From: Gemmatimonadota bacterium
Lineage (GTDB): Bacteria > Gemmatimonadota > Gemmatimonadetes > Gemmatimonadales > GWC2-71-9
DNA length: 35,255 nucleotides
Assembly (NCBI GenBank): GCA_003222055.1
Contig: QHUT01000144.1
Location: 1-35,255 of the forward strand
Direction: 5' to 3'
The notes beneath the pieces are model-generated. The model was not told the origin of the DNA. It did not search any database and worked only from the letters and a program-made list of their open reading frames with translations. The stretch's first letter is position 1. Every line of letters starts with the position of its first letter. Below, one piece after another: positions 1-35,255 of the stretch. Both the position numbers and the translations under genes were made by a program.

Positions 1-1
1 T

Positions 2-763
2 CGGGATCACATGATCCAGGTCATGGAGGACCCCCGGGCCCTGCTGGCGGAGATGGACCGCGCCGGCGTGTGGCGCGTGGGACTCGTCAATTATCCCTCT
101 CCCGACGTGATGGGCTTCACCGACGCGGCGAACGACTTCTCCGCGAAGTACGCCCGTGCCAACCCCGAGCGGTTGCTCCCCTACGGAGGCGTGCACCCGC
201 GGTTCACAAAAGACCCGGCGGGCGACGTGGACCGCCTGGTGGACCTGGGGATCCGGCTCGTGAAGATCCATCCGCCGCACCAGCGGTTCCCCGCGAACGC
301 GTACAGCGACGGCCTGACGGCCCTGGGGGACATCTACCGGCGCTGCGAGGAGCGCGGCCTGCCCGTGATGATCCACACCGGCACGAGCATCTTCCCGGGC
401 GCGCGCTCCAAGTACGGCAACCCGCTCGAGCTCGACGACATCGCGATCGACTTTCCCGACCTGACGATCGTGATGGCCCACGGCGGGCGGCCGCTGTACA
501 TGGAGGAAGCGTTCTTCGTGTTGCGGCGTCATTCCCGAGTCTGGCTCGATGTCTCCGGGATACCGCCCGCGCGCCTGTTGGAGTACTTTCCGCGTCTCGC
601 GGAGCTGGCGGACCGGGTCGTGTGGGGCACGGACTGGCCGAGTCCGGGGGTGAAGGACATGCGCGTGAACATCGACCAGTTTCTGGCGCTGTCCCTGAGC
701 GACTCGCACAAGAAGGCCATTCTCGAGACCAATGCGCTGGCTTTGTTCCCTGCTGCTCGCTAG
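2..763 (+). CDS. Amidohydrolase (TIM-barrel, Amidohydro_2 type), 5' end missing
   Basis: The reading frame is open to the left edge of the window, so the ATG at 11 is probably internal. Members of this metal-dependent hydrolase/decarboxylase family normally begin with a HxH metal motif near the N terminus, and none is seen here. The visible part carries the later family landmarks: LVKIHPP, VMIHTGTS (metal His), VMAHGG (metal His) and WGTDWPSPG (catalytic Asp) near the C terminus. Its 3' end overlaps the next gene by 32 nt, which suggests translational coupling. The substrate cannot be predicted. Family assignment is confident, the true start lies outside the window, and the exact reaction is unknown. 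Confidence 0.82.
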   Translation, partial: RDHMIQVMEDPRALLAEMDRAGVWRVGLVNYPSPDVMGFTDAANDFSAKYARANPERLLPYGGVHPRFTKDPAGDVDRLVDLGIRLVKIHPPHQRFPANAYSDGLTALGDIYRRCEERGLPVMIHTGTSIFPGARSKYGNPLELDDIAIDFPDLTIVMAHGGRPLYMEEAFFVLRRHSRVWLDVSGIPPARLLEYFPRLAELADRVVWGTDWPSPGVKDMRVNIDQFLALSLSDSHKKAILETNALALFPAAR

Positions 764-1481
764 TCCGGCGCTCGCCGCCGCGCAAGGCTCGGATTCTCCA
801 TCGCTCCATTTCGATTTCGCCGCCGTCCCGGCGACGCGGGATTCGTTCGTGTTCCACTTCCGCGGCCAGGAGCGCGGCTGGGCCGTGTGGCAGTACGAGA
901 TCCGGCCGCTCGAGACGACCCAACAGCTCGTGTACACCGCGCGCTCGGAATTCCGGCCCGTCGAGGAAGAGCGCGAGCGCGTGGTGCTCGACCGGCTCAC
1001 GGGGGCGCCGGTCTCCACGTTTCACCACATCGACCTGTTCTCGCCCACGAGCGACACCGTGATGGTAGAGCACGATCTCGAAGTGAGGCACGGTGAGATC
1101 TCCGGGCGCCGCCGCGTGGGCACGAAGAGCGGCGAACTGAAGATCATCCCCGTGAGCCGGCCGTTCGCGGCGGGCACGGTGCTCGCAGACTACGTTTTCA
1201 TCGCCGGTGCGGTGACCAACGTCGCGCCGGGGGATTCACTCGGCGTCCCGGCGTACAAGGAGTTCGGTGATTCGCTCACGACCCTGAGCTTTGTGGCCGA
1301 ATCGCCCACCACCATCCGGGTGCCGGCGGGGCGGTTCGACGTCCAACCGCTCAAGAGCGGCAACTTCCGGATCTTTGCGACCCGGTCCGCGCCGCGCCGC
1401 GTGGTGAAAGGCGAGACCCTGGACGGGGTGTTCGCGTTCGAGTTGGTGCACTCAGGGCCGGTCGTTCCCACCCCCGAGTGA
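732..1481 (+). CDS. Exported beta-rich protein of unknown function (DUF3108-like)
   Basis: The 249-residue product starts with a short signal peptide (MRWLCSLLLASPALAAAQG), so it is probably periplasmic or outer-membrane associated. The rest is predicted to be beta-rich, without catalytic motifs. The C-terminal third (VRVPAGRF ... SAPRRVVK ... FAFELVH) closely resembles the C terminus of the M16 peptidase-like protein encoded at 2866-4944 (VSVPAGTF ... DAPRRVLK ... FVVELVK). The same domain therefore occurs here free-standing and there as a fusion. The gene starts inside the upstream amidohydrolase, and its TGA lies in a GTGA overlap with a possible upstream start of the next gene. The DUF3108 comparison is from memory of the family and is tentative. 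Confidence 0.7.
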   Translation: MRWLCSLLLASPALAAAQGSDSPSLHFDFAAVPATRDSFVFHFRGQERGWAVWQYEIRPLETTQQLVYTARSEFRPVEEERERVVLDRLTGAPVSTFHHIDLFSPTSDTVMVEHDLEVRHGEISGRRRVGTKSGELKIIPVSRPFAAGTVLADYVFIAGAVTNVAPGDSLGVPAYKEFGDSLTTLSFVAESPTTIRVPAGRFDVQPLKSGNFRIFATRSAPRRVVKGETLDGVFAFELVHSGPVVPTPE

Positions 1482-1519
1482 GCGGCGGAGCGGTTTCCTT
1501 CCTGCAACGGAGTCGCCGC

Positions 1520-2869
1520 ATGCGTGATGTGGGCGTGCTGGGCGGAGTCCTGGTATGGCTCGCTCCCGCGCTGGCGGCCCAGGCCGGCCGCATCTCCTAC
1601 GAGGCGTTCACGCTGCCCAACGGCCTGCACGTCCTGTACTCCGAAGATCATTCGGCGCCGATCGTGTCGGTGGACGTATGGTACAACACCGGCTCGCGCA
1701 ACGAGCGTCCGGGTCGGTCCGGCTTCGCGCACCTGTTCGAGCACATGATGTTCGAAGGCTCCGCCCACGTGAAGAAGGGCGAGCACTTCCAGCTGATTTC
1801 GCGCGCCGGCGGCTCGGAAAACGGCAGCACGGCGGAAGACCGCACCAACTACTACGAGACGATCCCCTCGAACCGCTTGAACCTCGCGCTCTGGTTGGAG
1901 GCGGATCGCATGCGCTCGCTCGCCATCACGGACGAGAACTTCCACAACCAGCGGGAGACCGTGAAGGAAGAGCGCCGGCTGCGGGTCGACAATCAGCCGT
2001 ATGCGCCGGCCTTCATCGACGGCATGACGTGGCCGTTCGACAGCGCCACGTGCTTCGCCTATGCCCACACCGTCATCGGATCGATCGACGACCTGAACGC
2101 CGGCCAGCTGTCCGACGTCCAGGCCTTCTTCGATACCTATTACGCCCCGAACAACGCGACGCTCGTCGTGGTCGGTGACTTCCGGCCGCTCGAGCTGCGC
2201 CGCTTCGTCAACCAGTACTTCAGCGAGATTCCACGGCACCCCGATCCGCCACCCGTGAGCTGCGCCAGCCGGGTCGGGCGGGGCCCGATGCGGCGAGAGC
2301 TCACGGACGCGCACGCTAATCTCCCGGCGGTGATGCGCATTTACCGCGTGCCGCCGCACGCCGATCCGGACACGCCGGCGCTGGAGCTGCTCAACGTGAT
2401 CCTGGGAGAGGGCGAGAGCTCGCGGCTCAACGTGGATCTCGTGCGGCGGGAGAAGGCGGCGCTCGGCACGCAGGTGGCGATGAACCCCATCGATTCGCGG
2501 CGCGGGCCCGGCGTGCTGCTGGCGCTGGCCATCGCCAACCAGGGCGTCGATCCCCTCAAGCTCGATACGCTGGTCGCGGCGCAGCTCGACAGCCTGCGGG
2601 CCGGCGGCGTCACCGGCGAAGAGCTCACGAAGGCGAAGAACACGTTCCGCTCGGGCTTCATTCACGGGCGCGAAACGACGCTCGGCAAGGCCGAAGAGCT
2701 GCAGCACTACGACATGTTCCACGCGTCCCCCGCCGAGATCAACACCGACCTGGAGCGCTTCCTGGCGGTCACCGCCGACGACATCCGGCGTGTGGCGGGA
2801 AAGTATCTCGACCCGGCGAACGCGCTCGTGATCATCGTGAAGCCGGCGGCGAGCGGGGTGACGCAGTGA
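1520..2869 (+). CDS. M16 family zinc metallopeptidase, catalytic subunit
   Basis: A 449-residue insulinase/pitrilysin-family peptidase. The zinc motif HxxEH is intact (H71, E74, H75 in AHLFEHMMFEG). The downstream glutamate is supplied by E150/E151 (RETVKEERR), at the usual spacing of about 75 residues. The N terminus is a signal peptide (VGVLGGVLVWLAPALAAQA), so it acts in the cell envelope. I chose the ATG at 1520 because GGAG sits 7 nt upstream and the signal peptide begins there; an in-frame GTG at 1478 overlaps the previous stop but has no ribosome site. It is followed by a GTGA overlap with a second M16 gene, the usual two-gene layout of bacterial M16B peptidases that work as heterodimers and degrade unfolded peptides. 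Confidence 0.92.
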   Translation: MRDVGVLGGVLVWLAPALAAQAGRISYEAFTLPNGLHVLYSEDHSAPIVSVDVWYNTGSRNERPGRSGFAHLFEHMMFEGSAHVKKGEHFQLISRAGGSENGSTAEDRTNYYETIPSNRLNLALWLEADRMRSLAITDENFHNQRETVKEERRLRVDNQPYAPAFIDGMTWPFDSATCFAYAHTVIGSIDDLNAGQLSDVQAFFDTYYAPNNATLVVVGDFRPLELRRFVNQYFSEIPRHPDPPPVSCASRVGRGPMRRELTDAHANLPAVMRIYRVPPHADPDTPALELLNVILGEGESSRLNVDLVRREKAALGTQVAMNPIDSRRGPGVLLALAIANQGVDPLKLDTLVAAQLDSLRAGGVTGEELTKAKNTFRSGFIHGRETTLGKAEELQHYDMFHASPAEINTDLERFLAVTADDIRRVAGKYLDPANALVIIVKPAASGVTQ

Positions 2870-4944
2870 GACGGGCGGCGCTCGCGCTGCTGGCCGTCGT
2901 GCCGGCCCTCCGGCTGTCCGCCCAGGGCTTCCCCACCGAGCCTCCCAAGCCCACCCGGCTCGCGCCGGTCCGCTTTCCACCGTTCAAAGAGGCGACGCTT
3001 CCCAACGGGCTCGCGCTCGTCGTGATCGAGCACCACGAGCAGCCCGTGGTTTCGGTGAGTCTCGCCTTCCGCGCGGGCGCCATCTACGACCCGGCCGGCA
3101 AGGAGGGCCTGTCCGAGCTCACCGCCGAGCTGCTCTCCAAGGGCACGGCGACGCGCACCGCGGAGCAGATCGCCTCGACCATCGAGGGCGTGGGCGGGCA
3201 CCTGTCGGCGAGCTCGGCGGACGACTTCCTCACGATCTCGGTCGACGCCCTCAGCGACCAGCTCGAGCTCGTGTTCGACCTGCTGGGAGACGTGACACTG
3301 CACTCGACGTTCCCGACGAGCGAGCTGGAGCTGGCCCGCACGCGCTCACTTTCTGCGCTTGCGCTCCAGCTGTCGCAGCCCGGCGCCGTGGCGCAGCGCT
3401 TCTTCGCGAGCGAGATCTACGGTCGCAATCCCTACGGGCGCAGCCCGACGCGCGAGAGCTACCGCGCCGTCACGGCGGAAGACGTCGCGCAGTTCGCGCG
3501 CGAGCGGCTGCGGCCGGCGGGCGCCCTCCTCGTGGTCGCCGGCGACGTCACCGACGCTCAGGTGCGGGACCTCGTCGCCAAAGCGTTCGCGGGCTGGAGC
3601 GGAGCGCCGCCATCCGGCCCCGCCCTGCCCGCCCCCATCACGCGCCTCGCGCCGGAGATCCTGCTGGTGCACCGGCCGGGTTCGGCACAGGCCAACATCG
3701 TGGCAGGCAACCCCACGATTCTGCCCACCGACCCGGTCTACTATGCCGGGCGTGTCGCGTCGCAGGTGCTCGGGGGCGGCGCCGACTCCCGGCTGTTCCT
3801 CATCTTGCGCGAGCAGAAGAGCTGGACGTACGGCGCGTACGCCTCGCTCCGTCGGCACCGCGGCCTGGGCTACTGGCAGGCGACCGCCGAGGTGCGCACC
3901 AACGTGACGGACAGCGCGCTGGTCGAGCTGCTGCATCAGATCGACCGGATCCGGACGGTCGTCATTCCCGATTCGGAACTCACGGCGGCGAAGGGCTTTC
4001 TCGTGGGCTCGTTTCCGCTCACGATCGAGACGCCGAGCCAGATCGCGAGCCAGGTGGCGAACGCGAAGCTCCTCGGGTTGGGGGACGACTACCTGCGCCT
4101 GTATCGGGAGCGCCTCAGTGCCGTCTCGGGGCTCCAGGCGCGGGCCGCGGCCGCGCGGCTGTTCCGCCGCAGCGCGCTGACCATCGTGGTCGTGGGCGAC
4201 GGCGCCAGGCTGTACGACCGGCTCAAGGCCATCGGTCCCGTCCGTATCGTGGACGTCGACGGCCACCCGCTCACTCCCTCCGGCTTGAATCCGCCGGCCG
4301 CTCCCGTGGCGCTCGACCTCGCGCAGTTCGCGGCGCGCTTGGACAGCGCACGCGTCTTGGTCCAGGGCAACCCGGTGGGGTTTACGGTCTCCGAGGTGCG
4401 CCGGCCGGGGGACTCGCTGGTCTACACGGAGCGGAGCAATCTCGGGAACGGCGCCTTCCAGCAGCAGACGACGCTGGTGCTCGATCCGGCGGACGGATCG
4501 GTGCGGCAGGTGGACCAGGTGACGACACAGCAGGGCCAGAGGGCCGAAACCCACCTGACCTACGCGGCGGGCCGCGCCAAGGGATCGAGCTCCGCGCCGC
4601 AGCAGGACGGCTCCGTGAAGCGGTTCGACGTCGACACGGCGCTACCGCCCGGCACCATCGACGAAAACGCGGTGCCGTTCGTGGTGCCGGCCCTGCCGCT
4701 CGCCGCCGGCAAGACGTTCACGATGACGTTCTTCACGCCGAGCGAGAACGCGATCAAAGTGCTCACGTTCAAGGTCGGCAGTCCGGAATCGGTGAGCGTG
4801 CCCGCCGGCACGTTCCAGGCCTTTCGAATCGACGCGACCGGGTCGCGCGTGCCGTTCACGATGTACGTCACCAGCGACGCTCCCCGGCGCGTGCTCAAGA
4901 CCGAGTTTGCCGGCCAACCGTTCGTCGTCGAGCTCGTGAAGTAG
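2866..4944 (+). CDS. M16-like non-catalytic partner fused to a C-terminal beta-rich domain
   Basis: A 692-residue exported protein (signal peptide MRRAALALLAVVPALRLSAQ). It starts at a GTG overlapping the TGA of the catalytic M16 gene, so the pair should be made together. Residues 40-460 follow the M16 fold, but where HxxEH should lie the sequence is ELTAE (residues 84-88), so the zinc ligands are gone. It is best read as the substrate-binding partner of the upstream peptidase, as in mitochondrial processing peptidase alpha/beta pairs. The last ~220 residues form an extra domain matching the C terminus of the small exported protein encoded at 732-1481 (VPAGTF, APRRVLK). Standard M16B partners are about 420-480 residues, so this fusion is unusual. 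Confidence 0.88.
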   Translation: MRRAALALLAVVPALRLSAQGFPTEPPKPTRLAPVRFPPFKEATLPNGLALVVIEHHEQPVVSVSLAFRAGAIYDPAGKEGLSELTAELLSKGTATRTAEQIASTIEGVGGHLSASSADDFLTISVDALSDQLELVFDLLGDVTLHSTFPTSELELARTRSLSALALQLSQPGAVAQRFFASEIYGRNPYGRSPTRESYRAVTAEDVAQFARERLRPAGALLVVAGDVTDAQVRDLVAKAFAGWSGAPPSGPALPAPITRLAPEILLVHRPGSAQANIVAGNPTILPTDPVYYAGRVASQVLGGGADSRLFLILREQKSWTYGAYASLRRHRGLGYWQATAEVRTNVTDSALVELLHQIDRIRTVVIPDSELTAAKGFLVGSFPLTIETPSQIASQVANAKLLGLGDDYLRLYRERLSAVSGLQARAAAARLFRRSALTIVVVGDGARLYDRLKAIGPVRIVDVDGHPLTPSGLNPPAAPVALDLAQFAARLDSARVLVQGNPVGFTVSEVRRPGDSLVYTERSNLGNGAFQQQTTLVLDPADGSVRQVDQVTTQQGQRAETHLTYAAGRAKGSSSAPQQDGSVKRFDVDTALPPGTIDENAVPFVVPALPLAAGKTFTMTFFTPSENAIKVLTFKVGSPESVSVPAGTFQAFRIDATGSRVPFTMYVTSDAPRRVLKTEFAGQPFVVELVK

Positions 4945-4966
4945 CCCAACGCGGAGGACATCCAGC

Positions 4967-6412
4967 ATGCGGCACGTGTGGCTTCTGCTGCTCGCCGTCA
5001 TCATGATGGGCGGGTGCGCGACTGGGGCGGTCCGTTCGGCCCGGGACGCGGGCCCGGCCCCCGCTCCCGCGGCGGCCCCGGCGCCCGCGAAGCCGGGGAC
5101 GGGCGAGTCCTCGAGCGTCGATCGCGAGCAGTACCCCTCGACCTACCAGCGTCATCCCAATCCGCCGGTGGTGATCCGCAATGCGACGATCATGACCGCG
5201 GCCGGTCCGGAGATTCCCAATGGGTCGATCGTCCTCAAGGACGGCCGCATCGTCGCGGTGGGGGCGAAGGTCGACGCCCCCGCTGGGGCGGTCGTGGTGG
5301 ACGGGACCGGGAAATTCGTGACACCCGGCCTGATCGACGAGCATTCACACCTCGGCGTGTACGCCGCCCCCGGCACCGAGGCGGAGTCTGACGGCAACGA
5401 GGCGACGAATCCGGTGACCGCGGAAGTGTGGGCCGAGCACTCGTTCTGGCCGCAGGACCCGCAAATCCCGCTGGCCATCGCCGGGGGCATCACGACGATT
5501 CAGGCACTCCCCGGCTCGGCCAACCTGATCGGCGGCCGGAGCGCGATCCTGAAGCTCATCCCAGCCCGCACGGTCCAGGAGATGAAATTTCCCGGCGCCC
5601 GCTATGGCCTGAAGATGGCGTGCGGGGAGAATCCCAAGCGCGTGTACGGGCAGAAAGGCGGGCCGTCGACGCGCATGGGCAACATGGCGGGCTACCGCAA
5701 CGCGTTCGCCCAGGCCGAGGGATATCGGCGCAAGTGGGACAAGTGGAACAAGGATCACCAGGGCGATCCCCCCGATCGCAACCTCAAGCTCGAGACGCTG
5801 GCGGAGGTGCTGCGCGGCGATATCTACGTGCAGAATCACTGCTATCGCGCCGATGAAATGGCGCAGATGCTCGACCTCGGCCGCGAGTTCGGATTCCCGT
5901 TCCGCTCCTTCCACCACGCGGTGGAGGCGTACAAGATCCGCGACCTGCTGGCGGCGGCCGGTACGGGCGCCGCGGTGTGGGCGGACTGGTGGGGCTTCAA
6001 AGAAGAAGCGATGGACGGGATCAAGGAGAACGCCGCGCTGCTCCAGCAGGCAGGGGTGCGCGTCAACATCCACTCGGACAGCCCGAGCGGCATTCAGCGA
6101 CTCAACCAGGAGGCGGCCAAGGCGATGTACGCGGGGGTACGGGCGGGGATTCCCATCACCCGCGACCAGGCGATTCGGTGGGTCACGGCCAACCCCGCCT
6201 GGGCCATCGGGCTCGACTCGCTCATCGGCACGCTCGAGCCCGGCAAGATGGCCGACGTCGTCGTGTGGTCGGGCGATCCCTTCTCGGTGTACGCCAAGGC
6301 CGTGCAGGTCTACAACGACGGCTGGCTGGTGTACGACCGCGGCGATGCCACGCACCAACCGCGCACCGACTTCGAGCTCGGCCAGGTACCGCCGCCGGGG
6401 AGCGACCGATGA
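4967..6412 (+). CDS. Amidohydrolase lipoprotein (imidazolonepropionase-like)
   Basis: A 481-residue product. Its N terminus is a lipoprotein-type signal with Cys17 (MMGGC), followed by a Pro/Ala-rich spacer at residues ~28-45. The cyclic-amidohydrolase barrel follows, with its metal set intact: H126 and H128 in LIDEHSHLG, H291 in QNHCYRAD, H316/H317 in SFHHAVEA and D371 in NIHSDSPSG. The typical ending GTLEPGKMADVVVWSGDPF is present. A GGAGG at 4951-4955 precedes the ATG. The family hydrolyses cyclic amides or dipeptides, and the exact substrate is unknown. The stop codon overlaps the start of a second amidohydrolase (ATGA), so the two are co-translated. Next to an exported peptidase pair, use of peptides or amides in the envelope is plausible. 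Confidence 0.88.
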   Translation: MRHVWLLLLAVIMMGGCATGAVRSARDAGPAPAPAAAPAPAKPGTGESSSVDREQYPSTYQRHPNPPVVIRNATIMTAAGPEIPNGSIVLKDGRIVAVGAKVDAPAGAVVVDGTGKFVTPGLIDEHSHLGVYAAPGTEAESDGNEATNPVTAEVWAEHSFWPQDPQIPLAIAGGITTIQALPGSANLIGGRSAILKLIPARTVQEMKFPGARYGLKMACGENPKRVYGQKGGPSTRMGNMAGYRNAFAQAEGYRRKWDKWNKDHQGDPPDRNLKLETLAEVLRGDIYVQNHCYRADEMAQMLDLGREFGFPFRSFHHAVEAYKIRDLLAAAGTGAAVWADWWGFKEEAMDGIKENAALLQQAGVRVNIHSDSPSGIQRLNQEAAKAMYAGVRAGIPITRDQAIRWVTANPAWAIGLDSLIGTLEPGKMADVVVWSGDPFSVYAKAVQVYNDGWLVYDRGDATHQPRTDFELGQVPPPGSDR

Positions 6413-7617
6413 TCGCGTTCCTGCTCGCGCAAACGATCGCGATCACGGGGGGGACGGTGTACCCCGTCTCGGGTCCCAAGCTCACCAACGCCACAGTGCT
6501 GATCCGCGACGGCAAGATCGTCGCGGTGGGCACCGGGGTGGCCACGCCATCGGACGCGACCCGCATCGACGCGCAGGGAAAGTGGGTGACGCCGGGGCTG
6601 ATCGACGGTGCGGGCCAGGTGGGGCTGGTCGAGATCGGTGCCGTGGCGGGGACGCGCGAGGGCGCGGTGCGGGGTGACACGATCGCCGCGGCGTTCAACG
6701 TGGCGGAGGGGATCAACCCCGCGTCGGTGCTGATCCCGGTGACGCGGATCGAGGGCATCACGACGGTGCTCGCCACGCCCACGGGGAACCTCGTGAGCGG
6801 GCAGGCCGTGCTGATCGATCTCGACGGCACCACGATCGAGCAGATGCTCGTGAAATCGCCGGCGGGCGTCGTCCTCGACGACTCGGAGACCGGGAAGGAC
6901 TACGCCGGCGGCTCGCGGGCGGCGCTGGCCGAGCGCGTCCGGCGCGTGTTCCGGGACGCGCTCGAGTTCGAGCGGCGCCGCGCCGATTTCAACCGGGCCC
7001 AGATTCGCCCTCTCTCGGCGTCGGCGGCGGATCTGGAGGCCCTGCTCCCGGTGCTGCACGGCCAGGAGCCCTTGATCGCGTACGCCAACCGGCGGAGCGA
7101 CATCGCGACCGCGTTGCGGCTGGCGCGCGAGTTCAAGCTGAAGCTGGTGCTCGCGGGCGCGCAGGAGGCGTGGCAGATCGCCGGCGAGATCGCCCGCGCG
7201 GGCGTGCCCGCCCTGGTCGAGCCGCTCGACGACATCCCGTCGTACGACGCCCTCGGCGTGCGGTATGAAAACGCCGCGTTGCTCGCCAAGGCCGGCGTGA
7301 AAGTCGCCCTGATGGAGACCGACTCGCATAACTCCCGCAACCTGCGCCAGGAGGCTGGGAACGCGGTCGCCTACGGCATGGCCTGGGAGCAGGCGCTGCG
7401 CGCCGTCACGCTGTCGCCGGCGGAGATCTTCGGCGTGGCCGATCGCTACGGCTCGCTCGAGCCCGGCAAGGTCGCCAACGTCGTGGTGTGGTCGGGCGAC
7501 CCGTTCGAGTTCACGACCGGGGTGGAGCACGTGCTGATCCACGGGAAGGAGATTCCCTTGAAGAGCCGGCAGACGGAGCTGCTGGAGCGGTACCGGAAAC
7601 TGCCGCCTGCGTACTAG
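6409..7617 (+). CDS. Amidohydrolase paralogue lacking metal-binding histidines
   Basis: A 402-residue protein starting at ATG 6409, which overlaps the preceding TGA by 4 nt; the frame is open far upstream, but that part is the antisense-like shadow of the previous gene. The fold is the same as its neighbour: beta-sandwich start (GGTVYPVSGPKL), LIDGAGQVG, and ending GSLEPGKVANVVVWSGDPF. The metal ligands are lost: HSH becomes AGQ (residues 68-70), the histidine of the RAD helix becomes Ala in AYANRRSD, and HH becomes AG in VLAGAQEAW. Only the Asp of METDSHNS remains. It is therefore probably inactive, or uses different chemistry, and may be a structural partner of the active upstream enzyme. 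The N terminus (MIAFLLAQT) is a weak export signal at best. Confidence 0.85.
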   Translation: MIAFLLAQTIAITGGTVYPVSGPKLTNATVLIRDGKIVAVGTGVATPSDATRIDAQGKWVTPGLIDGAGQVGLVEIGAVAGTREGAVRGDTIAAAFNVAEGINPASVLIPVTRIEGITTVLATPTGNLVSGQAVLIDLDGTTIEQMLVKSPAGVVLDDSETGKDYAGGSRAALAERVRRVFRDALEFERRRADFNRAQIRPLSASAADLEALLPVLHGQEPLIAYANRRSDIATALRLAREFKLKLVLAGAQEAWQIAGEIARAGVPALVEPLDDIPSYDALGVRYENAALLAKAGVKVALMETDSHNSRNLRQEAGNAVAYGMAWEQALRAVTLSPAEIFGVADRYGSLEPGKVANVVVWSGDPFEFTTGVEHVLIHGKEIPLKSRQTELLERYRKLPPAY

Positions 7618-7707
7618 GACGGAACAGGGTGGTAGAAGACGGGAGAGGGCGGTAGAGGTCGACTCCTCTACCGCCCTCTGCACCTTCTACCGTCTTCAAC
7701 CGTCCTA
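7615..7707. terminator. Nested inverted repeat, probable bidirectional terminator
   Basis: Between the convergent amidohydrolase gene and rpmA lies a perfect 15-bp inverted repeat (arms 7644-7658 and 7665-7679, 6-nt loop). It is enclosed by further pairing: 7631-7642 with 7690-7701 (one mismatch) and 7615-7622 with 7700-7707 (taggacgg/ccgtccta). The outer arms contain the stop codons of both genes. The stem is long and G+C-rich but has no T-run on either side. It would end or protect transcripts from both directions. Confidence 0.7.
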
Positions 7708-7962
7708 GTTCTTCGGATACACGCTCACCCGGTAGCGCTTCTTGTTCTTGTGCTCGAACCGCACCTGGCCGTCGACGACGGTGAACAGCGTGTCATCGGA
7801 GGCCCGGCGCACGTTCAAGCCGGGATGGAACTTGGTTCCGCGCTGTTTCACGAGGATCGTGCCCGCGGTGACGAGCTCCCCGGCGAAGCGTTTCACGCCG
7901 AGATACTTCGGCCCGGAATCGCGGCCGTTGCGCGAGGACCCGACACCTTTCTTGTGTGCCAT
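7705..7962 (-). CDS. rpmA: 50S ribosomal protein L27
   Basis: The 85-residue product begins [16 protein letters not shown] and continues [30 protein letters not shown] and the Lys/Arg-rich end typical of bacterial L27. This protein binds near the peptidyl-transferase centre of the large subunit. The N terminus has no cleavable extension of the Firmicutes type. It lies 8 nt downstream of rplU on the same strand, the conserved L21-L27 operon, and transcription runs into the nested inverted repeat at 7615-7707. Confidence 0.97.
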
Positions 7963-7970
7963 GTACTCCC

Positions 7971-8294
7971 TCAGTCGCCCTTGAGCTTGACGTCGGCGAT
8001 CTTGATTTCCGTGAACTGCTGGCGGTGCCCGCCGTGGCGCCGGTAGCCGGTGCGCCGGGCGAAACGGTAGATCTTGATCTTCTTGCCCTTGCCGTGGCGC
8101 ACGATCTCGGCGGTCACCTTCGCCCCTTTCACCACCGGCTTTCCCGCGTGCACCTGCTTGCCATCGCTCGCGAGCAGGACCTGATCGAACGTCACCTTGC
8201 TCCCGGGCTCGGCCGCGAGCAACGGGACCTTGATGGTGACCCCGGGCTCGGCGCGGAATTGCGCCCCACCGGTCGAAAAAATGGCGTAGGTCAT
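7971..8294 (-). CDS. rplU: 50S ribosomal protein L21
   Basis: The 107-residue product ([18 protein letters not shown] ... [28 protein letters not shown]) matches L21, including the conserved basic RRxGxRRxxGHRQ motif that contacts 23S rRNA. It is the first gene of the rplU-rpmA pair. A strong promoter-like pair lies immediately upstream, and no Shine-Dalgarno site precedes the ATG (GCCCTC before ATG), so a nearly leaderless mRNA is expected. Confidence 0.97.
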
Positions 8295-8303
8295 GAGGGC
8301 GGA

Positions 8304-8332
8304 ACTCTACTCGTGGCTTGGAGTTCGGTCAA
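8304..8332 (-). promoter_or_regulatory. Sigma-70-type promoter of rplU-rpmA
   Basis: Read on the - strand, TTGACC (8332-8327) and TAGAGT (8309-8304) are separated by exactly 17 nt. Transcription would start near 8297, only 2-4 nt before the rplU ATG at 8294. The boxes and spacing are seen directly; activity is inferred. Confidence 0.62.
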
Positions 8333-8381
8333 GGGGGTGCGCGGCGCGCGGGAGCGACCGCGCACGGCGTACTGCGTACCC

Positions 8382-9953
8382 TCAAGCCACCGCATACTGT
8401 TCTGTGACGTCTCTCCCCGCCGGCTTCGCCATCATCCGGAACTCGTCGAGCCGCATCATCGGGTCGTCGCGCACCTCGAGCTCCAGACCGGTCTGCTTCT
8501 CGAGCTGGCGCAGGAAGTTGGGCTCCTGCTCCACGAGGTACAGCGCCACATCGGGATGCAGCCGGACCGCGAGCTGGCGCTCCTTGTGTTCCGCCCCGGC
8601 GCGCTTGAGCGAGCGCTCCATGCGGCGTACCACGACTTCGGGCCGGAACACGCGCCCGGTGCCGTTGCAGGTCGGGCACTCCGCCGTCATCGAGTGCCAC
8701 AGCGAGGGACGCACGCGCTGGCGCGTCATCTCGATCAACCCGAGGTCGGAGACGGCGAACGCCTTGGTGCGCGCCCGGTCGCGACCCAGATGGATGCGCA
8801 GCTCCTGCAGCACCTTGTCGCGATTCCCGCGGGACTCCATGTCGATGAAGTCGACGACGATGATGCCACCGATGTCGCGCAGCCGCAGCTGGCGGGCGAC
8901 CTCGCGCGCCGCCTCGACGTTGGTCTTCAGGATGGTGCTCTCGGGATCCTTCTTGCCCGTGTACCGGCCCGTGTTCACATCGATCGACACGAGTGCTTCG
9001 GTCGGCTGAATGATCAGGTAGCCGCCCGTGGGCAGCTCGACGCGCGCCTTGAAGAGCGCCCGGATCTCGGCCTCGACGTCGTATTCGTCGAACAGCGGCG
9101 TTTCGGCCTCGTACAGCTTCACCCGCTCGATCAGGTCGGGATCGATCTGCTTGAGATACTGCACGACTTCGTTGTGCAGCATCTTGGAATCGACCAGCAG
9201 CGAATCGACCTTGTCGGAAAACAGGTCGCGGATGATGCCCCGGGTGAGCGACGTCTCGCGTTGCAGCAGCGCCGGGGCGCGCACGGATCCCGACTTGCGC
9301 TTGATCTTCTTCCACAGGCCGTACAGGTGATCGATCTCGCGCTTGCAGCTCTGCTCGGTCAGGTCCTCGGCGACGGTGCGGATGATCCACCCGCCCGAAT
9401 CCTTGGGGACGAGCTTCGAGACGAGCTCGCGCAGCTTGGCGCGTTGGTCACGGTTTTCGATTTTGCGGGAGACGCCGACCTTGGAGGCGAACGGCATGTA
9501 GACCAGAAACCGGCCCGCCAGGGAGACCTGCGCGGTCACGCGCGGCCCCTTGGTCCCGATCGGCTCCTTGATGACCTGGACGAGCTTGGCCTCGCCGCGC
9601 TTCAACTCGTCGGCGACGTTGGGAAGCCGGCGTCGGGAGGAGCGGCCCCCCCCACTGCCACCCCCGCCCTCGCTCCCGTTGCCGTCGTCTTCGTCGTCGT
9701 GATCGGAGGGCTCGTCGTCCTCCTCCGCCTCGATCAGGTCGGAGGCGTGGAGAAAGGCGCTCTTTTCCGCCCCGATGTTGACGAACGCCGCCTGGATGCC
9801 CGGAAGCACGGCTTCGACCGTGCCCAGGTAGATATCGCCCACCATGCGGCGGGCGTCCGGACGATCGACCAGGAGCTCAACAAGGCGGTCGTCCTCCAGG
9901 ATCGCCACGCGAGTCTCGCGCGCGGTCCCGCTGATGAGAATTTCCCGTTTCAA
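8382..9953 (-). CDS. rng: Ribonuclease G/E
   Basis: The 523-residue product has the RNase E/G core. An S1-like RNA-binding region (YLGTVEAVLPGIQAAFVNIG, EKSAFLH, IGTKGPRVTAQVSLAGR) is followed by the DNase-I-like catalytic core with its metal-binding Asp residues in ALVSIDVNTGR and IIVVDFIDM, and then the zinc-link CPTCNGTGRV near residue 430. The length fits RNase G; there is no long degradosome scaffold tail. It starts with TTG at 9953-9951, supported by GAGGG (9966-9962) 8 nt upstream. An acidic and glycine-rich stretch (about residues 75-112: EAEEDDEPSDHDDEDD, then GGGGSGGG) interrupts the S1 domain. It lies upstream of rplU-rpmA on the same strand, a common bacterial arrangement. Confidence 0.93.
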   Translation of the reverse strand: MKREILISGTARETRVAILEDDRLVELLVDRPDARRMVGDIYLGTVEAVLPGIQAAFVNIGAEKSAFLHASDLIEAEEDDEPSDHDDEDDGNGSEGGGGSGGGRSSRRRLPNVADELKRGEAKLVQVIKEPIGTKGPRVTAQVSLAGRFLVYMPFASKVGVSRKIENRDQRAKLRELVSKLVPKDSGGWIIRTVAEDLTEQSCKREIDHLYGLWKKIKRKSGSVRAPALLQRETSLTRGIIRDLFSDKVDSLLVDSKMLHNEVVQYLKQIDPDLIERVKLYEAETPLFDEYDVEAEIRALFKARVELPTGGYLIIQPTEALVSIDVNTGRYTGKKDPESTILKTNVEAAREVARQLRLRDIGGIIVVDFIDMESRGNRDKVLQELRIHLGRDRARTKAFAVSDLGLIEMTRQRVRPSLWHSMTAECPTCNGTGRVFRPEVVVRRMERSLKRAGAEHKERQLAVRLHPDVALYLVEQEPNFLRQLEKQTGLELEVRDDPMMRLDEFRMMAKPAGRDVTEQYAVA

Positions 9954-10184
9954 AGCAAGTGCCCTCGACCCCGGTCGGCCAACAGCCGGTCGGGATCCTA
10001 CGATTGTTCCAGCAGAAACTCATGCCGCTGAGATCAGATCCGGATGAGTCGAACCGACTGGACGAGAGTCGCCCGGGCGACGTTGCGGCGGCGCCGGGGA
10101 GCGAAAACGACCCTCGAGTCCAATGCATACTGTAAATATAAGCGCCCTTGCAACTTACGTCAACCGGGGCGAACTTATTGGCCC
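9954..10184. other. Divergent intergenic region between rng and prolyl oligopeptidase gene
   Basis: These 231 nt separate divergently transcribed genes and should hold both promoters. An A+T-rich patch at about 10125-10142 (containing tgtaaatataag) stands out from the G+C-rich surroundings and is the best candidate for a -10 element, but no convincing -35 partner is seen on either strand. A direct repeat of ccggtcgg lies at about 9970-9995. Confidence 0.4.
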
Positions 10185-12341
10185 ATGCCGCAATCACTGC
10201 TGCAGTCCTTCGCTAGGGGGTTGCTCCTGACCGGCCTCGTCACCAGCGCTCTGCCCACGCTCACCGCTGCTCAAACGGTCCAATATCCGCCCGCCCCGAA
10301 GGGCGACGTGATGGACGACTATCACGGTACCAAGGTCGCCGATCCCTATCGCTGGCTCGAAGATCCCGACGCGCCCGCGACGCGCGCCTGGATCGACGCC
10401 GAAAACCGCGTGACCGAGGCATATCTGGCCGGCATCCCGGCGCGCGAGCGGATCCGGGAGCGCCTGCGCCGGCTGTGGGACTATCCCAAGTACGGCGCGC
10501 CGTTTCACAAGGCCGGCCGCTACTTCTTTTTCAAGAACGACGGCCTGCAGAACCAGTCGGTGCTCTACAGCCAGGCGGCACTGACGGGGGACCCGAGCGT
10601 GCTCCTGGACCCGAACCTCCTGTCGGCGGACGGGACGGTCGCGCTGTCGACGCTGGCGGTGTCCGAAGACGGCCGGCTCGTCGCGTACGGGACGTCGGCG
10701 AGCGGCTCCGACTGGGAGGAGTTCCGGGTGCGCGACGTGGCCACCGGGCGCGACCTGCCGGATCACCTCCGCTGGATCAAGTTTTCCGGTGCGTCGTGGA
10801 CCAAGGACGGCGCCGGGTTTTTCTACAGCCGCTACCCCGAGCCCGGAGACAAGGCGCTCAGCGACGTCAACCGGTTCCAGAAGGTCTACTATCACCGGCT
10901 CGGAACGGATCAGACGCGGGACGTTCTGGTCTACGAGCGACCCGATCAGCCCGATTGGGGCATGAACGCGGAAGTCACCGACGATGGTCGGTATGCCGTG
11001 CTGCACGTCTGGCTCGGCACCGACCGGCGCAACCGGATTTACTATTTCGATCTGAAGGACCCGACACACCCCAGGGTCACGGGCGACGTGGTGCGGTTGC
11101 TCGACGCGTTCGACGCGAGCTACGCCTTCGTGGGCAACGACGGACCCGTATTCTACTTCCTCACCGACCTGGATGCGCCCCGCAAGCGAATCATCGCGGT
11201 CGACACACGCCATCCCGAGCGTGCCCGTTGGCGCGAGGTCATCCCTCAGGGCGCGGACGTGCTGGAGGAGGTGCACATCATCCACGACCTGTTCGTGACG
11301 AGCGCAATGCACGACGCGTCGTCGCGGCTACGCCTGTACGCGCTCGATGGTCGGCCCCTCTCGGATCTCGCGCTGCCCGCGCTCGGCACGGTGGGATCCA
11401 TCACCGGCGAGCGCCACGACGCGGAGATGTTCTACGCCTTCACGTCGTTCCTGTATCCCACCACCATCTTCCGCTACGACTTCAAGAGCGGGGCGACCAG
11501 CGTCTTCAAGGCGCCGAACATCGACTTCGATCCATCGGGCTACGAGACGAAGCAGGTGTTTTATACGAGCAAGGACGGCACGCGGGTGCCGATGTTCGTC
11601 ACGCACCGCAAGGGCCTGACGCTCGACGGCTCGCACCCGACATATCTGTACGGCTACGGCGGGTTCAACATCAGCCTCACGCCGAGCTTCTCGGTCGCCA
11701 CGCTCGTGTGGCTCGAGATGGGCGGGGTGTACGCCGTGCCGAACCTGCGGGGTGGCGGCGAATACGGCGAGGAGTGGCACCAGGCGGGGATGCTGGAGAA
11801 GAAGCAGAACGTGTTCGACGACTTCATCGCGGCCGCGGAGTACCTGATCGCGCAGGGCTACACGGCGACGCCCAAGCTCGCCATCGCCGGCGGATCGAAC
11901 GGCGGGCTCCTGGTCGGGGCCGCGATCACGCAGCGGCCCGAGCTGTTCGGCGCGGCGCTGCCGGCGGTGGGTGTGATGGACATGCTCAGGTTCCACAAGT
12001 TCACGATCGGCTGGGCCTGGGTGACCGACTACGGCTCCGCCGATAGCGCGGCCCAGTTTCCCTACCTCTACAAGTACTCGCCGCTCCACAACATTCGGGC
12101 GGGGACGCGCTACCCGGCCACGCTCGTCACCACGGCCGATCACGACGACCGGGTGGTGCCGGGGCATTCGTTCAAATTCACGGCAGCGCTCCAGGCCGCG
12201 CAGGCGGGACCGCAGCCCGTGCTGATCGAGATCGAGACGAAGGCGGGTCATGGAGCTGGGAAGCCCACGAGCAAAGTGATCGAGGAGCAGGCCGATCGGC
12301 TCGCCTTCCTGGTGCGCAATCTTGGAATGACGATTCCCTAG
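10185..12341 (+). CDS. Secreted prolyl oligopeptidase (S9A serine peptidase)
   Basis: From ATG 10185 the product is 718 residues: a signal peptide ([18 protein letters not shown]), the family start [27 protein letters not shown], a beta-propeller domain, and the alpha/beta-hydrolase domain. The catalytic triad is complete: S571 in AGGSNGGLL, Asp in [11 protein letters not shown] (residues 652-655) and H689 in [10 protein letters not shown]. The enzyme cleaves short peptides after proline and, given the signal peptide, acts in the periplasm or outside. The frame stays open to 10044, but that extension is Arg-rich and unlike the family, so the start before the signal peptide is preferred. It ends 6 nt from the convergent acyl-CoA dehydrogenase gene. 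Confidence 0.94.
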
Positions 12342-12347
12342 TGACGA

Positions 12348-13568
12348 CTAGTCCACGAGGTCTCCGAGCAGCTGGCGAGCGATAACGATTCGCTGGATCT
12401 CGCTCGTGCCTTCACCGATCTCGCAAATCTTGGCGTCCCGCATCATCCGTTCCACCGGATAATCCGTGGTGTAGCCGTAGCCGCCGTGCAGCTGGACCGC
12501 CTTGGTCGTGGCGCGCATCGCGAGCTCGGACGCGTACAGCTTCGCCATCGCCGCCTCGCGCTTGAACGGCTGACCGTGCTGCTTGAGCCACGCGGCGTGG
12601 TACACCAGGTGCTTCGCGGCCTCGATCTCGGTGGCCATGTCGGCGAGCGCGAAATGCACGCCCTGGAAGCTCGCGATCGGCCGGCCGAACTGCTTGCGGG
12701 TCCCCGTATAGCGCAGGCACTCCTCGAGCGCCCCCTCGGCGATGCCGAGCGATAGTGCACCCAGACCGACGCGACCCCCGTCCAGCGTGTGCAGGAACTG
12801 GCGAAATCCGTTGTTCAGCGGGCCGAGCACGTTCTCCCTCGGGACGATCGCGTCCTGCAAGACGAGCTCGCGGGTATCCGAGGCGCGCCAGCCGAGCTTG
12901 TCCTCCTTCTTCGCCGCCAGGACGCCCGGGCACTTGGGGAGCGACGGGTCATGGCCCACACCGACCCGTTTGGCCTGCTCCAGGTCGGTCGTGTCCTTGG
13001 TGACGATGAAGGCGCTGATGCCGTGCGTCTTCTTGGCGGCCGGGTCGGTGCGTGCCGTGACCACGAAGATTTCGCCCACGCCGGCGTGCGTGATGAAGAT
13101 CTTGGAGCCGTTCAACACGAAGTGGTCGCCCTTGTCCACCGCGACCGTCTGCGTCCCCCCCGCATCCGAACCGGCCCCGGGCTCCGTCAGGCCGAAGCCG
13201 CCCAGCACCTTCCCCGTTGCGAGCAGTGGCACGAACCTCATCTTCTGCTCGTCGGTCCCAAAATCGACGATCGGCGATGTGCCGAGCGTCGTATGGGCGC
13301 TGACGGTGATGGCGTGACTGGCGTCGACCTTGGCGAGCTCGTGGATGACGAGGATGTAGGAGAGATAGTCCATGCCGGAGCCGCCCAGCTCCTCCGGCCA
13401 GGGAATGCCGAACAACCCCAGATCCGCCATGCGGCGAACGTTGTCCCAGGGGAACGCGCTGTCGCGGTCGTACCGCGGCGCGCTGGGCTTCACGACCTGC
13501 TGCGCGAAGTCGCGCACCATGTCGCGGACCTGGAGGTGGTGGTCGGTGAAGTAGAGGGAGTCGTGCAT
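12348..13568 (-). CDS. Acyl-CoA dehydrogenase (short/branched-chain type)
   Basis: A 406-residue FAD enzyme that oxidises acyl-CoA to enoyl-CoA and passes electrons to ETF. Visible landmarks are the N-terminal helical start ([21 protein letters not shown]), the FAD/substrate motif [16 protein letters not shown], the second signature with [20 protein letters not shown], and the catalytic Glu in [11 protein letters not shown]. The length matches SCAD and isovaleryl-type enzymes. The frame is open upstream to 13883, but that extension has no family similarity. The ATG at 13568 is chosen because homologues begin there. There is no Shine-Dalgarno site; TATATT ends 7 nt upstream of the ATG, which hints at a leaderless message. 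Confidence 0.94.
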
Positions 13569-13830
13569 GGTCAGAATATAGAGACTGAGTAAACGGGCGA
13601 AGACATCCAGATGGCTGCGCGAGGGCGGTGGACAGTGACTGGCTGCAACGTGCGCTGCGGCAACATCCTTCACATACACCATACCGCGACAACCGCGCTG
13701 GCCTGGAGCTCGCGCCCTTGCGGTGCCCGCACGTCCGCTTGTACGAACCGTGCTCCCAGCGGCGCCCGAGCAAACCCTTAGAATCCGAAGAACTAGCAGC
13801 ATCGCTGACCCCACTGGGAGGGCGGATCCG

Positions 13831-13855
13831 AGGTAGTGGGTCAAACCCACTACCT
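13831..13855. repeat. Perfect 11-bp inverted repeat (operator or hairpin)
   Basis: The arms aggtagtgggt (13831-13841) and acccactacct (13845-13855) are exactly complementary around a 3-nt centre. The element sits 15 nt upstream of the candidate -35 box of the EPS operon. No T-run follows, so a binding site for a dimeric regulator is at least as likely as a terminator. Confidence 0.6.
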
Positions 13856-13869
13856 GCGCTGAGCTGTTC

Positions 13870-13898
13870 TTGACGCGTCCCATCGCGCGGGATACGTT
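13870..13898 (+). promoter_or_regulatory. Candidate promoter of the exopolysaccharide operon
   Basis: TTGACG (13870-13875) and TACGTT (13893-13898) are separated by 17 nt and precede the first EPS gene. The -35 box is strong and the -10 box weak. Transcription would start near 13905, leaving a leader of about 65 nt (start 13970) or 220 nt (start 14126). Confidence 0.42.
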
Positions 13899-14125
13899 AA
13901 CCGCCTGCTGCGTGCCGATCGGTGTCGGGGCGCGTGCGGTGTCCCGGCGCTCGACGCTGAGGGGTTAGGATGTTGGCGGGATCAGCATTGGGACAATCGG
14001 CAAACGGTCTCCTCCGCCCCTCAGTGGTGAAGAAGGATGCCTCTGCGCTCCGCCGCTGCTGTCGGTCGGCGAGTCCCCTCCTCACGCCCCGCCCGGGGCG
14101 GCGTCGTGTGCTCGAGGCCACCGGT

Positions 14126-15637
14126 ATGACCGGGCCTGAACTTCAGGCCGTTCGCACTCCCCCCGGCATGCCGCGGCCCGCCCCGTTGTGGCGGTCCACC
14201 CCGTGGGAAAGGCCGGGCACCGAGTTCACTCGTCGGGCGTTCCAGGCAACCGATCTGCTATCTGGACTGCTCGCGCTTGGCGCAGCGTTCCTCGCTCTCA
14301 ACCTCGATCAGCTGCCGCGAGGCCTCGGGGAGTTCCTGGCCCTCCGAATCACGGTCCAGAAGGTCCTGCTGCTGGGTGTGTTCGCGGCCTGCTGGAATCG
14401 CGCCTTCAGCTCGCTGGGCCTGTACCGGCGGTCGCGCATCGCCGCCGAGGGGCAGGAGGTCGCTCGCATCGCGGCCGCCTGCTCCCTGGGGACGTTGCCC
14501 ACGTTGCTCTTCGTGCTGTTCAGTGCGACCCGATCTTTCACCGTTGAGACGGTGCCCCTGTTCTGGACGATCTCGATCGCAGCCGTCATCGCCATGCGGG
14601 AGGCGATCCGCGCTCTGGGGACCTCCCTTTCCGATCAGGGACCGCGAGACGTGCTGGTCGTCGGCAGCGGGCCACGAGCGCAAGCGTTGTGTCGGGCGCT
14701 GTCTGAGTCCGCTGGCGGGGGCACGAACGGCGCAAGGCTAGTGGGTTTCGTTGACACCAACCACGGGGTGACCGAGCAGGTCGTCCGGCAACGATGGCTC
14801 GGCACCCTGGAGGACCTGGAAACCGTGCTCATGCGCAGGGTGGTGGACGAGGTGATCATCGCTCTCCCGTTCAAGTCGTGCTACCAGCAGATCCAGAATG
14901 TCATCCACACCTGCGAGCGAGTGGGTGTCCAGTCCACCTATCTTGCGGACATCTTCCAGCCCTCGCTCGGGCGGGTGCGCTACGAGCACATGCATCCGTT
15001 CGCGATCGCGACCGTCAAGGTCGTCCAGGATGACTTCCGGCTGGCGATCAAACGCGCCGTCGATGTCGTGGGAGCCGCGCTCGGCCTGCTGTTGCTCGCC
15101 CCCCTGCTCCTGGTTATTGCGGCCACCATGAAGCTGACTGACCTTGGCCCGGTCCTCTTTGCGCAGCAGCGCTATGGACTCAACAAGCGACTGTTCCGGA
15201 TGTACAAGTTCCGCACGATGGTGCCCGGTGCTGAAGCGCTCCAGTCGACCTTGGAGGGGCAGAACGAAGCGCAGGGTCCGGTATTCAAGATGGCCAAAGA
15301 CCCCCGAGTGACCGGGATCGGGGCTCTCCTCCGGAGAACGTCCCTCGACGAGCTCCCGCAGCTCTGGAACGTGCTCAAGGGTGAGATGTCGCTGGTGGGC
15401 CCTCGACCGCTGCCGGTGCGCGACGTCGGACGGTTCGAGGAAGGATGGCTGATGCGCCGGTTCAGCATGCGGCCGGGGCTCACTTGTCAGTGGCAGATCA
15501 CCGGCCGAAGCCATCGCGGATTCGATGCCTGGGTGGGTCTCGACCTGGAGTACATCGACAACTGGTCGCTGCGACTCGACTGCCTGATTCTGCTGAAGAC
15601 GATTCCAGCCGTTCTCCGGGGCACAGGGGCCCAGTGA
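14126..15637 (+). CDS. Polyprenyl-phosphate sugar-1-phosphate transferase (WbaP/EpsZ-like, EPS initiation)
   Basis: A 503-residue membrane protein that attaches the first sugar-phosphate of the repeat unit to undecaprenyl phosphate. Order: N-terminal membrane segments (about 43-60, 76-92, 113-133, 145-160), a Rossmann-like domain (DVLVVGSGPRA, 175-185; GFVD at 207-210), a membrane helix at 311-334, and the catalytic PGT domain with MYKFRTMVPGAE (359-370), the catalytic Asp-Glu of SLDELPQLWNVLKGEMSLVG (406-425), and GPRPLP. GAGG lies 8 nt before ATG 14126. An alternative ATG at 13970 has a better ribosome site (GAGGGG, 5 nt) but would add an Arg-rich tail unlike the family. It is the first gene of the EPS operon; the stop overlaps the next start (GTGA). 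The sugar transferred (Gal-1-P or Glc-1-P in relatives) is unknown. Confidence 0.93.
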   Translation: MTGPELQAVRTPPGMPRPAPLWRSTPWERPGTEFTRRAFQATDLLSGLLALGAAFLALNLDQLPRGLGEFLALRITVQKVLLLGVFAACWNRAFSSLGLYRRSRIAAEGQEVARIAAACSLGTLPTLLFVLFSATRSFTVETVPLFWTISIAAVIAMREAIRALGTSLSDQGPRDVLVVGSGPRAQALCRALSESAGGGTNGARLVGFVDTNHGVTEQVVRQRWLGTLEDLETVLMRRVVDEVIIALPFKSCYQQIQNVIHTCERVGVQSTYLADIFQPSLGRVRYEHMHPFAIATVKVVQDDFRLAIKRAVDVVGAALGLLLLAPLLLVIAATMKLTDLGPVLFAQQRYGLNKRLFRMYKFRTMVPGAEALQSTLEGQNEAQGPVFKMAKDPRVTGIGALLRRTSLDELPQLWNVLKGEMSLVGPRPLPVRDVGRFEEGWLMRRFSMRPGLTCQWQITGRSHRGFDAWVGLDLEYIDNWSLRLDCLILLKTIPAVLRGTGAQ

Positions 15638-16308
15638 GCTTCGCTACACGTAAGAACCGTCCGGTCCCGTGGAGGCTGCTGTCGTCGGCGTACGCACTCG
15701 TCGCGTTTGTTCTCGCCTGCGCGAGCGCAGCACCTGCCCAATCTACCTCCCGCCCAGATGCGGCGGTCCGGGCCAGCTCGACCTCGATCCGGCCGGGCGA
15801 CGTGGTGCGCGTGCGCATCTGGCGGGAGCCGGATCTGTCCGGGGAGTTTGTCGTGGACGAGACCGGGACCGTGGTGCTTCCCAAGCTGGGAGCCCGGACG
15901 GTCACTGGCGAATCCGCAGCGTCCTTGCGGGCCGAGCTAATGCCCGTCTACGAAGCGTTCCTCTCCCACTCCTCCGTCGAGGTGACGGTGCTGCGCCGTC
16001 TGCTGGTCCTCGGCGCGGTACGCAATCCGGGCCTTTACACCGTGGACCAAACGATGACGGTCGAGGACGGGCTGGCGCTCGCCGGCGGGCCCACACCGGT
16101 AGGCACTCCCAACCACGTGGAGTTGATCCGTCACGGGCAGAAGCAGCCGGTCCGCCTCACCCTGCGGACCCAGCTCACCGATTCGTCTATTCGGTCGGGG
16201 GACCAGTTGTACGTCCCCGAGCGCAGCTGGATCAGCCGGAATCCGGGCGTTCTCGTGGGGATCGTCTCGGTGGTCGCCACCACACTGGTGCTCGCGCTTC
16301 GTCATTGA
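15634..16308 (+). CDS. Polysaccharide export protein (Wza-like, SLBB)
   Basis: A 224-residue product starting at GTG 15634, which overlaps the TGA of the transferase gene. It has an export signal (residues ~14-36, with Cys29 in VLACAS as a possible but non-ideal lipidation site). The Poly_export domain follows (IRPGDVVRVRIWREPDLSGEF, ~52-120), then one SLBB repeat (LGAVRNPGLYTVDQTMTVEDGLALAGG, ~126-175). The protein ends in a hydrophobic helix (NPGVLVGIVSVVATTLVLAL, 203-222). Family members form the outer-membrane or periplasmic channel that secretes Wzx/Wzy polymers and contact the Wzc kinase, encoded next. It is shorter than E. coli Wza (about 380 residues, more SLBB repeats), and the terminal membrane helix suggests inner-membrane anchoring or a simplified pore. 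Confidence 0.9.
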   Translation: MSFATRKNRPVPWRLLSSAYALVAFVLACASAAPAQSTSRPDAAVRASSTSIRPGDVVRVRIWREPDLSGEFVVDETGTVVLPKLGARTVTGESAASLRAELMPVYEAFLSHSSVEVTVLRRLLVLGAVRNPGLYTVDQTMTVEDGLALAGGPTPVGTPNHVELIRHGQKQPVRLTLRTQLTDSSIRSGDQLYVPERSWISRNPGVLVGIVSVVATTLVLALRH

Positions 16309-16315
16309 GGGCACC

Positions 16316-18673
16316 ATGAGCCACGACGTCACTCACTCCCAGGGCTTACGGTCCCCGTCCCTCGACGGGGCGCCGGCCGGTTTCCTACCCGGAGCGGGCG
16401 CGGCCGAGCTGGTCGATATCTTGCGGCGCCGTCTGTGGTCGATTCTCGGGTGCACGGTTCTGTGCGTCGGAGCCGCGGTCCTTTACGTTGTCCTGGCGCG
16501 ACCGTCGTACCGCGCGGAGGCCGCGATCCGGATGGATGATCGGCGGCAGCCGATCCCCACCTTGGACGTTCTGGCCCTGTACAGGGGCAACGAGCTCAGC
16601 ACGGAGATCGAAATGCTCGGCAGCCGGACTCTGGCGGAGGACGTGGTGGCCGCGCTCGGCCTGCAGCTCGAGATCACCAAGCCACGGGCCGTGCTGCGCG
16701 AGGAGGTCTTCGCCTCGGTCCGGGTGACCCGTGACGCACCGGCGGCGACGTACAGGCTCGAGCCCGCCGATAGTGACGGGTTCGTTGTGCGGAACGATTC
16801 CAGCGAGGCGGTGCTGGGGCGGACCGTGCCCGGCAAGCCACTCACGTTCGCGGGGGTCGAGCTCGAGGTGTCGCCTCACGCGCTGGGCCTCGGGCCGGTC
16901 GCGTTCTCGGTGGTCGCTTTCGACGACGCGGTACGGGGTCTCCGAAAGGCGCTCTCGATCAAGCGCCGGAACCGAGAGGCCAACATCGTGGACGTGGGCT
17001 ATCGGGGAACCGATCCGCAGCTGGTCCAGGCTGTGCCCAATCTGCTGGCGACCCGTTTCATCATCGACCGCCAGAAGACGCAGCAGACTGAGACCCGGAG
17101 CACGGGGGCCTTCCTGCGCGACCAGACGGCGAAGCTGGCGCGGCAGCTGCGGGCGTCGGAGGACAGCCTGGAGCGGTTCCGGGTGGTCGAGCACATCGTC
17201 AGCCTGCCGCAGCAGGCGAGCAGCGGCGTAACCCAGTTCGCGGAGCTGCAGGCGCAGCGCAACGCCCTCGATGCCGAGCGCCGGGCGCTGGAGCAGCTGC
17301 TGAGCTCGACGGCCTCGTCGGTGGCCGGCTCGACACAATCCACCCCGATCGCATTCCCGACACTGCTTCGCAACGAGGTGGCCGCGAGCTTGCTCAGCGC
17401 GCTGGCTCAGACGGAGGACCGGCGCAGTGAGCTGCTGTCGCGGCGGTCACCGCAGGACGCCGACGTTCAGGTGCTGACCCGGCGCATCGAAGACCTGCGC
17501 GCGCAGCTTCGGGGCATCGCTGCGACCTACCTGCAGGGTCTCAGTAACCAGGTGGTGGCGATCGACCTTACGCTAGCCAAGTCCAACGCCCAGTTGCAGA
17601 CCATCCCCGCCAAAGAGATCCGTCTCGCGCAACTTGAGCGCAACGTCAGCGGGCTGGCGCAGATCTACACGCAGCTGGAGTCGCGGCTGAAGGAGTCTGA
17701 GATCGCCGCAGCGGCGGAAGACCCCAGCGTGCGGCTGGTGGACGCCGCCCTACTTCCCCGTGAGCCGGTCAGTCCCCGGCGCGCGTTCAGTATCGTCCTG
17801 GCGCTGTTGGGGGGACTCACTCTCGGGCTAGGCGCAGCACTCACGAGGGAACACCTGGACCGGGCGGTACATACGCGCCACGACCTGCTCGCGGTGACGG
17901 GCAGGCCGGTTCTGGGCATCATTCCCCACGCAGACGGCGAGATGTGGTCCGCTCGTCTCGCTCGGGGTAAGGGCCCCGGGCGCGCGCGCCGGCGGCCCAT
18001 CGGGGCTGGCAGCCGTGCGGAGCTCGCTGAGGCCTTCGTCCGGTTGGCTACGAACGTGAGCTTCGCTGGCCCGAACGGACCGCCCCAGGTGGTGACGGTT
18101 ACCAGTGCGCTCCGGGGCGAAGGCAAGACCACCAGCGCCGTCAATCTCGCGCTCGCTAGCGCCAACGGCCGAAGGGTGCTGCTGATCGACGCGGACCTAC
18201 GGTGCGGGACGATTCACGCCCTCTTCCGGCTGTCCCGCACCCCGGGGCTCGCCGAGGTGCTGGCTGGCTGGATGCCTTTGGAGAACGCCGTGAGGCGGAT
18301 GGACACCGGAGATGGCACCCACGTCGATGTCCTCCCGGCAGGCTCGGCGGTCAATAATGCCTCGCAACTGTTGTGGCGCGCGGATCTAGACGGGCTACTC
18401 GTGCGGCTGCGCGCGGCATACGACCTGATCGTGATCGACTCCCCGCCGATGAATGTCGTGGCCGACGCGACGCTCCTCGCCCCTCAGAGCGACGCGGTGA
18501 TCGTGGTAGCGCGTGCCGGGCGCACGGCGCCGGAAGCGCTGAATTTTACCCTGGAGCAGCTGCGCAGCGTGCACGCGCTCGTGTGGACGGTGTTGAATGA
18601 CATCGACTACCGACGGGACCGAGTGTACGGCCGGGCCTACGGCCAGCGCGCAAGTTATCTGGAGACAGAGTAA
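16316..18673 (+). CDS. Wzc-like polysaccharide co-polymerase / BY-family tyrosine autokinase
   Basis: A 785-residue inner-membrane protein. The Wzz chain-length domain begins at about residue 30 (ELVDILRRRLWSILG) with TM1 at ~42-61. A periplasmic coiled-coil region follows, TM2 is at ~488-508, and then comes the cytoplasmic kinase: Walker A SALRGEGKTTSA (K604), Walker A' LLIDADLRCG and Walker B DLIVIDSPP. The C terminus has four tyrosines (Y765, Y771, Y775, Y781), the autophosphorylation cluster that cycles with a phosphatase to control polymer length and export. GAGGG lies 5 nt before the ATG. No matching Wzb-type phosphatase gene lies in the window. The gene is 7 nt downstream of the Wza-like gene in the same operon. 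Confidence 0.94.
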   Translation: MSHDVTHSQGLRSPSLDGAPAGFLPGAGAAELVDILRRRLWSILGCTVLCVGAAVLYVVLARPSYRAEAAIRMDDRRQPIPTLDVLALYRGNELSTEIEMLGSRTLAEDVVAALGLQLEITKPRAVLREEVFASVRVTRDAPAATYRLEPADSDGFVVRNDSSEAVLGRTVPGKPLTFAGVELEVSPHALGLGPVAFSVVAFDDAVRGLRKALSIKRRNREANIVDVGYRGTDPQLVQAVPNLLATRFIIDRQKTQQTETRSTGAFLRDQTAKLARQLRASEDSLERFRVVEHIVSLPQQASSGVTQFAELQAQRNALDAERRALEQLLSSTASSVAGSTQSTPIAFPTLLRNEVAASLLSALAQTEDRRSELLSRRSPQDADVQVLTRRIEDLRAQLRGIAATYLQGLSNQVVAIDLTLAKSNAQLQTIPAKEIRLAQLERNVSGLAQIYTQLESRLKESEIAAAAEDPSVRLVDAALLPREPVSPRRAFSIVLALLGGLTLGLGAALTREHLDRAVHTRHDLLAVTGRPVLGIIPHADGEMWSARLARGKGPGRARRRPIGAGSRAELAEAFVRLATNVSFAGPNGPPQVVTVTSALRGEGKTTSAVNLALASANGRRVLLIDADLRCGTIHALFRLSRTPGLAEVLAGWMPLENAVRRMDTGDGTHVDVLPAGSAVNNASQLLWRADLDGLLVRLRAAYDLIVIDSPPMNVVADATLLAPQSDAVIVVARAGRTAPEALNFTLEQLRSVHALVWTVLNDIDYRRDRVYGRAYGQRASYLETE

Positions 18674-18677
18674 TCGG

Positions 18678-19577
18678 ATGCCGGATGAGTGCCCGGTTGC
18701 ACGAGATCCGGCACGCGACGGCGACTGGGACGGCCGGTCGTTAGCGGAGGACTGTCGGCCGAAGGTAGCGTTGTTAGTAAACGTAGTGGCTCCGTATCGA
18801 GTCCCGATCTACGAGGCGCTAGCCCGAAGCTTCCGCCTCACGCTCCTGTATGGTGGGGGCGAGGACAATCGCAGCATGTGGTCCGCTCCGGAGGTTCGCG
18901 GTGCTGCGGTGAAACGGTCCCGCGGCTTCGTGTTCAAGCGCGCCCAGCGCGCGCGCCGGGGTGGCGTCTGGGAGAACCGCTATCTCCACATTACCCCCGG
19001 GTACCTGCCGGACCTCTGGCGCACGAGACCAGACGCGGTGATCACGAACGAGATGGGCTTCCGCACGTTGGTCGCTCTCCTTTACGCCACGGTATGTCGC
19101 AAGCCGGCCTGGATCTGGTGGGGCGGTACACTACACACGGAACGCTTCATCGGTCGATGCCGCCGTCTGGTACGCTCCGTGATCGTGGGCTGGGCCAAGC
19201 GTTGGATCAGCTATGGGGACAGTTCCACGGAGTATCTCGAGAGCCTGGGGGTGCCGCGAACGGATATCGTTCAGATCCAAAACGCTGTGGACGAGCAGGC
19301 CTTCGTAGCCGGCGGCCCGCGCGCCCTTGATCTGCGGCCGAGACCCGTAGTGCTGTGCGTTGGGCGCATGGTGAAGCTGAAGGGTATTCAGCATCTGCTC
19401 GATGCGTGCGCTCTTGTGCAGGGGGAGGGTGTTCGTTTCACCCTTGTGATGATCGGTGACGGGCCCGAGCGAGAGGCACTGGAGCGTCGTGTGCGCGAGC
19501 TCGGGCTGGAGGATGTTCACGCCCTGGGAGAAGTGGCCCCCGACCAGAAGATTCGGTTGCGTTTGCATCCAAGCTGA
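18678..19577 (+). CDS. GT1/GT4-type glycosyltransferase, truncated at the C-terminal domain
   Basis: The N-terminal GT-B domain is intact (KVALLVNVVAPYRVPIYEALA, TLLYGGGEDNRS, WIWWGGTLHTERF, SYGDSSTEYLESLGVP). The second domain begins normally (VVLCVGRMVKLKGIQHLLDAC, LVMIGDGPEREALERRVRELGL, VHALGEVAPDQ). After that the frame runs into an unrelated RLRLHPS and stops at 19577. The part that should follow, with the nucleotide-sugar-binding E-x7-E motif, is absent. The expected C-terminal tail appears in another frame at 19547-19711. About 299 residues remain against about 370-400 in the family. ATG 18678 lies 4 nt after the Wzc stop; no good ribosome site is seen. Either a decayed gene or an assembly deletion; it is probably not a working transferase as written. 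Confidence 0.78.
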   Translation: MPDECPVARDPARDGDWDGRSLAEDCRPKVALLVNVVAPYRVPIYEALARSFRLTLLYGGGEDNRSMWSAPEVRGAAVKRSRGFVFKRAQRARRGGVWENRYLHITPGYLPDLWRTRPDAVITNEMGFRTLVALLYATVCRKPAWIWWGGTLHTERFIGRCRRLVRSVIVGWAKRWISYGDSSTEYLESLGVPRTDIVQIQNAVDEQAFVAGGPRALDLRPRPVVLCVGRMVKLKGIQHLLDACALVQGEGVRFTLVMIGDGPEREALERRVRELGLEDVHALGEVAPDQKIRLRLHPS

Positions 19578-19711
19578 AGCAGGCAGTCACTGAAGGTCTT
19601 GCAGCGCCGGACACGTCACGAATGTCGCCCATCCGGGTGGTGGCTGCAGGGCTCGTGGGGGACATCAACAGGATTCTCGAATCACGTGGGTTGGTGGCTG
19701 CGCGTGTCTGA
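19547..19711 (+). pseudogene. Out-of-frame C-terminal remnant of the truncated glycosyltransferase
   Basis: Reading from 19547 in the frame two bases ahead of the truncated gene gives EDSVAFASKLKQAVTEGLA and continues to a stop at 19709-19711. This matches the usual final helices of GT-B enzymes (a 'D-x-x-AFA-x-x-L-x-x-A' helix). Together with the missing ~60-80 residues before it, this points to an internal deletion whose size is not a multiple of three, joining near 19540-19550. Confidence 0.62.
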
Positions 19712-19721
19712 GTTCCCTCCG

Positions 19722-20927
19722 ATGCGCGTCCTCGTCCTGCACAATTATTATCAGCAACCGGGGGGCGAGGACCAGATCTTCGCTGCGGAAACACGCCTGC
19801 TGGAAGCGCACGGCAATGAGGTCATCCGTTTCACGATGCACAACGATGTCATACGTGAGCTGGGACCTTTGCACGCGGCCAAGAACCTGTTGTGGAACCG
19901 TGACGTGTACGCTGAGCTTCGCGGACTGATTCGGAAGACACGCCCGCAAGTCATGCACTCCCACAACACGTTTCCACTGATTTCTCCCGCCGCTTACGGT
20001 GCCGCTCGAGATGAAGGGATTCCCGTCGTCCAGACGCTGCAGAACTTTCGATTAGTGTGCGCTAACGCGTTTCTGTTTCGCGAGGCGAAGATTTGCGAAG
20101 ATTGCATCGGTAGACGGGTGATGTGGCCGGCCGTGTGGCACAGGTGCTATCGTGGCAGCGCTGCCGCAAGCGCGGCCGTGATCGCGATGCTGCATTACCA
20201 CCGTGTGCGCCGCACATGGAGCGAGTTGGTGCATCTCTACCTCGCGCCGACGGAATTCGTCCGTGGCAAGCTGATCGAGGGCGGACTGCCGCCGGAGAAG
20301 GTCCGGGTCAAGCCCAACTTCGTCGATTGGAACTGCGTGCCGCCGACGAACAGGGGAAAGTACATGCTGTTTGTCGGTCGGCTGTCGCCGGAAAAGGGGG
20401 TTCGCACACTGCTCGCCGCGTGGAGTTCACGTTCCGACCTGCCTCCGCTCCGCATTCTCGGGGACGGACCGCTACGTGGGGAGGTTCAACGGACCGTTGC
20501 ACAAAGCTCCCGCGTGCAATGGCTCGGGCATAGGTCTGGTGAGGAAGTGCAGGCCCAGATGCAGGATGCGAGTGCGCTCCTGTTTCCGTCAGAATGGTAC
20601 GAAGCGCAACCGCTCGTGGTGATCGAAGCGTATGCCGCCGGACTTGCGGTGATCGCGAGCGCGATCGGAGCGGCCGCATCGCTCATCGAACCGGGTCGGA
20701 CCGGATTGCTTCATGCGCCTGGGGAATGGGCTGATCTCGCGGACAAAGTGCTTTGGGCCCGGGAACATCCGAATGAGATGCGGGCCATGGGTGCGACTGG
20801 ACGGGCTCGCTTCGAGGAGCGATACACGCCTGCGATCAATTATCGCTTACTGCGCGACGCGTACGCGTGCGCCGCGGCGACCCGGCGGGATCTGGGCTCG
20901 CGCACACAGTCCAGATCCACCGTGTGA
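19722..20927 (+). CDS. GT4 family glycosyltransferase
   Basis: A 401-residue GT-B enzyme beginning MRVLVLHNYYQQPGGED, the typical N-terminal beta strand and glycine loop. The acceptor domain has HSHNTFPLISPAAY. A cysteine group (CANAFLFREAKICEDCIG ... HRCYRGS) is characteristic of one GT4 subgroup and may bind a metal or be structural. The donor domain has LFVGRLSPEKGVRTLL, ILGDGPL and the E-x7-E motif (E294, E302 in EWYEAQPLVVIEAYAAG). It should add one sugar to the lipid-linked repeat unit on the cytoplasmic face. The ATG at 19722 is chosen from the family N terminus; the frame is open to 19599 and no ribosome site is seen. Confidence 0.92.
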   Translation: MRVLVLHNYYQQPGGEDQIFAAETRLLEAHGNEVIRFTMHNDVIRELGPLHAAKNLLWNRDVYAELRGLIRKTRPQVMHSHNTFPLISPAAYGAARDEGIPVVQTLQNFRLVCANAFLFREAKICEDCIGRRVMWPAVWHRCYRGSAAASAAVIAMLHYHRVRRTWSELVHLYLAPTEFVRGKLIEGGLPPEKVRVKPNFVDWNCVPPTNRGKYMLFVGRLSPEKGVRTLLAAWSSRSDLPPLRILGDGPLRGEVQRTVAQSSRVQWLGHRSGEEVQAQMQDASALLFPSEWYEAQPLVVIEAYAAGLAVIASAIGAAASLIEPGRTGLLHAPGEWADLADKVLWAREHPNEMRAMGATGRARFEERYTPAINYRLLRDAYACAAATRRDLGSRTQSRSTV

Positions 20928-20935
20928 CACCTCGC

Positions 20936-22474
20936 ATGCGTGAACAGAGTCGGGATGCGCCACTAACCAACTCGTTGAGCGAACGCGCCGTCACCGCAGG
21001 CCAATGGCGTGTTGGGTCGATGCTCCTGCAGGGCGTGCTGCAGTTCGGCGTCGGTGTTCTGCTGGCCCGCCTCGTCCCGCCGGGAGACTTTGGTGTAGTT
21101 GCACTCGCCGTCGTCGTGGTGGGCTTCGCTACGATGCTGGCCGACCTCGGCCTGGGGCCGGCGATCGTGCAGCGCCGGCAGCTCACGGATTCACACCTCC
21201 GGGTCGCGTTCACGGCGTCCATGCTCGTGGGGCTCGGGATGGCGGCGGCGCTCATGCTGCTTTCCCCATGGATTGGCGCTCTGGCGCGCGACCACACGCT
21301 TCCGGCCGTGCTGCGGGTGCAGGGACTCCTGTTCATCGCTACGGGATCGGGCACGGTGGCCCGCGCGCTGCTGCAGCGCAATCTCGATTTCCGACGGCTC
21401 TTCGTCATTGAGGTGGCGAGCTATACGGGGGGATACGCGTTGGTGGCCGTCGGCGGCGCACTCGCCGGGTGGGGGGTCTGGAGTTTGGTGCTCGGGTCGC
21501 TGGTGCAGGGCCTGCTGTCCAGTGTACTAAGTCTGCTCGCGGTACGTCCGCCCGTTCGTCCCCTCTTGTCGCGTGCTGAGCTCAGACAACTCCTCGGGTT
21601 CGGCCTCGGGGTCAGCGTCAACGGCGTCGTGAGTTACGTGGCGCGCAGCGGCGACAACTTTCTCGTCGGGCAGTTATTGGGGGTCACCGCGTTGGGGCTC
21701 TACAGCCGGGCCTTCAACTTGATGATGCTCCCGCTGACCTACATCTGTAGCGCGCTGCCGAACGTCCTCTTGCCCGCGTTCGCGGAGATCCAGGGAGATC
21801 GCAGGCGGGTCGGTCGTGGCTTCCTTGTGAGTTTGCAGCTCACCGCGATGACCACCGCTCCGATCATGGCCGGGATGATCGTCTCTGCACCGCACATGAT
21901 TCGGGGGCTGTACGGTGAGCGTTGGGCAGGAGCCGTGCTGCCGCTGCAAATCCTCTGTCTCGTCGGCCTGCCACGCGCGGTGCACTCCCTTGCCGGCCCG
22001 GTGAACCGCGCGTGTGGACGCGTCTATACCGAACTGTGGTTGCAGATCGGGTTTGCGACCGCGGTGCTCGCAGGCGCCGTGGTCGGAGCAACGCGCGGGA
22101 TTACGGGGGTCGCCCTGCTCGTCTCACTGGCGATCGCACTCATGTACGCCGCGATGGCTCGCCTCGTGCTCACCATCACGGCGGTCACTTGGCGCGCGTT
22201 CGCCATGGCGCAGGTGCCGGGGTTGTTTCTCGGGTTGGTCACTGCGGCGGTGACGATCCCACTGCGGCTTGCTCTCGAATACACCGGGGCGCCGCACCTC
22301 GTCACCTTTGTCGCGCTGCTTCTGGGAAGCGCAGGGTCCGTGCCCTTGGGGATTCTCCTCCTTCCCGTGCCGATGCGCCCGATGGAGCTGTTCGCCCATC
22401 TGCATGCGCCACTCCGTAGGCTCCCGGCCCCGCTGCGGATCGGGCTCACCCACCTGCTTCGGACACCTGCGTGA
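20936..22474 (+). CDS. Wzx-like oligosaccharide flippase (MOP superfamily)
   Basis: A 512-residue, highly hydrophobic protein with about 12-14 predicted membrane helices. It starts with the family signature ERAVTAGQWRVGSMLLQGVLQFGVGVLLARLVPPGDFGVVALA, followed by ADLGLGPAIVQRRQLTDSHLRVAF. It contains the central SGDNFLVGQLLGVTALGLYSRAF motif of RfbX/WzxC-type lipopolysaccharide transporters. It would move undecaprenyl-linked repeat units across the inner membrane. The ATG at 20936 lies 8 nt after the GT4 stop; the frame is open further upstream, but that part overlaps the transferase. The gene's TGA overlaps the GTG of the next gene. Confidence 0.92.
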   Translation: MREQSRDAPLTNSLSERAVTAGQWRVGSMLLQGVLQFGVGVLLARLVPPGDFGVVALAVVVVGFATMLADLGLGPAIVQRRQLTDSHLRVAFTASMLVGLGMAAALMLLSPWIGALARDHTLPAVLRVQGLLFIATGSGTVARALLQRNLDFRRLFVIEVASYTGGYALVAVGGALAGWGVWSLVLGSLVQGLLSSVLSLLAVRPPVRPLLSRAELRQLLGFGLGVSVNGVVSYVARSGDNFLVGQLLGVTALGLYSRAFNLMMLPLTYICSALPNVLLPAFAEIQGDRRRVGRGFLVSLQLTAMTTAPIMAGMIVSAPHMIRGLYGERWAGAVLPLQILCLVGLPRAVHSLAGPVNRACGRVYTELWLQIGFATAVLAGAVVGATRGITGVALLVSLAIALMYAAMARLVLTITAVTWRAFAMAQVPGLFLGLVTAAVTIPLRLALEYTGAPHLVTFVALLLGSAGSVPLGILLLPVPMRPMELFAHLHAPLRRLPAPLRIGLTHLLRTPA

Positions 22475-23607
22475 ATGCCTCGGCGCGAGAGCGGGGCCTG
22501 TTGTGGGGTAGCCTCTTCAGGCAAGTGGTAAGCGCTGGGCCCTCGATCGTGAGTCGCTCAATGGTCACCCTGGCGGGAGAGGTGCTGCGGCTCGTGCCGC
22601 TCCGAGCGCTCCCGCGCCTCATCGCACGAGACGTCGTGGGTTTCTGCTACCACACGGTGTCGGAGTGTCGACAGCCGGCCGTCAGTCATCTGTACTCGTG
22701 TCGGACACCGGCGCAATTCGAGCGCGATCTCGAGTTCGTGTGTCGCGAGTACGAGCCGGTGCCCTATGACGACCTCGTCGCGGGACGTGTAGCCGCAGCA
22801 ACGGGGCGGCCCAGGGCGATCGTCACGTTCGATGACGGGTTGAAGGAATGTTACAGCACCATCCGTCCGCTCCTGCTCAAGTACGGGGTCCCGGCCGTGT
22901 TCTTCGTGACCACCGGACTTCTCGACAATCGGCGGTTGTTCTACCGCAACAAGGTTTCCCTGTGCATCGACACATATCTGCGCCTGTCCCGCACCGAGGC
23001 GGACGCCGCCCGTAGCGACCTTGAGGATCTCATGGGCGCTCCCGTCAGGGGTTGGAGGGACCTCGCGGTGCACCTTCACAGGCTGACGCCGCAAGCCGAG
23101 GACTTGCTCGATGCCGTCTCCGCGCGTTTGGGGGTCGACGCGGACGCCTATCTGCGAACGAACGCTCCCTACCTCACCACCGCCCAGGTTCGCGGACTCG
23201 CAAGAGACGGCTTCACCATCGGCGCCCACGGCCTGGCGCACCTGCGGCTATACTCGATGACGCCGGCAGAGGCCGAAGCCGACATCGTGAGCTCTTGCGA
23301 GACCGTTGCTCGGATGGTGGATAGGCCGACCGTGCCGTACGCTTTCCCGTTTGATGGCCGGGGCGTAAGTCGGGAAATGCTCCGGGCGGTTCGCTCCCAG
23401 CATTCGCATGTAGGGCTATTTTTCGACTCCCGCGGGTTAGCTCGCGACCGGGACTTCGTCATCAACCGAATCGTTGTCGACTCCTCAACGCGCGCGACAC
23501 ACCAGGTCACCAACCTGCCCGCGTATGTACGGAACGCCTATGCCGTGGAACTGGCGCGCGCCGTGATCGCCGCACGGATCCTCCGGTGGCGTGGAGACGG
23601 TGTGTGA
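22471..23607 (+). CDS. Polysaccharide deacetylase family protein (NodB domain)
   Basis: A 378-residue product translated from GTG 22471, which overlaps the flippase stop. NodB landmarks: VGFCYHTVS (H61 region), the catalytic/metal motif TFDDG (119-123) in RAIVTFDDGLKECYS, the His pair in IGAHGLAHLRL, and YAFPFDGRG. Such enzymes remove N- or O-acetyl groups from polysaccharides. No clear signal peptide is seen, so action on cytoplasmic lipid-linked intermediates is possible. The spacing between TFDDG and the HxxxH motif is long (about 130 residues), due to an inserted helical segment. The stop overlaps the next start (GTGA), so it belongs to the EPS operon. Confidence 0.88.
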   Translation: MNASARERGLLWGSLFRQVVSAGPSIVSRSMVTLAGEVLRLVPLRALPRLIARDVVGFCYHTVSECRQPAVSHLYSCRTPAQFERDLEFVCREYEPVPYDDLVAGRVAAATGRPRAIVTFDDGLKECYSTIRPLLLKYGVPAVFFVTTGLLDNRRLFYRNKVSLCIDTYLRLSRTEADAARSDLEDLMGAPVRGWRDLAVHLHRLTPQAEDLLDAVSARLGVDADAYLRTNAPYLTTAQVRGLARDGFTIGAHGLAHLRLYSMTPAEAEADIVSSCETVARMVDRPTVPYAFPFDGRGVSREMLRAVRSQHSHVGLFFDSRGLARDRDFVINRIVVDSSTRATHQVTNLPAYVRNAYAVELARAVIAARILRWRGDGV

Positions 23608-24578
23608 GCCCCGATCTGGGCCAGCCCAGCTCCACCGGCATCGCCGCTCTGTCGGTGGCCGTGTGTATCGCGACCTATCGTCGGCCGGGCGGCCTGGAGC
23701 GTTTGGTAGACGGCCTCGGTGCCCTCCAGTTTTCCCGCTCGGCGCAGCCGCTGCTCGATGTCATCATCGCCGACAACGACCCGCAGGGCTCCGCAGCCGC
23801 ACCGTGCGCCGAGCTGGCCCAGACGTGCCGATGGCCGATGGTGTACGTGGTGGACCCGCGGCGCGGGATTCCGTACGCGCGCAACGCCGCGGTATGCGCG
23901 GCGCGCGAGCGGGGCGCCGAGTTGATTGCGTTCATCGACGACGACGAAGTGCCGGAACCCGCTTGGCTGGACGAGCTGCTCGCCGTGATGGCCACCTATC
24001 AGGCCGACGTGGTCACTGGTCCGGTGCTGCCGCTGTTTGAGGTCGAAGCGCCCGCGTGGGTGCTGCGCGGCCGGTTCTTCGAGCGCCCGCGTTACCAGAC
24101 CGGCGTGCGCTTGGATCGAGCGTACACCGGCAATGTCTTGTTGCGCGCTCGTGTCTTAGACACACTGTCCGGACCGTTCGACGAGCGCAAAGCGCTGTCC
24201 GGCGGGACCGACACACACCTGTTTCTCCAGGTCGCGGATGCGGGGCATCGGATCGTGTGGGCTGATGGCGCCGTGGTGCACGAATGGAACCCACCGAGCC
24301 GTCTCACCGCGCGCTGGCTGGTGCGGCGCGCGTTCCGTGCGAGCAGCAATTGGAGCAGCTCCGAACGGGAGCTTCGTGCATCACTGCCTGTGCGTGTCGC
24401 GCGGATTGCTAAGGCGTTCGGAAGGATGGCGCAGGGCATGATCCTGCTTCCGCTTGGGCTGCTGGCCGGACGGCATCTGCTTGTTCGCTCGCTGCGATGC
24501 CTGGCGATGGGCGCGGGATCCTTGGCCGGACTGGTCGGTCGTGAATATGACGAATACCGGGTTACCCATGGGAGCTGA
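23604..24578 (+). CDS. GT2 family glycosyltransferase, copy 1
   Basis: A 324-residue GT-A enzyme starting at GTG 23604, with GGAG 7 nt upstream and a 4-nt overlap with the deacetylase stop. Motifs: VAVCIATYRRPGG, IADNDP, RGIPYARNAA, the metal-binding FIDDDE (DDD 112-114), and GGTDTHLF (200-207). In its neighbour this last motif is the usual GGEDTD. The C-terminal region ends in hydrophobic and basic segments (GMILLPLGLLAGRHLLVRSL) that may contact the membrane. Over its whole length it is closely related to the next gene, so the pair arose by tandem duplication. It should add a sugar to the repeat unit. The E-to-T and D-to-H changes in the acceptor/base motif suggest changed specificity or activity. 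Confidence 0.92.
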   Translation: MSPDLGQPSSTGIAALSVAVCIATYRRPGGLERLVDGLGALQFSRSAQPLLDVIIADNDPQGSAAAPCAELAQTCRWPMVYVVDPRRGIPYARNAAVCAARERGAELIAFIDDDEVPEPAWLDELLAVMATYQADVVTGPVLPLFEVEAPAWVLRGRFFERPRYQTGVRLDRAYTGNVLLRARVLDTLSGPFDERKALSGGTDTHLFLQVADAGHRIVWADGAVVHEWNPPSRLTARWLVRRAFRASSNWSSSERELRASLPVRVARIAKAFGRMAQGMILLPLGLLAGRHLLVRSLRCLAMGAGSLAGLVGREYDEYRVTHGS

Positions 24579-25509
24579 GACGATCGCACCGGGTCGCACC
24601 CCACGCCTCTGCATCTGTGTCCCGACCTACAAGCGCCCGATCGGGTTGGCACGTCTGCTCCGAAGCATCGATCAGCTACGGTTCGAACGGGTCGGCGAGC
24701 CAGCGATCGAGGTCATCGTCGTGGACAACGACCCCGAAGCGTCGGCGGCCACAACGTGCGCAGAGCTTACCCACACGTCGCGCTGGCCGATCGTGTATGC
24801 GCCTGAGCCCCGACGGGGAATTGCATTCGCCCGCAACGCCGCGGTGCGCACGGCCCAGTCGGGCGGAGCCGAGTTGATCGCGTTCATCGACGACGACGAG
24901 GTGCCGGAACCCACCTGGCTCGACGAGCTGCTCGCGGCCATGGGCGAGTACCAGGCCGACTTCGTCGCCGGCCCGGTGCTACCGACGTTCGAGGGCCACG
25001 TGCCCGGATGGATCCTGAAGGGCAAGTTCTTCGAACGCCCGCGGCACCCGACCGGGACGCGCCTGGAACAAGCCGCCACGTGCAACGTGCTTCTACGCAC
25101 TCGCGTCTTCTACGAGCTGGGCCACGGCTTCGACGAGGGGCTGGGTCTCGCCGGCGGCGAGGACACCGATTTCTCTCTGCGCGCCTGGCACGCGGGCTGT
25201 GTGATCGTTTGGGCGGACGCCGCGATCGCTCACGAATGGAACCCCGTGAGCCGCGCACGAACGGCGTGGTTGCTGCGTCGCGCGTACGCCGTCGGCAACA
25301 ACTGGGGAGCGTTCGACCAGAGGCTCCACCCGCGGTTTCGTGGGGCGATGCGAGGGCTCGCGAAAGGGCTGGTGTCGCTGCCGGCGTCCGTCGTCCGGGG
25401 GCGGCACTCCATCGTCCAATCGCTTCAACTCGTGGCCGTCGGCGTGGGCTATCTGGCGGCGAGGGCCGGGTTCCGGTTCCCCGCATACCGGCACACTGAT
25501 GGTCACTGA
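24568..25509 (+). CDS. GT2 family glycosyltransferase, copy 2
   Basis: A 313-residue paralogue of the preceding gene, overlapping its end. An alternative ATG at 24547 would add 7 residues; neither start has a clear ribosome site. Motifs: LCICVPTYKRPIG, VVDNDPEAS, RGIAFARNAAV, FIDDDEVPEPTWLDELL (DDD 108-110), FFERPRHPTGTRL and the canonical GGEDTDFSLRAW (196-207), which carries the catalytic-base Asp. A C-terminal hydrophobic patch is shared with copy 1. It is part of the EPS operon and should extend the lipid-linked oligosaccharide. Donor and acceptor are unknown. Confidence 0.92.
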   Translation: MGAETIAPGRTPRLCICVPTYKRPIGLARLLRSIDQLRFERVGEPAIEVIVVDNDPEASAATTCAELTHTSRWPIVYAPEPRRGIAFARNAAVRTAQSGGAELIAFIDDDEVPEPTWLDELLAAMGEYQADFVAGPVLPTFEGHVPGWILKGKFFERPRHPTGTRLEQAATCNVLLRTRVFYELGHGFDEGLGLAGGEDTDFSLRAWHAGCVIVWADAAIAHEWNPVSRARTAWLLRRAYAVGNNWGAFDQRLHPRFRGAMRGLAKGLVSLPASVVRGRHSIVQSLQLVAVGVGYLAARAGFRFPAYRHTDGH

Positions 25510-26827
25510 CTCGGGCTCCGGGCAAGGCTGGAGCAGCCACTCCGACACTGCCCCGACGCCCATGGCGCGCCACCTGCTCATTCGCAAGATGCTGCGCGCT
25601 GGAGAGGTCTGCGCAACCGTTGTCGCATTGTTCGTCATCTCGCGGGCGGTCTTGCCGCTATTGCTGTGGGGCAGTGCCGAACTCGCGCGCGATACCGAAC
25701 CGCCTGTACTCATTGAACGGCTCCCTTACTGGCTTATCTATGCCTTTACAACGCTGCAATGTGTGCTGCGCCCACGTCAGCTGCTGCGCGCATTGGCCGA
25801 GAACCCGTTCGTAGCTGCCGTCGTCGCGATTGCCCTGCTCTCCACGTCCTGGTCGGTAGATCCAGGCACGCTGCGGCGCGCCTTCCAGTTGGGGATGTCG
25901 ACGTTGTTCGGCCTTTACTTAGCGTCGCGATATCGGTCGAGGGAGCTGTTGCGACAGCTAGCGATCGTACTCGGCGTGAGCGCGGTGCTGAGCGTTCTAT
26001 TCTCACTCATGCTACCTGAGTACGGCTTGGCACCCAACGAAGTGGCTTGGCAGGGTGTATTCACGCACAAGAACACGCTTGGACAAGCGATGCTCCTGGC
26101 AACCATAGTCTTCACGGTCGCAGCGGAACGCGGGAACGGTTTCCGATTCCTTGCCTGGGTGGGCACGGCCCTTGCGATCGCCCTTATCGTTCTGTCGCGT
26201 TCCATGACCGCCGTGCTCGTCCTCGGAGCGCTTGCTGTCGCGACGCCGTTGGCCCGCCTCTTGCGCCAAGGACGTGCTAAGTCCTTTGTGCTGCTGCTTG
26301 CCGTCTGCTGCGCGCTCTCGGTCGCCCTGTTGGTTGTCGTGAGAGACCGCCAGCTCGTCCTGAGTGCATTAGGCAGGGATGTCACGCTTACCGGTCGTAC
26401 TGCCCTTTGGGGGGAGGTCATCCAACGAATCGCGGACCGGCCGCTGCTTGGCTATGGTTACGGCGCGTTCTGGGTCAACGGTGCGGGGCCAGCCGAAGCA
26501 CTGCGCGCTGCCATCGGATGGGACACGCCGCATTCCCACAACGGCTTCTTGGACTTCTCGCTCGATCTCGGCCTGCTCGGATTGAGCGTTCTTGCCACCG
26601 GGCTTGCCCTTGCGGTGCGACGCGCTTGGAAACGATGGAGCCGCGATCCGAGTGCTGAAGCCCTATGGCCGCTTGTGTTCCTCGTAACCACCATACTGAT
26701 CGACCTGACGGAGAGCCCGCTGTATCAAGGGGGTCTCGTATGGCCATTGTTTGTCTTCGCCGCTACCGTCAGGGCCAAGCCAGCATTCGTTGGAGCCATT
26801 TCCAGCACCGGGCTCATTGATTCATGA
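25499..26827 (+). CDS. O-antigen polymerase/ligase family protein (Wzy-like)
   Basis: A 442-residue polytopic membrane protein with about 10-12 hydrophobic segments. Two signatures of the O-antigen ligase/ExoQ polymerase family are clear: the periplasmic-loop motif VFTHKNTLGQAM, and PHSHNGFLDFSLDLGLLGL after the large loop with TGRTALWGEVIQRIADRPLLGYGYGAFW. It would join flipped repeat units into the polymer on the periplasmic side. The ATG at 25499 overlaps the GT2 gene by 11 nt; MARHLL at 25562 is an alternative start. It is the last + strand gene of the main operon, and its stop overlaps the 3' end of the convergent FkbM gene by 14 nt. Confidence 0.88.
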   Translation: MVTDSGSGQGWSSHSDTAPTPMARHLLIRKMLRAGEVCATVVALFVISRAVLPLLLWGSAELARDTEPPVLIERLPYWLIYAFTTLQCVLRPRQLLRALAENPFVAAVVAIALLSTSWSVDPGTLRRAFQLGMSTLFGLYLASRYRSRELLRQLAIVLGVSAVLSVLFSLMLPEYGLAPNEVAWQGVFTHKNTLGQAMLLATIVFTVAAERGNGFRFLAWVGTALAIALIVLSRSMTAVLVLGALAVATPLARLLRQGRAKSFVLLLAVCCALSVALLVVVRDRQLVLSALGRDVTLTGRTALWGEVIQRIADRPLLGYGYGAFWVNGAGPAEALRAAIGWDTPHSHNGFLDFSLDLGLLGLSVLATGLALAVRRAWKRWSRDPSAEALWPLVFLVTTILIDLTESPLYQGGLVWPLFVFAATVRAKPAFVGAISSTGLIDS

Positions 26828-27584
26828 CGAAAGTAAAGTTCCACCTCTCTGTCTTGACCAGCTTATACCCGTGCTTCTTCAACGTCTTGATCGTGTCCAT
26901 GAATCGCTTCCGATCGAACCGATCTATGGAGTGCCCTTCGTCAAACTCGACCAAAAGACAATCTGGGAATATGCGATCGGAGATCATCTGTTCGAGAACC
27001 ACATACTCCGCCCCCTCGATATCCAATTTCAGGACATCGACGCGCTCGATGGCTTTGCTCTCCATGAATTCGCGGAGAGGAACGCACTCGGCAAGAAAAT
27101 GATCCTCCGTATGTTGCAGATTTACGAGCGAATAGCTGACGTGGCTCGGGTTCCTCGGCGCAAAGAATTTTAGCCGCTCTCTTCGCGACCACAACCCGAC
27201 TGGTGTGAATATGAAGCGCTCCTCGTCAAACACAGGCGTCGCATAGTCGTGATAGTTCAGGTCTTTGACAAGACCGCCGGATGCTTGCTGCAGAGAGTTG
27301 AGAACTGCCGAGACGTGCGCTACGGCCCTCGGCGTAGGATCCACCGTATAGACCGTCACGCCACGACCGACGAGCGAGATGTCAAATGAAATATCCTCGC
27401 CGGCGCCAGCGCAGACCGCGATCGCCCTCGACTTCAACAGGCGCGCGGGCAGCCACCATCCGCCGTCGCCGCTCCCCATCCGGATGAGATCGTCGGGACT
27501 TGCGTCGAGGAGGAAGTAGTTCCGGACCCGCCGGTCGAGTTGGACCAGCCGTCGGACGGCACGCTTCAACATCTCGCTGACCAT
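26814..27584 (-). CDS. FkbM family methyltransferase
   Basis: A 256-residue SAM-dependent methyltransferase. The SAM-binding region is AIAVCAGAGEDISFDISLVGRGVTVYTVDPTPRA; the FkbM hallmark is VDVLKLDIEGAEYVVLEQM, followed by CLLVEFDEGHS. In polysaccharide loci this family often O-methylates sugars. It is encoded opposite to the EPS operon and converges with the polymerase gene. Base composition is clearly less G+C-rich than that of the operon, as in the adjacent epimerase gene, which suggests a separately acquired cassette. An internal ATG 12 nt downstream (MLKRAVRRL) is an alternative start. The target sugar is unknown. Confidence 0.9.
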   Translation of the reverse strand: MVSEMLKRAVRRLVQLDRRVRNYFLLDASPDDLIRMGSGDGGWWLPARLLKSRAIAVCAGAGEDISFDISLVGRGVTVYTVDPTPRAVAHVSAVLNSLQQASGGLVKDLNYHDYATPVFDEERFIFTPVGLWSRRERLKFFAPRNPSHVSYSLVNLQHTEDHFLAECVPLREFMESKAIERVDVLKLDIEGAEYVVLEQMISDRIFPDCLLVEFDEGHSIDRFDRKRFMDTIKTLKKHGYKLVKTERWNFTFVMNQ

Positions 27585-27787
27585 CGCGACTATGGTGCCA
27601 CTCTTAGATCTTCATCATTGTTCATCGCTTCTCCGTAGATGCTCATTAGCGTATCGTGCCGGCGCATACATTCACTTCACCTTGGCGTTTTCGGCTTCCG
27701 AGTCCCTCGCCCCGCTCGCGCGCTGGCCCGCCGGGCGACAGATTGGAAACATCGCACCCTCTTGCGAGAAAGGACATCTCGGAGGTC
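27585..27787. other. Divergent intergenic region
   Basis: These 203 nt lie between the divergent FkbM and epimerase genes and should carry both promoters. No clear -35/-10 pair was found. The first half is A+T-richer than most of the window. GGAGG at 27781-27785, just before the epimerase ATG, is the only clear signal. Confidence 0.35.
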
Positions 27788-28735
27788 ATGGCTAGAATCT
27801 TGGTCACAGGCGGACTGGGTACGGTTGGCAAGGTACTGGTCTGGACCCTCAACAAGCGTGGGCACGCGGTCAAGGTATCCGGGATAGAGCACCATCACGA
27901 ACCGGACTATGTGCGATGTGATGTCGGGAGCTACATGCAGCTCTCACGAATCTTCGAGAATGAGGGTTTCGATTTCGTGTATCATCTCGCAGCCGAGTTT
28001 GGGCGGTGGAACGGTGAGGACTACTACGACCGCCTCTGGGTGTCCAACGTCGTCGGCACGAAGAACCTGCTGCGTATGCAAGAGAAGTACGGCTTCCGGC
28101 TGATCCATTTCAGCAGTTCCGAAGTCTACGGTGACTACGACGGGGTCATGACGGAAGACGTGATGGACAAGTACGAGATTCGCCAGCTAAACGACTATGC
28201 GTTGACCAAGTGGGTGAACGAGCAGCAGATCATGAACTCAGCCACAATGCATCACACGCAGTCCGTCCGCGTGCGCTTGTTCAACACGTACGGACCCGGC
28301 GAGTACTACTCGTCGTACCGCAGCGTGATTTGCGTCTTTATCTACCGTGCCTTGAAGGACCTGCCGTATAAGGTCTATCTCGGCCATCACCGGACCTCCT
28401 CCTATGTGACCGACACGTGCGAGACGCTCGCAAATATCGTTGACAACTTTAAGCCGGGTGAGGTCTACAACATCGGGGGGACGGAGTACCATGACATCAA
28501 GACGGTGTCTGATATGATTCTGGACTACCTCAAGAAGAAGGATACGCGCGTAGAGTATCTCCCCGCGGAGGCCTTCACGACTCGCGACAAGAAGGTCAGC
28601 CTGGACAAGGCGCTTCGCGATCTAAGCCATAGTCCTAAGGTTTCTCTGGTATCAGGCATAGCGCGCACTATCGATTGGATGCGCGACGTGTACGTCAGCA
28701 AAAAGGCACTGGTCCGGCTTGAAGAGTACCTCTGA
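27788..28735 (+). CDS. NAD-dependent epimerase/dehydratase (extended SDR)
   Basis: A 315-residue extended short-chain dehydrogenase acting on a nucleotide sugar. It has the Rossmann motif GGLGTVG (8-14), VYHLAAE, HFSSSEVYGD (catalytic Ser region 109-111), the YxxxK pair Y137/K141 in DYALTKW, and the substrate-side RLFNTYGPGEYYS. It resembles UDP-glucose 4-epimerase and dTDP-glucose 4,6-dehydratase relatives in surface polysaccharide loci; the sequence alone does not decide which. Start: ATG 27788 with GGAGG only 2 nt upstream (tight spacing). It converges with the UDP-GlcNAc 2-epimerase gene, 11 nt apart. Composition is lower in G+C than the main operon. Confidence 0.9.
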   Translation: MARILVTGGLGTVGKVLVWTLNKRGHAVKVSGIEHHHEPDYVRCDVGSYMQLSRIFENEGFDFVYHLAAEFGRWNGEDYYDRLWVSNVVGTKNLLRMQEKYGFRLIHFSSSEVYGDYDGVMTEDVMDKYEIRQLNDYALTKWVNEQQIMNSATMHHTQSVRVRLFNTYGPGEYYSSYRSVICVFIYRALKDLPYKVYLGHHRTSSYVTDTCETLANIVDNFKPGEVYNIGGTEYHDIKTVSDMILDYLKKKDTRVEYLPAEAFTTRDKKVSLDKALRDLSHSPKVSLVSGIARTIDWMRDVYVSKKALVRLEEYL

Positions 28736-28746
28736 TCCATTCATCG

Positions 28747-29835
28747 TCATGCGCCCGAGCTCGCCTCGAGCAGGTCTGCCGCGATGCGCTCGGCCGTTTG
28801 GCCATCCCACAGCTCAGGAATGCGACCGCGGCGGCCATCTGCCTGGGCCAGCGCTTCCAGGAGGCTACTTGCGTGCGGTCGCACTAGCCGGTTGGTGCCC
28901 TCGATCACCGTGATCGGCCGTTCGGTGTTCAGGCGGGCAGTGACACACGGCACGCCCAGTGCCGTCGTTTCTTCTTGGACACCACCCGAATCCGTCACCA
29001 CCACGCGGGCGTTTGCCATGAGGCCGAGAAAGGTTCGATACGGGAGGGGTCCCAGCAGGCGGAACCCCGCCGTGGCAGGCGGCAGCTCGAACTCGACCGC
29101 GCGGGATTGGGTCCTTGGGTGTGCGGGGAACAACACAGGTTCTCGGCGCCCAGCTTCTTGCATGGCTGTCCATAGCTGCCGAAGCGTGTCCGGGTGATCA
29201 ACGTTACTGGGCCGATGCAGAGTTACGAGTACGTAGTGCCGTGCCTTGATTTCGTACTCTCGCAGAAGTGTTGCGTGGTCGATCGTCGGTAGCTGCGCGC
29301 GGAGCGTATCGACCATGATGTTTCCGACGAGTCTCACTCGTTCTGTTGAGATGCCCTCGTGCACCAGGTTCTCGCAGGCGTCACGGCTCGGCGCATACAG
29401 TCGGTCCGACAGGCGATCGGTCAATACGCGGTTGATCTCCTCGGGCATGGTCCAATCTCGCGACCGCAGGCCGGCTTCGACGTGTGCGATGGGCACCCCA
29501 GCCTTGGCGGCCACAAGCGCGCAAGCGATCGTGCTGTTGACGTCGCCGAAGACCACGACCCAGCGAGGTGTATGACTGTCGAGGAGACGCTCGAACCGCA
29601 CCATGATGCCTGCGGTCTGCTGAGCGTGCGATCCAGTACCGACCTCGAGATTGACCTCCGGTTCAGGAACGCCGAGCTCCTCGAAGAAACTCCCGGACAT
29701 CGCGTGGTCATAATGCTGGCCGGTATGGGTAATCATGAGCCGGGGCCCCTTCCGCGCTGCGAGCGCCCGATACAGCGGGGCGAGCTTCACGAAGTTGGGC
29801 CGTGTCCCAGCGACCAGCATGAAGTCGAGGTCCAT
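28747..29835 (-). CDS. wecB: UDP-N-acetylglucosamine 2-epimerase (non-hydrolysing)
   Basis: A 362-residue enzyme converting UDP-GlcNAc to UDP-ManNAc. Family landmarks: MLVAGTRPNFVKLAPLYRAL, THTGQHYDHAMSGSFFEELG, VVFGDVNSTIACALVAAK, HVEAGLRSRDWTMPEEINR, LVTLHRPSNVD and TDSGGVQEETTALGVPC. The length is normal. The start at 29835 is chosen from the family N terminus; the frame is open for another 80 codons that are not family-like. On the same strand upstream is a WecG/TagA-type transferase, which in other systems transfers ManNAc or ManNAcA, so the two probably work together. No UDP-ManNAc dehydrogenase (wecC) is seen here. Confidence 0.93.
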   Translation of the reverse strand: MDLDFMLVAGTRPNFVKLAPLYRALAARKGPRLMITHTGQHYDHAMSGSFFEELGVPEPEVNLEVGTGSHAQQTAGIMVRFERLLDSHTPRWVVVFGDVNSTIACALVAAKAGVPIAHVEAGLRSRDWTMPEEINRVLTDRLSDRLYAPSRDACENLVHEGISTERVRLVGNIMVDTLRAQLPTIDHATLLREYEIKARHYVLVTLHRPSNVDHPDTLRQLWTAMQEAGRREPVLFPAHPRTQSRAVEFELPPATAGFRLLGPLPYRTFLGLMANARVVVTDSGGVQEETTALGVPCVTARLNTERPITVIEGTNRLVRPHASSLLEALAQADGRRGRIPELWDGQTAERIAADLLEASSGA

Positions 29836-30170
29836 CGTTGAGTGGGCTTCCGAGCCTTCCCACGTTCCTCTGCTGTGCCGTCCGGCAGACGGCGGTGCGT
29901 TTAGCGTCTCCTCACAACTCTGCTCCGGTATGATGCCAGTCGCGTCCACTGTGCGCCAGGGAGACTTCGAGGTGCTGGGCTCGTGCTCGGGCAGAGTCGG
30001 GTGGCATGGTTGATTCCGCTTGCCGCATTTGTCGTCGCTCGGAAGCGCTTGTGCCGCCACGAGGACCCACCGCAAACAGCGAGGAGGAACCTCACTTGTG
30101 GTATGACCCGCTCCGGCCTTCAGGTCGTTGAGCCTAGACGGTTTGAAGGCGTGTCAGTTTCCAACGGCGC
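29836..30170. other. Intergenic stretch between wecB and the WecG/TagA-type gene
   Basis: No gene is recognised in these 335 nt. On the - strand the wecB frame continues upstream without stops, but its translation is not family-like. No strong promoter, terminator or repeat was seen. The distance suggests wecB may have its own promoter rather than depend on the transferase gene. Confidence 0.35.
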
Positions 30171-30974
30171 TCATCCGTACCCCAGTTCCTTGTTAGGCGC
30201 CGGCGCGTCCATGGGGTTATAGCGCTTTAGCCCCGTCGCCTGCAGGGCCAAGTGCCCGAGGAAGAGTGGGTTCAGGTATAGGTAGCGCCGCCATAACCTG
30301 CGAGGCTCGCGGTACAGTCGATACAACCATTCCAAACCTACGCTCTGCAGTCGGGGGGGAGCCTGCTTCACCAGACCGGCGTGCACGTCGAACGCCCCGC
30401 CCACCGCCAGGATCGGCATCTGAAGCGCCTCGCGATACTCGTAGGCCCAGACTTCCTGCCGGGGACATCCGAGCCCGACGAAGGTGAGCTTGGCGCCGCT
30501 CGATCGGATCCGGGCGATCACGTCGCGCTTTTCGCCCGCCGAAAGCATCCGGAACTTGGACGGCTCTGCTCCGGCAATGCGCAGTCCGGCGAACCGCACC
30601 AGCAGGCGGCGTTGTAGCGCGGCCAGGACCTCCGGACGGCTCCCATACAAAAAGATCGGCAGCCCGCGTGCCGCCGCGGCTTCACACAGCTTGAGCGTGA
30701 GCGTAGGGCCGTAAACCCGGTCCCGGAGCCGCACCCCGTGCAGCCAGTTGAGCGCCCATCGGACCGGCTGCCCATCCGGTACGACGAGATCGAGTCGGTT
30801 CAGCCGATGTCGATGGGTTGGGTCCAGCACCCCCGTCATGATACCGTGCACCGCGAGCGCGCTCACGGTCAGCGGTACACCTCGTTCCGCGCACTGCACG
30901 ACGCGCTCCACGGTGGTCCGGTAGTCCACGCCATCCACCCAGACTCCCAAGACGTTCCGCTTGGTACTCGACAT
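30171..30974 (-). CDS. WecG/TagA/CpsF family glycosyltransferase
   Basis: A 267-residue GT26 enzyme. Signatures: LGVWVDGVDYRTTVERV at the N terminus, TVSALAVHGIM, DLVVPDGQPVRWAL (PDGQP 66-70), GPTLTLKLCEAAAARGLPIFLYG and FVGLGCPRQEVWAYE. The C-terminal PRLQSVGLEWLYRLYREPRRLWRRYL helix is the basic appendage that contacts the membrane in this family. WecG and TagA transfer ManNAcA or ManNAc to lipid-PP-GlcNAc. Together with the adjacent UDP-GlcNAc 2-epimerase, this suggests ManNAc in the product. No Shine-Dalgarno site precedes the ATG. Confidence 0.92.
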   Translation of the reverse strand: MSSTKRNVLGVWVDGVDYRTTVERVVQCAERGVPLTVSALAVHGIMTGVLDPTHRHRLNRLDLVVPDGQPVRWALNWLHGVRLRDRVYGPTLTLKLCEAAAARGLPIFLYGSRPEVLAALQRRLLVRFAGLRIAGAEPSKFRMLSAGEKRDVIARIRSSGAKLTFVGLGCPRQEVWAYEYREALQMPILAVGGAFDVHAGLVKQAPPRLQSVGLEWLYRLYREPRRLWRRYLYLNPLFLGHLALQATGLKRYNPMDAPAPNKELGYG

Positions 30975-31322
30975 TAGGGTGTGCCAGAAAGGTCGTCGTA
31001 ACTAGGAAAACATCGTGAAACGAACCCGTCAAGACGGCTGCAGGGACGCCCGACAAGACGGATCGTCTCGAGTCGGAGTGCGCAGCGTAGTATCGATCCA
31101 GCGCGTGGCGTTGCAGCGATCGGGCCGAAGGCACACATTGTGATTGTGAGCGCAAGCGACTGTCCCTCCAAACGCGAAGCCCTGCGCAGCCCGACGTCCA
31201 TGTCGGAGTGTATCGGGGGCTGCGGGCGGATCGTTCAGAGCCCTCACTCGAGCTGCCGTTGCGCTCTGGAATTGTCATCGACGGCCTCCGTATAGCCGCA
31301 TCTGCGTGAGCCAGGGGACGCT
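30975..31322. other. Divergent intergenic region
   Basis: These 348 nt lie between the divergent WecG/TagA-type gene and the deacetylase-like gene. No gene or RNA was recognised. AGGGG (31313-31317) is the ribosome site of the + strand gene. No convincing promoter pair was found, although both genes need one here. Confidence 0.35.
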
Positions 31323-32417
31323 ATGCTGCAACTCGTCTTCACCCTCGATTACGAAATCCATGGCAACGGCGATGGCTGCCCGCTTGAGTTGATGGTTGAG
31401 CCCACCGATCGCATGCTTGATCTGTTCGACTGCTACGGTGCGAAGCTTACCATCATGGCCGAAGTCGCGGAGATCCTTCGGTTTCGCGAGCACGCCGTAA
31501 CTACCGGCCGTGATCAGTTCGGCTACGAGGCCATCGTGGGACAGCTCCGCAGGGCGGTCGCCTCGGCGCATGATGTGCAACTGCACCTTCACCCGAGCTA
31601 TTGCCGCGCAGTTTATCGGGACGGACGGTGGCAGCAGGATTACGCCTCCTACGATCTCGCTCGACTCGGTCATGACCGGCTCGTCAAGCTGATCGGGGTT
31701 GGCAAAGCATACCTCGAGGACACCCTGCGAGGGGCGCGGTCTCATTACACGTGCTCGGTGTTTCGAGCGGGCCATTGGTCGATGCACCCGTCGCGTGATG
31801 TCGTTGAGGCTCTCGCGACCGACGGGATTCGGATCGACACATCGGTGTTCAAATGGGGTCGCCGAGATAGCCTCGTGAAGTTCGACTACGGGGCAGCTTG
31901 GCATAGGTTCGTCCCGTGGCCGATCGACGTTGCCGACGTCTGCAAGCCTGATCCGATGGGCTCCGTCTTCGAGGTGCCGATCTGCGCGGAACATCGACCC
32001 TGGTGGGCGTTCGTGACTCTGTATCGCCTGCACCGTATGCTGCAAAGCCGAGTGCACAGACTCGGTGTTGGCTACTCGGGGAACAAGACCAACTCGATCT
32101 CCTCCATCACCCGTGCCGCTGGCTCGGCATTCAAACGGCACGCCTGGAAGCTCGATTTCAATCAGTGCACTGGACGACAACTTGTGAGGGCCCTGCGCCG
32201 CGCGGAGCGAGAAAACCGCGGCGCCCCGTGCGCCTTACCGATTGTTCTCATCGGTCACTCTAATTTCTTCACTCGCGCGAACGTGCGAAACCTTCGGCTG
32301 GTGCTAGAATATGTCGCCCGCCGTCAGAATCGCTTCGCGTTCGCGAGGTTCGATGAGGTCGACTTTGACGCGATCCGTCGCGGTTTTCATGGGGCACGCA
32401 GCACCGACAACGCGTAG
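31323..32417 (+). CDS. Polysaccharide-deacetylase-fold protein (NodB-like)
   Basis: A 364-residue protein with the layout of a divergent NodB/glycoside-hydrolase-deacetylase barrel. It starts MLQLVFTLDYEIHGNGDG, where D9 and E11 stand in place of TFDD. It then has AHDVQLHLHPSY (H88, H90, likely metal ligands), VFRAGHWSMHPS (third motif) and a late GHSNFF. No signal peptide is present. AGGGG lies 5 nt before the ATG. Similar proteins are often encoded in surface polysaccharide clusters, where they may deacetylate an intermediate; activity is not established by the sequence. It is the second such protein in the locus and is not closely similar to the one at 22471-23607. Confidence 0.72.
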   Translation: MLQLVFTLDYEIHGNGDGCPLELMVEPTDRMLDLFDCYGAKLTIMAEVAEILRFREHAVTTGRDQFGYEAIVGQLRRAVASAHDVQLHLHPSYCRAVYRDGRWQQDYASYDLARLGHDRLVKLIGVGKAYLEDTLRGARSHYTCSVFRAGHWSMHPSRDVVEALATDGIRIDTSVFKWGRRDSLVKFDYGAAWHRFVPWPIDVADVCKPDPMGSVFEVPICAEHRPWWAFVTLYRLHRMLQSRVHRLGVGYSGNKTNSISSITRAAGSAFKRHAWKLDFNQCTGRQLVRALRRAERENRGAPCALPIVLIGHSNFFTRANVRNLRLVLEYVARRQNRFAFARFDEVDFDAIRRGFHGARSTDNA

Positions 32418-32432
32418 GTAGCCAGTAAAGGC

Positions 32433-34778
32433 TCAAGGCTTCGGAGACGAAGCGGTCGGCTGACACGCCAAACCATCGTCGCGAAATGCCGTAGCGTTGA
32501 TCACCTGATTGTCGCACAACAGGATGTTCCCGACAGCCGCAGCTTCGATTCGGAAGCCGTACTTCTGAGGATCGCCGCCCGCGGTCTCGTCAATCAGGTT
32601 GTTCGTGAACAAGTTGGCGGTCCCGGGCGCCTCGACCTTCATGCCGTAGCGGATGACGTTATGTCCACTGTTATGCTGAACAAGCCATCCATTCCCGTCG
32701 AGGCTTACCCACGAGTTGACGTTGTCCAGTTGCTCGACCTCCCCAGTGCCGTCAAAGGTGTTGTCACGGATCAGTCCGTAGTCGCTGCCTGGCTTCACGT
32801 CGATGTGCTCGGCCCGCACGTTTGGGCCCATGGTATTACCGACGACGGCGTTCGAATCGCAGTGATCCGACCCCCCGATGTCCGCCGTGCCGATATAGAT
32901 TCCCTCGCCCCACACTGCCACGGCCACCCCAGTATCCCAAATGGTGCTTGCCTCAATCACGTTGTGCGTGCTGGACGTTTTCAGTTCAATGCCCGCCTGC
33001 CCCGTGTGATGGATCTGGAGATTGTGGAAGTAATCGTGGCTCGCCCCAAAGGCGATGACGGCGCGTAAGGCGTCCGTAATGGTGAAGCCCTCGAACGTCC
33101 AATAGCTGGCCCCATTCAGGGTCAGGCCGTCCCAGCCGGTCAACGAGTTGGCGTCGATGATGGCAGCGGGCGAGCCGTACAATTTGATGCAGTGGGCGGC
33201 GGTGCCAGAAACGTTGACCGCGAACCCCCAGCCGTTCGCGTCGTACGTCCCGTCGGCTAAGTGGATCTGGTCGCCGGCCCGCGCACTATCGAGCGCGGCA
33301 TGGAGGTCATTGGCCGTTGCGACCTCCACGAGCCGGAGATAGGCCGTCTGTTGACATGACGGCGAGAAGCCTGCCGGGTTCGTCACGATGATGGCTGCCG
33401 TGCCGCTCTGCCCTTCGCTCGTCGCCGTGACCGTCACTGAGCCCGCTGCTACGCCGGTCACGACGCCGCTGCTGCTCGCCGTAGCCCAAGCGGTGTTGGA
33501 GCTGGTCCACGTCACTGTGCGACCAGTCAGGATGTTACCGCCCGCATCCTTCACTGTGGCGGCGAACTGCAGGGTCTGTCCCACCAGCACGCTTCCCGAG
33601 GCTGGACTCACGGTCACCGAGGCCACCGGCACTAGCGTCACGTTGATGGACGCTGCCCCGCTCTTCCCTTCGCTGGTCGCCGTGATCGTCACTGCGCCCG
33701 CTGCCACGCCCGTTACCATGCCGCTGCCGCTCGCCGTCGCCGCGCCGGTGTTGGAGCTCGTCCACGTCACCGTCCGCCCGGTCAGGACCTTGCCGCCCGC
33801 ATCCTTCGGTGTCGCGGAGAGCTGCAGCGTCTGCCCTACCGGCACGCTCCCCGAGGCCGGACTCACGGTCACCGAGGCTACTGGCACGTTCGTCACGGTG
33901 ATCACCGCCGTGCCACTCTGCCCCTCGCTCGTCCCCGTGATCGTCGCCGTGCCCGCCGTTACGCCCGTCACGACCCCGCTGCTGCTCACGGTCGCCCAGG
34001 CGGTGTTGGAGCTCGTCCACGTCACCGTCCGACCAGTCAGGGTGTTACCGTCCACATCCTTGGGCGCGGCGGTGAGTCGTAGCGTCTGCCCCACCGGCAC
34101 GCTTCCCGAGGCCGGACTCACGGTCACCGAGGCTACGGGCACGTTCGTCACCGCGATCGCCGTCGTGCCGCTCTGCCCTTCGCTGGTCGCCGTGATCGTC
34201 GCCGTGCCCGCCGCAAGGGCTGTTGCGAGACCCGCCGACGTCACCCTGGCAATCAGCGAATTGGAACTAGACCATGTCATCGCCCGACCCGCCAAAATAG
34301 TCCCGCTGCTGTCCTTCGCAACCGCGGTCAGCTGGATCGTGCCGCCGACCTGCAGGCTTGCCGCAGCGGGGCTCACCGCCACCGAAGCCACGGGCCGCCG
34401 CACTACGCTGACAACCGCAGTGTCTGCTGTCCCGCTCGCTTGGCCGGTCGCGATCACACCGAACTTTCCCGTAGTCGACCCGGCCTGATACTGCCCGTAG
34501 TGCCGCCCGCCGCTGCTGCTCGTGTCGGTGATGCTACCGCCTGTCGTACTCCAGCTCACGTCAATGCGGGCCGTATCACCATCGGCGGTGAACGCCACAG
34601 CGACGAAATCCTGGACCTGGCCTTGATAGAGGGTGATGACATTCGGAGAGACTGCAACGTGGCCGACCGTGACGGCGCCCGTATCGGTGAGGCCTACCGG
34701 CTTTTCGCACGCAAAGGTTGCCGCGGCGGCGAGCGCCACCGTGGCGAGGCAAACCGCGCGATCTGGCACGAACCGCAT
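32433..34778 (-). CDS. Surface protein with four Ig-like (Big_2) repeats and a parallel beta-helix
   Basis: A 781-residue exported protein. The signal segment is at residues 8-24 with Cys24 (AAAATFAC), a possible lipoprotein site. A divergent Ig-like unit lies at ~36-127, four near-identical 85-residue bacterial Ig-like repeats start at 128, 213, 298 and 383, and a right-handed parallel beta-helix spans ~484-760. The helix begins ATANDLHAALDSARAGDQIHLADGTYD, a start typical of chondroitinase-B/PL6-like and related lyases. No catalytic residues were assigned, so polysaccharide binding or cleavage are both possible. I prefer ATG 34778 over the in-frame GTG at 34790, because the c-di-GMP riboswitch ends just upstream. 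Next to an EPS locus, a role as biofilm adhesin or matrix-modifying protein is likely. Confidence 0.88.
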   Translation of the reverse strand: MRFVPDRAVCLATVALAAAATFACEKPVGLTDTGAVTVGHVAVSPNVITLYQGQVQDFVAVAFTADGDTARIDVSWSTTGGSITDTSSSGGRHYGQYQAGSTTGKFGVIATGQASGTADTAVVSVVRRPVASVAVSPAAASLQVGGTIQLTAVAKDSSGTILAGRAMTWSSSNSLIARVTSAGLATALAAGTATITATSEGQSGTTAIAVTNVPVASVTVSPASGSVPVGQTLRLTAAPKDVDGNTLTGRTVTWTSSNTAWATVSSSGVVTGVTAGTATITGTSEGQSGTAVITVTNVPVASVTVSPASGSVPVGQTLQLSATPKDAGGKVLTGRTVTWTSSNTGAATASGSGMVTGVAAGAVTITATSEGKSGAASINVTLVPVASVTVSPASGSVLVGQTLQFAATVKDAGGNILTGRTVTWTSSNTAWATASSSGVVTGVAAGSVTVTATSEGQSGTAAIIVTNPAGFSPSCQQTAYLRLVEVATANDLHAALDSARAGDQIHLADGTYDANGWGFAVNVSGTAAHCIKLYGSPAAIIDANSLTGWDGLTLNGASYWTFEGFTITDALRAVIAFGASHDYFHNLQIHHTGQAGIELKTSSTHNVIEASTIWDTGVAVAVWGEGIYIGTADIGGSDHCDSNAVVGNTMGPNVRAEHIDVKPGSDYGLIRDNTFDGTGEVEQLDNVNSWVSLDGNGWLVQHNSGHNVIRYGMKVEAPGTANLFTNNLIDETAGGDPQKYGFRIEAAAVGNILLCDNQVINATAFRDDGLACQPTASSPKP
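33378..34397 (-). repeat. Four tandem 255-bp Ig-domain repeats
   Basis: Four consecutive 85-codon units (each around PVASVTVSPASGSVPVGQT ... GRTVTWTSSN ... GTATITATSEGQSG) are strongly alike at both protein and DNA level. The last three are the most similar, which points to recent duplication or gene conversion. Repeat number could vary between strains. Confidence 0.88.
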
Positions 34779-34790
34779 AAGCGACCCCAC

Positions 34791-34890
34791 TCGTCGGCGG
34801 CTCGACTGGCATAGCGACTCTCGCGAGGAGAGTTCGCCTTAGCCTCGGGGCTTTGCGTCCCCACCTTTCGGTGGGTTTGCCGTGTATCGG
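34791..34890 (-). promoter_or_regulatory. Cyclic di-GMP-I (GEMM) riboswitch
   Basis: Read on the - strand, the leader shows the full GEMM core in order: CACGGCAAACC (34884-34874), a six-pair stem with the GAAA tetraloop (CCCACC-GAAA-GGTGGG, 34875-34860), the invariant GGACGCAAAGCC (34860-34849) and GAGGCTAAGG (34845-34836, tetraloop-receptor side). A variable hairpin follows (ACTCTC/GAGAGT region), then GCCAGTCGAGCCGCCG (34810-34795), which closes P1 with CGGC. The aptamer ends about 13-17 nt before the ATG at 34778, so control of ribosome access is the likely output. The motif match is direct; the ON or OFF sense is not evident. Confidence 0.93.
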
Positions 34891-35058
34891 AATGGGCCGC
34901 AGCACGGCCCGGAAGCGGTGCTTCGTGGTGGCAAAACCTATTCCGCGCCAGGGAACAGCTCACCCCTATGATTGTCTTGGCTTGCCGTGCAGGCAGCTTG
35001 ATTGGCTCTAAGGCTCTCAAAATGCTAGATTCATTGCAAAATGCACTGTGCTGTGGCC
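34891..35058. other. Intergenic region between ppc and the riboswitch
   Basis: These 168 nt are A+T-richer than the surroundings and should contain the promoter of the riboswitch transcript. A small stem (gggcc/ggccc, 34894-34910) lies just upstream of the aptamer, and gcattttg is repeated twice on the - strand near 35020-35045. No clear -35/-10 pair or ppc terminator was identified. Confidence 0.35.
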
Positions 35059-35255
35059 CTACCCCGTCGTCCCGAACCCCGCCGCGATGCAGTTGATCGA
35101 CAAGAGCAGCGCCGGTCGGGTGTCTTCCTGGCCGGCCCGATAGCACCGCAACAGGTCGACCTGCTGCCGGCTGACCTGATTGAGTATCGGCAGGCGGCTC
35201 TCGAGGCGCCGGCGGAACTGGGGGAACCGGCGGGCGAGGTCCCCGGACCCCGCGA
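35059..35255 (-). CDS. ppc: Phosphoenolpyruvate carboxylase, C-terminal end (partial)
   Basis: The - strand frame entering from the right edge encodes about 65 residues and stops at 35061-35059. It contains LNQVSRQQVDLLRCYRAG and ends LLLSINCIAAGFGTTG. This matches the end of PEP carboxylase (QVELLRRxR ... LLLTINGIAAGLRNTG), the enzyme that makes oxaloacetate from PEP and bicarbonate. The start lies outside the window. The final residues differ from the usual RNTG. The fragment has no start codon in view and is easily overlooked. Confidence 0.8.
   Translation of the reverse strand, partial: AGSGDLARRFPQFRRRLESRLPILNQVSRQQVDLLRCYRAGQEDTRPALLLSINCIAAGFGTTG

Follow-up and report, generated by a model that had tools for sequence, protein, structure and literature searches.

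A GT4-type glycosyltransferase gene in an exopolysaccharide (EPS) cluster of the window (the whole stretch of 35,255 nt analysed here) breaks off inside its second domain, and the C-terminus of its product is encoded directly afterwards in another frame. Comparison with two intact relatives places a segment that carries the donor-site motif in the gap between the two parts. By our judgement of the sequence, the balance tilts towards a recent, real deletion of ~166 bp that would leave an inactive stub and cost the cell one sugar transfer, with an assembly error as the main competitor. Whichever of the two applies, this is an ordinary event, a broken gene or an assembly slip, and involves no new mechanism.

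The interrupted frame and its displaced end

The head of the gene is an open reading frame that runs from an ATG at 18678 to a TGA at 19575-19577 and translates into 299 aa (Table 1). It was recognised by Pfam as carrying a GT4-type GT-B donor-side domain, with coverage limited to the first half of both profiles: PF13692 matched over 1-68 of 142 (44.1 bits, cut-off 27 bits) and PF00534 over 15-88 of 172 (42.2 bits, cut-off 26.4 bits). A scan of genome contigs with the head returned 39 loci, of which one was close. This locus, L049 (CALMWA010000322.1, from the MAG of an uncultured actinobacterium), was 53% identical over query residues 26-278. A search of plasmids with the L049 protein then gave a second intact relative, L102, on pDEIPE01, a finished plasmid of Deinococcus peraridilitoris (DEIPE_RS23440, WP_015231417.1). 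The latter is annotated as GT4, has 371 residues and is ~50% identical to the head. Homology of the head to both relatives ceases at ~19547, after ALGEVAPDQ and nine codons short of the head stop, where the first-pass annotation had seen the donor domain end. The donor domain of the head is incomplete, as it lacks the D-x7-E segment that is present in L049 and L102. Judged from its sequence, the head is a remnant of a GT4-type GT-B glycosyltransferase and not a working member of the family.

The tail, in a different frame from the head, reads EDSVAFASKLKQAVTEGLAAPDTSRMSPIRVVAAGLVGDINRILESRGLVAARV over 19547-19708. Its frame begins EDSVAFASKLKQAVTEGLA at 19547 and comprises 54 codons before the stop at 19709-19711; base 19547 is common to the last codon of the head and the first codon of the tail. 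A Pfam scan of the tail gave no match; its G+C content at the three codon positions is still gene-like (0.69/0.50/0.61). In single comparisons, the tail matched the C-terminal end of L049 (19/46 identical, E 2e-8) and the C-terminus of the D. peraridilitoris protein (17/39 identical, E 9e-6), and 5000 shuffles of the tail yielded no score as high against either relative. Furthermore, when 7800 six-frame stretches of 54 codons from the contig were compared with the L049 C-terminus, the six best all overlapped the tail site. The match to the C-termini of intact relatives assigns head and tail to one protein, and on these alignments the tail is its genuine C-terminus. The earlier claim of a terminal region displaced into another frame is thereby confirmed.

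Table 1. Coordinates of the interrupted GT4 gene and of the EPS genes around it
Feature	Position	Strand	Basis
Initiating sugar-phosphate transferase	13970-15637	+	Pfam
Poly_export/SLBB export protein, ORF	15445-16308	+	Pfam
Wzz/GNVR/AAA copolymerase-kinase	16316-18673	+	Pfam
Upstream EPS genes, whole block	13970..18673	+	Pfam
GT4 head: acceptor-side domain (N-terminal) and beginning of the C-terminal GT-B domain, as far as ALGEVAPDQ	18678..19547	+	Pfam; 53% identity to L049
Junction of the putative deletion, placed to within a few bases; ~166 nt absent relative to intact relatives	19541..19550	+	Separate alignments of the two fragments to L049 and L102
Tail: C-terminus of the GT4 protein, displaced into a frame other than that of the head, 54 codons and stop	19547..19711	+	Alignments, shuffles
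Out-of-frame run-on of nine codons (KIRLRLHPS) with the premature TGA 19575-19577 behind it	19548..19577	+	Sequence and translation
Next gene, a second GT4 glycosyltransferase, intact; in L049 and L102 its relatives come directly after the intact first GT4	19722..20927	+	Pfam, alignments
Polysacc_synt flippase	20867-22474	+	Pfam
Polysaccharide deacetylase	22471-23607	+	Pfam
Two GT2	23586-24578, 24454-25509	+	Pfam
Wzy_C polymerase/ligase, ORF	25340-26827	+	Pfam
Downstream EPS genes, whole block	20867..26827	+	Pfam

As assembled, the next gene (to 20927) is in frame with the head; the TGA at 19575-19577 is the sole stop between them, and no further stop occurs until the end of the next gene. This common frame is probably due to chance.

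The missing segment and the conserved neighbour

Head and tail were aligned to the relatives as separate fragments. The head was identical to L049 at 136/262 positions and to the D. peraridilitoris protein at 134/266; for the tail, the values were 19/47 and 17/46. Between the two fragments, both relatives hold 55 residues, somewhat fewer than the 60-80 codons first estimated, while four more distant relatives gave gaps of 58, 58, 58 and 64 residues. Given the 55-residue gap and the base shared by the head and tail codons, the missing DNA amounts to ~166 nt (55 x 3 + 1), with an uncertainty of whole codons, and this is not a multiple of three.

Conservation within the protein is highest in the missing 55 residues, with 44/55 identical between L049 and D. 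peraridilitoris. They include the donor motif, which in both relatives reads D-V-W-G-L-V-V-N-E. The first-pass annotation was thus right that the break comes before this motif, although in the two closest relatives it has the form D-x7-E and not E-x7-E. Through intact L049, the protein can be compared with solved RfaG/WaaG structures (PDB 2iv7, 2iw1), which share the same donor-side GT-B domain by sequence. The L049 D-x7-E aligns with the E-x7-E region of RfaG in 2iv7; RfaG/WaaG is distant, and its motif is intact, that is, it retains the region missing in the window. In the GT4 protein PIG-A, EX7E is a motif reported to be conserved (PMC2446393), and a change of its first E in the GT4 enzyme GnaT led to near-total loss of activity (PMC12856342). 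Since the donor-site motif is removed, the 299-residue stub should be inactive.

The gene order supports an internal deletion with a frame change, as had been proposed, in that both relatives are intact and have the same neighbour. In L049 and in D. peraridilitoris, the relative of the second GT4 gene of the window comes directly after the intact first one, with a 4-nt overlap. The next gene of the window is identical to the L049 neighbour at 196/391 positions (50%) and to the Deinococcus neighbour at 150/393. The L049 GT4, 53% identical to the head and 41% to the tail, differs from the window gene in being intact and in forming the second half of an ORF (2804-4804) whose first half is GT2-like, as judged from the ORF alone. 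In D. peraridilitoris, by contrast, a separate GT2 gene lies upstream with a 4-nt overlap, and in the window this place is taken by the copolymerase gene. No literature on D. peraridilitoris polysaccharide was found.

Origin and consequences of the lesion

In the assembly, the gene has the marks of a deletion pseudogene: its relatives are intact and share the gene order, and the lesion destroys both the frame and an essential part. The reading we favour would be a recent internal deletion of ~166 bp in the GT4 gene of a Wzx/Wzy-type EPS cluster that, by its Pfam content, otherwise looks complete. It would have removed the core of the donor-sugar site and shifted the frame, with nine unrelated codons leading into a premature TGA and an inactive 299-residue product as the outcome. 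One sugar transfer of the repeat unit would then fail unless another transferase covers for it. In addition, the stop lies 144 nt upstream of the start of the next gene, at a place where the genes of the relatives overlap, so translation of the next GT4 gene may also be impaired.

Against this stands the distinctly less probable but still substantial possibility that the organism has an intact gene from which the assembler lost ~166 bp, for example at a low-coverage join or by collapse of strain variants. The host genome is a draft of 173 contigs with an estimated completeness of 96.5%, and assembly errors account for many of the seeming pseudogenes in public bacterial genomes (PMC11017572). 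Moreover, no decay is visible in the tail, which is as similar to each relative (values above) as the relatives are to each other in this region (18/46), a test that is weak at 40-50% protein identity. This similarity means that the lesion would be either very recent or a product of the assembly, and it fits both equally. In favour of a real event is the lack of sequence that could mislead an assembler: no tandem repeat with a score of at least 30 was found in 18600-20000, and the assembled sequence has no repeat at the junction. The short junction repeats that the first-pass annotation suggested looking for did not appear in the assembled sequence either: the direct and inverted repeats in 19300-20000 are all imperfect, 10-17 nt long and away from the junction. 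The missing piece is also not left elsewhere in the assembly, which argues against an assembly slip, yet a leftover of 166 bp would be too short to survive as a contig.

The same observations bear on whether the GT4 is switched reversibly, be it through repeats, through inversion or from a silent cassette. Phase variation is frequent in EPS and capsule genes, and the suggestion of a 'phase-like' change in the polymer came solely from the first-pass annotation. The assembly contains no second, silent copy of the missing piece: its best match there is 40% identical and lies within another open frame of 414 aa, and all matches are to other glycosyltransferase-like frames, the next gene included. 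With neither a repeat tract nor an invertible segment nor a silent cassette to be seen, we consider such switching extremely improbable. Retention of the truncated protein for a non-catalytic role, such as an influence on chain length, is also very unlikely. A Wzz-like copolymerase gene lies directly upstream, and the study on EpsF (PMC7023835) makes a role in chain length conceivable in principle; however, its authors ascribe their effect to sugar precursors, the break falls inside the second domain and not between domains, and the stub ends in nine unrelated residues. We give an equally slight chance to a deletion that is both real and selected, in which intact and deleted alleles would coexist in cells that differ in sugar addition, or the stub would alter chain length.

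If the deletion is real, as we favour, the strain would make an altered polymer, or none, from a complete-looking EPS cluster, and a polymer structure predicted with this GT4 counted as active would be wrong. If it is an artefact, the result serves as a warning on this reference genome.

Other window genes and distribution of the GT4 pair

As a looser search for other lesions on the contig, Pfam was run on 23 further ORFs of the window besides head and tail, and 20 of these matched; the three without a match are 7956-10028, 26751-27170 and 31323-32414. Profile cover was partial for the deacetylase at 22471-23604 (better of two stretches, 4-46 of 124) and for an amidohydrolase ORF at 5977-7614 (228-344 of 345). 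A plasmid DNA search with 13500-28000 gave no match, and a search of phage proteins returned one weak match.

Intact close orthologues were sought in 101 genomes of relatives, 102 of the family and drawn samples of 394 from the class and 395 from the phylum, with the own genome counted in each set. In the comparison with sister genomes that had been proposed at the outset, neither the other 9 members of the genus nor the other 101 of the family contained a close orthologue of the first GT4, and the class and phylum samples likewise had none. The best matches in these searches were distant (33-38% identity), too far for the junction to be fixed to the single base. In a GT4 gene from another genus of the family (L008, 1156-2289; 34% identity to the head), one TAG lies inside the reported match; it probably falls just upstream of the ORF start, as the listed 377-aa ORF looks full length.

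The second GT4 of the pair also has no close relative in the 9 other genus genomes. The closest relatives found for the pair (18678-20927) are those on the Deinococcus plasmid and in the actinobacterial MAG. With relatives in these two and none close in the rest of the genus (both genes) or of the family (first gene), the pair suggests, as a by-product of the analysis, that blocks of EPS genes are exchanged horizontally between phyla.

Follow-up and report, generated by a model that had tools for sequence, protein, structure and literature searches.

What does an RNA sensor of c-di-GMP, a biofilm signal, control in Gemmatimonadota, a phylum of abundant, little-studied soil bacteria? The question is raised by a 35,255-nt stretch of DNA (the window), which makes up the whole of C37, a contig in a draft genome of 3.69 Mb. 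A contig scan with a peptidase encoded in the window placed the organism in this phylum, the nearest named relatives of the peptidase being soil metagenome assemblies of Gemmatimonadota (72-84% protein identity). A first-pass annotation had proposed that a c-di-GMP-I riboswitch in this stretch directly controls a large Ig-repeat/beta-helix surface protein encoded next to an exopolysaccharide (EPS) locus (Table 1).

A covariance-model search (cmscan, gathering threshold) returned a single Rfam match in the window, to RF01051 (c-di-GMP-I), at 34891 to 34793 on the minus strand. Its score of 70.0 bits (E = 6.3e-12) is twice the gathering cutoff of 35, and the match covers the full model from 1 to 87. 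Every core element named earlier was found in the aptamer sequence, namely, GGCAAACC, the GAAA-loop stem CACC-GAAA-GGUG, GACGCAAAGCC, CUAAGG, and the closing GCCGCC strand. Both G20 and C92, which contact the ligand, are kept, and the third contact base, A47, was deduced from its GCAAAGC context. By sequence and covariance model the element is thus confirmed as a c-di-GMP-I aptamer, which would be expected to bind c-di-GMP. The span first assigned to it, 34776 to 34890, includes the aptamer, the leader, and the start codon; the aptamer alone occupies 34793 to 34891. It lies in the 5′ leader on the same strand as the gene, and the distance from its end to the ATG at 34778, estimated earlier as 13 to 17 nt, was measured as 14 nt. 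An alternative in-frame GTG at 34790 is a less likely start than this ATG. About 165 nt upstream of the aptamer is the end of a same-strand gene (35060 to 35255, minus strand; C terminus LLLSINCIAAGFGTTG), which we take to resemble phosphoenolpyruvate carboxylase. A candidate sigma-54-like promoter 5′ of the aptamer was rejected as a weak match, not above shuffles for the short-leader class.

Table 1. Positions of the riboswitch, its gene, and related features (window coordinates unless a locus or contig is named)
Feature	Position	Strand	Basis or remark
Wzx/Wzy-type exopolysaccharide locus	13970..30974	.	Gene content (see text)
364-aa ORF, tail-to-tail with controlled gene	31323..32417	+	No Pfam match
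Lipoprotein gene, 781 aa, TFAC lipobox, four Big_2 and C-terminal right-handed beta-helix	32433..34778	-	Translation; Pfam
PL31-like (PsAly) right-handed beta-helix domain, EGIY and EHIDVK motifs	32436..33380	-	phmmer to 6kfn_A
Four Big_2 Ig-like repeats	33390..34394	-	Pfam, 186 bits
SD-like GGGG (within GUGGGG)	34785..34788	-	6 nt before ATG 34778; sequence
c-di-GMP-I riboswitch aptamer (RF01051)	34793..34891	-	cmscan 70.0 bits; G20 and C92 kept
GCGGCCCAUUC, candidate anti-SD strand	34890..34900	-	Pairs with ribosome-binding region 34792-34781 in minimum-energy fold
GC hairpin GGGCCG-UGCUG-CGGCCC, immediately 5′ of aptamer	34894..34910	-	Sequence
Terminator-type aptamers with G at the A47 site	L007 5420-5509, 8044-8132; L008 7312-7401; L009 5306-5395		
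80-nt sequence (CTCGCATCGGGTTCTAGGGCGCACGATG...), terminator at end	G000:C10:25707-25786	-	L273; set L270-L297

The exported Ig-repeat/beta-helix protein expected downstream was borne out by the TFAC lipobox, the four Big_2 repeats (186 bits), and the right-handed beta-helix. The C-terminal 315 residues matched PDB 6kfn in a phmmer search (E = 9.6e-28 over 226 residues). This entry is PsAly, a 33-kDa polymannuronate lyase of Paenibacillus sp. FPU-7 that is classed as a PL31 alginate lyase (PMC8618178). Its proposed catalytic residues, Tyr184 and Lys221, and the ligands of the first cation site, Glu181, Glu216, and Asp219 (PMC6796002), are all kept in the window protein, where GEGIY and EHIDVK align with GEGIY and EHIDIK of PsAly. 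The window protein differs from PsAly in being a lipoprotein with Big_2 repeats, and further active-site residues that PsAly relatives conserve (Lys128, His154, Arg156, Asp250, and Lys252) are replaced in it by Arg, Glu, Lys, Ser, and Asp, respectively. We therefore named the domain PL31-like rather than PL31; the active enzyme SjAly likewise lacks His154, Arg156, Asp250, and Lys252 (PMC6796002). Judged by homology, the C-terminal domain is a PsAly homologue with both catalytic residues and the first metal site, and it is predicted to be a lyase. An AlphaFold model of the lyase domain alone (pLDDT 37) was set aside. The earlier suggestion that the protein might be an enzyme trimming the polymer made next door now has real backing, since a polymannuronate lyase of solved structure is a homologue of the domain and the predicted catalytic pair is intact.

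The other suggestion had been an adhesin. On such a reading, the beta-helix would bind the matrix without cutting it, the Big_2 repeats would form a stalk, and c-di-GMP would induce the protein together with EPS. Known c-di-GMP-I targets include the adhesins gbpA (PMC4744006), cap (PMC4933901), and cbpA (PMC7423583), and Big_2 stalks are common to riboswitch targets with unrelated C-terminal domains. However, the catalytic pair and the first metal site are kept in the window protein and would not be needed for binding alone, and we consider such a c-di-GMP-induced adhesin a possibility well short of probable.

The neighboring EPS locus was confirmed as a Wzx/Wzy-type cluster encoding Bac_transf, Wzz/tyrosine kinase, glycosyltransferases, Wzx, a deacetylase, Wzy, FkbM, an epimerase, WecB, and WecG. 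Because the controlled gene converges on the 364-aa ORF, it is monocistronic and adjoins the cluster but lies outside its operon. The window yielded no identifiable gene for uronate synthesis, and for this reason the neighboring polymer may not be the substrate of the putative lyase.

The lyase domain is rare, being found in 4 of 102 family genomes, and a contig scan with the whole protein as query found no relative. The PsAly-like genes of G012 and G087 also adjoin polysaccharide genes, and one of these two is a lipoprotein without Big_2. No riboswitch match was found beside the other PsAly-like copies examined.

How might the aptamer act on its gene? A search for a strict helix followed by a U-tract found no terminator built from the aptamer 3′ strand in the window leader. 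Since the terminator platform is an optional feature of c-di-GMP-I, this is compatible with RF01051 membership. Because the SD adjoins the aptamer and no terminator helix is present, translation control is the best guess for the window copy, and it is plausible from the arrangement of the leader. The same mode of control had been suggested before; the absence of an aptamer-strand terminator is consistent with it, but folding gave no clean RBS switch. A hairpin is present at the equivalent 5′ position in many other short-leader copies (relatives, judged by eye), and GCGGCCCAUUC is a possible anti-SD strand complementary to 34792 to 34781. With the aptamer core insulated in folding, mean SD access was 0.13 to 0.18, compared to roughly 0.2 to 0.5 when free, in most long-transcript models; access varied with the transcript ends, and some ends showed no difference or the reverse. 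Folding of the window copy leans weakly toward an OFF switch, as a predicted direction only, given that thermodynamic folding of so GC-rich a leader is unreliable. It leans away from a rise in expression of this gene with c-di-GMP.

One explanation is therefore an OFF switch serving dispersal, where c-di-GMP closes the RBS and the lyase is made only when c-di-GMP falls, cuts the matrix, and frees the cells. It would fit the insulated-core folding, the ability of GCGGCCCAUUC to pair with the SD region beside the aptamer, and a target that by homology is a lyase and not an adhesin. Against it stand the unreliable thermodynamics, the transcript ends with no or reversed difference, the terminator-type leaders of the same genome, which are predicted ON switches (see below), and the Vibrio cholerae Vc1 riboswitch upstream of gbpA, which is activated by c-di-GMP (PMC4744006). 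We regard an OFF switch with a dispersal enzyme as a serious possibility, though not quite a probable one. Vc1 has the same aptamer sequence and structure as the window element and likewise precedes the gene for a secreted surface protein handling polysaccharide. It belongs to another phylum, however, and its target is not a Big_2/PL31-like lipoprotein. Moreover, transcription of gbpA begins 225 nt ahead of the gene's start, and the aptamer falls within the first 111 nt, compared to 14 nt between aptamer and start codon in the window.

Comparison among leaders gave a mixed picture. Folding for SD accessibility over 40 short leaders showed no consistent switch direction. The upstream 45 nt paired weakly better with their own RBS than did swapped leaders in 25 of 34 cases (p = 0.006, a value inflated by related sequences, and a set outside which the window copy falls). 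No leader orthologous to that of the window was found for a covariation test of the pairing. A conserved expression platform is accordingly not demonstrable for the window copy, as would be expected if the aptamer were a relic, with leader regulation lost and the gene constitutive or controlled at transcription start. Such a loss is very improbable, because a 70-bit full-length match that keeps G20 and C92 and scores above all four terminator-type copies of the same genome argues for selection on the aptamer.

Is the pairing of this riboswitch with a surface protein peculiar to the window? There are six c-di-GMP-I aptamers in the genome, one in the window, three on C77 (two in tandem), one on C35, and one on C64, and the five first genes that they precede all carry Big_2 (5/5). 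With about 22 Big_2 ORFs in the genome and about 3,300 genes assumed, the chance of this is about 1e-11. The C35 target combines Big_2 with a phosphoesterase, and 58 nt farther on a second gene has Big_2 and an Alginate_lyase match just above the cutoff; the C64 target has Big_2 and a weak DUF1565 match; and the C77 target has Big_2/fn3 and a C-terminal domain of unassigned type, for which no PDB or Pfam identity was found. At L007 (1933 to 10087, minus strand), four adjacent genes have in common a C-terminal domain, about 250 aa long and with no PDB or Pfam identity, that occurs in only three genomes of the genus (61 searched). The genome encodes 20 GGDEF domains as a source of the c-di-GMP signal.

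The pattern extends to relatives. In the order-level set, 121 c-di-GMP-I aptamers were found in 44 of 61 genomes, and among the 66 first genes that were lipoprotein or exported candidates, 41 carried Big_2; other targets were STAS proteins, pilin-like proteins, and response regulators. At least one c-di-GMP-I aptamer occurred in 80 of 102 family genomes. Homologues of the window polysaccharide proteins were near 18 of 40 Big_2 targets (one of the 18 being the window itself), compared to 3 of 29 other lipoproteins and 0 of 36 other targets. This comparison was made within the same genomes, related loci are not independent, and since contigs are often short, the counts are lower bounds. Big_2 surface proteins under c-di-GMP-I riboswitches recur across this Gemmatimonadota order. 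The pairing is not unique, because every c-di-GMP-I aptamer in the genome precedes a Big_2 gene and relatives across the order show the same arrangement.

These aptamers are joined to their genes by two main kinds of leader. In the terminator type (CGCUGCUC...GCCGCCAGC), the aptamer 3′ strand pairs with a downstream CGCUGGCGGCCC that leads into a U-run. Helices of at least 8 pairs with a U-tract, counted strictly, were found in 34 of 43 such leaders compared to 1.4% of dinucleotide shuffles, and in 4 of 77 other leaders compared to 2.0%. This ungapped count was used because shuffles also pair well in gapped duplex folding, which was dropped. Because the aptamer 3′ strand also closes P1 (CGCUG/CAGCG), ligand should block the terminator, and terminator-type leaders are predicted to be ON switches. 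In the second type, which includes the window copy, there is no terminator and the aptamer abuts the RBS. At several loci a single gene is preceded by two tandem aptamers, one of the terminator type and one of the short-leader type, and G035 has three terminator-type copies in tandem. A triple-tandem c-di-GMP-I array is already known (PMC4759541): Bc3-5 of Bacillus thuringiensis, which together with Bc2-cap and cbpA resembles the present case in its riboswitch-controlled surface proteins and tandem copies at related loci. The B. thuringiensis targets, unlike that of the window, are Gram-positive collagen adhesins without a lyase domain. G occupies the A47 position in 41 of 44 terminator-type aptamers; this variant was not equated with Rfam c-di-GMP-I-GGC because aptamers matching c-di-GMP-I-GGC carry A47.

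Further features of these loci were observed. First, 21 of 30 terminator-type targets and 0 of 75 others carry a conserved N-terminal signature, F.[HFY]KL..RL, before their lipobox; only five sites occur in this genome, four of them within riboswitch loci, and the signature is possibly an export signal. Second, an upstream ORF of 43 to 70 aa lies between the terminator-type riboswitch and the main gene at L009 (5216 to 5034, minus strand), G001:C33, G004:C39, G009:C112, and G019:C96. Its start carries a PF.FKL..RL signature nearly the same as that of the main protein, and in three loci the ORF ends within an overlap of its stop with the start codon of the main gene. Third, another leader type (GCCCGAUAAGAGCA...) precedes STAS-domain and response-regulator genes (L118, L123, L128, L130, L132, L142, and similar loci). 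A sigma-54-like TGGCAC..CGC motif lies about 43 to 65 nt upstream in 13 of 14 of these leaders, and in several the aptamer 5′ strand, GCCCGA, has its complement, UCGGGC, immediately ahead of the SD. Finally, the aptamers of nine relatives have no evident same-strand protein gene downstream and are followed instead by an 80-nt RNA-like sequence with a terminator at its end; a sigma-54-like -24/-12 motif is located 5′ of all nine. The 80-nt sequence, itself without an Rfam match, is present as a single copy in 33 of 102 family genomes (five of the 33 being weak partial matches) and reaches 100% identity between species within the genus. In about 23 genomes, not including this one, it follows a c-di-GMP-I or c-di-GMP-I-GGC aptamer; in four genomes, this one among them, the aptamer is missing and the sigma-54-like motif lies directly before the 80-nt RNA. 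It is a candidate small RNA gene with an optional, riboswitch-gating c-di-GMP sensor.

Taken together, it is probable that a c-di-GMP-I riboswitch gates, via RBS access, a PL31-like Big_2 surface lipoprotein that acts on an acidic polysaccharide, as part of a wider Big_2 set. The aptamer in the leader of the monocistronic gene would sense c-di-GMP, and access to the RBS directly 3′ of it would set the amount of lipoprotein. The four Big_2 Ig domains would form a stalk displaying a beta-elimination lyase at the cell surface, whose substrate would most likely be an acidic polysaccharide; the matrix that the cell itself makes from the adjacent locus is a plausible candidate. The gene would then be one member of the Gemmatimonadota set of Big_2 surface proteins under c-di-GMP-I riboswitches. 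A bolder version is unlikely but worth stating: a dedicated regulon of Big_2 lipoproteins with polysaccharide-active domains beside EPS genes, terminator-type and ON for most, with the window copy of opposite sense, so that falling c-di-GMP would release a surface-tethered matrix-cutting enzyme. A full-text search, with subscription journals mostly outside its coverage, found no literature joining Gemmatimonadota with c-di-GMP riboswitches, and the recurrent Big_2 regulon is apparently absent from earlier descriptions. The new elements are the phylum, a Big_2 regulon that recurs among relatives, and a predicted PL31-like surface lyase as a target. For Gemmatimonadota, these results suggest that RNA directly links the biofilm signal to surface polysaccharide-active proteins beside matrix genes. 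They also reveal two expression platforms, at times in tandem before one gene, within one bacterial group, and the riboswitch targets form a set open to cloning and testing.
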